This document shows, piece by piece, positions 1 to 64,000 of a DNA stretch of 64,000 nt. Within the stretch, counting starts at the first letter, position 1. Every line of letters begins with the position of its first letter. The notes below the pieces were generated by a model. The model worked only from the letters and a program-made list of their open reading frames with translations. It had not been told where the DNA came from and ran no database searches. The stretch comes from Paracyclopina nana (lineage: Eukaryota; Arthropoda; Copepoda; Cyclopoida; Cyclopettidae), in contig JAGUCH010000008.1 in NCBI GenBank assembly GCA_019096065.1, forward strand, positions 5,647,001 through 5,711,000, in the 5' to 3' direction. The translations under genes were made by a program, and so were the position numbers.

Positions 1-2575
1 GGCCAAGCAAGAAGCAAATTAACAAAGGTGTGAACAAGGCTTTTTTCCAATTCCAGCTTTGAAGTCACCTCGAAAAAGGGCATGTTTTCATCATTTCGTA
101 GCAGTAAGTGGCGAGCCATTAGGCATAACTACTACGCCTGACTAAAACTGGGAAAGCATCAGATAAAAGAGGAGTTCATCTAAGTGATACCTTAAAGCTG
201 GGTACCTTCCGTTAATAAAACTCAATGTACTTGATATTTTGCTACGTTAAGCATTAAATGACTGATTTGCCAGTAAGCAATTTTGGTCAAGTAAAAAGAA
301 AAAAAAACATTGCCTTAGCTAGAGCTGTGAATTTGGCAAAAAAACGAAGTGCTTGTTTTAAGGCATTTTTATTGATGAGTGGCAAATGGTTAACGATTTC
401 ATAGATGAACGCCTCATTTGAGGTCAATGTGTAGTAACGACGTGTGTGGCAAAGTGGTGAAAAGATAGAGCCTCTGCACTGTATTTATCACTCTGTTCCT
501 CATGAACTTTAAATACTCTTGAGCACGAGACCAATTCATTTTGTGGGAAAAAGCCTTTGTAAAACAGTCGCTGCCGTGATCACCGATTGGGAACAGATGT
601 GAGATCATCCTGGAGAAAAATGGCGCGATTGATATCAAGTGAAGTGTTCGGCTCCTACTTTTTTGGCCCGTACATTTGTAGTGAATAAAGTCAATTCCGG
701 TCAAAGCTTGGGCTCATTCTTTATGCGCCTTTTTGCCATTAAACATGTCAAGATTCGTTCATGCAGCTTTTCAAAATCAACCAATTTTAAAATATCAACG
801 AAACATTAATTATTTAAGGACCTGGGCTCATTATTTGAAAGCCTTTTAAAAACAGCCCGGGCACGATTTTCAACGGCCTAAATGATTTGATTTTTTGGTC
901 TCTATAACGATTATTTAGGATAAATTACTAGATCTTTCAACTACATCTTTCAAAATCATTTCTACTGCAAGCAATTTTTTTTGCAACTTATTTCTAAACC
1001 TTATTAAAACCCTGCTTCTTCTTTTTAAACCATTACCTGAGAACTACCAAAGAAGCTGTGTATTGACCGAGCCTTTATATTGGCTTATTATCTGCAGGAA
1101 AAGCTTATCCCAAACACCATTAGGCTTTTTTTGCCAACTTCAGAAGCTCAGACAGGTTTCATTCATTACGTTTGACACTCAAGGATCGATGAGCCTTTCC
1201 AGGGCAAAAAGCCTGCATTTTTTGCGGCTGGTTCTCCGCTTTAATAAGAGTGGTAGTAGTAGAAGCCTAATTTAGTGGAGGAAAATGTCACTGAATATGG
1301 AGGAATGATCTTGGTTGAAGAATAAGTGACTTGTATGTACGCTCTGGATTTTCATGAGCCATTTGTTACATTTGCGAGCAGAGATCAAAGATTAGGTCAT
1401 CAGGTCAGTCAAAAAATGGTAGGTGGTCTCTTTAAATGTCCAAAATTCACCACGACCCTTTTTACCGGAAAAATAGGGCCACGCTTTTATCAGCAAAAAT
1501 CAAAGAGCTCATCTCCGCGCGCTTTATTGCAAGCAGCCACTTTTTCCTGCACGCGCAAGAAGCATCTAAAGTAAGCCAAAAATAATTCGATGCTAATCAA
1601 AGTCGTGAATACAAATGTTTACGTGGATCTCTCGTGTCTGCATTTGAAACATCATTTGTTATGCCCATAAAAAAGTGGATTTCAGGCATTCTTTCAGCTC
1701 AGCCAGATGATTTTTCTTCTCCAGTAGCATGTACCAAGAAACAAATTTCTTTTGAACGAAGTCACAGCAGAATTGGCAAAGCTTATTAGTAAATCTAGAT
1801 AAACCCATTTTGGAGTCCCCTCGAATATATCTACCTATCTATTTACAACAATGCCTAATTTGTGTATGGACTGGCACCATAGTGAGAGCCTCTCATTATG
1901 CGACTATAATGTACCACAACAACAGAGGTGAAGAGGAGGCTTTAAAGCCACCACGTTTATTTCGTCAATTTTGGCAGCTGGAGTGACATTGGCATTGGCA
2001 ATTTTGCCCTTACTCTATCTTCACAATCACCCATGAATTCCAGATAGCTGCACTCTGCACAGTATATATATATATGCTATACGATGAGTGGGTGGACATT
2101 GTTGGGCTCGATGACAATAGCAGCAGCCAAGGAATCTGATCAAAATAAATTCCTCTTTCCACTTGTTATCCATAATAGACTCTGGCAGCAATTTATAAAT
2201 TCTGGCTTCATTAGAATATGTACGGGAGTATCATACCAAAAATGCTTGGTACTTTCCTCAATGCATGGTGGAATTTCGGCGAAATGGATGCCTCTTTGTT
2301 TTGCTTGATGGCCCTTTATGCGGTTGGCAGGAATATGTAAATGGGTGCAAAGAGCCATTCTTGGTGTATGAGTAACATGGCCATTGTGTGCTAATAGCAT
2401 TACCAAAATCCGCGCACCAGTGTTCTTTACAAGCCATAAAAGTCACAGTGAAACAATCTGACAGCTCTGTCGTCAACTTTTGAGGCAATGAGGATCGACA
2501 GCATTCATCGCTTCTTCTCTGGGGCCCCACGTTGGGCGCCATGTACTAACAGCTACAGAGAGCTGTCTGCTTTGA
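1..2575. other. Intergenic DNA, no gene supported
   Basis: AT-rich sequence in which I see no exon with a recognisable domain or paired splice sites. The open frames here are under 100 codons, low in complexity and without family resemblance. A short TATA dinucleotide run lies near 2065-2076. A copy of the dispersed motif described elsewhere (ATAGATGAACGCC) sits at 401-413. Confidence 0.6.
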
Positions 2576-2581
2576 CAATTG

Positions 2582-2712
2582 CCACCAAACTAGAGTTTGG
2601 CAGCACAAAAATCAAATGTATGCCACACCCACAGCTCAAAAAGGGCCCTTGGATCCTCTTTAAGCTGCTATTGGGTCATTTGGGCTGTAGGCCATGCTGT
2701 TGGCGCCAAACT
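2582..2712 (-). pseudogene. Decayed duplicate of the neighbouring membrane exon
   Basis: This stretch is a diverged direct copy of 2888-3015. Shared landmarks in the same order are CACCAAACTAGAG, CCCACAGCTC, AAAGGG, GGATCCTCTTT against GGGTCCTCTTT, TGGGTCA and GGCCA. Read on the minus strand it gives AWPTAQMTQ, a stop, then QLKEDPRALFELW, which parallels LWPAMQVTHWLLKEDPLTLSELW in the intact copy. An in-frame stop replaces the Trp codon, and another follows about 25 codons later, so this copy cannot encode the same peptide. Confidence 0.6.
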
Positions 2713-3122
2713 CGTTGACTCATTAAATGACTATCGATTGCCGCTGGCGTCTCCTCACAGCTCGAGCCTCTTTGAAAGCTGCCCTGAGTTGGGTGCCACT
2801 GACAATAACCACACCGCACAAAAAAGCCATTAGTATCCATATCTGAAAGCCGTACAAACCACTCAATATGCAATGTAAAAAATATCACCAAACTAGAGCT
2901 GTATACCACGCAAAACTCAAATGAGTAGGAAGCCCACAGCTCCGAAAGGGTGAGCGGGTCCTCTTTGAGCAGCCAGTGGGTCACTTGCATGGCAGGCCAC
3001 AAAGTTGCCCCCAACGAGAGGGCGCTGAAAACTAGAAACTTGATCCAACACAAACACTTTCGCATATGCTTGACTACTCTCAGCCCTGTCCAACAGTCCT
3101 CTTCTTGGTCAGCAGCATCCAT
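2676..3122 (-). CDS. Short membrane protein ORF, unrecognised
   Basis: I do not recognise this protein. The frame starts MDAADQEEDCW and has two hydrophobic stretches, roughly residues 25-50 (CLCWIKFLVFSALSLG...) and 66-88 (SFEFCVVYSSSLVIFFTL), separated by an acidic loop containing LLKEDPLTLSELW. This looks like a two-pass membrane segment. The last third (after about residue 95) is less convincing because it runs across a partly duplicated stretch in another frame, so the true exon may end near 2860, where GT dinucleotides offer possible donors. Support for coding comes from the duplicate at 2582-2712, which preserves LKEDP and FELW-like residues. No upstream or downstream exon could be fixed. 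It could be one exon of a larger membrane protein or a pseudogene. Confidence 0.35.
   Translation of the reverse strand: MDAADQEEDCWTGLRVVKHMRKCLCWIKFLVFSALSLGATLWPAMQVTHWLLKEDPLTLSELWASYSFEFCVVYSSSLVIFFTLHIEWFVRLSDMDTNGFFVRCGYCQWHPTQGSFQRGSSCEETPAAIDSHLMSQRVWRQQHGLQPK
2888..3015 (-). repeat. Intact member of a local tandem duplication
   Basis: Partner of the decayed copy at 2582-2712, about 300 bp apart in the same orientation. By eye about two thirds of bases match, with several small indels. Similarity stops near 3015, so only the second membrane-segment part of the ORF was duplicated. Confidence 0.55.
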
Positions 3123-3641
3123 GCCTCGGCCACTGCGCCTGTCTCAGCAAACAATCTCAGTTGAATGTCAGAAAATTAAAAGTATGCTTACAACAAGGAA
3201 GGCTCAGATTGCCACCATCTGTCTCCCAAGAGAGCCTGGCGCTCCCCCACGAAATCGTTATCTACAGACATTTTTGCGAAGTACGTGCGAAATCATCAGA
3301 TAACGACGCTTTTCTTGTTGCTGTGGCGCACTTTTTTTTAGAACGCTGGCCTAGCCAGCTGCACCGGTCAATGGTGTGACCGGCGCGCTTTTTGCGGTCA
3401 CGCGCTAGACGCGCGCGTCATCAGGTCATTGAATGAGGTCAGGATTCAAACTGCAATCATGTGCGCGGCGAGTGAACTTTAAAAAGGTTTTTATTGAGAA
3501 TAACAACTATTTTCTAAGGGATAAACTGCTAAGCAGTTTGGAATTAGGGTCTACGTACTATATATTGCTTCATTTAAGAAAGCCCAATTTTGGTGATTTA
3601 TTTTTGGGTAGGAAATGACACCTACTGATTTGTCAATGCTG

Positions 3642-6600
3642 TTAATTACTCTCACTGCTTTGCCTTGATTGGATGGAGGAGTCCAAGTCATGGCCATTGC
3701 CCACAACAAACGAAAACTTTTCCCTGAAAAGCATGACTTCTTCAGATTCCTCCTTGGAGCTGCTTTCCAAAACCATGTCCATCAATTTCAACATGAACCG
3801 AAGGGTTGAGTCAGCTGTTCCACCTCTCAATTTGGGAAATTGGAGCTTCCCATCTGGATATGTTTTGCCGTTGATCTCAACGCTTTGGTGACACAGTGAG
3901 GCCACCAGCCTCATCATCAAACTTTCCACTCGGTCTGGCGTCAATTTGAGCCTCACCACAAACCTGGAAATTCGTCAATATGGATCAAATCTTAACAACA
4001 AAATGGGAAATTTTGCCAACATTTCAATTTTTGCAATAACAGATTTTCAGTAGATGAACACAGGATAAAAGAAATTACCTTATGAGATACTCAAGGATGT
4101 AGCCCACGTGGTTAGGTAATTTGGCCAGGGCGGCTTCGACATTATCACAATGAATAACAACGTACGTGATACCATTCCTGTCCAAGATTGGCGACTTCAA
4201 ATGCTCCAACCACTCGAGTAGAAGAGCTGACAGGACTCGAGGATCAGTTTCAGCCTCCAATTTGCTCCACGTGGAGGCTCGGTTGTTCAAGTCCATCTTG
4301 TAGGAAAGGAACGAGTTGAACAGCGACTCGTCCCTGGCCAGCAGCTGGCATAAAGGGGTGAGGAAACTGTTGTACACTTGGTTCGTATCACAGACTGGAT
4401 AAGTCTGAACGGACGCTCGTTTCCCCAAGTCGTTTTGCGTCTCTAATTCCTTGGTGACCAAATTTTCATGGATGGTCTGAAAGATTGGATATCTTAGTGA
4501 TTTTTTGGATTTGATGCATTCTGCAATTTTACCTGGTTGATGATGCCATCGCCAAGGATCTCATCCAGACGCTTGTCGTCCACACCAGACAGGGCAGAGG
4601 AGCATGATTGAATGTACGAGTTCGTCTGTGAGCCAGGCCGAGTATTGGATGAAATTGGGGTCGGTATTCCACTTGAGCTCAAACTGTTGAAGGTCCCCAC
4701 CGACCCAATCGATGATACCCCAAGTTCATCATGACTACAAAAGAATATCACCGTTATTCATCCAAGCAAAATAATTTCATGCAAATGTTTTTATGGCTTT
4801 TGTGTTTGATGTCAAGATTTCGCTTATAAGAAACTCAAAAAGGTAAAATCACAATTTCGAGCAATTATTCTGCTAGATTTATGCAGTACATCGTTAAGTC
4901 CAAAAATCGTTTATAAAGAATTGTCTATATTTACTCTGAGTGTAAGTGGGTCATGGCAAGGCAGCTGAGCCAGCCTTAATTAATGATTAACTGAGACAAA
5001 TGTTGATGGTTACCTATTGCTTGATCGCCGCGTGGCCATAATACTGTCGCTTGGAACGTTGCTGCTGTTGCTACTGTGGTTACTGCTGTAATTGCCCACT
5101 GTCATTCTCCCTCCTTTGGCATCGAATTGGAAAGCTATGAACGCCTTGGTGAAATTGTCCACGTCAGCAGCGTAGATGGGCTCGCAATTGCACAGCTTGA
5201 GCAGCCTCTCGCAAATCTTGAAAATCAGCTTTGGAATATGCTTGAGTGCTCTGGCCTCAAATCCGTGAACCACATATTTCTGTCTTTTCAGAGAGGTCTC
5301 CACAGAAAACCGACCCTGCTTCCGGTCGGGATCGCCAACAGGTTTCAGGCTGAAGACAATGCACTGCAAAATAAATGGCAATTTTTTTTCAGCACACTTT
5401 GTCAAGTAATTTTGCATTTGCAGCTTGGATCGCGTGTTTTACGACAGGCGAGCGCGGCGTAAGTACTTTATCTTGTTGTACTAATACATGTATTTCTTCT
5501 AAGTAATCACGCGAAAGCCGCGAGGATCAATACAGAACAGTACATCAACGCCTTTATGATAATAAAAAAGAAGTGGCCTGACCTACTTATTACATTTTAT
5601 GCAAGCTAGCAGCCAATGCAGCAAGGTTATGCTTTAATAAAGGAAAATCTTGATAACGAGCCTATCATTTTAAGGCAAAAATGCTCGAGTAATTATGGTC
5701 CGCTTTAGCTAGGACATTAAAGAATGTACAGTTCAAATCCGTAGCCGCAAAAATCCGTAGCCGCAAAAATCCGCACCGTAAAAATCCGTTCCGTTAAAAT
5801 CAGCTCTGTGATTATCCGCTCCATAAACCTAATGTCCGTGAAAAATCTATTACGACTTTTTCTAATGCACCTAAAAGCTATTAAACCAATTCTCATTCAT
5901 TGAATGTTCAATGAACGGATTTTTGCAGATCGGACTTTAACGGCGCGTATTTTTGCGGACACGGATTTTAACAGATATACCGCTAAGAAGTGAATGCATA
6001 TTTATATACCTGTGGTAGGAAGTAGGCCTCAAACTCTTTGACACACTCAATTTGCCGTCGCGTCTGCACGGCTCCGGGTCGCTTCAATCGGACGTATCGC
6101 AACGCATCATTGGACCTGACTCTCAAATGGTAGACAAGGTAGGCCGCAATGAGCACCCCCGTGCGGCCCAACCCAGCATGGCAATGCACAGCCACTTTGC
6201 CCTCAGACAGGGCAAAGCTCAACACCTTCACCATGTCCAAGAGGCCCACCATGGAGGCCTCGCCAAAGTCCTTCCAGGCAAAGTTGTAGAAGAAGATGTC
6301 GGCCTTCATGAAGTCCGCAGGGTCGTACGTGAACCCCGACTCGTGAAGTGGAGGGCCGCAACTCGCGTGCTCGCCCGGCGTTTGCAGGTTGATGATGGAC
6401 TTGATGCCCAGGTTCCGGAACTGGTTCACTGTGTCATGCTTGGCCATGCCGATGGAGTTGGGCCTGGCCATGGCCAGCACATCGTCGGTGATCCAGTGCG
6501 AATAAATGCCGTCCACGGCCAGGCTGTCGTTCTTCCACCCTGCGCCAGACTCGTACTTGCATTTACGTCCCCCACAAAACATGGAGCATCTAGAAAACAG

Positions 6601-7263
6601 GAGCAATGAATTTCAAAACAGCTTATTAACTTTTCAGTCGAACCGAGCCTTTAATTGTTGGGCATTTGATTTGCCAGCGCATTTGTATCCAATTATCACA
6701 TATAATTACAAACTCCGAATGATATGGGACAGAGTGTACCTTTTTCTTGGTGAAATGAAACTTTATCCTCCATAGCCCAATTTCAAGCTAGTAAAATGAT
6801 AGCTGAATCGAAAGAGAGCACCCGAGTCTCATATAATTGGCTAATTGGACCTCATTGGTCATCGTTAAGCAAAATATTGCGCTTTACACCATAAAGCATT
6901 GTAAAAAAACAAGTTATTTTGGCCACAACGGAAATATGACACTGATGAACTCCGCACTATTACTTTTATTATTATGGAGCCTTGACGTAGGCAGGAGCAA
7001 GACTTTCTTAGAGGCTACGGTTCATTAGCAAAAAGTTTTTCGTACCTGACTTCATTAGGAGCGTTTCTTCGTAGGCTTTCACCCACTTTGGTGTATTTGG
7101 CTGAAATGACGGGCACCGCGTCTCCCCTGGCCTTGGCCAGGTTGGCTGGCACGAGGTCATGGATGGAGGTCAAATCCGAGGTCATGGTTGCCCTCATCAT
7201 TCGCTTTTTGGCACTCATTTGATCCTCACCAGAGCAGTTTGCCTGCTGCGCTACCGCCACCAA
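3642..7263 (-). CDS. PTPDC1: Protein tyrosine phosphatase domain-containing protein 1 (PTPDC1-like)
   Basis: A dual-specificity-type cysteine phosphatase; vertebrate PTPDC1 is linked to centrosomes and cilia. Six exons fit with consistent phases: 7263-7046, 6589-6010, 5363-5014, 4734-4533, 4476-4079 and 3963-3642, giving 689 aa. Exon 1 carries the family block KYTKVGESLRR and exon 2 begins CSMFCGGRKCKYE, both diagnostic of PTPDC1. The P-loop HCHAGLGRTG (nucleophile about Cys209) is intact, with AKHDTVNQF and INLQTPGEHASCG upstream and KRPGAVQTRRQ downstream. Exon 3 has the conserved VHGFEARALKHIPK segment. The C-terminal third is less conserved and rich in Ser/Asn. The start is the first ATG of exon 1; an internal ATG 15 codons later (MSAKKRMM) is also possible. 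A poly(A) signal (TTTATT on +) lies at 3598-3603. Intron 2 holds a foldback-like repeat and intron 5 a copy of the dispersed 13-mer. Confidence 0.93.
5733..5972. repeat. Foldback-like element with minisatellite arms (PTPDC1 intron 2)
   Basis: The left part (5733-5822) is an imperfect tandem array of about 15-bp units around CCGCAAAAATCCGTAG. The right part (5912-5972) carries the same units in inverted orientation (CGGATTTTTGCAG, GTATTTTTGCGGAC, CGGATTTTAACAG). Between them lie about 90 bp of AT-rich spacer. Inverted arms made of short tandem subrepeats resemble foldback-type elements. No coding capacity. Confidence 0.7.
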
Positions 7264-10200
7264 CTCTGCTCTGTTCAGCCTTCATTTAGCCACTGGCCTT
7301 CCCACATGACCACTGAAGTAAAATGTGAAAGCTCCCCTGGGTATGTACAAACACACACTCATGAGCCTTTCACTGTGTGACGCCATAATTGTATAACCAC
7401 GCATTTCTTCCCAGGATGAATAAAACATGCTGTTGACTCTCACGTTCAATCAAATGTGTAAGCCTGCAAAAAAAGTAGCAAAACTACTTATTCGAGGCCT
7501 TCCTTTTTTCCTCAATTTCATTGCAATAAAGACAGAAAACAAAATTGAGGGTTGTTTGGCTAATTTCGAAATTTGCCAGATTAGTCATGGCAAGCACAGT
7601 ACTGTGACTTTACTAAGCTTTCTTCACTTTCAGTTAATTTATATTGAGTAAATGGATCAGTTAAGTAAGGCCTCAGTTCCTGGTAAATCGTGGCATGTTT
7701 TAGCTGCAAAAAACAACACACTTTTTACTAGGAAGTGACCATGAACGTGGCCTTTCATCGCTACTGGTATACACTATAAAAAAAACGAAAAGGCAACCAG
7801 TTTATTAGAGTCACACTATTGCATTTCACTCGAAGAAGGGAAAGGCCTTTCTCAATTTTTCTCCAATTTTCACTATACTAGCGTGCATGTATGTATGCAG
7901 CAAGTTGTCCAGCTTTTTAATACCTGTGTGTGTCTCTTTAGCACTGTACACACCCACCAAAAAGGATCGACTCGCTCCTTGTTGCACAAAAGACAAGTCT
8001 AGATCAGAGTAGAGCCTACTTGCAACTGCAGAGCAAAGAACTTGAAAAACGCGAGAGGAGAAAGGCGAGGAAAAAGCGCAATTATTGAGGCTTTCTTATG
8101 TTTCCCACCTGGCTTAAGGACCAATTTACAGTTCAAATTGTATGAGTCATGCTAAAGTAAACTAGTTGCGTTAACCCCATTCCCAGCAAAAAATCATTCA
8201 AGCAATGTTTGCCTAGATTGCTAAAAGGCTGAATGGTGGTTGGTATTAAGCTCCATTCCCGAGGGACGGAGTTTCCGGTTTTATATGCCCAACCAACTAT
8301 TATTGATATACTATAGAATTAACACTTTGGTTAGATTTTGTATTGGCTTGAGAATATGTAATGGTAGAATTGCACTATTAGCCTTCATTAACTAATTTCC
8401 TCAAGATTATGTCCATATTCAATGTTTTCTTAGCTAAAAGCATTTAAACATGCACAAGACAATAAATCACGAGGTTAGCTATATTATGTAGTGCTGTGAA
8501 CTTTTGCTTTAATCATCAACGCCTCATATCCCAAAAATATTAAAATAAAATGCTTTTTGAGCACATTCGTTCTTGACATAGCTCTAGAAGTAAAAAATAC
8601 TTGGCCGACCAAAAGGAATTCTAAAAATCAAAAAAATTGTCCGGTTTGCTCAGTATTTTTAAATGATTTTTCATTTCATCCGAATCTATGAACATAGCAA
8701 AAATGCAGAAAATAAAACTTTTTTGAACATTCTTCTATAATTTAAGGGCTGCTAGCCTCATCACCAAGGACTCCAACAAAAATGCATTAAATGGCAACAA
8801 AAGTGACCCTTTTAATTGTTTTCTCCTTGCTTCTACGAAAGAAAGCTCGTCGGCTTTCTCTAAACCTCGTGAGCCAACGAGAAAGCTTTTTTGAATTGCT
8901 AAACTTTTCAATGCAGTATATCTATATGGCGAAAATTATTCTGTTATTGAAATGCACAGCAACTTTTGCGTTGCCAAAATAATTGAGGAAAATATAGTAC
9001 GAAGCATTTTCTCTAGAAAGCATATGGCACCTTTCATAAGTAAATTATGGAAAACCACAAAGGTCGACAGAACCAGAAGTACTGGTTTAATCACCTGACT
9101 CACTTGAAGCAAAACAAAATTGGCTATTCGGGAGAAAGCTCAAGGGTTACTGACCCTAGATAAATTAAAGCAACAATTACAAAGCTGTTAATTGTAATAA
9201 CTCTTGAATTGGTGGTTTGATGCGCATGGAACAAATCGGTGTGGCTGAAATGAGCGAAGAGTTGTTCGCGTGAGCTCAAGGCCGATCACGCAATCTCTGA
9301 ATGCTTCTAAAAGCTCACGATGACAATACTGGATCACTGTGAGCCACAGTCGTACTTTTAATGCGCCGTTCATCTGTGCCACGTTTCGCTATTTTCAAAG
9401 CTGCGCCATACGTTTGGCGACGCTTTTATTAGCCTCGTGAAATAATTAGATTCAAAGCAATTTCTTTAATTTGAGAATCGATTACATTATTTCAGTTTAG
9501 AGTAAAATTGGAAGAGAAAGGAAAATATTCACTTACGTCGAGGTTTTGCATTTGAACTTCCTTTCGTAGATTCGCTTTTCCCTTCGACATTTCGACTTGA
9601 GAATGTTTGCAAACAAACTCTGCTCAAGTTTTCCTTTTATGCTCAGCATAAGTGGCATGTGGCAATTGCAGAGTTACCAGGCATTCCACATATTAATTAA
9701 AGCAGTAATTTTTGCTGCAATGGAAGATGAATGAAACGCAGCATAATAATATTGAGAAAGGGGCGGAAAAAGTATGGCTATTTTTGTCCCACTTTCCCCA
9801 ATAATAGTAATAATACATTTCTGTCGATTGCCATATCATGAGGGAGAGAGAAAAAGTGTTCGTTTATTCGGTACAAGATCGTGCTATTTTTGCACAAGGG
9901 CCATGGTAAAAGGGCAGGAATCCCAGCTGACAATCGTCACGCAAAGGTTGTCCTTTCTTCATGATTCAGCTAGCTGGAACAAGCCAGAAAATACTATGCC
10001 TGCTATCAAATGAGCCTTCTCAAGTAGTTTTGGTTATCCCTAAGCTTCTTAAAGAAATTCTAAAAAGCGATTGGTGGGCCTTTGAAGGATTTTAAAAAAA
10101 GTGCACAGTTCTATAGAATGTCCTCTTGACCTAAAAAATGAATGGTGGAGCGAGGGGACGAAAGCTGCCACAAGATCGAGTACACAGGCTCACACAGTTG

Positions 10201-10391
10201 CTTTCCAACTTTGTTCCAATAAAGTGGCGTCGGCTCAGTGGTTGGAGTAGTACTATATTGCGCAAAAAGGACATTGAAATCAAGGCTGCAGAGCACAAAA
10301 AGAGTGGCTGGCCTTGAGGAGACATTAGTTTCTGGGCAAAAATCAAACTTTGAAAATATTATGTTCAAGCATTTGTAAGCAAAGAAAAGAG
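7264..10391. other. Intergenic DNA, no gene supported
   Basis: Lies between the divergent PTPDC1 (-) and calmodulin-like (+) genes, so both promoters should lie here. Open frames are short and without recognisable domains. I see no confident TATA box, tRNA or repeat array. Sequence around 7900-8090 is less AT-rich than its surroundings and might belong to the PTPDC1 promoter or 5' UTR; this is a guess. Confidence 0.5.
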
Positions 10392-11890
10392 ATGGCTGAT
10401 CAAGAGAAAGTGCAAGTCAATGAAGAACCAGGTTTGGAAGCAACTGAGCCAGTGGAAGAATCGGAGAATGGAGCTGAGGGGGACCAGCTCACTGCCAATG
10501 CTGACATGGTCAAGATTTCTGTGAATGATGAAGAACTGGACGAAGGTCACTTTGATGGAGAGGATGATGAGTACTATGAGGAAGAAGAGGAAGATGAAGA
10601 TGTGTTTGATGATGAGCAAGAGGCTGGAGTCTTCACCAAGGAAGACAGAGAGACGTTGGTCAGTGCCTTCCACCTGTTTGATGCTGATGGCAATGGAACC
10701 ATCTCTGCTGAAGAGCTTGGCACCCTCCTTGTGACTCTGGGACAAAATCCCACCGAAGAGCAAGTGAACGAGCTATTAATGGTAACTTGCTTGAATAATT
10801 ACATGTTTATCCATGGCCATATTGAAATACTTGCAAGAGGATCTTATGTCCTGTTCACCTGCTTATTATGGCCGTTATTTTGGCAAAATACTAATGGAGA
10901 GAAATACTGAGAAACTGATAATTTTATTATTGGTGCAGGATGGCTTTTTTTACCAATGTATGTATCGATTCCGAAGCCAAAACTGAAAAATAATTTTCAC
11001 AAATAACGGATATTTGCAAATATGAGCCTAATATCGCGCGTTATTTTGCTGATAATATTGCAGGTGAACTGGGCCTCAGTTTATCCCCACAAAATGATTA
11101 GACGTCAGCCAATCATCAAGATTTTAATTAAGAGTGAGAATCCCATAGCAGTGAAGAATGAGTCTAGTGGCTCCGACAGCTTTTCAAAAATCTTATGGAC
11201 CATCTTGTGGGGCTACCCCTAGATACTCACTGTACCAAAGGGTTTTGCCCTCGGACCCTTGGGAGGGGAGATACACGCCCCCTAAGTTTAGATAAATTCT
11301 TATGTAGTAAAACTTTGGACCCCCTGGTGGCCACAAGAGGCAACTTTTACCTACCTATTTTTTGTGTATTTTTATACCACACAAGGGTCTTTCCAGAAAT
11401 GGGATAAAAGTTGTCATCATGCAATGCCCACTGTGCTCCAAGGGGCAATATGTTGTTTTTAGGGGGTAACTGAATTTTAAGTGTAAAAACACTGAATTGC
11501 AGGCGTTGGACAGCAACGAAAATGGCAAAATCGAACTGGACGAGTTCATGAAGATCATGGAAGAGCGAGTGATTTTGCCCTCAGAAAGTGACTCAGATAT
11601 CATCGACGAAGAAGAGACGTATCGACAGGCATTCAGAGTATTCGACCAAAATATGAGTGGCAAGATTTCAGCAGAGGAACTAAGGTACATAACATTTGGT
11701 TTTCTCTCAAAAAAAAATCCTCAGTCAGGTTCTCAATAGATCTGTGGTGACCTCGTATGGAAGGCTGAGGCTGACCTCGACCGAGGCCGAAGAAATGATC
11801 AAAGCGGCTGACATGGACGGGGACGGTCAAGTGAATTACGAGGAATTCGTCAAGCTTTTTGTGGGCAAATGCAAATTCATGAAGCAATGA
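10392..11890 (+). CDS. Calmodulin-like EF-hand protein with acidic N-terminal extension
   Basis: A calcium-binding protein of the calmodulin/troponin C superfamily. Three exons fit in phase: 10392-10781, 11503-11684 and 11740-11890, giving 240 aa. Four EF-hands are visible: [36 protein letters not shown] and [12 protein letters not shown]. Each keeps Gly at loop position 6 and Glu at position 12. Ahead of them is a Glu/Asp-rich extension of about 80 residues including [20 protein letters not shown], absent from calmodulin (about 149 aa). EF4 is followed by a Lys-rich tail (VGKCKFMKQ). An in-frame ATG at 10350 would add 14 residues; I prefer 10392 because MADQEK follows a purine-rich AAGAG context. 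Intron 1 (721 bp) contains a MITE. AATAAA at 11891-11896 directly follows the stop. The acidic extension could be a second low-affinity calcium or basic-partner surface, but this is inference. Confidence 0.88.
10848..11077. mobile_element. MITE family A, copy 1 (intron of calmodulin-like gene)
   Basis: A non-coding element of about 230 bp. Its ends are imperfect inverted repeats: GTCCTGTTCACCTGC on the left, and on the right the reverse complement of GGCCCAGTTCACCTGC. The right 170 bp match, in opposite orientation, the sequence at 37351-37520 at roughly 80 percent by eye (shared blocks include AATTTTATTATTGGTG, ATATTTGCAAATAT and ATAATATCGCGCG). No clear target-site duplication was seen. Confidence 0.7.
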
Positions 11891-11896
11891 AATAAA
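11891..11896 (+). terminator. Poly(A) signal of calmodulin-like gene
   Basis: AATAAA begins at the base after the TGA stop, implying a very short 3' UTR. A second AATAAA lies near 12035 and could serve a longer form. Confidence 0.6.
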
Positions 11897-13833
11897 CCAC
11901 TTGGCTCTGTTTTTCACGAGCTTAGACATGGTCAAAGATGGCCGCCCTCATTTCATCCAATGACTCTGGTTAGACCTGACATTTTGATTGCCCTTTATTC
12001 TCGCATTTTCCAATTTGCCAAATGTGGGGGGAAATAAAAAGTGCATTTTGGCTGCGAAATAATAGATTCTGAGCCGCTGCTTTGACAGCAGCTTCGAAGC
12101 CCGCAAGGCAAGATTAACCTCTAATTACACAGTTTATTACCATATTGGCATGCGACGCGCGGTGAAATTTGCAAATGAATGAGGTGTGGAATGTGCCTAA
12201 TGTCCCGCAGTAATTTTCATCCGGTGGGGAGCGTTAATTATGAAGAGTTTTTATCTGCTCCCAATGAAGCAAACGAAGTAGCCTACAAGAAGAAGTTGTT
12301 GTGGTTGTCCCGTGAGAAAATAAATACAAGTTTTGACGCAGCAGCAGCTAGCGCGTTGGTGGCCAAATTTTGATCAACGTTCGATAGGGAGCCAAACACA
12401 CATCAATCCAGTGACATGGCCGAAACGCAGTCTTCATCGTGATATGGCGGCGATCATCTGCTTCAAATGACCTTTTGGTGCCCTTCATTCGAGCCATATA
12501 GCTTTTGTCGTCAAATTAAGAAATTAGCTTTACGAAGACTCGTTTTAGGCGTGAAATTGCGAAAAAAGGCTCATTACGTCAATGTTTTTGACGTCTCCAT
12601 GCATGGCCATATTCCTACGTACCAATTATCGGAACAAGTCTATTTTTCAATCCGGGCAGCAGCTGACTGCTTGATGTCAGTCCAGCTAGCAGATTTATTG
12701 TTGTGCTCTGAATTAAAAGTAATGGCTGGTTTGGACCATTGTTAGCCCATGACATCATCATGAGCAAAAAATCGAGCCTAAATAAATTACTCATGCTGCG
12801 ATCCTGATTAGCTGAAGGCTCTCCCATGCAGAGGAGACTCCCAGTGTACGTGGCATATCCAAAAAGTTGGCAAATGAGAGGGCGAAAGGACCGCGAAAAT
12901 GCAAAGTGCACTTTTCGTCTGACAAGAATCTCAGATTTTAACCAAGTCTCACAACTCCGCCCAAACTTCTTCTTCTTCTTCGTGGGAATTCTGAGCTTCG
13001 GTGTCATTTGAGCGCAGAGACGAACGCGGCGCGCGTGACCGAAGCAATAAAAAAGCCCATTATGTCTGCTTTTAATGAAATTCCATCCCAGTTTTGATTT
13101 TCACAGGTTTTCTGGAACGAATGGCCATGATGGATGGCACAATTGCCATAGATCACAGACAAAAAGAATTAGACTCGGCTTTAAAGAAACATGCAACAAC
13201 CCTAAATCTCGCCGTGAAGGCACATGCGTACACATACTAGTACACAGTGGGCTGCCAGATTAAGGTCAACGAAAAATTAACCCTTGGACCAATTGGACCT
13301 ACTGCTGCAATGATGACTTGGAATTAACGAAAATTGTTTTTCATGGAAGTTTGCCTCCACAGTGGAAATTGGTGCTATATGCCAACGCGCACCCATTCAG
13401 ACATGGATGTGATGAATGAGCTTCTAAATGCCGTCGGCTATCAAGATAGATAGCACAGAAAAATTTCCTCGGTCCCCCCTAATTTGAATAGCATTATTAT
13501 AACAACAACTGTCGGTTCTCCTCCAGAGGATTTTCTGCCTTTTCACGTGCGAGCAGACAGACGCGGCAAAAAGCTTCTTCGGCTGCATGGCTGGGGTCAA
13601 CTTTTTTGTCAGCACCGTGCAATTCGTGCTAACAGATAAGCAGACCACCTCCAGGAAAAATATTCACTTCTAAGGCTACTTCCATCTAGACTACGGTCAA
13701 ATGTCCAACAATTCCAATTTAAAGTTCCTTGGAATAATTTTTGATTTATATATATTTCAAGCTCTGCTCAATCAAGCAAAAAAAAACTGAACTTTTTGAG
13801 AGGAAAACTGAAAACTGTCAAGGCATTAAACTG
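11897..13833. other. Intergenic DNA; possible relic EF-hand exon
   Basis: No gene is supported between the converging calmodulin-like (+) and C1q-like (-) genes. One curiosity is a frame around 12211-12373 that contains VNYEEF after a possible acceptor in the same phase as the last calmodulin-like exon (see findings). The remaining open frames are short and unrecognised. Confidence 0.5.
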
Positions 13834-13839
13834 TTTATT
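13834..13839 (-). terminator. Poly(A) signal overlapping the stop codon (C1q-like gene)
   Basis: TTTATT on the + strand, so AATAAA in the transcript. Its TAA is the stop codon of the C1q-like frame. Confidence 0.55.
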
Positions 13840-15049
13840 CTGGGCCGAGTGGAGCCAGCCTTCTTCCCGTAAAGTGGACATCATGGTCATTATCCGAATG
13901 GATGTAGCTCGTGCCATCCCTGTTGAACTGAACCTTGACCTGGTCGTTTTTGCCCAAGGGGTAAATGACGAATACGGAATGCGTCGAAGACTCACTCATC
14001 GCGCTCCGATTGCCCAGGCCCAAATTGCCGTTGGTCTCCGTAGGTCCGTTGTACTCTCTCTGCGAGTCCACAATCACCTGCAAATGATATTCATGATGCT
14101 ATGAATGGTCGGAAAGTGCATCATAACGTATAGACTACTGCGTTTGAGGGGCGTGAGCCGAATTTGCCGAAATTGGCATTGACGTACCGTGCGATTGACG
14201 TAAATGTCTGACCAGGCCCCGAACCTGCCACGATTGCTGCTCACGTACTTGGCAGTGAAGGTGAGTTGGTAGATCCCTGGATCAGCAACCGTGAAGATCC
14301 CACTCAAAACATCCATCGACCCGTTTGTTGTGTCCACAAAGCACCCATCATAGTTGACAATGGTTGGCCTGCGAAATATGTAACTTCACAAGGGCCCTCA
14401 AATTTAGAGCAGTACACACGTTGATGTGGCGTTCATCTATAGTCATTTTTCTGCCTATTTTTTGGCTTTTTTTACGTTTCATGTTTAGTTTCTAAAAAAA
14501 AAAGAGTTTCGAATTTTGTTCATATTTAATTATTATGTGACCGGCCCATTTTTCACTTTTGCTCTCACCTCGTGAGCTTGCTCGTTCTGTAGCAATCAAA
14601 CACGACTTCCCTCCATTTGAGCCTTGAATCCGCAATTTTCACCAGATAATCTGCAAGAAAACCTTTCAGCCTTGCGGCGCTAAAAAACAAAATTGGAAAA
14701 GAGCGAACTCAGCGTTTTGTTGAGAGCTGCGAGGGATGCGAGCTGACTCGTTTCCACGTGCTCGTCCTGGCTGATTTTCGACCTGAGAACCTGAATCTCC
14801 TGCAAAGTTGAGCGCATGTCCACGCTACGGGTCAAGTAGATGCTATACACGCTGAGAAACTGCGGCCGAAAAAGACTGATTAATTATGCGTGTGTATGGT
14901 GATGATGGGGAGAAAATCGTTACGAGTGATAAGAGGAGACAGGTGAACTTGACTCCGACCCAAACATGGTCAAGAAAGCTTTTTCGCTTGAGCAAATTTC
15001 GCAGATATCCATCAGCTCCCAATTGCAATTCATCTTCCAGTTTGGGCAT
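13835..15049 (-). CDS. Type II membrane protein with C1q/TNF-like C-terminal domain
   Basis: Five exons fit in phase: 15049-14924, 14859-14709, 14650-14569, 14368-14188 and 14077-13835, giving 260 aa. The N-terminus is short and charged (MPKLEDELQLG). Joining exons 1 and 2 creates a clean membrane helix, about residues 31-50 (VGVKFTCLLLSLFLSVYSIYL). A helical stalk follows (MRSTLQEIQVLRSKISQDE), likely coiled coil. Exons 3-5 form a beta-rich domain with DVLSGIFTVADPGIYQLTF, GAWSDIYVN, STHSVFVIYPLGKNDQVKV and HDVHFTGRR, the pattern of C1q/TNF-superfamily jelly rolls. The membrane anchor, stalk and trimeric-type head suggest a cell-surface or shed ligand. The exon 2 donor (GTTCGC) is weak and the start could lie further upstream in the same frame. 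The AATAAA signal overlaps the stop codon. Confidence 0.75.
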
Positions 15050-17717
15050 TGTTTCAGCTCCAACTGAAGCAGTAGTTTGACACATTTCCCAGATAATCAT
15101 ATGCTCAGAGTGTGTCACGCCGTACCATGACCGATAAGCCTTGCTGGCTAATTGTGTATGCGGCCAAAAAATAAACTGCTTTAGCTTGCAAAACTGCACT
15201 GAAAATAGATGAGATGCCGAGCATCATTTCCATTTTGTATTTTATAGTGCGCGCGTCTTTTGTTCATTTATGGTCAACACTGCCGATAATTCAGCTCGCG
15301 AACTTTCCGCACTTTGCAGTTGCCAGTTACTTCAAGTTTAAAAGGAAAAGGAAAAAAATCAACATTTGGTGTGACTTTTAAATTCAGTCCATGAAAAGAT
15401 ATGTACCTAATCTAATTTATTTCTAGGGAAGCAATAGAAAACTAAAATGTCGCCAAAAGTTACGTTTACTAGTAATTACGAAACTTCAGAGATCACCGCC
15501 ACATAATTGGAGTTATTTAGAAAGCTCGTGATAAAAAAGGGGCACCGATAAAGGAGAATCCTGACAAAAAAGCATATTCCTTCATCCCAGCACGATGCTA
15601 TCACCAGAAAACATCTGACATGGACTGGCCAAATACGGTTTGCATATCAGGGGAGATATCTGGCCAAAAGCTAAGCACGAGCTGGCTCCGATGAAAGATA
15701 CTTACCACATTCCCGAAAAAAGCTACCACTACTCTCTGCAAGTTTTCTGGGCACAAAGAAAGATTCGGAAAAATTGGCTTTTGCCACAAGCTCAATTTTT
15801 GCTGGGGCTTAACGAGATTCCAGTACAATAATATGTGATGCGTTCACCCAGTACAAAAAATGGTCATGCACCCTTAGAGGAAGGAGCCAGGGCAAGAAGG
15901 GCTGAAGACTTTACAATGCAGCAACTCCTTTTTGGTCTTGCCTCAAATTGCTAGCCTTTTTCATGGAAGGGTTTGTTGGCATGCATGCGGCAGTTATATA
16001 GCCTAACTTAATTTGGCCAACACAATTCGAGGTATATTGTCAAAGTGCCAGGGAGGAGACAAATTGGGCCGCATTTTTGCATATAATGGAGGAGACACGA
16101 AGATAGCATGTGTCAAATATAAAGCTGCTACTTAAAGATGTATACATATAAACAAAAGTTATGAGATATGATGGTCAAGCTTGGGTCTTTTTTTGCCTCG
16201 TAAACGCAGATGATGGTTAGCGTGTGAACCCTGGTTTTTTCATGTACTCAGCCAGGGAGAAAAAGCTGACCCTGTTAATGATGTAACAACCCACGAGCTA
16301 GGGAGAAAAGAGTTTTTACCCAGTCATCATCATAATCCTGATTGACACGAAGATGAGTACCTTTGCCACCCTGGGAGAACTACAAGGAATGTGCGTATAC
16401 CCAGTTTTGCGCTAATTTTGTGCGAGCTTGACCTCGTACTTGTATTTATAAGCCCTAAAGCATCTTCAACGATTGCTAGGCTTGAGCCGAAATTAATAAT
16501 GCCCAAAAATGTGTAAACTGAAAGCAAAGAAATTCTGATTTCTTCTAGAAATCAAAATTGAACATTCATTTTTTAAACTTGTTTTTAATCCACAACTGAA
16601 TTTTGCAGGGAAAGAATTTGGAATTATTAATTTCGGTTGAACCCTATTATAATGGCAAGTTTCAGGTCTCGTTGAAGGGCAATAATCATAACCATTTGCT
16701 CATTGACAAAAGTTACTATTCAAGAAGTGTAAAATTATGAGCCTGGGACGACCTGAGTACTCCACCCAGCTCAGCCATTTGATTTATCAGCTCATGTCAA
16801 GTGGCGCAAGTTTTTATATGAAAATTTGTACTAAGTCAATTGATGATCAAATTCCAGGTTACTGAAGCAGTGATCAGTTATATATACTAGTATTCAGTTC
16901 CAGGCTCGCATAATCCATTTTAATTTGTCTGGGCCGGACTCTGAGGCTCTGGTGCATAATAGAGGGCGTTGACAGTTCAAGTGTCGATCACGTGCCCTAC
17001 TTTGGATGCCACTCGCAATTGTTCCAGCATTGAAAATGACGTCACAAGCAAAACACACAAATGCTCACCCTTGGAGCAGTGGTGAAAATCTGACGAGCCT
17101 TTTTCATCAAACTTCTAGGAACTGAAAATAAAGCTGAGAGTTTGCCATATCGAGTCTCATTCTGCATAGAGCTGACATAATTTCAGCAAAACTTTCATCG
17201 AGGAAAGAAACCATTTAAAGGCACACTGCTTTAGAGAGACGGATGATCGCACTTTGCAAGATACCAATCGGGCCTGAATTTCATCCTAAAAATGTACCTA
17301 CATACTACACCAAGTAAATTGGCTGTCAGTAGGGAAATACACGTTGAGGTCAAGTATGCTACTATGCATTCGTTGAAATCTGATCTGGCAGCTCCTGGTA
17401 TTTTAAAAAGAACAGGACCATTTTTCTTCCCCACTTTAATATGCACACTGGAAATTGAAGGTTCGTGTGCCATTTTTTAGTGGCTCTTACCTGCCACTTA
17501 TCTGGCCATTTTGAAGACAAGTTGCAATTGAAATGGACTTTTGGGTCAGCATTGCTCCAAATTCGTACAAAAGTGCTTTAATGAAAAATGAAGCCAAATG
17601 AAACCTTTTCAAAAAAGGACCCGATTTTTAGAGCAAGCAACAGCTTCTCGTTGTATGCAAAAAATGCTATGTGCATTATGAAGGAAAATGTACACTTGGG
17701 CAATTTTTACACTATGC

Positions 17718-17730
17718 GTAGATGAACACC
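17718..17730 (-). repeat. Dispersed 13-bp motif, perfect copy
   Basis: GTAGATGAACACC. One of three perfect copies in the window; it lies in a gene desert with no partner within 1 kb. Confidence 0.6.
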
Positions 17731-18501
17731 GTATTACAGTTATGGTATATATCGGTTGTAGCTGAATGGAGTTTGAGTGTCCAGCTACCAATATGGACAT
17801 ATCATGGCTGTCATCTTTTCGGCAAGCTCTTCCAAAGGCCGATCGTGCTGACATATCTCATCTTATGTGAGTCGCACAATTTATGCGTCCCTTGGCCAAA
17901 TACGACTCATATAATAATAATAATGCCAGGGTGCTTGGGGTCGTGACCAAAAAATGGAGTCACCCCGTAGATTATTCTGCAGTAGGATCAAAGCTATATT
18001 GTGGCCTTTTTTCTCCCACAGATTGGACTTTTTGCCCAGTGTGTTCTATGTTCCATATTTAGATTTCTAAGGTGGTTTGGTTTTTTGCTGCACACCCAGC
18101 CAAATAAAAAAGGACCAGAAGTCACTTTTGAGCCCAGCCAACCAGACAGTTGATTATCAGCATATGTAGATTCTATTTGAATTTCAAAACACACAAGTCG
18201 GACAACTTTCAGCTTTCTCACTGTCATGGCTGCATATAAATATATTCTGCTGTTGATCTGACCCGTTGAAGAAGCATAATGTAAGGTACGTGCACAAATG
18301 TCTGGAGAGTGGAGCAAAAAGTAGCGAACGCTAAAACAATTCAGTATGACACGCAGGTGAAGGTTAATCCTATATTCATCTGCCAAAAGGTTACTCATCG
18401 ATGCTTGTGTCGCTAAAAACAAAATTCTGAATGAAATCATGAGTTACAGAGGGAAAAATCCTTTAACTAAAGATTTTCTGAGCATTCATGGAGAATGATA
18501 A

Positions 18502-18648
18502 TGGCTCATTATCTTCCGCGTCTTTGATCGTAACGTGGTTGCGGTTGTTATCGCTTCTTATTTACTGACATCGCAACCTCGTCAGTAAATAAGAACCGAT
18601 AACAACCGCAACCATGCTACGATCAAAGACGCGGAAGATAATGAGCCA
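18502..18648. repeat. Long near-perfect inverted repeat (hairpin)
   Basis: Two arms of 68 bp each (18502-18569 and 18581-18648) flank an 11-nt loop. They match at 65 of 68 positions; one mismatch could pair as G-U in a plus-strand transcript. The outer ends are TGGCTCATTATC and its complement. The arms show no coding frame or domain. It could be a foldback element or a source of double-stranded or small RNA. Confidence 0.9.
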
Positions 18649-21600
18649 ATTTCATCATTTTGGAAAATCCGCCAATCATCTCGCCAACAAAAAACTGATT
18701 TGAGATCTCATTTTCCAATTGGAATTTTTGATACCTTTTCCCGTTTGTACTATTTACTCAGCAGCATCAGCATATATGAGATGTTCAAAGAAAAGTTGCC
18801 GGCTGTGAACAAAGTTTGCCGCCATCACAAGCATGCATGCAGGTGTGAGAATATGCAAATGGTGTTCTTCTTTTTTGAATGGGATGACACGACCCTTATT
18901 CAAACAATTTCACCCAACGAAACTTTTTCCGACCACAAAAGTAGTATTGCACGAATTTCTGGAACTCCAAAGTAAACACATTTTGGCCATTTCGGGAAAT
19001 CTCCTTAAAGGGAGTGATTCATGATGGCGCTGATTAGAAACCTCATTACACATGATAATACGTAATAATGGACAATTTGGCCACAATCAGCTCGCGCTCA
19101 GAGGGCGTGAAACTCAAAGGAATTCCTTGTAATGAGATGCGACAAAAAACCAGTCATATCCCATTATGGCCGATAATAAGCTAACTATGGCCACACTAAT
19201 GGAAAAGTATGCCTCAAAAAAATCCTGATGCAAGTGACCTGAGCAAATTCAGCATTCTTTTCAATTTCACCCTATTATTTAAGGGAAAAATTGGCATGAT
19301 TGACAATGAGAATTATGAAGTATGGGCGATTAGCATTTGTTATGAGAGCAGGTCTTGATCGTGACTATTCACTTCCCAGTCCACGTTTCGATTTCGATAT
19401 CACGAAAATCATTTGTATGCAATGATGATGGCTTCATCGATGCCAATTAGTTTTCTTTTACAACCAATTGGATTGGAAATTCGTGCACTATGGGTGGATA
19501 ATGAAAAAGCAAATGAGTGCGCACGAAGAAATCAAATTCCAAATTAGCTGTGAGAAGCAGAAAAAAGATCGAGCCAGATTTGCTTTCTTGATATGAAATC
19601 CCTATTTGGAGGGTTGTTTGTTGGCCTCAATGAAGAGATGTGGTGGCCAGATTTTGGGTAAACAAATTGGCCAGAGTGTGAACTGAAGATGGTCAGATAA
19701 GGCTATTTTTGGTGGCTGGCCTGGCTTAATTTCCACCCAGTCCGAAGATTGATAATTAATTAACGAACAAATCAACGCTGCTCATTTTGGCCTTAAAAAA
19801 ATCAACGCGCACACCGCTGTGGTGGTACTGCTGCCAAAATCAGGTTTCCTAGCAGGGCTGGGTCAGTTGTTCTCAGTTTGGGAAAATTACAAGACAAGCA
19901 ACTTTAGCTCTATAGTAGCTCAATGTTATCAAGGCCCAAGATCTGATGGTGACACCCATGCATCATGAATGGAAATTGAGAATTTTCGTTGATCTCAATT
20001 TAGATCCCACTGTGGTTGAAGCACTTCGATCTCTCAGAATAATTGTCTAATTTATTCTTTTACCCCCTGATGTACTATGTACTACTATGGAGCAATGGCT
20101 CGTGCTCTTTTGGATTTGATTCGGGTCGTTGGCACCTACAGATGGAGATCACTGATAATCTACCTCCTGGCCACTACTTAACACATATATGAATTGTCCA
20201 GCTACAACGATGCACACTGGTCTGAAGCTGTTCTCACCAAAACGCAAACCACCCACTGAATACAGCGAAAATCTACTAAGAGTTACACTAGATCATTTTC
20301 GCTCGAAGGATCTGAAATTAATGCACAGAATTCCGATTTCGTCTCGTGAAAACGTAAAATTGATTGGAATGGAGCATAAATGAAAATCACGTGAAATTTA
20401 AGGGATTTCAACGACAATTCTAGTGCGAGAAAAAGTATTGAAAACTGCTGCTGTGAATATATGGATGGTTGCATTGTATTCTAATTTAGTTGCGTATGGA
20501 GCTTCTAATTGCAGCCACAGCCATTTATGCTCATGAGTAATGTTATACTGCAAGAAGTAAGTAGCAATGCCTAATTTGGCCTGGCTATGCCTCATTATGC
20601 ACAGTAGTCTACAGTATACTATATGGTTAGTATTAGCTGCAATTAATTGAAAATACATAAAAAAGCCGACCACTAGCGTAGTTGCTGGCATTCAGCCCAG
20701 TGTGCACACATTATATCCCGCCAAGCTTTAATGGCTCCGAGGGTAGCTCCAATTATTATGGAGAGTCGCATTTCATCAATAATTGGAATGTGGTAAACGA
20801 AAGAAATTCCTCAGAAATTGCGGTATATAAAGGTAGCCTATCCAGAATAAAGGTATTCATTATACCACTACTTATAGGAGAGAGATAAAAGAAGCTTTTA
20901 ATATTTTATCAAAGTTTGGGGCGTGGCTTGAGTATGGTCAATTTTTAAAGCTGTTTGGTGGTGACCACCCTATACTGCATAGCAGGGCTGCTCATTCTCA
21001 CGGATTCTCAAAAGTGAATTTGATGGCGATTCTTGCTCCATCATTTCCTGCAGAGCGTTACATTATGACACCACAGGATTTTCCCCCAAGAAGCCTATTC
21101 AGAAAATTTGGACAATAAAGATCGTGTGAGCTGATAACTCAATATATTATAAGGCGTGAAAATCGACTATCTTCCATGATTTACAGACTACTACTTGTTG
21201 TTATCGGCCTAACTGTAAATTCGGTAGAAGAAATGGGTTGAATTAATGAAATTCAGATCTCAATCAGAGTGGAAATGGGAATTGCTGGCCGATTTTTCAT
21301 TATTGTTGCATTAATTGCATTTATTTGGTTGACTTCACTTTCTGATAAATTAAATCTACTATTTTAAGCTTTGTCATGCAATAAAGCCTGAAATGGATTA
21401 AATTGAATGGCAACTCTCAGTTATGTGCTCAGCTCCTTTCAGGGAAATCAAGCTAGGAAGAGAAACTGTTCATTACGTCAAGATTTCTTTGCCTTTAAAC
21501 ACAGTATATACAGTATGGAGCATAAAATCCTGGTTGCAAATCTCCTCTCTGCCTAATAGGGGGTTGATGATTTCGAGATGAAAAATGCAAAATCTATGCA

Positions 21601-22631
21601 TGTGAGCCAGCTACTCTCACCCCTTTTGCTCTGGCACCAGCTCCCAAGCCAGCACAGATGAGGAGAATATGTAAATGGGTTCATCATTTGGAAATGGACT
21701 CAACCAAGAGCAAATACCTCTCCACAGGATATTGATCTCCAACATGATAGCCTCTGGTCTAGACTACTCAAATATGGCTGCAGTCAGCCCACCAATTTTA
21801 TGGCTTGTTGCGAAAAAAGAGCTTAAAATCACATTCCTCTGATCTCACCACAGAGGAAAATAGTATCATCAATATATTTCAAATTGAACGTGAGCAGAAA
21901 CAAAAACTATTCCACTCAATGCCTAGTGAATATTAATTTTTCAGTATACTCATTTCACACCTTCAAAAATGATTCCAACACAAACAAATTGATCAGTCAA
22001 GTCAGAAACGTTGATGATTTATGCGGATATGAAGCTGTTTGTGAGTTTTGCACATATTATTTTGATGAAAAGGAGTCCTGCTGCTGCGATGCGCCTAATT
22101 GATTGCCTGTCTCTCATGCATAAGCAGCCCCTTAGGATGTGTAAATTAACACAAAAGAATAGTACTATATAGCTCTCAAAGTAAGTGACAAATGATCTGG
22201 CCCCAAAAGCAAAATCATGACCTTTGGTGGGCCTGAAACTCGACACCCACGTGCTCCAGCTACTTTTTTCTCTCTCAGCTCATAGCATATGTATTTCAAC
22301 ATAATCCAGATGGGGGGAATATAATTATGGCCATCAATGCTTGAAGTTGAGGTGAAAATGGACCATTGACATGCAGCGTTTTCCATTCATTAAAGCTAGT
22401 GAGCATCTTCAGTGCCATGCAGTATATTGAGAAAAGGCAAGAAGCTGTCTGTCATAAGGAGTCTTGCCACAGGCAATATCACTCAAACTAGGTGCTACTC
22501 TTAAGGTGAAGAAGCTTCCACTTCTTGATGGAAGAAAACATGGCCTCTAGGTGACTCAAATCCAATTTTGCCACCTATTCTACCCAGCTTATAACAACTA
22601 CAAAATTCAAAAGCAAGAAGAATTGCTCATT

Positions 22632-22648
22632 CCCCACCAAAATTTTTG
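22632..22648 (+). repeat. Left terminal inverted repeat of the transposon
   Basis: CCCCACCAAAATTTTTG, an exact reverse complement of 30781-30797. The preceding bases are CATT. Confidence 0.88.
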
Positions 22649-22655
22649 ATGGATT

Positions 22656-22980
22656 CCAGGTCATTTTTCAGAAGCTTATAAGTATCTGTGAAATCGACCT
22701 AATGACGACTAATATTAACCTGGTAGGTCTAAATAGGTTGAGATCAGGTAGTTGTCTCAGGTCGTTTTGCACCTGTTGGCGACCTGGAAAGTTAGATAAA
22801 TATTCGAAAACAGTTAACTGTCAAGCCTTGTACAGGTACTTTCAGGTACTTTGCAATGCAAGGCAAAATTGAACTAACCTGTAGACTTAACATGGCTGCT
22901 AGCTAATAAGTACTAAAACCACTATCTGTCCACTTTCTTCCAGGTGAGATAATCTAAACGAACAGACGACTACAGGTACA
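22656..22980. repeat. Left subterminal CAGGT repeat array
   Basis: At least ten copies of CAGGT or ACCTG in about 325 bp on both strands, including CCAGGTC, CAGGTCG, GACCTGG and two CAGGTACT. Chance expectation for a 5-mer on both strands here is below one. In plant CACTA elements such arrays bind the accessory TnpA-type protein; the analogy is inference. Confidence 0.7.
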
Positions 22981-23320
22981 CGCCACCACGCCCTTCGCGC
23001 TCCCAGCTGCCGCACCCTACCACGCCCTGCTGCTTCGCAGCTAATGTTTATATCAGGCTGAAGTTTGAACATGTTAATGAGATGCTTTTATTTAGTCATG
23101 AATAGCATATTAATAAACAAGGATTCGAGTCGTCTTTATAATTAGTCGTGCTTCATAGTTAAATGATGAAATGAATTGCATGTCCGTGTTTATCATGAAC
23201 TAGGTGGACAATACTAAATCTTCCTTGAATGCACTTAGACGCTGACACATTAAATTTTCTTTAGAATGGCTAGTGCCAAGCATTTAGCATCTTCGTAATG
23301 AAATAATATTAAGCATACTT
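22981..23320. other. Non-coding interior between left array and TE gene 2
   Basis: Contains a short GC-rich patch (22980-23040) and, at 23087-23092, TTTATT, a possible poly(A) signal for the minus-strand TE gene. Nothing else was recognised. Confidence 0.5.
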
Positions 23321-26300
23321 CTATTTTCTTGGAGGCGTCTTGATAGCAGCCTCTGAGACCTCATCGGAACTGGAAGACTCTTGTACTTGAGCGCTAGTCA
23401 GAGTCTGCATGCTAGTAGACGGAGTAGCTGACAGGCCCACAGTAGACGGATCCTGGCTCGTAGATGCTGCAGGAGTGACAGGGGCGTTGTATCTAGCAAG
23501 GTGACCAGTGAATTTCTTGGAACTACGAGTGGTAGGTTTCTCCTGTAAAGGGAGAAATGGTGAAAAAGGAAGGATCAAAAATCACTAACATTCTAGCTAC
23601 ATGTTATCATGTAAATTGGTTGCGAGCAGTTCATAACAATGTAAATAATATAAATAACAGCGTGCTTAAGTAAAGCAATAACTAATTTGGCCATTTAGAT
23701 GGAAGGATGATAAGGTTAATTAAGGACTTACAGGTGGATCGACTTTAGCTCGTGCAGCCTTCTTAGCAGCTTCTTTTGCTGCATCCTCAGCAAGGATTTC
23801 CCTAGTCCTTTCAATTCGGCGCTTCTTTTCGTATTCTTTAGCTGCCTTTTCCTTCTCAGTCAATTCTGGGACGAAGTCATCTTCGCTGTCGAGCTCAACC
23901 TGGCTAGCATCCATGACCTTAGATGCAGGTTGCTGCTCCTGCCTGAATTGGGTGAAAGGATAGCGCTTCCGGGGACTTACAGATGCTGAGCGGGATTTCT
24001 TGCTAGGAGTGCTGGACTCTCCCTCTTCACCTTCCTCTGTGTCGTCTTTAGCACGCTTCTTTCCCTTACGGCGGCTCTCCAATTGATCAATGTACAAATG
24101 AGGAATGTTATTCCTAGCATCGGCAGAGAACCTGTTGACCAAATCGAGTATGTCCTTGTTTCGGACTTTGGCAGCCTCGTACAGTTCGTCAAGCTGAAGC
24201 AAATATAAATACATTGACATTGTCACATGATCTTAATGAAATTAGTTAAAAACTTACCTCAGGTACTTGATCAGGAAGCTGCTCATGAGCAAGGTTGAAG
24301 GGGTCATATCCAAGCAGATAAGCTGAAGCCATGATGATGTCAAGCATTTCGTCACAGTCCACATCGACACCTTGATCCCTGTACATCTCAGTGAGGCGAT
24401 GATCCATAGGCAGGTAGACTTTCTTGTCGTAGAGACCTTTAGCAATGATCGTCTTGGTGATCTCGCTTCGTTTCATGACTGCCTTCTTGTGCTCCGCTTT
24501 GCTAGCTGGAACTTTGACATCAGGACCCAGACAGAACTTGTTTGCCTTGTAGTACTTGTAGTCCCAGTCCACAACAAGATCAGCGGCCTCGTGGATGTTA
24601 GGAGACTGGTTGGCGGCATTCGTCAAAAGAGCGCCGTACTCATTTGACAGCGTCTTAGAGATGGGCGTCTGAATGTCGGCAAAGTGGTGTTGATCCTTAT
24701 TGAGGTCCAATTTCTTCATCACGCAAACTCGGGGAATGAGCTGCTTGTTCATCATTGACAGGAGACCCTTTGGCAAAGGCCGCTTGATGAATGTCATCAT
24801 TTTGATGGACCTATTTACAAAGAAACAGTTGGCGATAAAGTTGTTAAATGATGAAACATTTAACTTACGCCTTGTTACCACCATAAATCATGTGGCTCCG
24901 AGCCATCTGAGTCAACGTGTTCATCAAGCAATTTCTAGCAAGGAAGACATTCATATTCTTCATAGGCAGACTGTCTAATGTTGGAGCGATGAAGTCGACC
25001 AGTTGCTCCTTAAAAATTAATATTTGATACATATTTCGGCGTTCAAAAGAAGTTGTTAAGTTCTCCTTATTTACCTGTACAAATAGGAAAGCAAAAAAGA
25101 CGTCAATAGACTTTCCGAGAGCATTGAAGGGGATGACACGGAACAAAATCCCCCAAGCCTTGCTTTTAGCTTCTGGGTTGAGCTGCATATTGCCGAACGT
25201 GTTGACTTTAACAGTCTCAGTCATGGACAGGTTAGTGACATTTTCATGAATGTCTCTCGTTTGGAGCTTCAGAGCCTGAAAATTGTTTGTTTGAAAAAAG
25301 ACGCAGCGGAAATAATTAAAAAGCACTTGTCGGCAACTTAAAGAGACGACGCTAGCACGCTTAATTAAGAAAAATTGATAAGTGGACAAGAGAATTACTT
25401 ACATTAAATCCAGCAAATTTGTTGTCCAACTTCTTGTTGAACTTGTCCAATTTCGTGTCATATTTGAGTTCGACAGCTTCAAACTTCTCCTCAATCCAAG
25501 CTCGCAAGTCAACTATAGCAAGCAAAATGTCATTGTTGGAAGCATTATGGGGAAGGCGATCCCTCTTTCCTTTGCTAGGCCCTGGCATGTCAACAGCCTC
25601 CGTTTGCAGCTCGGTCGTCTCATCTAATTCCTCCACATGTTGCGTGGCCAAGTCTCTGGATCTTTGCGCCAACTCCAAAGCTTCCCGAAGCTCAATGGCA
25701 TCAATCACGCCTGAAAGGTCTTGAGGCATGACACTCTCAGTTCGCTGCAAGGCCGGAGGAGACTTTGGTTTCTGAGTCCTTGCTGCTTGGTCCATAGCAA
25801 TGTGTTGGCGGACAATTTCATCAGGGTCAATGACCGTGTATCCTGAAGGTGGCATCGTGCTGCTGGTAGTCAACGAAATGGTCGCCAGGACTTCCTCTTC
25901 GCGCTCAGGTTCCTCTTGAGTTTGCTGATCGTCATCAGCAAAGATGACAGGTGGAGGCACGCTCGTTGTTTGCTCAATAGCAACTTCGTCACCCTTGGTC
26001 ACACTCAAGGTGATCGACTTCGGCAAATACTTCTTTGCAGCCACCTGAAAAGAGGTTAACAGTTATTTGAGCAATAAGTGAGAAGCTGAATGTAGTGAGG
26101 TATTACAATGGCAGGATCGTCCTCGGATATCTTCTCCTTATAGGTCTTTTGAGAAAATTGGCTCGCATGATCGGATTCATCGGTAATTGGAGCCTGGCTC
26201 TTAGCAAGCGTTTGTCTTGTATTCATCTTATCAAGTTTAGGAAAGATGAACTGCTTCCCTTCGACTCTCTTGACGTAGGCAATGTTCGTCATGACCTTCT

Positions 26301-26754
26301 CGTAGTAGAATTCTACCATGTTCTGGTAGTCGGCCATCAAGTGCCTGGCTTGGCCTCCCGTCAGTTCCTCATTGAGATCATCAATGATGTTGTCCAAGCG
26401 GTTTGAATGAACACCTAAAATTTTCAACGTTTATTAAGGTTATTGTCTTTTGACTAAGCCGTATTTAGAATAATTACCATCCTGGACTCGGGCAAAGACT
26501 CGAACGAGCCGATCCACTCCAGAGAATTCGTCCTTGATGACGAAAAGGTAGCAACGCTGATGAATCTCCATAGCCTCCAAAGGATTCATCTTATCCTTGA
26601 TGATGTCGATCCACAAAGTCCCTTGTCCATCACGGATATCGGCACTGACGTAGCTGAACGGGTTGTCCTCCTCGAACTGGCACACAATGAGTCGATCGTA
26701 CACTGTGGCTCCAGGTTTGCTCGTTTCCTTCGGTTCAGGTTTCTTTTTCGCCAT
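23321..26754 (-). CDS. Transposon accessory protein, eight exons, unknown function
   Basis: I do not recognise this family. Eight exons join with perfect phase: 26754-26478, 26414-26107, 26044-25403, 25275-25075, 25008-24869, 24810-24258, 24193-23732 and 23542-23321, giving 934 aa. All introns have GT-AG ends and are about 58-190 bp. The N-terminus is MAKKKPEPK, then a compact region with LIVCQFEEDNPFSYVSADIR and LWIDIIKDKM. Exon 3 is acidic and Pro-rich, with the basic run GPSKGKRDRLP and a helical segment LRAWIEEKFEAVELKYDTKL. Exons 4-6 form the most globular part. Exon 7 has nuclear-localisation-like clusters (RRKGKKRAK) and a charged helix (EKEKAAKEYEKKRRIER). The tail is Ser/Thr-rich. 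Position and partner suggest the second, TnpA-like gene of a CACTA element that binds the subterminal repeats. That role is inference. Confidence 0.82.
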
Positions 26755-27244
26755 ATTTACGACTTTTAAGGCTCGCTATAAATTTTTGGCGTCGGCCGTC
26801 GTCGCCAACCGGAAGTTGAGTAAGCTGTTGCGATTTGACGAAAAAATATTTAATTTCAGACACCTTCCTGACAGTTACTTGTTTACAAACTGTCAGATTG
26901 CATTTGGCAAAGCTAAGAAAAACCGTTACTGATCTTCTCAGTCAGCTGCTGCTCACAATGACTCGGCATTTTCCGGTGGAATTGACTAACCTATTAGCGG
27001 CTTATTCAATAGCTGTCAGATTGATATCAGCATCATATTATGTAGTTGATGCGTATTGGTGCAAATGCTGACGCCATCTTTGATTTGTCTCAGTTTAACG
27101 AGTTTTTTACTCAGCTAATTGCTGACTCCCAAAATAATTGTAATGCGCACATTTGCACATTGCTTAAAAAGCAAAAAACGTTCGTGTACAGTGATTTAAT
27201 CATAATCAGTGTTATCAAGCAGCGATTTCAAACACGGCATCGTC
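26755..27244. promoter_or_regulatory. Divergent promoter region of the transposon
   Basis: The 490 bp between the two start codons must drive both TE genes outward. It is AT-rich and contains no convincing frame. I could not assign individual promoter elements. Confidence 0.55.
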
Positions 27245-30190
27245 ATGGCGAAGAAGTAAGTTTATTAATCTGTCTTTAAACATGCCGATCAAGTACTTAA
27301 AACATTTCTTTTCGTTTTCAGAAAGCCGATCATGACCAAGCAGGATATTTCTGAGCGGCGGCGATACTACCGCAAACTCAAGAATGTGCGTGACATTTTG
27401 AAAAGAGTTCATGCTCAAGACGAAATCCATCCTCCCATGACTGAGGGTCTCTTTGGAAATGATCAAGACGGCAACAAATCGGGCAGCAGCAACGGTAATG
27501 TGGAAATTGATCGTGCTGTCCAGGAAATTGAATCGCTCATCGCAACATCCGAGCGTGGCGGCAACCTAGATGCTTCCTTTGAAGATTCCGACAGTTCAGG
27601 TTCAGAGGACGAACAACGTAGCCAAGAACCAAGTGCTGGTGAAAAGCGCCGCCGTGAGAGTGAGAAAGGTGACGTCTCCAGTTTGTCTGACGAAGAAGCT
27701 GCTGATCTCGTGGCAGCAGCAAGAGCCAAGAAAAGATTCCGTCATCGACAGGCTAGCCGTCACTTCATGAACTTAACTGCCGCCACTCACCAACAACAAC
27801 CCTTGGTTTATGTTGATCTTTCATCTGGAATTGCTGATAGGCCATCTACAAGCACCAATTGTGACATTAGTGTCCCCATTGCAGCCTCAGCGACAACATC
27901 GAATGTGCAGCTTCCAACTCACTGTGCCCAGAATGGGGAAAACGAAGAGGTAGTTGTGGTTGACCTAGATACATCAATGGAAAGTGACAGTAGCATTGTT
28001 GACGCTGACGTTGACACTGAGGTGGAAGAGTCATCTCATGCAGGTCACAGTTGTGATAACGTGCCAGATAGCGTCCATATGGATTTCTTCTTGGAAACAA
28101 TTAGACAACAGGAAGCTGAGGAGGAATCTGATGATCCCGACGCACCAATTGATGACGGCAACAATGATCAACCTAGAAGCGGACTAAATGAAAGCTCCAA
28201 TGACGAAAACGATGAGCGAGAGCAAACAATAGCTGACAATGCTGAAAGTGGCGACGACGATCAAGTGCAATGTGACGCCAATGATGAAGGACAAGCCTGT
28301 AAACTGAATTATCAAGGCTTTTTGGAGTATTTCAGGAAAGAAGCGTCCTTGGATGGAGAAGCCTTAAGGCACAGAAGTTACACTGAGATTTTCAGTGAAG
28401 TAGCTCGGAAAACTTACATCAATGAAGGAGTGCAGAAGATGATGTTTGATCTCCACAGAGCTCGAGATAAGGTCTACCTGAACCAAAAAAGGAGGGCTTT
28501 AGGTAGCTGTCGGAAGATGTGGATGCGCAACAAACCTAAAGTTAAGATGTCGTACGAGTTCCGAGAAATTGCAACAGGTCGCATTTGTAAAGAGGAGAGG
28601 CTGCACAAGTTTCCTAGAAAAAGGTATCCAGCAAGCCAATTTTTGAAGATTTCCGAGTTTGCCGTCGTGAACTTGTATGAGCTGTTCATGCATTCGCAAC
28701 GTCTTCATGGCCGATCTGATTTGGAGCCGCCAATGGCTTCTAAGGGAACAGATGGAATTGACTTCTTTATGGACGGCGTTCCTCTAGCCAAAAGCTCACC
28801 AGACAAACTTGATGTCGTACTGGTGCGATTTCCACATTGCAAGCTAGAGTACATCTATGGGATGCATGTCTACAAGAAAGACTGCTCTTTGACAGCCAAT
28901 CAAATCTTGGAGAAGTTCATCACTGAGGCTAAGTTTCATGATTTCCGCCTTAACAGGATTATTGGTGATGCTCCTATAAGAGCACGTCTCAAGTGCTTAA
29001 AAACATTTGCCGGGTTCTACTCCTGTGAATGCTGCCTGGCTAGAGGTATTAGCTACCTCAACAGAGTAGTTTTCCCAAGTGAAACTATGAATGCTGAGCC
29101 AAGGACCGATCATTGGTGGAATACCATGATCGAGCGCATTGAGGAAAATGGCGGCATTGAAAATATCGATGCAGATGAGCTCAAAGGCCTAACAGGAATC
29201 TCCCCTCTGTCCAAACTCTATGGACACGACACTAGCTACTTCTCAATGGTTAAAGGCTTTACTGTCGAACCGATGCATAACATCGGAGGTTGCATCAAGC
29301 AACTTATCCGGCTGATGTTCAACCTATCCAAAACTTCAGTGAAGCTCTCTGCAGAACAAACGAGAAAGCTGCGCCTTGTTGACAAGCGATGGATCGAAAT
29401 TAGGCTGCCAAGAGAATTTAATCGAAGGAACCGAGAGTTGGTGCGTGACATCAAGCATTTCAAGAGCCAGGAATACTTTTCCCTGGTTGGCGCTGGATTC
29501 TTGGCTGTAGCGGATGCGATGGATCTCAAAGATGACCTGAAGAAGAAGGAAGTTTGGCTGAGGTTTGCTTTCCTAGTGAGGCTTGTTATGTTCCCCAACA
29601 AGCAGTGGCACAACTTCAAGGTCAAGATTGGCATTTGGATTCACATGTGGACCTTCTACAGGAACTTTGAAAAGGCTTTTGGCCTCGAGAACTGCAGCTG
29701 GAATATACATACCTTCAGCCATCTCATTCAGCTGCGTGACGTCTCCAACTTACCTGATGGGACTGCTCTCTTCTTTGAAGGCTTCTTCAATATCTTGAAA
29801 AAGGTAATGAAAAGCAACACGCCTTCCTTCACGAAGCAAGTTATGGACATCATGATCGCCAATAACGTCAGGGCGCATGATTGCAAACCAATAGTTCGGT
29901 TTTCGTCCAAGGATAGGCCAAGATACGGAGATAATCTCATCTATACAGATGATGGAGACTTCTACCAGATTGAATCCATTGGCGATGATCACTACAAAGC
30001 TAAGAAGTTTCTGACTGGTCGTTTTGAGACTCCAGAAGTCAAGTCAATTAATTGGGGAATTGTTGGCGTCAAGCACTTGATTCAACTCAACGAAGAAATT
30101 CACGTCGTCAAGAAGGCCAACGTCATTGGTAAAGCAAGCATTGATCAAGACGTAATTATTTCAATGCCGTTTGCATTTGCCTTCGTCTAG
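27245..30190 (+). CDS. CACTA/TNP2-like transposase
   Basis: Catalyses cut-and-paste transposition of its element. A tiny first exon (27245-27255, encoding MAK and two bases of a Lys codon) joins across a 66-bp GTAAGT-CAG intron to 27322-30190, giving 959 aa. The first 330 residues are acidic and Ser-rich, probably disordered. The catalytic half resembles TNP2-type transposases of animal CACTA-like elements: FFMDGVPLAKSS, GDAPIRARLKC followed by FYSCECCLARG (a Cys cluster), VEPMHNIGGCIKQLIRLMF, NIHTFSHLIQL and FFEGFFNILKK. Likely DDE residues are Asp488, Asp553 and Glu823 by motif position. The frame is unbroken. AATAAA lies at about 30321. Starting at the ATG at 27332 would lose only seven residues, but the spliced start reproduces the MAKKKP of the opposite gene. 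Confidence 0.85.
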
Positions 30191-30797
30191 ATAGACAAGT
30201 GTCATCTTTCCTACTCGTCAATAACCTATGTGCTTCTTTAAAGACAAGATACAGTATGCTATTCAAATTATAAGTGTATAATGACAGGTCCTCTTTTTGT
30301 AAAGTTCATGACGTAGTCAAATAAATAACAATTCTGGTCAATTACAAATCATTACAGGCAAACACTAGCTTATAAGTCACATATTCACATCCATTCATAT
30401 AGTCTTCGCCAATTGCAATGGTCTCATTTCAGGGTCGGTGCATTTTCTTCGATTAGATCATCAAAACTCATCTGAAATGCGAGTAAATATCAGAATTAGA
30501 CAAATTATACTGAACATATCTGTTGCAGCGTTAGAGTTCGTGCAAAGTTCAGTGTGCAAAGCGCCTATTTTACAAGCCGTTGACAAGGAATAGATAGGTA
30601 CTATTTACGACCTATAACCTTTATTTAACTATGCAAGGCTCAGGTGCAAAACGTCCTAGAGAGTATGTCTATAGGTAACTGAATCTTTCCTATAACCGGC
30701 CTATATGCAATTGGAAACTAAAAAATTAATAAGGTTGTGTATAGGATTGTTTCAGGTTGCTGACAGGTATAGTGAGTCGCCAAAAATTTTGGTGGGG
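30191..30797. repeat. Right subterminal region and terminal inverted repeat
   Basis: The transposase 3' UTR, then AGGT and CAGGT repeats (around 30583, 30640, 30671, 30752, 30763) and several CCTATA/TATAGG words. The perfect 17-bp terminal inverted repeat is 30781-30797. The array is sparser than on the left; such asymmetry is common in CACTA elements. Confidence 0.72.
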
Positions 30798-33267
30798 TTC
30801 CAATGGAATGCAAGAATAGTATTATTTTGTATTAATTGACTGAATCATAATTATGACTGCTGCAGTGCTACATCTCACTTCTAGGAAAACCACGTACTTG
30901 AAAACAATGGGCATCATGATGCAAACAGTCATCATCCATTTTGTGAAAAACCACCAACAGTGTTGCTCAGTTGGCTTTGTCGATTTCACATTTTCACCTC
31001 ATCACTCATGGCTGCTGCCTCAGCTAGGGTGATTATTATTGTTGTTGCCAGCAGCCATGTAGACATAGAGCACAACAAATGATGACCTTGGTAATAGGAA
31101 GGTGTTTCTTTAATTAATGGCTGGAAATAGCGTTGCCAAAGGGGCAGGACCGTCTTCACAACGTATAATACACAACTTGGCACATTTCATCATCACAGGC
31201 TCTTTCGTAAAGAATGCTAAGCTAATTTGCAGCCATTTGACGCTTATAATGACACTCGACTTCGATCTTTGCTATTTGCAATTGCGCGCGCTGAAGGCGA
31301 AATTCCGCTACAAGATTTTCCCTGTTTTCCTGGCATAGATTATTTTGTAAAGCCAATTGAACGTGCGCTGAGAATGGAATGCATTTTTTGCTTCGCTTAA
31401 TTACAAACCTCAAATGCAGGCATTAGAGCCAATGGTGGATACACGGAATTGATGGAAGGACTTGTTTAGACATTTTGTTACACCTTGAGCCCACGCAAAT
31501 ATATCATATCCAAATGTCATGGTGAGAAGAAGTACTGTTTGTGTGTGTGTTTGTTTTGCTAAGAAACCGCCCCAAAACCAATTTGCATTTTTTCAGCCAA
31601 AATGCACTTTTGTCAATCACCGCGCTAGCTGCTCTGCACCGCATAAGTGCAATTCACTAACGCCTAATCAGGGTGTTTTCCATCAATTCCCGGATTTTTG
31701 CTCCTCTTTTCCTTCTAGAGCTTTTTTCACACCCACCTGAATGCACTTTATGATGGCTGGAAACCAATAATGTGCTGTTGTTGTTGCATATGGCTTGAGT
31801 TGATAAGAGGCCAACATATTGAATCAACAAGGCCGTAAATTATCTATGCTCTTTTTAAGACGATCCTAGTGGATTGTCATGATTGTAAATGCATCCATGA
31901 ATGGAGCAATTCATGCAGAGCACCCAACAAATAAGGCTGCAAACGTTTTTGTTGCCTTATCATCCAAAGTTGATGATTATGAGCATGAAAAAACACCCAA
32001 GCAATTGTCGCACCTCCATTTCAGCCTTTCAGCGGGATCGTCAAAAGATCAACTCGGCGTGGATAAACACACTCACGTAGCAGTACCAAGCATTGCTGCT
32101 GCCAATTGAGAGGAGAGAAGCTCCAAACGAGATATCCAAGCCATAACTTTAAAGCCAAATAAGAAGCTGGTTGGAATGTGTCTTTAATTGGCTCCTTGGC
32201 CACCCAGCAGCTGAAATGGAACAGGGTTAAAAAATTAAGAAAGCATTTGTGTTGCAAAATGGGCGTACCTGCTTAGAAACATTGGAATCTGCCCAATAAT
32301 TTATGCCAAGCCGAGCTGGAAATGGACCAGAGCTTGCAGCACTGTTTATGGGGGAGTTTCATCTGCATACTGAAGGCAAATCTATTTAAAAGCATTTTTT
32401 TTATTTTATTGTCAAGTGAATATTAAACTAAAAGTTTGAAATGGATCAAACGAATGTGATTCAGTTTTCATCTTGAAAACAGATTAAATATATTAAAAGT
32501 AAAAAAATCACAGAGTATTTTTTCCTCGTATTTTAAACCAGCCCATGTCTTTTAGGGGCACCGAGAAGAAAGAAATGTAATTTTGAGAGAATGAATGGCA
32601 GCACTAAGCGAGTAAAAAACATCCACGTGCTCTTTCAAGTTTAGGGTCTCTTTGTCCATTTGCGGTTTTTGTGGCTTGCACTATATTATATCTGCTGATT
32701 AAGTTTGACACGCAACCAAAGCCACACTTTGACTAATTTGAATTGACAGCAAAAGTCGTCGCGTTGTCGTTGCGTGCGCAAAAGATTTCTTATGTTACAG
32801 AGTTGAAAGCTAAGTATCTTTATAATTCTTTAAAAGCTGCGAATTTATTGATGAGGGCTTCAACAAGGTTTGACGTGTTGGCTCAAGCAAGCACGTGGAA
32901 GCTATAAATGTAGCCCTTTTAGGGAAGCCACGAAAACAATGGGAAAAATACGATTCTAAGACCACTGATAACAATCTGGAATTTGATTCGAAAAAATGCC
33001 TACACAATGCTGGTATGGTGTCGATAGCACTGAGAAATTCAGGCTTAAATTCCTCTCTCCATATTGTGCTCAGTGACACGCGCCGCGACCCTTTACACTA
33101 TAATGTCCACTCCGCGCGTTGAAATCTCCACAATTCTCGCCAATCTGCTGTTCATCTGCTACAAAGCCTAAAATCTTCATTTTGCATCATGTCGACCACA
33201 GAATATCGAATTATTAAATGTTTACTTGAAAAAAATCCTTGATTTGGTGTGACAAGGAAATTTTGAT

Positions 33268-33293
33268 GAGCAGATGAGCACCACATTGGGCTC
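33268..33293. repeat. 26-bp dispersed repeat, copy 1
   Basis: GAGCAGATGAGCACC followed by ACATTGGGCTC. It matches 36337-36362 at 24 of 26 positions and contains a variant of the dispersed GTAGATGAACACCACAT motif. Confidence 0.55.
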
Positions 33294-36200
33294 TTCAGAT
33301 GCTAGTGCTGCCATGCAAAATAAGATTTTCAACTACAGTAGCTGGATCAATTTTTTGCCTCGGCCTGAAAATGCGTGCACGAACAGCTTTTCAGCTTTGT
33401 AGCATGACATCATCGCCTTATTTATGGGCCCAAGATGATCTATAGTATAAGGTGAGCTCTATGCGCAGCTTTACTATAGCACATCATCGGACTGTACTAT
33501 GGTAGGGTGCAAGACAAAATTTCTATATAAATCTGTGGAATTTTCTTTGAGTTAAAGTGCATGGTTTCAACATTATCCCCAAGATCACATAAAAACAGCC
33601 ATAATTTGTTATGTGGCGAGCTAAATTTGGAAAATGGCTGGTAACACTTTCAGGCATGTGAAGCGAGCGAGAGTGAGCGCTCACTCTCACGCTGGTTTAT
33701 CCAGTTCTTGAATTTGAATTTCGCGCTCTTTTTATGTACTAGCACAACTGAAGCGCTCCCTAGTGGAGGACAAAATAACTACAATAGTTTCGTGATTCAG
33801 AAGTAGAATTCTTCCGTCAGGATTGCTCGATAGAGATGGCCCTGTATGGGCCATGCGTACGATGCACTAGAAACTCGCGGTTATCTCTTGTTTAATTTCC
33901 AGCTCCACTAAAGTCAATCTATCCATTATTTTTCTTGACCGAAAAGTAGCTGATGGCTCTCTTGATTGCATCTGCCTTCTAGAAGGAACCAGCCCATGCC
34001 CCAGGGGACAATGAAAAAATAAACATTAATATTTTGAAGGAATATTTCAATTTTCAATTTGAGTGCGCAGATAGCATTGATGGATGAACGAAGAATTAGT
34101 AGAGCAGACAAATCTTGGCAGCTTTTTTTCATGGTCTATCAAACATCCCATTAATATAGGTTATAGTATATAAAAAATGTTTCAACACCCACATTATTTG
34201 GCGGTCGTCGGTCAAGAGGTGGATTTAAAGTCAATGAGACAGAACCTAATGAACAAAACTCCCTGGAGCTCAGTTCTAATTGTATGTATTGGAGTTGCCA
34301 GCTAGCAAAAACGATACGTTCCATTTTAGACAAATCCACCTGATATTTAGTATGGAATTGTGATACTGCGCAGCATATCTCCTCATTTCCATCTTATTTG
34401 TAAGTTATTTAAAAAAACCATGTATATATTCAAGTCAAATATGTAGATATCTCAAAAAGAAGCTTGCTTCGCGTGGGTCACGCGAGCAAATGACCGGTAC
34501 GCGCGCGCGCACGTTTTGTACGAGCCTAGGGAAATCAGCTGATTGCTTACAACTTACGTAAACATTGGGCTCGAAGCCAGGAAAGGAAGTTTGAGAAACG
34601 AGTGCTGCACATAAATCATCAGCTATATCGCAAAAAAGGTCAGTTTGAAAGCGAACGCCAATTGTTCAATCTGCCATGATATTGGTCAAGTTTTTATTGC
34701 GAGATATTTATCAGGTGGATTGCATAGTGAAATGATTTGGTGCAGTGATAAGGAAATCTTTGCTGGAACATAAATGAGCTCACATATTAGCTGATTTGTT
34801 TACATCCAATTTCAGCGTAATGGAAGCCATAAATAAGGAATGATGACAGAAAATTAATTGATGATAGATCCAGATTTTGAAAGCCATGTGCATAACGCAT
34901 CTACCATTCTCGGGAACAACACCTACACACTTTGATTTATGCTTAATTAATTTCGGCTGAGCATTAATGAAGCTCCTTATTTAAACATTATTTATCATAT
35001 TGAGCTTTTAGCTTTTTTTGGTGAGTGTGCATTAGCTCATCTGCAACTCGAAGGAAATGATCAATATTACGAGACTTGAGGCCAGAATTTGACTCAGAAA
35101 GTATATTAGAAAGATGGCTAATTGACTCTTGCAAGAGAAAAGAGACATTTTTTGGAAGAAAATATTGTAAACAGATGGTATTGAGATTTGCCTGAAAATG
35201 TGAGCTGATTTTGACTCTTGAATCAAATCTTGACACAGCAGAGAATCAATTTATGTCTTAATCTCCTAATTGTTGACATCGGTTTGACAGTAAACAAATG
35301 GCTGCGATTTTATTTCTCCGCATTATTGAGGCTTATCACTTTATATGGCGTGGGAAAGGTCCGCAAAAAAGCTTACAAATTGACATAGGTTGATGAATGA
35401 AATGAGCCTGGGAAATGACTGAGCATGACTTGAATTCGGTCAAATGTTGATGGCTAGATTAAATTTTTTAAGGCTTCCACCACCATCTCAAAAAAGTGTC
35501 AAATAATCTTGATTAATTTACACATTCAACAGGAATAGTAGGACATTCCTCACATAACTTGATAAGGGATAGATAATCGAAAAAGCTTCAATTTTTTATT
35601 AGTTCACATTAAAGCTCTCATTTATCCATTTTGACAAAGGAAAAGCTCAATTTCAGGTTTGGTGCATGAACGAAAAGTTTTTAAAACTCTCAATAATTTG
35701 AGGTTGGTTACTTTTGCCAAAAAATCCAAAGATTTCTTAAAAGCCCAGAGTAATCAAACGATGTCAACGAACACACCATTTGGCGAGATTTTTTGCATTA
35801 GGCAATTTAAACGACATGTAGGCAGTAGTATTTAAATCGCCAGCTGATAGGATAAGATTGCAGCCAAGATTTATGACTTCTCCATTGATTTAGTCGTTGA
35901 ACAGCCCCTCACACCAAAATAATGCCATGAGAGATACCAGATATTGTGTGCGCATCACCAACCACCAAACAAACACCAAATTTTGGTCTAATGGTGAATG
36001 TTGAAACGATTAGTATATACCTACTGGCTCTTCACTAAACAGATTTCCAAGATTGCTCTGACAGAAGAAGAATACTTTTTGCTGCCCTCAGCTTGCTGCA
36101 AATTGAACTCGTCTGACACAAAAAAGGGAGGCAATTAATTTAAAGCCCAATTCAAATTGGCCCTTGAGAAAGATCACATCAGGGTTTAATGCGATGTTCA

Positions 36201-36336
36201 TCTACTGAAAAACTAAATGTGGAATTTTGCGCATAAAATCACTTTACGCACAAATAATCTATTACCAAGCCTATAATTGAGCCAATAATCAAGTTCATAA
36301 AAAATATTGCTCTTATTAAGCCCAGAAAGCGAAAAT

Positions 36337-36362
36337 GAGCAGATGAGCAGCGCATTGGGCTC
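36337..36362. repeat. 26-bp dispersed repeat, copy 2
   Basis: GAGCAGATGAGCAGC followed by GCATTGGGCTC, direct orientation relative to 33268-33293. Confidence 0.55.
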
Positions 36363-37350
36363 AAGCCCCTAATTTGGCTTAAAGTCGTCGTAACAAATGT
36401 CACTTGATGGAATTAACGAGTCATCCTGGCAAAAAAAAATCCTGGTTAGTTCAGATGAATTTGAGGCGAAATGTGCAGTGCTGTATCATCAGGGTGGGGA
36501 TGCTCATAAACATGTGGCCCTAATTTTTCCAGCCCCTTCCGCAAATAACATACAAAGTAGCTCCTCAGCACAAAGAGCAACAACAATAATCTTAAGTAGA
36601 TTATCTCTGCTGAACTAACCATAGCTAGGAGGTGTAATCTAAAAACTGGGTGTCAATGAACTAGCCCTGAACTTCCATTCTCATGCAAAATTTATGTGAA
36701 AGCTCTGAAAAGGGAACCTCAGTTTATCTTTTTTGTCATAGAGGAGCCAGGCCATGGGTGCACACTGTGGGGATATTTTGGCAGTGAGCAGCAAGGTGCC
36801 ACTTTGGCAAGGTTGATTTTTGGACGGCTGCTTTGCCCCACAGTGTCGAATGAGGGGCAAAAGGGCGTCTCCCCTTCAGAAGAAAATTTTCTTCTCCAGC
36901 TATACATATATAGTGTAGCATACAAGATGTGGTATAACCTGTCCTCATGCCATTAAAGCAAAGCTTTTTTCCCCTTCAACCCATCTGATTCCATTCATTA
37001 TTCTTGATGATATCTTGGGGTGAAAACAAGCATCAAGTTTCATTATTGTCTGTTTCTGACCCCCTGACTGAGCTCAAGTAATAATGGCTTGCTTTGTACT
37101 ATGAAGTGGTGGACCACGTGCCATTTTTGTGTAGCCATGCATCACCTTACTTTGTATTTACACATGAGAATGGGGCTCTGAGGGTCTAGCACACCATATT
37201 TTCCGAGCACAACAAGATTTAGCATCATCCCTGGGCAAAAACAGTTGAATTACTCATGGCCAGTTACACACATTAATGTGGTGTTCATATTTTAATTTTT
37301 TGTTAACATCTTTTAATTTTTGGTGAGGCGTCTCATTTGTTGCAGTATTA

Positions 37351-37611
37351 GGCCCTGTTCACTTGCATTTTTATCAGCAAAAAAACCGCGCGATATTATG
37401 CTGATATTTGCAAATATGCAGTATTTGTAAAATCATTTTTCAGATTTTGACTTCGGAATCGGTCTATTGGTACCATAAGCCATCCTACACCAATAATAAA
37501 ATTCTCAGTTTCTCAGTTTTTCTTTACAATAGATAGGCAACTCTAGATTTTCAGTTTGTGGCTTAAAATAGGAATAACAATTGTAACTTAATTTTTCGTG
37601 ACCAGGGGCCA
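37351..37611. mobile_element. MITE family A, copy 2
   Basis: Left end GGCCCTGTTCACTTGC. A possible right end at 37599-37611 is the reverse complement of GGCCCCTGGTCAC. Bases 37351-37520 are an inverted homologue of the right part of the copy at 10848-11077. No open frame. The right boundary is less certain than the left. Confidence 0.6.
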
Positions 37612-38980
37612 TAAAAAGCAATTACTTATAATAAGAGAAGTGTGAAATGAGTGGTTTCTGTCTTGTTTCTTGCAAATCTGGATGGCTGTCGTAAAAGTGA
37701 ACGAGGTCTGAGCAGTTTCGTTTTCCATTTTGCCACAGCATGAAACAACTCCTTTCTTGGGATGCCAAAACAAGCAGCTCAGAAGAAGAAAGACAGCAGC
37801 AAAGTTTCCTCACTCATGATGAATGTTGACATGAGCTCTTCTATTTCCATGTTATGTTGTTGTGAACCTTCTATCTTTCTAGATCATCATCTTCAGACTG
37901 AGAATTGAAGGGTGGTTGTGTGCTGCTAGTAATACTTGATGGGGGTCCCACGCCCTGCCCCTCGAGAATTGTACCTACTTTGATCAAAATTTTCATCAGC
38001 TACTTCTAAAGGTCAACACTGGCAAAACTTGCTACTTCACGATCTGCGGCTAAATTAATTTGAGCCATATAAAAAATAGACCTATACTCTTCCACAATTG
38101 TCATCTTAAAGTCATGAGCATTTGCCTTGATTGTGTAAATCCTCTTTTATGAAAAAACAAAAAATAACGATTTTGGCTCCGAGTAAAATTACCTATATAA
38201 CATGCTTGTTTGATATTTTCAATAATGAGCATACATAGTAGATGAACATCGCTTGAACCCATATGTTTAATGTAACTTGTATGTCAAAAATGTCTGAAAA
38301 TTGCACAGACACCCATATAGTATGCGTACCACCCATGTGGTAATGCTGAGGAAGGAAAAAATTCAATTTTTGATCATTTGATTGGCACCTGCTTGATCCT
38401 GCATCTAGAAGTCGACGAGTTTGGACAGCTGGGTGCATTATGGCAAAAAAGAAGGTATATCATGCAGACTGGAAAAAAATCACGCTTCTTGCTACCAATC
38501 AATTGCCCTTTTTTGCACGTCTAACCCCTTTTGGTCTCTGCATAATTGCTGAGCCTTGGATTAAGCAGTGGCTGGGGGCCAAATTCGCACTACCACCTGG
38601 CTATTGTACTTTTTTAAAAATACTCTCTTTTTTGGTCATCGGTGCTGTAAAACACTAAACCTTCAACTACCGGTATTTTCCGATTAATTGCAGCCCTTCA
38701 CACCTTTGCAATAAATTGTCCACTTCTCGGTGAATTACTTCAGGCTACGAAATGGAAACCACCATCTATGACACTCCATCATTAGAGAAGTGTCAGCAAT
38801 TGCTCGACCTGAATTTCCATTTCTGAGACATATCGCATCAAAAATAAGAAGGCCACCTATACACCACCGAAATCTGTTAAGGCCTGTTCATGTACTCATC
38901 TAACTCAAAATGCACAAAAAAGCACCTGATCAAAAGGGAGACAATTCATCTTCTGCTGATGCAAAAATAAGATTTAATAG

Positions 38981-39211
38981 GGTGTTCACCTATGCCTCAT
39001 TTCCTTAAAAACCTAAGGTAGCCTAAATGAAATAATTAGGTTTTCTTACTTCTGATTAATAAAAACAGTTCAAACTCGTTTGACCAAAAGAGGTGGGAAA
39101 AGTGGCCTATTAGAAGCTATCAAAACTGAATAAACCGTTCAGAAATAGGAGGCTTAAGTAAAACGCAATTTAACGGAAGGAAAAAACTTCCTTTATACGT
39201 AGGTGAACACA
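38981..39211. mobile_element. MITE-like element bounded by the dispersed motif
   Basis: About 231 bp, starting GGTGTTCACCTAT and ending GTAGGTGAACACA, which are inverted copies of the dispersed motif. The interior is AT-rich and non-coding. No target-site duplication is evident. Confidence 0.5.
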
Positions 39212-39383
39212 GCATAAATTTCAATGAATATAACTGAAAACTGCTTAAATATAACGCTTGCATCAATTTGATCATCGAGACAAATCTGAATGTCAGACGA
39301 TCGTTATTTAAGGCGAAAGTGAAGAATATGTTCAAATACAGGCGCTACGCAGAAAAACAAAAATCACGGTAAGGAAATATGAC

Positions 39384-39396
39384 GTAGATGAACACC
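39384..39396 (-). repeat. Dispersed 13-bp motif, perfect copy with extension
   Basis: GTAGATGAACACC followed by ACAT, matching the extended consensus. It lies about 165 bp upstream (on the plus strand) of the bHLH stop codon. Confidence 0.6.
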
Positions 39397-39560
39397 ACAT
39401 ATGTACATAGAAGATCTAGTATGTATGAGTAATTTATTTGTCCATTGTTCAAAGCTCAATTCGAGCTTGTAGCATAGGAAACTGCAGATATATCATGGAA
39501 ACAGAGCGTGGCTTGTAATGCTACTATTATGGCACAAAATATAGTACAATCTTTGGGAGA

Positions 39561-40557
39561 CTAGAAGACCACCAGCTGGTCAAAAGGGTCGCAAGTTTCG
39601 ATGAACATGCTCGACTCCAAGTGATCAAAACTGGCATTGAGATCAGGAAAAAGATCGAACGAGGAAGAAGTGGAGAGATTCCGATTCAAATCTTTCGCTT
39701 GTAATACAGGCTTATTAACTGGTCCCGTGCCGGTGTCAGCTGTCGAGCTGAGCAGCGTGTCCAAGTTTCCCCTGGGGGGAATTAATTCTAGGGTGGAGGT
39801 CAATTCGGTCCAATCTGGGCAGATGACATCCTCATTGTTGCTCTCCTCAGCAGAAGAGTCCATGTTGATTCCTGAGTCAGCTGCTGAGCCCGTCGATGAG
39901 CTGGACGGGTTTTTGGTGCGAGACAGGTTGGCGCCGGAAGTCAGCTGATTCTGCTTCTTCGCTGTCGCTCGCCTGATGCTGTTCGGGTTGATTTTGGGCG
40001 GATTCTTGATGGCAGGCTTCTCCACGGGCATCTCAGCCTCGACGTGAATGGGCAAATTTGGGCTTTGCACGACTGAGGTGCCATAAATATGGACGCCCGC
40101 GTCACCCGTGTCCAAAATGGATTCCAGGGCTCTGATGTAGTTGATGGCCACGTGCAAAATGTTGATTTTGGTCATCTTTTCGCACCTGAAGCAAAACACA
40201 TCTCAAAATGTTTCCCTGTCATTTGAATGGTATCTTTCCAGCGAAAAAGCACCTTGCTTCTTACCTTGCAACAGCGGTGGTGGCTTGCACAGGGGTCGGA
40301 ATTTTCTCCCGTAGCTTTTCGAAAGCCACGTTGATTTCCCCCATGCGCTGGCGCTCCCTCAAATTGGCCGTTTTCCGCCTGTATTTCGACATTGGCTGGG
40401 GCTTCGGCCTCGGCTTCGGGCCTCGCTTTTTCGGCTCCTTCTTGCGGTGCTCCACCTCGATTCGCTTCTTGATGGAGCCTTCCCTGAGCTTGTACTTGTC
40501 CTTGTCCTGCATCGTGGTGGTCGTGATCTTCCAGTTGAGCTGCAAAGTGGTGCACAT
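39561..40557 (-). CDS. bHLH transcription factor, delilah/taxi-like candidate
   Basis: A DNA-binding regulator of the basic helix-loop-helix class. Two exons, 40557-40265 and 40185-39561, join within the loop and give 305 aa. The basic region and helix 1 lie at about residues 59-87 (KYRRKTANLRERQRMGEIN); helix 2 is about 102-120 (MTKINILHVAINYIRALE). The E-box-contacting RERQR is intact. A Lys/Pro-rich stretch (KKEPKKRGPKPRPKPQP) precedes the domain. The usual Ala before RER in TANARER is Leu here. The C-terminal half is Ser/Asn-rich with CPDWTELTSTLELIP near residue 227 and an acidic Phe-rich end (DPFDQLVVF), plausible activation regions. The order KYRRKTAN...RERQRM suggests the arthropod Delilah group, which acts in muscle-attachment and wing-margin cells, but other bHLH subfamilies are not excluded. 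Confidence 0.85.
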
Positions 40558-41684
40558 GGTCTCAGGCCGACTACTGAAGCACTAGCAGCGAACGCTCATC
40601 GCGGCCGTCATCTTTGGGAATCTTTGAGTGATTTCAACGCGCGGCATCATCGCGAAGAAGCTCCGAGAACTTTTTGCTGCTCCTCAGGCCGACGCTCGCG
40701 AGCCGAATCTCGGTCGAACGACGTTTTTAAAGCGCAACGCACTTTTCTGCGCGCGAACGCAGGAATTCCTTTTATCTTGGGCACCACCGAAAACCACCTG
40801 TGAATCATCACCTCCATGCACTTTCTTGGAAACTTTCCAAGCTATTTCCGCCACTATACATTCAGCTGAATTGTAATAAAGAGCCCTCATCTCTCAACTT
40901 TGGTTCATTTAGTTGAATCGCCTCATTTTGAAGATATCTAGAAAAGCCCAAAGTAATTTTTTGGTGGGGTAGAATAGAGTTTTTACCAGATAGCTTATTA
41001 GGTAGGAAATGGAGATTTGAAGATTTTGACTCCAGTTCTCCTAAGTTAGCTCGATTACGTTATCCTAATTTTTGAAATGAAAAGTTGTTTGCGCAACGAG
41101 CTTCGAATTACGCGCAAATGAACAGGGCATAAGTGGCATTTTCTTGAGCGGCTCATTTGCATGTCAAATGAATTGGCAGCCAGCTACTTAGAGAATCCCG
41201 AGAGGTGTAAATTGAACACATCTCGTCACCATTGAGAGGGGGGACACTTTGGTAAATTTTAAAGTCATTTTTTACGACCGTTTAGTAGCGAGGTAACTTC
41301 TTTTCTAGGAATTTTATTTGCGGTACTAAACGTCAAAAGATTGGGCTGTATATCTCAATCTTTTTTACAGCCGCCTCGTCATCAAAAGTTTGAAGAGGGC
41401 TGTCTAGGAAAAAAATTATTCAGCAAAAGTCATGCTTTATGGTGCCAGTAAAAATTAGCCAACTGTCTACAAAAAGATAGAACACACGAGTGATTTTTGC
41501 GAAAATTGCCTCAAAGATAATTTTTATATTGGTTGACGAGATAATCGTGCTTCTCCTCGTCGGCATTTTCTTTTTGGGACCTAAAAAATGCGTCGTTAAA
41601 CATGTGCGAACTTTTCTGCACTTTTCTTCTACATCCATACCATTATATGATGGAGTCGATCTTATTTCTGGCACCAAATAATGT

Positions 41685-41863
41685 GACGTTCATCTACTAG
41701 TAAAACACGTCTTGTCAAATATGTACTTCCTCTCATTTTTTGGCTCATTATTGAAAATTCAAAACAAAATGGAAACAATTAGCTTAGATGATCAAAGTAA
41801 AGATAGCTCTCGTTCAACAGTAAAAAATAGCCAAGAAAATGTGACATGTAGTAGATGATCACT
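41685..41863. mobile_element. Possible MITE bounded by the dispersed motif
   Basis: GACGTTCATCTAC on the left and, inverted, GTAGATGATCACT on the right, 179 bp end to end, AT-rich and non-coding. Each end differs from the consensus at two positions, so this is a weak call. Confidence 0.35.
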
Positions 41864-43838
41864 GCTTTGTAAATTCCAAAGTAAATTAAATTTTCTCAGG
41901 CCATGGCTGTAATTGAAGCCTTTCATCTATGGGGCCAAGGAACTTTATTTGGGATGAAACCCAAAATAACCGGTCCACTCTAATTGAATTTGACAAGAAA
42001 ATTCATCCTTTATCTCAAGAGGATTTTGCGGCCGCATATATAGTACTACATCACAAGCTCATCTCATTTGCTGTCCTTTTTCCCACTTCGTCATGCTCGT
42101 CATTTCGGACATATTTAGCACTGAGTTGTTCATTTTGGGCCCCCGCATATATTTTATGAAAGTCTCTTAAAATATGTATCCCACACACAGCCACACATGT
42201 TTTTGGGTGAGATGGTCATTTTCAATGCAAAAAAGTCACACACAATATTTTTTAACGAACTATTGAATAAAAGCAAAAATTCCACCCACTTTTCAGCTAA
42301 TATTGGCCATCAATGATCGCCCCTCGTTTTCTTGGGGATTGCGTATAGAACACCCTTTTATTTATGGGAGAGACGTGGGCTTGCCAATTCGTTACAAGAC
42401 GTCTCAGCCTTAAAGGAGGCTGAAAAATTATGCGTAACACGAAACGCCAATTGTGTAGTAAACGTAATTGTGATTAACTGGGCCATGACAATCCCATTGA
42501 GACCACATAATCCGAATCATTTAGCCTATGAAAGCTTTTTATCATTTAACTAGTCTCTTTTTATTTTCTTGTTTTAGTCTTTTCCCTCTGAGCTTCAAAG
42601 TTGGACGCTTAAAATTGATTTAAAAGACTTTGTAAGTAGAAATATGTGGATTGTCTCATCCATTAGAGGATAGAGGGGATATTCGTCTCAAATTTGAGAG
42701 ATAATTATTAATGAAGTTCCTAGCTTGAAAACCTAGTAACAGACAATAGCTTCTGTGGGCGTTACTGATTAAGAAATAGCAATTGTGGTTCGCGCCCCAA
42801 TCAATCATTAGCAACTCGACAAACCATGTTCATTTGGTCAAAGAATACAGAGCTAGGCTAATTTAAATCGCTTCCTGTAAACAGCATGGAAAACTCAAGT
42901 TCTGGCAATAATTTTGATCTTTCAGCCATGCTTTCTTTTATTTTCAATTTGAAAAATGAAATCTAGAATGAAATTCCAAATTTAGAGGGAATTTTGCTCC
43001 TCAGGAAGTCGAACAGAATGAATTACAAGTCGTGATATCACCCACCATGTTGCATCGCAAATTGTGGGGGTTTTAAGTCCACCTCAGCCAAAAAATCATA
43101 AAATCCTAGAAGGGCGTCAAGGGGGAACGCTACGAGCGTTTTTCTTCATTTTTGCCCCTGATGCTCATCGCAGTAATTAGCCACACCTTTTTGGCCATTG
43201 CTAAAACAAGCACTTCTCTGGCATTAATTAAAAAGAGAGCAAGAAACTCCATATTTGGGCCATTTTCACTTGAGACTTCCTTTTATTGCTGACTCCATTT
43301 AAATGCCATTCTAATCCACCCTCGCAGTAAAAAGTCGACACTTACAGCACATTCACTCCGCCCTTTGAATGAACTTGCGATAAATGCCCGATAAAAACGG
43401 GATCGAACTGAATTAAAAAAGGGTTGCGTGACTCGAGCAAAATTCCGATTCGGTTGCACGTGACATCCACCAATTTGGGGGAAAATTCCGATTTCTTCCG
43501 TTTGTTATTATCTTGTCTGCTCAAGAATTTTTGCTCAAAATATAAAGGGTGTGACTTGGCAAAACATTTATTAGGATGCGATGAGTCATTTGCGTCTACC
43601 TCGGAAATTCATTAAAATGTGCAACCATAAGTCACCATTTAGGCGCCATCACACTGGGAGGCAACCAAAAAAACAATGCTGAAAATTTTAGTTTATGACG
43701 TACTGTACTAAGAATTTACTCAGAAAAAGACATCTATGACCACTTAGATATCTTGTAATGATGGCCCTAAATAATTTGCAAGCTATTTTCACTATTGAAG
43801 AACCAAAAGCGAATTTTGCTGTTTTTGGTAAAAGTCTC

Positions 43839-43904
43839 ATTGAATTCCTTTAAAATCATATGTAAATAAATATTGAATTCCTTTAAAATCATATGTAAAT
43901 AAAT
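43839..43904. repeat. Perfect tandem duplication of 33 bp
   Basis: Two identical 33-bp units back to back, each starting ATTGAATTCC and ending GTAAATAAAT. No further copies. A recent slippage or short duplication. Confidence 0.9.
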
Positions 43905-44441
43905 GGTGCACTGCACGACTTCACATAAAATAATCAGCCAAGTTTGGACAATTTTTTTTATTATGGGATTGCCTATGAACTTTGGAAAAAATTGGATGAA
44001 CTTGTCCTGCTATTATTTTCGGATCACTCTGTATATGTACGTTGCCATGACGATCAATGTTGATGTTGCGTTAAGTGAATCAAAAAGAAGGCGCCAAGAT
44101 TGGGCAGACACGCTATTTACTATCTGCTCGCCTTTTTCGTACCACAAAATCAACTTCATAAATGGAACGTGATTCAGTTGCTCAGCCCGAGTCAGATTAG
44201 CTCAGCAGCAACGAGAAAAAAATTGATGATGTTTTCTAAGAAATATCTCATTAGCATACAGAGCACATCTCATTAAAAAGAGCTTTTCTCCTCATTTGAA
44301 AATGGTGGCCCATTGTGGCAGCTTCGGCAGATATTTTAATTTGCACGATTATCAAGACATAATAAAAACGTATAGCATCAGAGCAAAGTGGGTGTTTTAT
44401 GTTGAAAATGTCTTCAACGAGCTATATTAGGATATCCATGT

Positions 44442-44454
44442 GGTGTTCATCTAC
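44442..44454 (+). repeat. Dispersed 13-bp motif, perfect copy
   Basis: GGTGTTCATCTAC preceded by CATGT, so the extended form is also nearly complete. Intergenic. Confidence 0.6.
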
Positions 44455-45890
44455 TCAAATTAGATGATATTTTTACCATCAAACTTTTTTGAAAAATAGG
44501 TTAAAACTAATTATTTGAATTGATGCTATTTCAAGATGTCCAGTTTTTTTTTGGAGGTGAACTCCACATTTTTCTTATGCCAGTAGCAAAAATATGCAGC
44601 ATAATGATGATGAAGTCCAAGCTGGAAAAAATAGTGGTCCACCTTGATCGTCAATCAAAATTGTCAACCAGTGACATCATCGCAATGCTACAAAAGGCAG
44701 CTTTTACAAATTAGTAATGCAAGAAATTCCCGTGCATTTCATTTATCTCGCATTCCAAAGATAGGAGAAGCTAATTGCTTGTTCTTTATGGCGCTCATTT
44801 GTTTGTTGGACTAGCTCATTTGAATAGCATACACGGCAAAGTATTCAATTTTTTCGGTGTGTCTTCTGCCGAAAAATGTGTGTGCGTGTCCCTTCCATAT
44901 TTAGGCAAAACTGAAACTCACTCGGAAAATTGCACCTTTCGTTTCTCCTTTTTACACCTAAAGACCCCAATTTTATTGTCAAGCAATGGGCAAGGAACGT
45001 GGAAAAGTTGGCTATTGTTTCAAGACCACCAATATACCACGAATAGTGTGATGGAAGCTCGTTTTCATATTTACCAATGTTATATCATCAATCCCAAAAT
45101 ATAAATTTTAGTATCTGAAATGTATAGCTGCATTATTATTGAGTACTTAAAAAATGCAAAATTTCGGCAGTGAAACCTCAATCCCAAAATTTTTACATAT
45201 ACTACCAAAAAAATAAATCAAAGTTGATGCATAATGAGGTTGTCTAATGAGCTTTTGGTATCTACAAGCGAAATTATCTCTCACTGCGGAAAAGTGTTCA
45301 TTTAAGGCTTTTTTCGGGTACGCAGATGAGCCCTGCATAATTCATGGGTGGTTTCGAGAAATTAAAGCCTCTAATTTTTCTCTGTCATCGCGCCAGTTCA
45401 GAGCATCATGAAATGTGGGCCAAAAGTGGGCTTGGCATCAGCGGTTGAGGATTTCATATTTTGTGTCCAAATGGATAGATTTTTTCACGTCAGCGAACGA
45501 TGGAAAAAGTCAGAGCCAATTTGTCGGTGCCCTTTTCTGGACCCATTATTGGACGCGCGAGGAGGACTGGAGAGTAGTGATAAGGACTCAAAACCTTTTA
45601 TGGCAGTTTCCATGAGGAAAACCCGAAAAGAATGGAAGAAGAGCAAAAAGTCTTCTCCTTTTTGACCACCCAAATTCTACCACTATGCACTTTGGCAGAC
45701 CAATTTGGTTTCGAGGATCATCAATACTTTTGACACGAGGAAAAATGGCCTTTGTTTCCACATCAAATGAGAAGAAATGAATATTGTTTGCTTGCTGACG
45801 AAGTATTGAAAATATGCCAATAAGTATATGCTGTAGCAGGGCCTGGAGTAGTAGCAATTGTAGTAGCGGAGTGACCACCTAACTGACAGC

Positions 45891-47624
45891 ATGTCAATTG
45901 TGGCCATTAGAAGCAAGTCAGCAATCGTCAGCAATTTTCGTCGCACCTCTTTTGCGGCTGCCAAGGGCTATACGAAATGCGTGACTTTCCTGAATGTGTC
46001 AATCATCATTGTCTGCACTTCTGTGCTCATCTGGCAAGCCAAGGAATGTTTGTGGAGATACCTGCAGTGGGATACGAAGGCAATTACTCATGTTATTTTC
46101 GTTAAAATCAGTTTTTTTGATATAAAATCAATTTTCAATATTTTCTGAGACTTGACAGCTCCTTTTCCGATTTGTCAAGATTTTTCACGTATGGCTAATC
46201 AAATTAATTTATTTTTTTTGGCAGACTATCATGTCAGTGCAGTTTACTGGCGATGCCACGTTTTTGGCCTTTACAGTTTGCCCCTCGTTTGAAGCTGCGT
46301 ACAAATCAGGGCAATTTCAAAGGCTCGGAACCTCCAAGGAAAACTACATGAAAGGCAATTTCACCACCAACTCTTCGGCCCTTTTTGATCAAAGCCAATG
46401 GCTGAATGTGGTTTCGTACAACTTGACTGAGATCCTGCAACAAGTCATCATCAGCACAGCTGATGGGAAAAGGCCCAAAATCGCAATTGACTGGACCAGC
46501 AAAGAGGCCAATGAAGTCCTTTTTATCACCACCAAATACGACAAGACATTCGGCCGCTGCTATTCTATGGAAATCTTGCCTAATGTCACAGCCCTGGGGC
46601 TCACCAAAATTGAGTTTATTGCCAAGCTAAACATTTACATTTATTTGCATCACCCTGGACAATACATGGATGTGGACTCCAAGTCCAAGGTATTTTTTGC
46701 TCTCGTATCTTTCATTCGAGATAGGCGTCCAAATGCGGCAAAGAAGCGAATCTCTCAACTTTGAGATCGAAAACAAAACACATTTCTAAGAAAGCACTAA
46801 TTACTACTAACCAATCGATCACGCTTGAAATTGCTTTGATCGACAAAAATTGAAAATGTCGAAAATGCTTCGCTCGGTGTTGTTGCTTCATAATAGCTCA
46901 GTAGTGCCAGCTTTTTATTGACTGAGAGGCCCCCCAATAAAACAATCATGCTTGAAAGAATCTGAATGGCTTAATTACGCCTAGGTCCAAGCCATTGTTG
47001 GAAAGGTCTACTTCTTGGACCTGGTGTACGAAATATCGGATAACACTCTGGGCAAAGAGGGGAATATGCCATGCAGTTCCAGCATGAACTTCACGCTGGA
47101 CAATTGCGTGTACCAAAAGCTGAATGAGAAATTAATGGATACATACAACTGCACGATGCCATACGTTCCATCAGAGTATCCTGTTTGCGAATACAGCTCG
47201 AATACGCAAGACATTGTGGCTGATTACGAGTACTACAGCAACACAGGGCAAAAAAGCCTCTGCGAATTGCCCTGCTCTACTATGGAGGTAACTTTCCTTT
47301 CTGAAAGTTCAACATTAATTTTAAAATTGCTCGCCACTGATACATTTTGGAAAAGATACAATTAAAATTGCGTTTAGGTTGATGGACTTATTATGAGCTT
47401 TGCAGGTTTTCCTCGGCCTTCCCTTTGATGGGCCACGAAACGATTCATCCGCTTACATCAAGCTGTACATCAAGTCCACAGTGAAAGTCAAGCGAACAGT
47501 GTACGATTACACAGTGCTCTCACTCATTGCTGAAATTGGAGGATACACTGGCCTTTTACTGGGAGTCTCTGTCGTCAACTTAACCAGCCTATTTGACAGC
47601 TTGGCATTCCGATTTCTGAAATAA
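45891..47624 (+). CDS. DEG/ENaC channel subunit, pickpocket-like
   Basis: A trimeric, amiloride-sensitive-type cation channel subunit of the plasma membrane. Four exons, 45891-46079, 46225-46689, 46985-47287 and 47406-47624, give 391 aa in continuous phase. TM1 is about residues 32-48 (FLNVSIIIVCTSVLIW). Family marks follow: LAFTVCPSFEAAYKSG after TM1, CELPCSTMEV in the Cys-rich loop, and YDYTVLSLIAEIGGYTGLLLGVSVVNLTSLFD spanning pre-TM2 and the GxS selectivity region. The subunit is short for the family (usually 450-650 aa); the extracellular loop is reduced and has few Cys. The N-terminal gating His-Gly is not evident; AAKG sits where HG is expected. Intron 1 appears to use a GC donor (AAG then GCAATT). 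AATAAA overlaps the stop codon. Confidence 0.9.
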
Positions 47625-47625
47625 A
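47620..47625 (+). terminator. Poly(A) signal overlapping the stop codon (pickpocket gene)
   Basis: AATAAA in which TAA (47622-47624) is the stop codon. Confidence 0.55.
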
Positions 47626-49130
47626 TTAGCAATTTTGGAAAATTTAAGTACATGCACTGTGGCAGGAAATTAAGCAAAACACAATTTTTAGGGGGTTTTC
47701 AGCAAGGCATTTATTGATGTCGGTTGAAAAAACATGGCATTGTTTTCAATTCGATTTGAACTCGATATTACACACAAAAACCACTTTACCGGAAGTTCCT
47801 TCGTATAACATAGGTTAAACCATTATTCATAATTTACTCCCCAATATGATGGTATTTTTGTGGGGGCTTTTTAAAAATTATTGGATGCCATTTCCTTCGG
47901 CCTTCCCCTTGAGTGAGGTGGATTTTTTTTGGGTTGCTTTTCTGAATTCATTTTCTTTTTGTGGGATTTTTGTTTTTTTCCTTCAAAGAGAGCAAAAATG
48001 TGAAGTTGTTTTCATCTATTGCAAAAATAAACTTTGGTCATCACAAAAATAGTTTGTGTGGCTTTTTTCTTTGATAGCTTCAGGTAAGTTTTTTGAACTG
48101 GAAGAAGAGAAAGTAAATAAGAGTGTGGGGGAAAAATTCTAAGAGTCATTGTGTACCGAATTAGCAATTATGTCATGAAAGATGCAGATTGACTTTTTGA
48201 CATAACATTTCAGTATAATAATCATACAAAGTTTGTAGCAGTAAATAAGGAGTGAAATATTGAGTTGAAACAAGGAGGTTGAGTCCAAATTTCATTCTAT
48301 GACAAGAATCATTGCAGTTTTGGGGCGGGTTTCGTGAGACATTTCATCGTTTTCAATGGCATAACCAGATGCAGACTTTCTTTTGTAACGTACGTAGCAA
48401 TGAGGCTGAGTGATAAGTTATTAAGGCTTACTAGCTGAAATGTGGATGCGATTTCATCAAGTCTCGAAAATGCTGCATTTGGAGTGAACTTGGGATCATT
48501 CACCAGATAGAAGGGCAGATTTAAAACCAAGCCATTTTGCCCTTAAGCGGTTGGAACGTTACTTAAGTTATGAAGACTCAGCTAAGCAGAGAAATAAGGC
48601 TGAAACTTGAAATTGGCCAGCACACTCATTCTTTGTCCCATTTTCTCAACAGTATCATTTTCAGGGGAAGGACCTTTTTATCTATAGTACAACGGCCGCC
48701 ATTTCCCTTCTTTATTCCATAATGTAAGCATAGTATTCAAAAATGTTCTTGGTATAACTATTTACGAGCAGTACGAACACATTAAATGTGCGGCGTGCAA
48801 AAACTGACCAATTTCGTTCCATACTAGCTTAGCTAAGCACGATAAGCCAAATTTAGATCATGCTTAGCAAAGCAGGCTTTTTCAAAGCTTAGTCGAGCCT
48901 ACCTTAAAAGAGCTATTGTAAAAAGCTCAAACAAAAACATTCAAATAAAGAAACCCATATGTAAGAGCTAACGTTTCAACCGTACTCAAGGCTTATTAAG
49001 GAAGTTGATAATAAATCCGGCCCTTAAGAAAATTGTCATCCACATTCAAGTTTTTCCCCCCAAGGGAAAAGTTGCCTTAATAACTCATAACAAACCTCGA
49101 AGAAGACGACTTAAACTTATGATTGTTGAT
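47626..49130. other. Intergenic DNA, no gene supported
   Basis: Between the 3' ends of the pickpocket (+) and DDX6 (-) genes. A cluster of AGCTTAG/CTAAGC words around 48825-48900 forms small palindromes. No coding frame is convincing. Confidence 0.5.
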
Positions 49131-51220
49131 TCAGTTCTCGTTTTCATCGGTCTTGAGGGTGTCCTCAACCAATTGGAATTCAGCCACATAGAGGCTCTTG
49201 TCGATGACTTTGGGAATGGGGCGAATTTCCGTGCCCAACTCTTGCTCGATACGATGCAAAGCAAATCTGTCATCGTATGTGATCAAGTTGATGGCAATAC
49301 CAAGGTGTCCAAATCGTCCAGACCTGCCAATCCTGTGCAGGTAAGTCTCGGCCATTTTGGGGAAGTCGAAGTTGATGACGACATTGACGGCCTGAATATC
49401 TATGCCTCTTGTGAAGAGGTCGGAGCAAACGAGGTTTCGGCAGAGTCCTGCCCTGAAGTCGTGGAACACGCGGTTCCGATGGGCCTGCGCCATCTTGGCA
49501 TGAATATAGTAGCAGCTGTAACCCAGCTCCGTGATCTTCTTGGCCAGCAGCTCCACTCGTTGGGTCGAGTTGCAAAAGATAATGCTTTGATTGATCTGAA
49601 AAATTAAGAATAATTTTATTAGTTTTGATTGCACCGTTCAAGCCAAAATTAGTTAACGCAAGAGAAATAAGACTATTACTTAGCTTTAAGATCAGAGTTT
49701 ATAATATAGAGTTAAATGTAACTTTCCCTCGCATAAAAAAGTTGTATTGGGAATTAAGGTTGTTGCCCAGCCATGAATCGAGTATTTGATAAGCACAAAT
49801 CCCGGGATTAAACTGGGAATTTCACTCTTGCCCATGGACGATTAGACTATCTGGCTATATGAAAGCCATGTCCTGCCCAGAACCAAAGGCGTAACGCTAA
49901 TGACTAATTAGTAATTGAGAAAATTACCTGGAGCTTGGAGAAGAGCGTGTTCAAACAGTGGACTTTTTGGCGCTCTTGGACGAAGGCGTAATACTGCGTG
50001 ATGCCCTTAAGTGTGAGCTCATCCATTAGGTTGACTTCGTATGGTTCACGCATGTGCTTTTTCTAGAAAAAAAAAATAAGTGTTATAAGGGCTCGGAAAC
50101 CAGGATGATGAATTAAGTTACCATGAAATGCTCGACGGTCAAAGGGAATGTAGCCGAGTACAATAGAATCTGCCTCTCCAGTGGCAAGTGTGCAATGAGG
50201 CGATCGAGCATGCCCTTGAAATCTTGCGAAAGGAGTTTGTCTGCCTCGTCGAGGCACAAGATTTTGCAGTTCTCCACATTGGCCACCTTCTTTTCCATGA
50301 GGTCGAGGATACGACCAGGCGTTGCCACCACCAAGTGGACTTTCTCGTAGATCCGCATAATGTCATCCTTCAAATTGGTTCCACCGGTCGTCACCATGAC
50401 CCGTACGCCCATGTGCTTTGACAGCTCAATGGCGATCTGGCTCGTTTGCAGGGCCAACTCTCTCGTTGGCACAATAATCATGCCTATAGAATAAAACGAT
50501 TAATCCCATGTTTACAAAAAAGCAATTGAGTTAATTTTAGAGGTTTTCAGAAAGATTCCCACTTGTAGTATGGGACATTGCTCATTAAGAGCTAACCCTC
50601 GAAAGCATTCATCATTTACTAATCAATTATTGGGTGTTCACCTACGAAACTAAAATTGAACTCTGATAAGTAGCAGTAGGTGAACACCGCAAGATCTAAG
50701 AATAGAATGCTCAAGGTACCTTGAATGTAGTCTTTGGAAGTGTCGATCGCATCCAGGATGGGAATAGAATAAGCTCCCGTTTTGCCAGTTCCGTTCTTGG
50801 CACGTGCCAAAATGTCCCTTCCGCTTCGTGCAATTGGGATAGAGGCTTCTTGAATCGGAGACGGTTTCTCCCAGCCTTTCTCGAAAATTCCCATTAACAA
50901 CTCGCGTTTCAGGCAATAATCTTCAAACTCGTTGCCTTTCGTGTCGGTAACATCTGATGTCTTTTTTCGCATATCTTTTGGCGGAAGCTTCAACTGGCTC
51001 TTCCACGATTGACTACAATTAAAAAAAAGCATTAGTGAACATGGAAAAATTCAGATAGAATCTCAATTGAATATTTGCATCTTCAGAAAGACTAATCATA
51101 CAAATCACGATAGTTTCAGCAATTGGAACATGAACTCATCATTCAGAAACTGAAAAACTAAGCTAATAAGCAAAATGCATACTTATTGTGGTTATGTTGG
51201 GTTGCCATAGTAGCGCTCAT
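49131..51220 (-). CDS. me31B: DEAD-box RNA helicase DDX6 / Me31B
   Basis: An ATP-dependent RNA helicase that represses translation and promotes mRNA decapping in P-bodies and germ granules. Five exons join in phase: 51220-51183, 51012-50720, 50483-50122, 50062-49928 and 49595-49131, giving 430 aa. All helicase motifs are present: Q motif (GWEKPSPIQ), I (AKNGTGKT), Ia (PTRELALQ), II (DEAD), III (SAT), V (SDLFTRGID) and VI ([10 protein letters not shown]). Near-invariant DDX6 signatures such as [19 protein letters not shown] and [21 protein letters not shown] identify the orthologue rather than a general eIF4A-type protein. The N-terminus ([12 protein letters not shown]) is short and comes from a 38-nt first coding exon. 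Length matches the family. Its first exon lies 209 bp from the start of a gene on the opposite strand, suggesting a shared promoter. Confidence 0.97.
50633..50688. repeat. 56-bp mini-element with perfect 13-bp inverted ends (DDX6 intron)
   Basis: GGTGTTCACCTAC at 50633-50645 and its exact reverse complement at 50676-50688, with 30 bp between. It is the smallest paired form of the dispersed motif in the window. Confidence 0.85.
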
Positions 51221-51429
51221 TTTGATCCTTCAAGAGAGATTTTCCTCCAAGTATTTCAAGTTTGGGGTGACGGTGGTGACTTCAACCTGAAAGGTAAAAT
51301 GTGCTCATTGAATGAAGCCGAACTAAGCCGCCAATAGAATGAGGCCAACGTCGGCAATTTCTCATGATGAAACAGTTGATGTAGCATAGATTAAATCCCC
51401 CTTTCAAAGCCCCCAAAATTGGTGACGCA
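51221..51429. promoter_or_regulatory. Putative bidirectional promoter
   Basis: The 209 bp between the start codons of DDX6 (-) and the small gene (+). No TATA box is obvious. Shared regulation is inferred from spacing alone. Confidence 0.45.
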
Positions 51430-51823
51430 ATGAAAGGTCTACTGCTATGCAATAACGTAGCCGATTTCGCAAATCAAGCCAGGATTAAACGGATTCACAC
51501 GGATTTGAATTTTGAAGGTCTCGATAAAAACGACACCGAAACTAAACCAAATAAAACTAAGCGAGGAAAACAGAAATTCCGTGAAACCAAGGCTGACTCG
51601 GAAACTTGGGGAATCAATGTAGTAAAGTGTAAGTGAAATACCTTTCAAAAGCGGATAGTTCTCATGTGATAATCGAATGAAAATTCCAGTCTTAACTCAA
51701 GTGCACCAAAGCGACGAATGGACGCTGGGCAGAATGTTTCTCACTCCATCGGATCGACAACTAAGTCAAGCTACAACCTACAAACCGCATCTCTCCCGAA
51801 CTAGTTATCTGTTACCCTTATAA
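51430..51823 (+). CDS. Small two-exon protein of unknown function (110 aa)
   Basis: I do not recognise this protein. Exon 1 (51430-51628) begins MKGLLLCNNVADFANQARI and exon 2 (51690-51823) ends SRTSYLLPL before TAA. The 61-bp intron has GTAAGT and CCAG ends, and the frame continues across it in phase. The middle is Lys/Thr/Asn-rich (KNDTETKPNKTKRGKQKF), and exon 2 has DEWTLGRMFLTPSDRQ. No signal peptide or membrane segment is seen. AATAAA follows the stop at about 51827. The paired consensus splice sites, open frames and poly(A) signal make it a credible gene even though neither exon alone would be noticed. It starts head-to-head with DDX6. A longer upstream exon is possible. Confidence 0.65.
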
Positions 51824-51829
51824 AACAAT

Positions 51830-52843
51830 AAAATATTGTTTTTCATTTTAAAATACATGTTTGCGGGGTCAGCGAAAAAAATTGTGAAATCACTGTTTTT
51901 TATTCACACTATAAGGAAAAGGTTTTAAAAGCCTTAGAAAAGAGTGGACAGCTCTTGATGTTTTCAAACTGGGATTTGGAAGAGGCTGCTAAGGCAGTCA
52001 ATGGCATTATAGTGAAAATGGCAATTCTGAGTAGGAAGTCGTGCCGGTCAAAAACAGCTGGGATTAGAAAATGCGTCTTATTTCTTTCTTCTTTTACATC
52101 GTATTGCTTAAAAGTTCCGCTTTGCCCTAAAAAGTTGTTGCTGCTAATTTCGAATTTAATTTCTATCTCGATGTTTCCTTCGTTGATACTTGTTTTTCTT
52201 CGGAAGGAATTTTAAAGGGTCTTTGTTCAGTTTAGGTTATACTAAATCGTGATTCCTTCTTTATCCTTTCCTTACTTAGCGTCAATTTTCAAGAGTTTCT
52301 TGTCATTTTATCATAATAATTCAAACTTTTTTTTAACTTGAATGAGCATGGAATGTCCGGAAAAAGTGGAAATTGTATTCATAATTCAAAAACGTGCTAC
52401 TTTTTCGTCAACCCTAGCCAATTTTAAAACCGGCGCGTTCACCTAATGGCTTTTTTTAATCGAGCTTTTGAGAATGATGGTGCTTTTTAAGGATAAAGTA
52501 AACAAGAGTTCACGCGCATTTTACGTCTGAAATAGTCTGTATTGTAAATTCATTTATTTATTTCAAAGTTCGTCAAATAACTTGGGTGAAAAATTGTGAA
52601 AGCCGCGCTCGAGTGAAATTCGATCTACTTTGATAATAAACAGTGTTATTCAAATTGGCAACAGCTGCTCAAGAAACTTCCCGTGAAATGGCATTTTCGG
52701 TCGAATTTTGTCGGCAAAGCTTTCACAGATTGCATCACGTTTCGCTCAAGTTCGGTCATCATTAGGAAGAAAAAAGCTTGATTCTGAGGGAGACTGACGA
52801 AGAAAGTTGTAAGAAAGAGGCAGAAATTTGATCTTTTCGCGAA
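51830..52843. other. Intergenic DNA and UBR5 5' region
   Basis: No coding exon is supported. The last few hundred bases probably contain the UBR5 promoter and 5' UTR. A frame at 51955-52215 is Leu/Ser-rich and not convincing. Confidence 0.5.
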
Positions 52844-55800
52844 ATGTCGGCCGCGGCGAGGTCGTCGTCCATGGGTGGGACAATTGGAGGCGCTTGTCCT
52901 CTCCAATTTGTCGTCCATCCTTTGCCAGGATCGACCGAACAGCTCACGGATCGCCTGCGTGAGGTCGGTGACCGGCTGCGTTTGCCAGCTGCAGCCAGGC
53001 CAGGGCCTTTGGTGCCCTCAATTCCAGGATCCTCTGGATCGGTGACAGCCTCCCAAATCGAGGTCGGGCCGTCTCACTTTGCGTTTTTGCTCAGTGATGG
53101 CCGCCTTTGTCGCTTGCCCTTCTCCGTCATTTCTGACCGCTTGGACTTGAACAAGACGAGCCAAAATGCTGGTGGATCTGGCGGATCCCTTGGATCTCAC
53201 GGCGGAAGCCACGGAGGAGCTGGTGGCAAAGGAGCCGGCTCGAAAGCATCGGGCTCTTCCATGGCCTCAGGTATGTCTGTTTTTCGGCTTTGCAGTGTTT
53301 TTGCATGCCCTTTTCATATTGTAGTTTTTCAATACCCCTTGCGTAATATTTGCAAATTTAGTCCTGCATATTTTAGGCGGAGTGTCGAGGCAAGTGCCTC
53401 GCCGAGGTCATCGCATCATTCGCACGTCCTCGGTGCGAGGTCGGACTGGCGGAGCCTCTGGAGTGAGTGCACCTGGAGGCATGATCATGTCCAGCTCGAG
53501 GCCGGCCACTTACGTGCCAGAGGATCTCATTTCCCAGGCTCAAAGTGTGCTGCAGGGTCGATCCAGGAACCTCATCATCCGTGAGCTCCAGAGAACCAAC
53601 CTGGATGTGAATCTTGCTGTCAATAACTTGCTCTCTCGTGATGAAGAAGATGGCGACGATGGGGATGAGGGCAGTCAAGACAATTATGTTCCTGAAGACT
53701 TGATTTCGCTTCTGGATGCTGGCATCAATGCTGACCACCCTTCAGTCATCATCGATGCTGATGCAATGTTCAGCGAGGACATGTTTGGCTACAGCCAGCG
53801 TCGATCTTCCTCTAATACAAGGTAAAACAACTTGATACCTTGATCAAGCCTCGAAATTTTAGTCAGGCCAAAAGGTCAAATATGTGCACAATTAGAAAGC
53901 TATGGTTGAGCAAGCAAGTCGCGTATTCTCAGCTTTCCGAATTAGCATATTTTCTAGCTTTAGTACTTCTCAAGATTTTGGCCTTTTTCTGAATTTTTAC
54001 CAAATGAAAGTGATCCTCATGCTAAGACAATAAAAAAGTGTTATGAGGTCGGGAAACTTTCGTGTTGTAAACCTCAAAAAATCCTCGTTTTAGATTTTTC
54101 GTGTCAGAACTTTTAATTACAATTCTTTTTGCAGAATATTTTCTAGTTTAATTATTTTATTTTTGCTTAGGCGATCTTCTGACCGTGATAGACCATCAAC
54201 GAGCTCGGGAGCTACATCAGCTGAAACCGTGGCACTTTCAGCTGGAGCTTCTTCGGCTGCAATTGTGGTATCACAAGCTGCCCCCACGGATCGACATTCT
54301 ACGTCTTCATCGACAGCTGGCGGTGCCAACGATTCTGCCAATAATCGAGAGGCCATCTTCAGATGGAGGGATCGCCAGTACTACAGCGGCCCCAAGAGAT
54401 GGCTCGAATCTGCCCTCAGAGATCCGGCTTGGCAAGACAAGGACGAGTCTGGAGAGGCCAAGAAGACCAGCTCTGCTAATGCAACCACTCCTGAGGCTGG
54501 CCAAAGCCCACTGTGGCTTGGAGAAGACCTCGAGTTTTGGCCAGAAAAGGGTGCCAAAGACAAAGTGAGATTTGTGATGATTGCTGCTCTTCACAACGAG
54601 CTCGTGGCAGTGTCCGACAAGGGACACTTGTACCAATGGAGGTGGAGTGATATGACTCCACATCGACATGATAACCCGTATGGAAACCATCCAAGATCAG
54701 CTGGTTTGGGCTTGACCAACGAAAGGGTGGTCAAGATATCAGCCTCCAACATTAGGTATGAGTTTTATCAATATAGTTAAGCTTGAAGCGCCGTATTTTA
54801 TTCTACTATTTTTTACATAGGTGCTCTGTTGTGACGGAAAGTGGCAAAGTTGCCACGTGGTATGATGAATCAGTGAGCCATGTTTGTAGCAAACTGGAAC
54901 ACTCTGCCATTTTCTACCCTGAATTTGCAAGTGACAAAATTGCCTCGCTCCACACGTGTGTCTTATACACAGCAGTTCGATTGGAGAACTCTGGCCACAT
55001 TTTCTGGTGGGGCGTTCTACCTTTCAGTCAACGCAAACGTCTTCTGGAGAAGTACACCAACAAAAAGAAGTCCACTCCGAAACGAGCTAGCAGTGGAAAT
55101 AGCTCATCGAAGAAGAAATCGGCCTCTTTGGTCAGTAGCCTCAACTCCAATGAAATCACGGTTGGCAGCCAAGTTTGCATGAGGAAAGCTCCCATGTATC
55201 ACTCTGGATCAATTGGCTTCACTGTCTCTGGAGGCATTCCCAAAGTTGGCCAATTGCTGAATGCAGCCTGGAATATCACGGACACGTGTCGATTCAAGAT
55301 AATTCAGCCTCCAAAGCGGCCCAAACTTCCAGAGTTGCCCAAGGAAAAGGACAAGCAAAAAGAGGAGCATGACACAGCCTCTATGCCACCTCCACCCAGC
55401 CCTGCTTCGTCCACTTGTTCAGATTCTAGCATGAGTCGCAGGCACAAACGATCAGCTCCCCGGGAAGAGCCAGAAAAGGTGGATGAAGAAGAGTGGAACC
55501 TCAAGGAAGTGATTTTTGTTGAGGACAGCCGTAATATGCCTATTGGCAAGGTTATCAAAGTTGATGGCCTCCACACTGTTGTCCATTTTCCCATCGCTGG
55601 CAGCAAAGAAAAAGAGCCAACTATTTCAGGGCAGGTGCCAGCTCCGCCTCAGCCATCACCCACACCTACACCTCCACCTTCTGGATTAGTTGTGCCTCCA
55701 GCTCCCCCAGTTGCTCCTCCTAAAAAGGATGGCTTGAGCCAAGATGAGGCGTCCTCACTTCTCCTTTCACCAACGACCAGGATCCTTCCAAGGGACCAAT

Positions 55801-58800
55801 TGCAGCTGATCAAGGGTGGCTGTCTGCCGCGAGTACCAGACTGCTTCCAAAGAACGCCCAAAAAGGTGACTTTGCAAAACATGGTGTCAGACATGAATAG
55901 TCAGATTTTGGCCATAATGGTCGATGGACAGGGTGTGCATGCCATCGTTAAGAATGATGCCAAGCTCAGCCATCGCGTGTACAACTTGTCTTCTGGCAAG
56001 ATTGAGGTGGACTCCAAGTTTCCTACCAATGCTGGCGCATTCATGGGTCTCAATCCTACTAGCCAAATTGCCTTTCACTCCACTGGCGAAAACGACTACG
56101 TTTCCATCCTTTTCGATGGTAACCGAACTGTGTATCCTCTTGTGAAGGATTCCACACCATCTGCTGATTCTATCAAAGATCCTCAACTTTTGGACTTGCC
56201 ACCCATCCAAGCCCTGGGTCTTGGCACTCATGCTCTCCCACATGTTGGTACTGGCAAGAAGAATGAGGTAGCAGTGATCGTGCTCGCATTTGTCGCTCAA
56301 ACCGTCATGCCAAAGATCCTGCAGTGCGATTTGGAAGCTGTGAAGCGGACCATTGCCAGTTTGGAATCTGATCCTACTTCGGTCACCTCACAAGAACTGG
56401 TGCAATCCATCATTGATGAGAGATGCGATGGAGGACGAAACATCTTCCATGCAGCTGTGTCGATGTGCGTGCCAACCTCCAACAAAGACTCTGACCAAGA
56501 TGCCTATGCCAATGCCTCACCAGCCACATCTTTTGCATCCACATTTGAGCATATGGAGTCGGTCACCTCCAGAGCCATGAATTTGAGAGAAATGATGCGA
56601 AGAGCCGCCGTGGCTTCTAGGCTAGCCACTGAGGGTGCCAGTCCTTCGTTGCGACCAGTTCCCGATTCTTTGGTGGCATCTGGATCTGGAAACTTGGCTC
56701 CACCCGGAGACTCGAGTCCTCCTGTGATTGATGAGTCACCCTCATTTTCAGCTTTGGCATGGCCTCATCAGGCAGCTGAGGCTTTGGAGGCGGCTGCATC
56801 TGGACCTCAACAGCAAGGCTCCAACGAGGCTGTGGCGGCTGCTGTGGCAGCTGGAGCCGATGTGGATTCGCTTCTGGGTTTGGCTTCTGCGGCCGCAGCT
56901 TCAGCCTCAACCTCGAGGGCCGTGGCAGCCACAGCTCAAAAGCTGATATTTGTGAAGCCACCCCACATTCTGGACAACGTGGAAAGGCGTGCCAATGCTT
57001 TGGCTATTTTGAAGATGGTCTGTGATTCTCCGGTCTTCCTTCACAGACTGGAGGCCATTTTGGCTCTCAGGGATGCTCAAGGCAACACGCCCTTCATGGC
57101 TGCCGTGGCCAATAGGCAAGTTAATTATTGCATGGACAAAACCAGAAGAGTCACTAAATTGTTCTCAATTCTAGGTCTTACCCGGCAGCTATGGTGCTTT
57201 TTGAGGCCGCTCAAAGGGTAGCCAAGGAATCTTCCAACGATGTCGATACTCAAAAGAAGACTTTGATGTCCATGATCTATCCAAGTGGAAGTCCTCCTGA
57301 TGATTCTCCATTGCATGTCATTTGTTGCAATGACACTTGCAGTTTCACGTGGACTGGAGCTGAACACATCAATCAAGACATTTTTGAGTGTCGAACCTGT
57401 GGCCTCACTGACAGCTTGTGCTGTTGCACTGAGTGTGCTCGTGTTTGCCACAAAGGACATGAATGCAAATTAAAGAGGACCAGCCCAACGGCCTACTGTG
57501 ACTGTTGGGAAAAGTGCAAGTGCAGGTAATTTTTCTTTTTCGATTTACTTGTGTTGAACATTGTAGATTTCATTTATCACTATATTGCAGATCAACCAAA
57601 GCTGGACATCAGGGCACCAGATATGAGGTTTTGGTCAAGCTGGTGACTGAAGCTCCGGATTTGGTCAAAGAGTCCAACTCTCGTGGCGAAAACATTCTGC
57701 TCTTTTTGGCTCAAACTGTTGGAAGGCAGCAAATTGAGCAAAGGCAATACAGGCCATCGAGGTCTCGAAAATCTGCTTCTTCAGCCAGGAAAGCATCCTC
57801 GGCAGCTGACAACAATGAGCCTGACATGCCTGAACATGACCTGGATCCACCCAAGTTTGCTCGCAAGGCTCTTGAAAGGCTGCTCAACGACTGGAACACA
57901 GTGCGGGCCATGATCATGTCTGGCCACAAGGACACCACACTCAAAGCTATGTATGAAGATCAAGCCTTTTTGTCTAGTCAATCCGGGACTGCTTTGTTGG
58001 ACAAATTCACCCACTGCCTGTTGGTGAAAAATAGCTCGGACATGCTTGACACTTTGCTCAACACTCTCATCAGGCAAATCAAACTTCAGCCAGAAGTAGC
58101 TCGGATTGTGGCCAAAAGATTTGTGCGATCGGTCATTCGAGTGTTTGTCGTTTTCAACATAGAGCTAGCACCAGGACAAGCCAAGAAGAGATCCTCGTTG
58201 CATCATCACCAGGCTACGTCAGCTCAGCCTCTACAAAAGTGCAAGCGTGTTTTCCAGGGATTGATCAACATAGCTGTTGAGGAGCTGTGCGAGACTGCCA
58301 ATTCCCTCTTGGCACCAGTAAGGTTGGGAGTCGCCAGGCCAACCGCTCCATTCAGCTTGTCTACGAGCAGTACCGAATTGTCAGTGGAGGAGCTCTTCTC
58401 GATTGAGCCCATGGCACCCAAACCTGCAACCTCATCAGCTCTGCTCAACAGTTCGGCCTCAAGCAACCGCAGAGGCCGGACCAGATCTCTCACAGTGGAC
58501 AATTTGAGGCCTTCGAGGAGCCAGCAGCCTCTAATGGCTGCATCCAATGATGACACAAATGATAATGACAATGATGTCCAACTTGAGCCGTCGCAAGGAA
58601 TGCAACAGGATTTGGACAATGAAGACTCCATGGGAGGTGTGCTGGAGGCTGCTCCTGCCAATAATGTCAACATCCAGGCTAATGACGGTGGGGCAGTTGA
58701 AATGGAAGCTGTTGCTGAAAATGCTGACAATGATGATCAGCAGTCCGACATGGATCTTGATTACTTGGCGGAAAGTGACAGCGACTCTGAGACCGAAAAT

Positions 58801-61800
58801 GAGGCCAATGAGACGCAGAACAATGCCAACAATGGCAATGCTGCCAGCGGTGGTGAAGGAGGAGCTGGTGGCCAAAATGAGGTCTTCTTCTCTGATGAAG
58901 ACACCGGAGAAAGTTCCCACGGGGAGGAGGATGAAAGTGATGGTGGAGAAACTGATGAACAAGATGGAGATGAATTTTCCTACAGTGGAGCTGTTGGAGG
59001 TCCACCCGAGGAAATCCTAGAACGAAGATCCTCTGGACCTCTTGGAGGCCTTGGCAGTGACCGTATCAACTTGGCACCGCAATCCATGCAGTGGGCCATT
59101 CGTACACGGAGCAAAGGAAGAGCTGGTGGAAGTGGTACTGGAGGCAGCTCCGGCGGTGGAGGATTCATCTACATTGATCCCGCCAGTCTGCGTCGATCAA
59201 CCTCAAGTGCAACAGCAGTTGCAGCGGCAGCCGCGGCCGCAGCGGCCGCTTCAGGAAGCGGTGGATCAGCTGGCAGTGAGTATATGACCATGTCCACGAC
59301 AGCCTCGGCCTTGGCCAGAGCTTTTGGCGTTGTCGTGAGGACAATTGCTGATTTGCTCAGCCTTTTGCAAGACTATGGACCCTTGACTCCGCCCTTGAAC
59401 AGAATGTTAGACATCTCCACCAACGAGGCTGTCAGCCTTCAATTTTTGATTGAGACCACCCTGAAGCCCAACTGGGACTGGCTGATGACGGTGATGGACT
59501 CCACCGAGGCTCAGCTCCGATTTGGCTCAGCCCTGACCAACTCCACTGATCCCAACCAACCTGGCCATCCTTTGTCAAGGACAGCTGTGTCGGCATCGCG
59601 TCTGATCTCTGCTCAAGAATTGCAGCCTTCCACAAGTTCAAGAGGATTTTCGGCCAGCCGAGCTGCAGCCACTTCATTGTCAGCCCTGACAGGTGCAGCT
59701 GGATCAGCTGGCACTGCAGTGCTCGCAGCCTCTGGTCATCTGGAGCCAGCTTCGAGTCGAAGAGACTTCTTATCCTATGCTCTGTCCCTGATGAGGTCAC
59801 ACAACTCTGAACATTCTGACTCCCTGCCAGTGCTTGACGTGGCCTCAATGAAGCACATAGCCTATGTATTTGATTCACTCGTTTATTACATGAGGTCAGG
59901 CTCTGATTTGGACCTTCATTGTGGGGGCAACCCAGAGTTCCTTCCTGAAGTATCTCCTTCTACGAATGAGGAAGCTGATGATGATGGAATGAACGAGAGA
60001 GAAATTCCATCTGGTCGAAGGCACATTTTCTTCCAGAGGTCCGAGTCGACTCTCTGCCTGGGCTGTCCACCTCCAGATCCATTTGCCAATTCTGATCCTA
60101 TCCCCTTAGCAGAGCAGCCTCAGCTTTTACAGCCCAACGCAAGAAGAGAGGACCTTTTTGGTTCACCTAAGCAGCCATTGAATCAAGCTGATTCCGCCAA
60201 TCCCCTCTCAGTCCTGCCAACAAAATTGGGCCTGGCCAGCAGGAGCTCTATTGATGAACCGATGGAGCATTCGTCCTCTTCTCCTTTGGCCCAATCTCAA
60301 AACCAGCTGAGATCTATGCTAGCCACTGATACCGAGATGACGGCTGAACAGCCTCAGGATCTGTCAATGGCCTCCAGCTCCGGATCGGATAGCAGGGTGT
60401 CCTTTACATCGCCCAAGAAGGCTTTTATGATGCGAGCCTCGACATCGTCATCTTCAGCGACAGCCGCTCCAGAAGTGCTGGTGGTGTCAACTGAGGCTGG
60501 CAATAGCCACGAGGTAACTATTGAAACGACCACCAAGCACCACCCTCAAATCAAGCAATTGATGGCGTCCGTGCCACACGATATCCTTCTTGGGAGATGG
60601 AGACTCACTCTCGACCTGTTTGGACGCGTTTTCGTCGATGACGTCGGCCTTGAGGCTGGCTCAATCATCTCTGAGCTGGGAGGATTTCCAGTGAAGGAGG
60701 CCAAGTTCCGACGCGAAATGGAGAAGTTGAGAAACTCGAGGACTGCAGACCTCACGTTGGTGAAATTGGACCGTGAAAGGAATAACCTGATTGTGCAAGC
60801 CTTCAAGGAGTTCAACACTCACTATGCTCAAAACCTGAGGCGATCTTCATCCACGCAGCCTCCAATGGTGGTAAACCGAGTAAAAGTGACCTTCTTGAAC
60901 GAGCCCGGAGAGGGATCCGGAGTGGCTCGAGGATTCTATACGGCTTTGGCTGAGGCTGTCTTGGCTAACCAGAAGTTGCCCAATTTGGAAATGGCTCAAG
61001 CTGCAGCTATGGGCTCCTCAGCCAACTTGGCTGCTGCGGCCTCAAAGTCAATGCAATTCAGCCTTATCCAAAGATTAAGAGGTACCAGAGAGGCCAGGAT
61101 GGGAGGCCGAACGACCTCAACTTCCACCAGCTCAGGGCCTACCAGCGGCAGCGGTGGAAGCAAGAGCTCCACTTCCCGAGGCCGTGATGTGTCAAGAAGC
61201 CTCTCTTATGATGCCAGAAACTTCATCATGAACGGTAAGCTCTATGACAAACTTGGCGAACTAGAATTATGACTTAGTGTTTTATTATTATTCATAGGTG
61301 ATGTTGCCGGCCCAAATGAACACTTGTCACATCAGCAAATCGCTCTAGGCGAGCGTCTATACCCGAGGGTGCATTCTTTGCACCCTGCATTGTCGAGCAA
61401 AATCACTGGCATGCTTTTGGAGCTGTCCACTGCTCAGCTGATGCTCTTATCCGCCAGCGAAGATTCACTCAGGCTGAAAGTTGATGAGGCTGTCGACCTC
61501 ATTTATCGCCATGGTCTGAGCAACGAGCAACCTCAGCAAGGTGGCAACGTAGCTCAAGGTGGATCCGGAGGAGGTGGAGCTTCAAACGAAAATTCACTCT
61601 TGCCTGACATCGACATATTCAACCTGTCTGCCTCTGCTGCTGCCAAAGCCAAGGAGGAAATGCCGCCCCTCGAGGCTGAGCCTGAGGAGGACAATGCTCC
61701 GCTCTTTTACTCCCCTGGGAAACGAGGCATTTATTCACCTGTTCAAGGGAAAGCATCCGCAGAGAGGCTTAACGCTTTCAGAAACGTGGGACGACTCATG

Positions 61801-62767
61801 GGATTGTGTCTCCTCCAGAACGAACTGTGTCCCCTCTTCCTTAACAGACATGTCCTCAAGTACATTTTAGGTCGCAAAGTTCGATTCCATGACCTGGCTT
61901 TCTTCGACCCCGTCATTTACGAGAGCTTACGACAGCTCGTTGCTGATGCTGAATTGAAGGTAACCAATTGAATTATTTCTGGGTTCAGGATAACACTTAT
62001 TATTAAATTCTTGTAGGAAACCAATGGCAATTTGTTGGCTTCATTGGAGCTGACGTTCAGCATTGACTTGTCGCCAGAGGAAGGTGGCACTTCTGTCGAG
62101 CTTGTGACCAAGGGGCGTGACGTTGAAGTGAACGCTCTCAACGTTTACGCATACGTCCGAAAATATAGCCAATATAGGTAAAAGCTTGAGAATTACCAAA
62201 AAGTGGGCATCAGACACTCAAACTTATTTTGTAGGATGATCACGTGCCAGGAAAAGGCCTTGGAACACTTGAAACTTGGCCTGTTTGATGTCTTACCTAC
62301 TGGATCGTTGGATGGACTGACGGCTGAAGATTTGCGTCTTCTTCTCAACGGGGTAAGTGAATTCAACCATGCGTCGAGATGCTTATTTCATGCATTAATT
62401 AATATTCTAGGTTGGTGACATCAATGTGCAAACCTTGATTAGCTACACTTCGTTCAATGATGAGTCCGGAGAGAGCCCCGATCGACTCGTAGCCATCAAA
62501 AGGTGGCTGTGGTCCATCGTGGAGAAAATGTCCCCGATTGAAAAGCAGGATTTGGTCTTCTTCTGGACGGGCTCACCTGCCTTGCCGGCCTCGGAGGACG
62601 GGTTCCAGCCGATGCCCTCGGTGACCATTCGGCCAGCAGATGACAGGCATTTGCCCTCGGCCAACACTTGCATTTCAAGGCTCTATGTGCCACTGTACTC
62701 GTCCAAAGCCATTCTCAAGAGCAAGCTGCTGATGGCAATCAAAACGAAAAACTTTGGATTTGTGTAA
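52844..62767 (+). CDS. hyd: HECT E3 ubiquitin ligase UBR5 / hyperplastic discs (hyd)
   Basis: A large N-recognin and HECT ligase controlling protein quality, signalling and transcription. Ten exons fit in phase: 52844-53270, 53377-53821, 54171-54755, 54821-57115, 57175-57525, 57591-61234, 61298-61959, 62017-62177, 62235-62352 and 62411-62767, giving 3014 aa (human UBR5 is about 2800). In order: an N-terminal beta-rich region; UBA domain (about 188-230, [19 protein letters not shown]); propeller-like region with KVATWYDE and [18 protein letters not shown] box (about 1301-1368, [19 protein letters not shown] and CDCWEKCKC); acidic stretches; MLLE/PABC domain (about 2362-2420, [16 protein letters not shown]); and HECT domain to the end. 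The catalytic Cys in [11 protein letters not shown] is residue 2983, 31 residues from the C-terminus as in human. Intron 4 uses a GC donor. AATAAA is at 62798-62803. Poly-Ala and Gly-rich insertions explain the extra length. Confidence 0.97.
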
Positions 62768-62797
62768 CCCTTATGATATCAGCCAACTGCACCAATG

Positions 62798-62803
62798 ATA
62801 ATA
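62798..62803 (+). terminator. Poly(A) signal of UBR5
   Basis: AATAAA 31 bases after the stop codon, facing the poly(A) signal of the converging esterase gene about 40 bp away. Confidence 0.6.
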
Positions 62804-62838
62804 AAGCTGTATAGGTAATAATGATATAATATTGCACG

Positions 62839-62844
62839 TTTATT
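62839..62844 (-). terminator. Poly(A) signal overlapping the stop codon (esterase gene)
   Basis: TTTATT on +, AATAAA in the transcript. It begins within the TAA stop of the esterase frame. Confidence 0.55.
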
Positions 62845-64000
62845 AATGTTTGTTCGGGCAGAAGTCATTTCGATCCGGATTGTTCCAAGTGGAAATGTAG
62901 TCGTACAATACGTTATCAGCGGCATCAATTTTCAAGTAGTATGGCTCAGTTTCAGTCCACAAGGGGACTGATTTCTGCTCAGCTGTCCTAAATGTCCCAG
63001 TGGTGGCAAAGTCGGTCCACATTTTGCCAAGTTTCTTTGAAATTTTCTCATCCTCGCCCAATCGATCGAAGAGTCCAGTTGAAAACAAATAGATGAGCTC
63101 ATCGGCATGGGTCACTCCTAGAAGCAACCAATTAGTAATAATAGGTTCATAAATTGTGAATGGCAGCTCACCATGTGGAAGTGGTGGAGAATTTTGGCTG
63201 AAGAGGAGATTGAAAATGGAGTTTTCACCCTCGTATTCAAACGAGTAGAAATTGGATTGGCCACCGTGCATGGAATTGTACTTCATAAACTCGTAAGTGG
63301 CTGCCTTCAAGAAAAACGTTCCCACAAGCTGCAACGTATTGTAAAAGACGTGATTATTATTATAGTTGATGAAGCATCGCATAGGCGACGCAACAATTTG
63401 ATAACTCCTCACATTAATCATCCCAGGCATCATTTTGTCCCAATCACCCAAATCTGTGATGTTAAAATAGTCGTGCTCGACCACTTCGAAAATGACTCCA
63501 CTCGAGTCGTCCAAGCCCAAGGCGTTCAGCATTACGGGGACAAAATTGTGCCTCAAAAAACTGGAGTTGTGAGTCAGGCCTCGAGGCTCGATGTAGTTGT
63601 TGTACATCACTTGTAAAAAATTGAATAATTAGATATAAAAATAGTTTGCCTCAATTGGACTTGCTTACCACCAAGCACGAAGGATCCCTCGTGTTTATTG
63701 GTGCCGAAAACCACTGGTTTGGGCTCAAATTCTCCAGCTTGAAGAATGTCTTCAGGATGCTTGGAAAGGAAAATTTGCGATCCGTGAGTTTGAGCACAAG
63801 GACTTGTCCCACCGAAACCCATGCGTCCATTGTACCTCTCATTTTTCTGGAATCAAAGTCTTTCACAGCTGAATTGCTAAATGTCGAATTTTCGCTCAAT
63901 TTACAATGTAAGTTGTGTGTGTATCCACGATATCCTTCAGGTCTTTGGACTTCATGCACCGGATCAAATCGTCATCATTGTCAGTGGGGCAACCAACTCG
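62843..64000 (-). CDS. Carboxylesterase-family protein, 3' part (5' end outside window)
   Basis: An alpha/beta-hydrolase of the type B carboxylesterase/cholinesterase family. Three exons are visible, 64000-63905 (continuing beyond the window), 63846-63669 and 63609-62843, joined in phase and giving about 346 C-terminal residues. Family marks: VGCPTDNDDDLIRCMKSKD (the Cys loop after the nucleophile elbow), FGTNKHEGSFVLG with the catalytic-type Glu, and GVTHADELIYLF with the catalytic His, followed by WTDFATTGTF. The nucleophile Ser (GESAG-type) lies upstream and cannot be checked, so whether this is an active esterase or a non-catalytic member such as glutactin or neurotactin is open, though the visible Glu and His favour catalysis. 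No C-terminal membrane segment is seen. Ends 75 bp from the UBR5 stop, tail to tail. Confidence 0.9.

Follow-up and report, generated by a model that had tools for sequence, protein, structure and literature searches.

A probable CMC-group transposon of the copepod Paracyclopina nana with a conserved, divergently oriented companion gene

Structure of the element

The window, by which is meant the whole 64,000-bp stretch of DNA that was analysed, contains an element of 8,166 bp (22632-30797) with two open genes in divergent orientation. An initial annotation had described this element as intact, and direct reading confirmed its perfect 17-bp ends, TT flanks and subterminal repeats. The two open multi-exon genes diverging from a central region were borne out as well, with 2 and 8 predicted exons. 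From left to right, the features are:

22630-22631, no strand: target-site duplication, left copy, TT, read directly and matching the right copy
22632-22648, plus strand: left terminal inverted repeat CCCCACCAAAATTTTTG, 17/17 complementary to the right end
22657-22977, no strand: left subterminal region, in which the candidate binding site CAGGT/ACCTG occurs 11 times
23321-23542, minus strand: companion exon 8, C-terminal ...AIKTPPRK
23732-24193, minus strand: companion exon 7, homologues found in relatives
24258-24810, minus strand: companion exon 6, query of the genome search
24869-25008, minus strand: companion exon 5
25075-25275, minus strand: companion exon 4, still recognisable in the distant member L065
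25403-26044, minus strand: companion exon 3
26107-26414, minus strand: companion exon 2
26478-26754, minus strand: companion exon 1, with the start codon
26755-27244, no strand: spacer of 490 bp separating the two start codons, a presumed bidirectional promoter
27245-27255, plus strand: transposase exon 1, 11 bp, placed from the gene model and relatives
27322-30190, plus strand: transposase exon 2, with candidate catalytic D, D and E plus CxxC and HxxxH within 28334-30187
30641-30768, no strand: right subterminal CAGGT motifs, at 30641, 30753 and 30764
30781-30797, minus strand: right terminal inverted repeat, 17/17 complementary to the left end
30798-30799, no strand: target-site duplication, right copy, TT, read directly and matching the left copy

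The terminal inverted repeats are of the type CCCCAC.... The left 400 bp of the element contain 11 copies of the motif CAGGT/ACCTG, where the window flanks predict 0.57; the right 350 bp contain three copies of CAGGT, and a fourth lies further inward at 30285. ACCTG is concentrated in the clade of the window element, and the subterminal motif differs by clade. Rfam, searched at gathering scores, matched nothing within the window. The search for the SL1 spliced leader gave no match, and its control was equally silent. Neighbouring genes in the window encode a protein with MLLE and HECT domains, presumably UBR5-like, and a carboxylesterase, and suit an animal host.

The transposase and companion genes

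The predicted transposase has 959 aa and is encoded on the plus strand in two exons (27245-27255 and 27322-30190), open throughout. Its residues D147, D212, C231-x2-C234, H459-x3/4-H463 and E482 are invariant in all 21 sequences of alignment A1, which consists of the window copy and 20 of 29 fetched relatives (four broken or partial sequences and five near-duplicates were excluded). On sequence grounds, the acidic residues among these are the candidate catalytic residues. In a Pfam search with E values as high as 10, none of the 21 aligned transposases matched Transposase_21. Seven other Pfam families each matched one or two of the 21 (best E 0.012), and the integrase-core family rve gave a weak match in one (E 0.059). 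Searching the genome for PF02992 produced no match, but the control was silent as well. The transposase profile matched no solved structure, and when A1 was run once against viral_contigs, none of the 18 pattern matches was confirmed.

The predicted companion has 934 aa and is encoded on the minus strand in eight exons (26754 to 23321), also open throughout, with GT-AG introns of 58-189 bp. Among eight elements displayed, the 11-bp first exon of the transposase is legible by eye in four (window, C5, L034 and L035), and the remaining four have a different transposase 5' end. In the C1/C2 copies, exon 4 of the companion is fused to exon 5 at the modelled junction. The gene models are therefore supported both by the short exon in relatives and by this fusion.

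The window companion, searched against Pfam both as exons and as spliced protein, matched families only weakly (best 0.12; FliX 7). Matches of 14 exon-6 relatives were scattered, the best being Tricorn_C1 (0.0018), followed by Myb_DNA-bind_7 (0.018), each in one member. All of these were taken as chance. Neither the exon-6 profile nor the whole spliced companion matched a solved structure, and the exon-6 structure model was unusable (mean pLDDT 54.6). A PRKxYP-like motif is common to the transposase and the companion, occurring in the companions of the window, C5, L034, L035, L036 and the C1/C2 copies. It was dropped as a lead, as it is missing from the companion stretches of L048 and L056.

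Family size, co-divergence and mobility

The genome holds at least 76 transposase loci. At 66 of 76, a companion match lies 2.1-4.2 kb upstream in the opposite orientation, with about 0.45 expected by chance. The companion had been seen as an exceptional survival in one copy; it is instead a standing part of the family. Unpaired loci make up 10 of 76 for the transposase and 71 of 137 for the companion, and 11 of 112 companion matches contain a stop, so that not all copies are intact. The assembly contains the window copy only once; its left 969 bp match nothing but themselves, and its flanks are unique in the genome. Among the other transposases, the best match has 59% identity across almost the full query (70% across a part of it).

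The two proteins diverge in step, with a mirror correlation of 0.968 over 12 loci, and 0 of 10,000 permutations were as high. Across six pairs, pS is 0.77-0.90 versus pN of 0.10-0.28 in both genes; dN/dS ratios are not calculable because synonymous sites are saturated. Purifying selection acts on the core of the transposase and on exon 6 of the companion in the pairs compared.

Relatives of the window copy have moved. The pair on C1 and C2 is 99.909% identical over 7,726 bp and is flanked by different duplications, AA and CC. Among near-identical pairs, 5/6 diverge at the right terminus or within one base of it. All ten elements with both ends read have CCC ends and a 2-bp target-site duplication, and the right end is of the CCC type at 23 of 30 loci. 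Two relatives are inserted in a MITE, and their joined flanks restore an uninterrupted MITE copy (144/144 bases); one of these empty sites is matched by 40 scored places. Short derivatives of the family are probably non-autonomous.

The element stands up to the checks that the initial annotation proposed: other members lie at different sites with 2-bp duplications, and empty sites were found for relatives. Near-identical copies with different flanks exist as pairs among the relatives, and the window copy has neither a near-identical sister nor an empty site of its own in the assembly. The proposed recent activity is accordingly demonstrated for the sister lineages but not for the window copy.

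Classification and interpretation

The CMC signature consists of two D, C(2)C, H(3-4)H and E (PMC12730594), and it is complete in 21/21 aligned transposases. The group has target-site duplications of 2 to 5 bp, a range that includes the 2 bp seen here in 10/10 elements and at two empty sites. CMCT termini are CA..TG in most cases (PMC12730594), and those of this family are CC..GG. Animal TRC elements begin with CCC and have a 2-bp duplication (PMC1636069), as this family does, and they differ from it in the Transposase_21 domain (PF02992), which none of the 21 members matches at E values as high as 10. Compared by eye with A1, TRC motif I is present as D-G-x3 without F/Y and W-P, motif A as M-H-x3-G without L, and motif III as D plus CxxC. 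The CACTA ends and 3-bp duplication of classical plant CACTA elements are replaced by CCCCAC and 2 bp. Because of these ends, the 2-bp duplication and the missing Transposase_21 match, the earlier label "CACTA-like", which otherwise stands, is to be read as CMC or animal-TRC type.

Very probably, the element is a DNA transposon that moves autonomously by cut and paste, belongs to the CMC group (CACTA/EnSpm-Mirage-Chapaev) and stands closest to animal TRC, with the companion as a dedicated partner. That it represents a distinct, unnamed superfamily outside CACTA/TRC is improbable: the absent Transposase_21 match, the partial motifs I and A and the CC..GG ends would suit such a superfamily, but the complete CMC signature and the CCC ends with a 2-bp duplication, the same as in TRC, argue against it. 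It is scarcely credible that both genes are host genes or a domesticated pair between coincidental inverted ends. The single window copy and the two open frames are what such a pair would show, but for the family this reading is rejected because of the target duplications in 10/10 elements, the empty sites, the near-identical pairs at dispersed sites and the dozens of loci.

For the CMC-type transposon, the transposase would recognise the CCCCAC ends, cut them through a putative D-D-E active site and join the element to staggered target DNA, giving the 2-bp duplication. The central spacer, if it is a promoter, would drive both genes outward. The companion would most likely bind the transposase, the subterminal repeats specific to its lineage (CAGGT here) or both, and may act in assembling the ends or in tuning expression, by analogy with TNPA in maize Spm; the assignment of the repeats to either protein is likewise putative.

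The companion could be matched to no known family, and it is a tentative suggestion, rated at somewhat less than even, that it founds a new protein family and serves as the second subunit in a transpososome of the animal CMC type. As such it would be kept head-to-head with the transposase across lineages with saturated synonymous sites, read clade-specific subterminal repeats and have co-evolved with the enzyme, as an independent counterpart of TNPA or RAG2. Rather unlikely is a role of the companion outside the transposition machinery, as a passenger or as a host-response regulator such as an anti-silencing factor. It has no recognisable domain, and other transposons carry presumed anti-silencing genes (TET/JBP, fungal elements; PMC12730594). 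However, captured passengers would be expected to be patchy and swapped between lineages, and the companion keeps the same orientation at 66/76 loci and co-diverges with the transposase. The clade-dependent subterminal motif suits a DNA-binding partner, but is compatible with a regulator too.

Within a single small genome, dozens of transposase genes, mostly open, are accompanied by a separate, conserved and co-diverging second gene. This gene, along with the near-identical pairs and the short derivatives, makes both the requirement for a second protein and the reading of subterminal repeats testable. The 2006 study of animal CACTA-related elements saw no conserved second protein and urged experiments (PMC1636069). 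Titles and abstract openings revealed no companion gene described for animal CACTA-like elements.

Comparison with known systems

The animal TRC elements (SmTRC1 of Schistosoma, and those of Tribolium and Aedes) share with this family the CCC ends, the 2-bp duplication, two aspartates with CxxC and a length of kilobases, the Aedes element having 9.2 kb (PMC1636069). They differ in that motifs I and A are only partial here and Pfam Transposase_21 is unmatched. The extra proteins of SmTRC1 arise by alternative splicing, and their relatives are reported as absent from other animal and fungal elements (PMC1636069). The partner described here, unlike those proteins, is a separate divergent gene kept across many lineages in one genome.

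Plant CACTA elements (En/Spm) also combine a CMC-type transposase with a second element-encoded protein; TNPA binds subterminal repeats, and transposition of maize Spm needs two element-encoded proteins. In specific families of these elements the second ORF aids excision and transposition (PMC4158355). Unlike the present elements, plant CACTA elements have CACTA rather than CCCCAC ends and duplicate 3 rather than 2 bp. Spm is mostly one alternatively spliced transcription unit (PMC1636069), whereas the two genes here diverge from a central spacer.

The fungal CMCT lineages Plavaka and ESTA resemble the family in the C(2)C and H(3-4)H motifs and in their duplications: ESTA has TA, and PlavakaA, like some PlavakaB, has 2 bp (PMC12730594). 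Plavaka differs in its ends, TGT or CATCA, and the available text of that source does not mention a divergent companion like this one for either lineage (PMC12730594).

In the RAG-like transposons the RAG1L and RAG2L genes are convergent, and the genes here diverge; the companion was set against RAG2 through Pfam and PDB searches alone. The likenesses are a transposase with C(2)C and H(3-4)H motifs (PMC12730594) and a partner gene within the same element (RAG1L with RAG2L; PMC7204232). Two-component CMC systems bear on how a RAG2-like partner joined a transposase.

Structure of the window element

The element carries a transposase gene and a divergent companion gene between inverted ends.

22632-30797: whole element, 8,166 bp
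Both element ends: perfect terminal inverted repeats of 17 bp, CCCCACCAAAATTTTTG
Both sides of the element: TT duplication
27245-27255 (exon 1, 11 bp) and 27322-30190 (exon 2), + strand: transposase gene, 959 aa
26754 down to 23321, - strand: companion gene, 8 exons, 934 aa; introns of 58-189 bp, GT...AG

The perfect ends, TT flanks, subterminal repeats and two divergent multi-exon genes described in the initial annotation were all borne out on the window sequence. The genes point apart, with 490 bp between their start codons, and the left 400 bp of the element contains 11 CAGGT/ACCTG motifs, versus 0.57 predicted from the window flanks. Support for both gene models comes from relatives, not from transcripts. 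Of the eight elements displayed, four (the window copy and its clade members C5, L034 and L035) have an 11-bp first transposase exon that can be made out by eye, and the transposase 5' end differs in the other four. In the C1 and C2 copies, a near-identical pair, companion exons 4 and 5 are continuous, the intron being absent exactly at the modelled junction. Sites of the form S/T-P-x-K/R, the consensus of cyclin-dependent kinases, occur in the C-terminal part of the companion (window 23321-24193, as SPRK and TPPR), and similar ones in several companion relatives of the window's clade and its sister clade.

Elsewhere in the window, long open frames at about 52832-61971 (+) probably form a UBR5-like gene, since MLLE and HECT domains are encoded in the final frame, and part of a carboxylesterase gene lies at 62843-63628 (-).

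Family size and linkage of the two genes

Further family members, for which the initial annotation had proposed a genome search, are numerous in the 92 Mb (10 contigs) searched. The window transposase gave at least 48 matches (48 of 273 candidates scored), 45 of the 48 stop-free, and a distant member gave at least 74 (73 of 243 candidates scored), 70 of them stop-free; merged, these are at least 76 loci. Two companion searches (55 and 112 matches, E cut-off 0.01) merged into 137 loci. At 66 of the 76 transposase loci a companion match lies upstream on the opposite strand, 2,092-4,163 bp away, against a chance expectation of about 0.45. Three further close pairs have another arrangement; one involves the companion of a neighbouring element, as is presumed for the other two. 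No partner was matched at ten of the transposase loci or at 71 of the companion loci; limited scoring together with divergence, or else solo copies, may account for this. Of the 48 matches to the window transposase, 40 were paired and the remaining eight are the most distant; one of the eight (C2 at 11.85 Mb) proved on reading to have a companion in divergent orientation, at 24% identity (E 2e-7). Stops in 11 of 112 companion matches from one search and 1 of 55 from the other indicate that some copies are not intact.

The companion and the transposase diverge in step: over 12 loci, distances in the transposase core track those in companion exon 6 (matrix correlation r=0.968), a value reached in 0 of 10,000 permutations. 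For both genes in six pairs, synonymous sites are saturated (pS 0.77-0.90) and nonsynonymous differences are low (pN 0.10-0.28), so the lineages are old and both genes are under purifying selection. The spliced companion matched nothing in Pfam at an E below 7 and had no relative among solved structures at E up to 1; its exon-6 relatives gave only weak, scattered Pfam matches and no relative among solved structures.

The genome holds many deeply diverged lineages of this one family, with transposase frames mostly open, and near-identical members were seen in sets of two or three. Either dead copies are purged fast, or the family has arrived repeatedly from outside.

Mobility and insertion sites

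Across 7,726 bp the C1 and C2 members differ by only 3 mismatches and 4 gap positions (99.909% identity). Their identity stops at the inverted repeats, and their flanks differ, with duplications AA and CC. The right ends of five of six near-identical pairs part at the terminus or at most one base from it; the sixth pair, L053/L054, stays identical as far as the compared sequence runs, which may point to a larger duplication. Ten elements were read at both ends, and every one is flanked by a 2-bp duplication (TT, AT, AA, CC; TT, AA, TA, TA, CG, AG, the latter six covering all the left ends retrieved in that set).

The C5 element is inserted in a palindromic MITE, and its flanks, joined with one AT, match an uninterrupted copy adjoining the C1 element at 144 of 144 bases. 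The joined sequence occurs in at least 40 genome places at 99-100% (40 scored of 161 candidates). The L035 element also lies inside a MITE of that family, and its flanks again match at 144/144. The MITE may be a preferred target, since it hosts two of the ten elements read at both ends, more than its genome share as roughly estimated from the 161 candidates. It is about 160 bp long (L062:286-435, L063), and its copies are very uniform (99-100% identical in the 40 scored). A palindromic repeat at window 18502-18650, probably of another MITE family, has pieces 95-97% identical to sequence adjoining the C1 copy, which is also similar to L008.

The window copy itself is single. The only genome match to its left 969 bp is itself, and its joined flanks match only at their own two places. 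The nearest other transposase has 59% identity (residues 3-955 of 955), with a partial match up to 70%. The recent activity suggested in the initial annotation is thus shown for relatives, for which near-identical copies with different flanks (C1/C2) and empty sites (C5, L035) were found as anticipated, and not for the window copy, for which no empty site was found.

Element ends and probable short derivatives

With up to 2 mismatches allowed, the genome contains 119 + 95 instances of the end pattern, versus 44 + 45 of the reversed control, and a CCC-type right end follows the open frame by 250-1,000 bp at 23 of 30 transposase loci. Among end-pattern loci (29 of 30 tested; L014 skipped), seven short elements of 0.98-1.24 kb have CCCC ends, a partner end and a 2-bp duplication (L012, L015, L019, L023, L026, L028, L031), and are probably non-autonomous derivatives. 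Because L012 and L026 have the same letters on their flanks, the two may stem from duplication of a single insertion.

The window's clade is where CAGGT/ACCTG is most frequent (counts per 350 bp, left/right: window 11/3, C5 4/4, L034 7/5, L035 5/4). Fourteen right ends of other clades have 0-2, the C2 copy has none at either end, and none occur in the left ends of L036, L043 and L056 or the 174 bp seen of L048. At the window's right end CTATA/ATAGG outnumbers it. A clade-bound motif would be expected if the transposase or the companion reads the repeats, and does not indicate which.

Classification and comparison with known systems

D147, D212, C231-x2-C234, H459-x3/4-H463 and E482 are invariant in 21 aligned transposases (the window's and 20 of 29 fetched relatives, leaving out four broken or partial and five near-duplicate sequences). 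PMC12730594 states the same pattern for CACTA, Mirage, Chapaev, Transib and their relatives. None of the 21 matched Transposase_21 in Pfam at E up to 10. Matches to seven other families were each confined to one or two members, the integrase core rve among them (one member, E 0.059). A PF02992 search of the genome gave no match, its control being silent as well. Animal CACTA-related (TRC) elements have CCC at their ends and 2-bp duplications (PMC1636069), as here, but two of that paper's sequence motifs are present only in part. Most CMCT elements have CA..TG ends (PMC12730594), unlike this family. On these sequence grounds the element can be placed with confidence in the CMC group, with the TRC type as its nearest relative rather than its proven home.

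The evidence is best accounted for by cut-and-paste transposition with two components, in which a CMC transposase would cut at the CCCCAC ends and leave a 2-bp duplication. The companion, co-expressed with it from the central spacer, would be its dedicated partner and may help end assembly or control expression. This division of labour is proposed by analogy with Spm, in which both TNPA and TNPD are required (PMC1636069); in plants, excision and transposition are aided by the second ORF (PMC4158355).

CMC transposons that encode a second protein are already known. The novelty appears to lie in a conserved family of companion genes that, in animal-type elements, are separate from the transposase gene and divergent to it. 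Our literature search, mostly at listing level and with Repbase and subscription journals outside its scope, found no such gene described, and one may be recorded in those sources. According to PMC1636069, SmTRC1 makes extra proteins by alternative splicing, and no relatives of them were detected in elements of other animals or of fungi. Those proteins are splice products, whereas the companion is encoded by a separate, divergent gene that is conserved.
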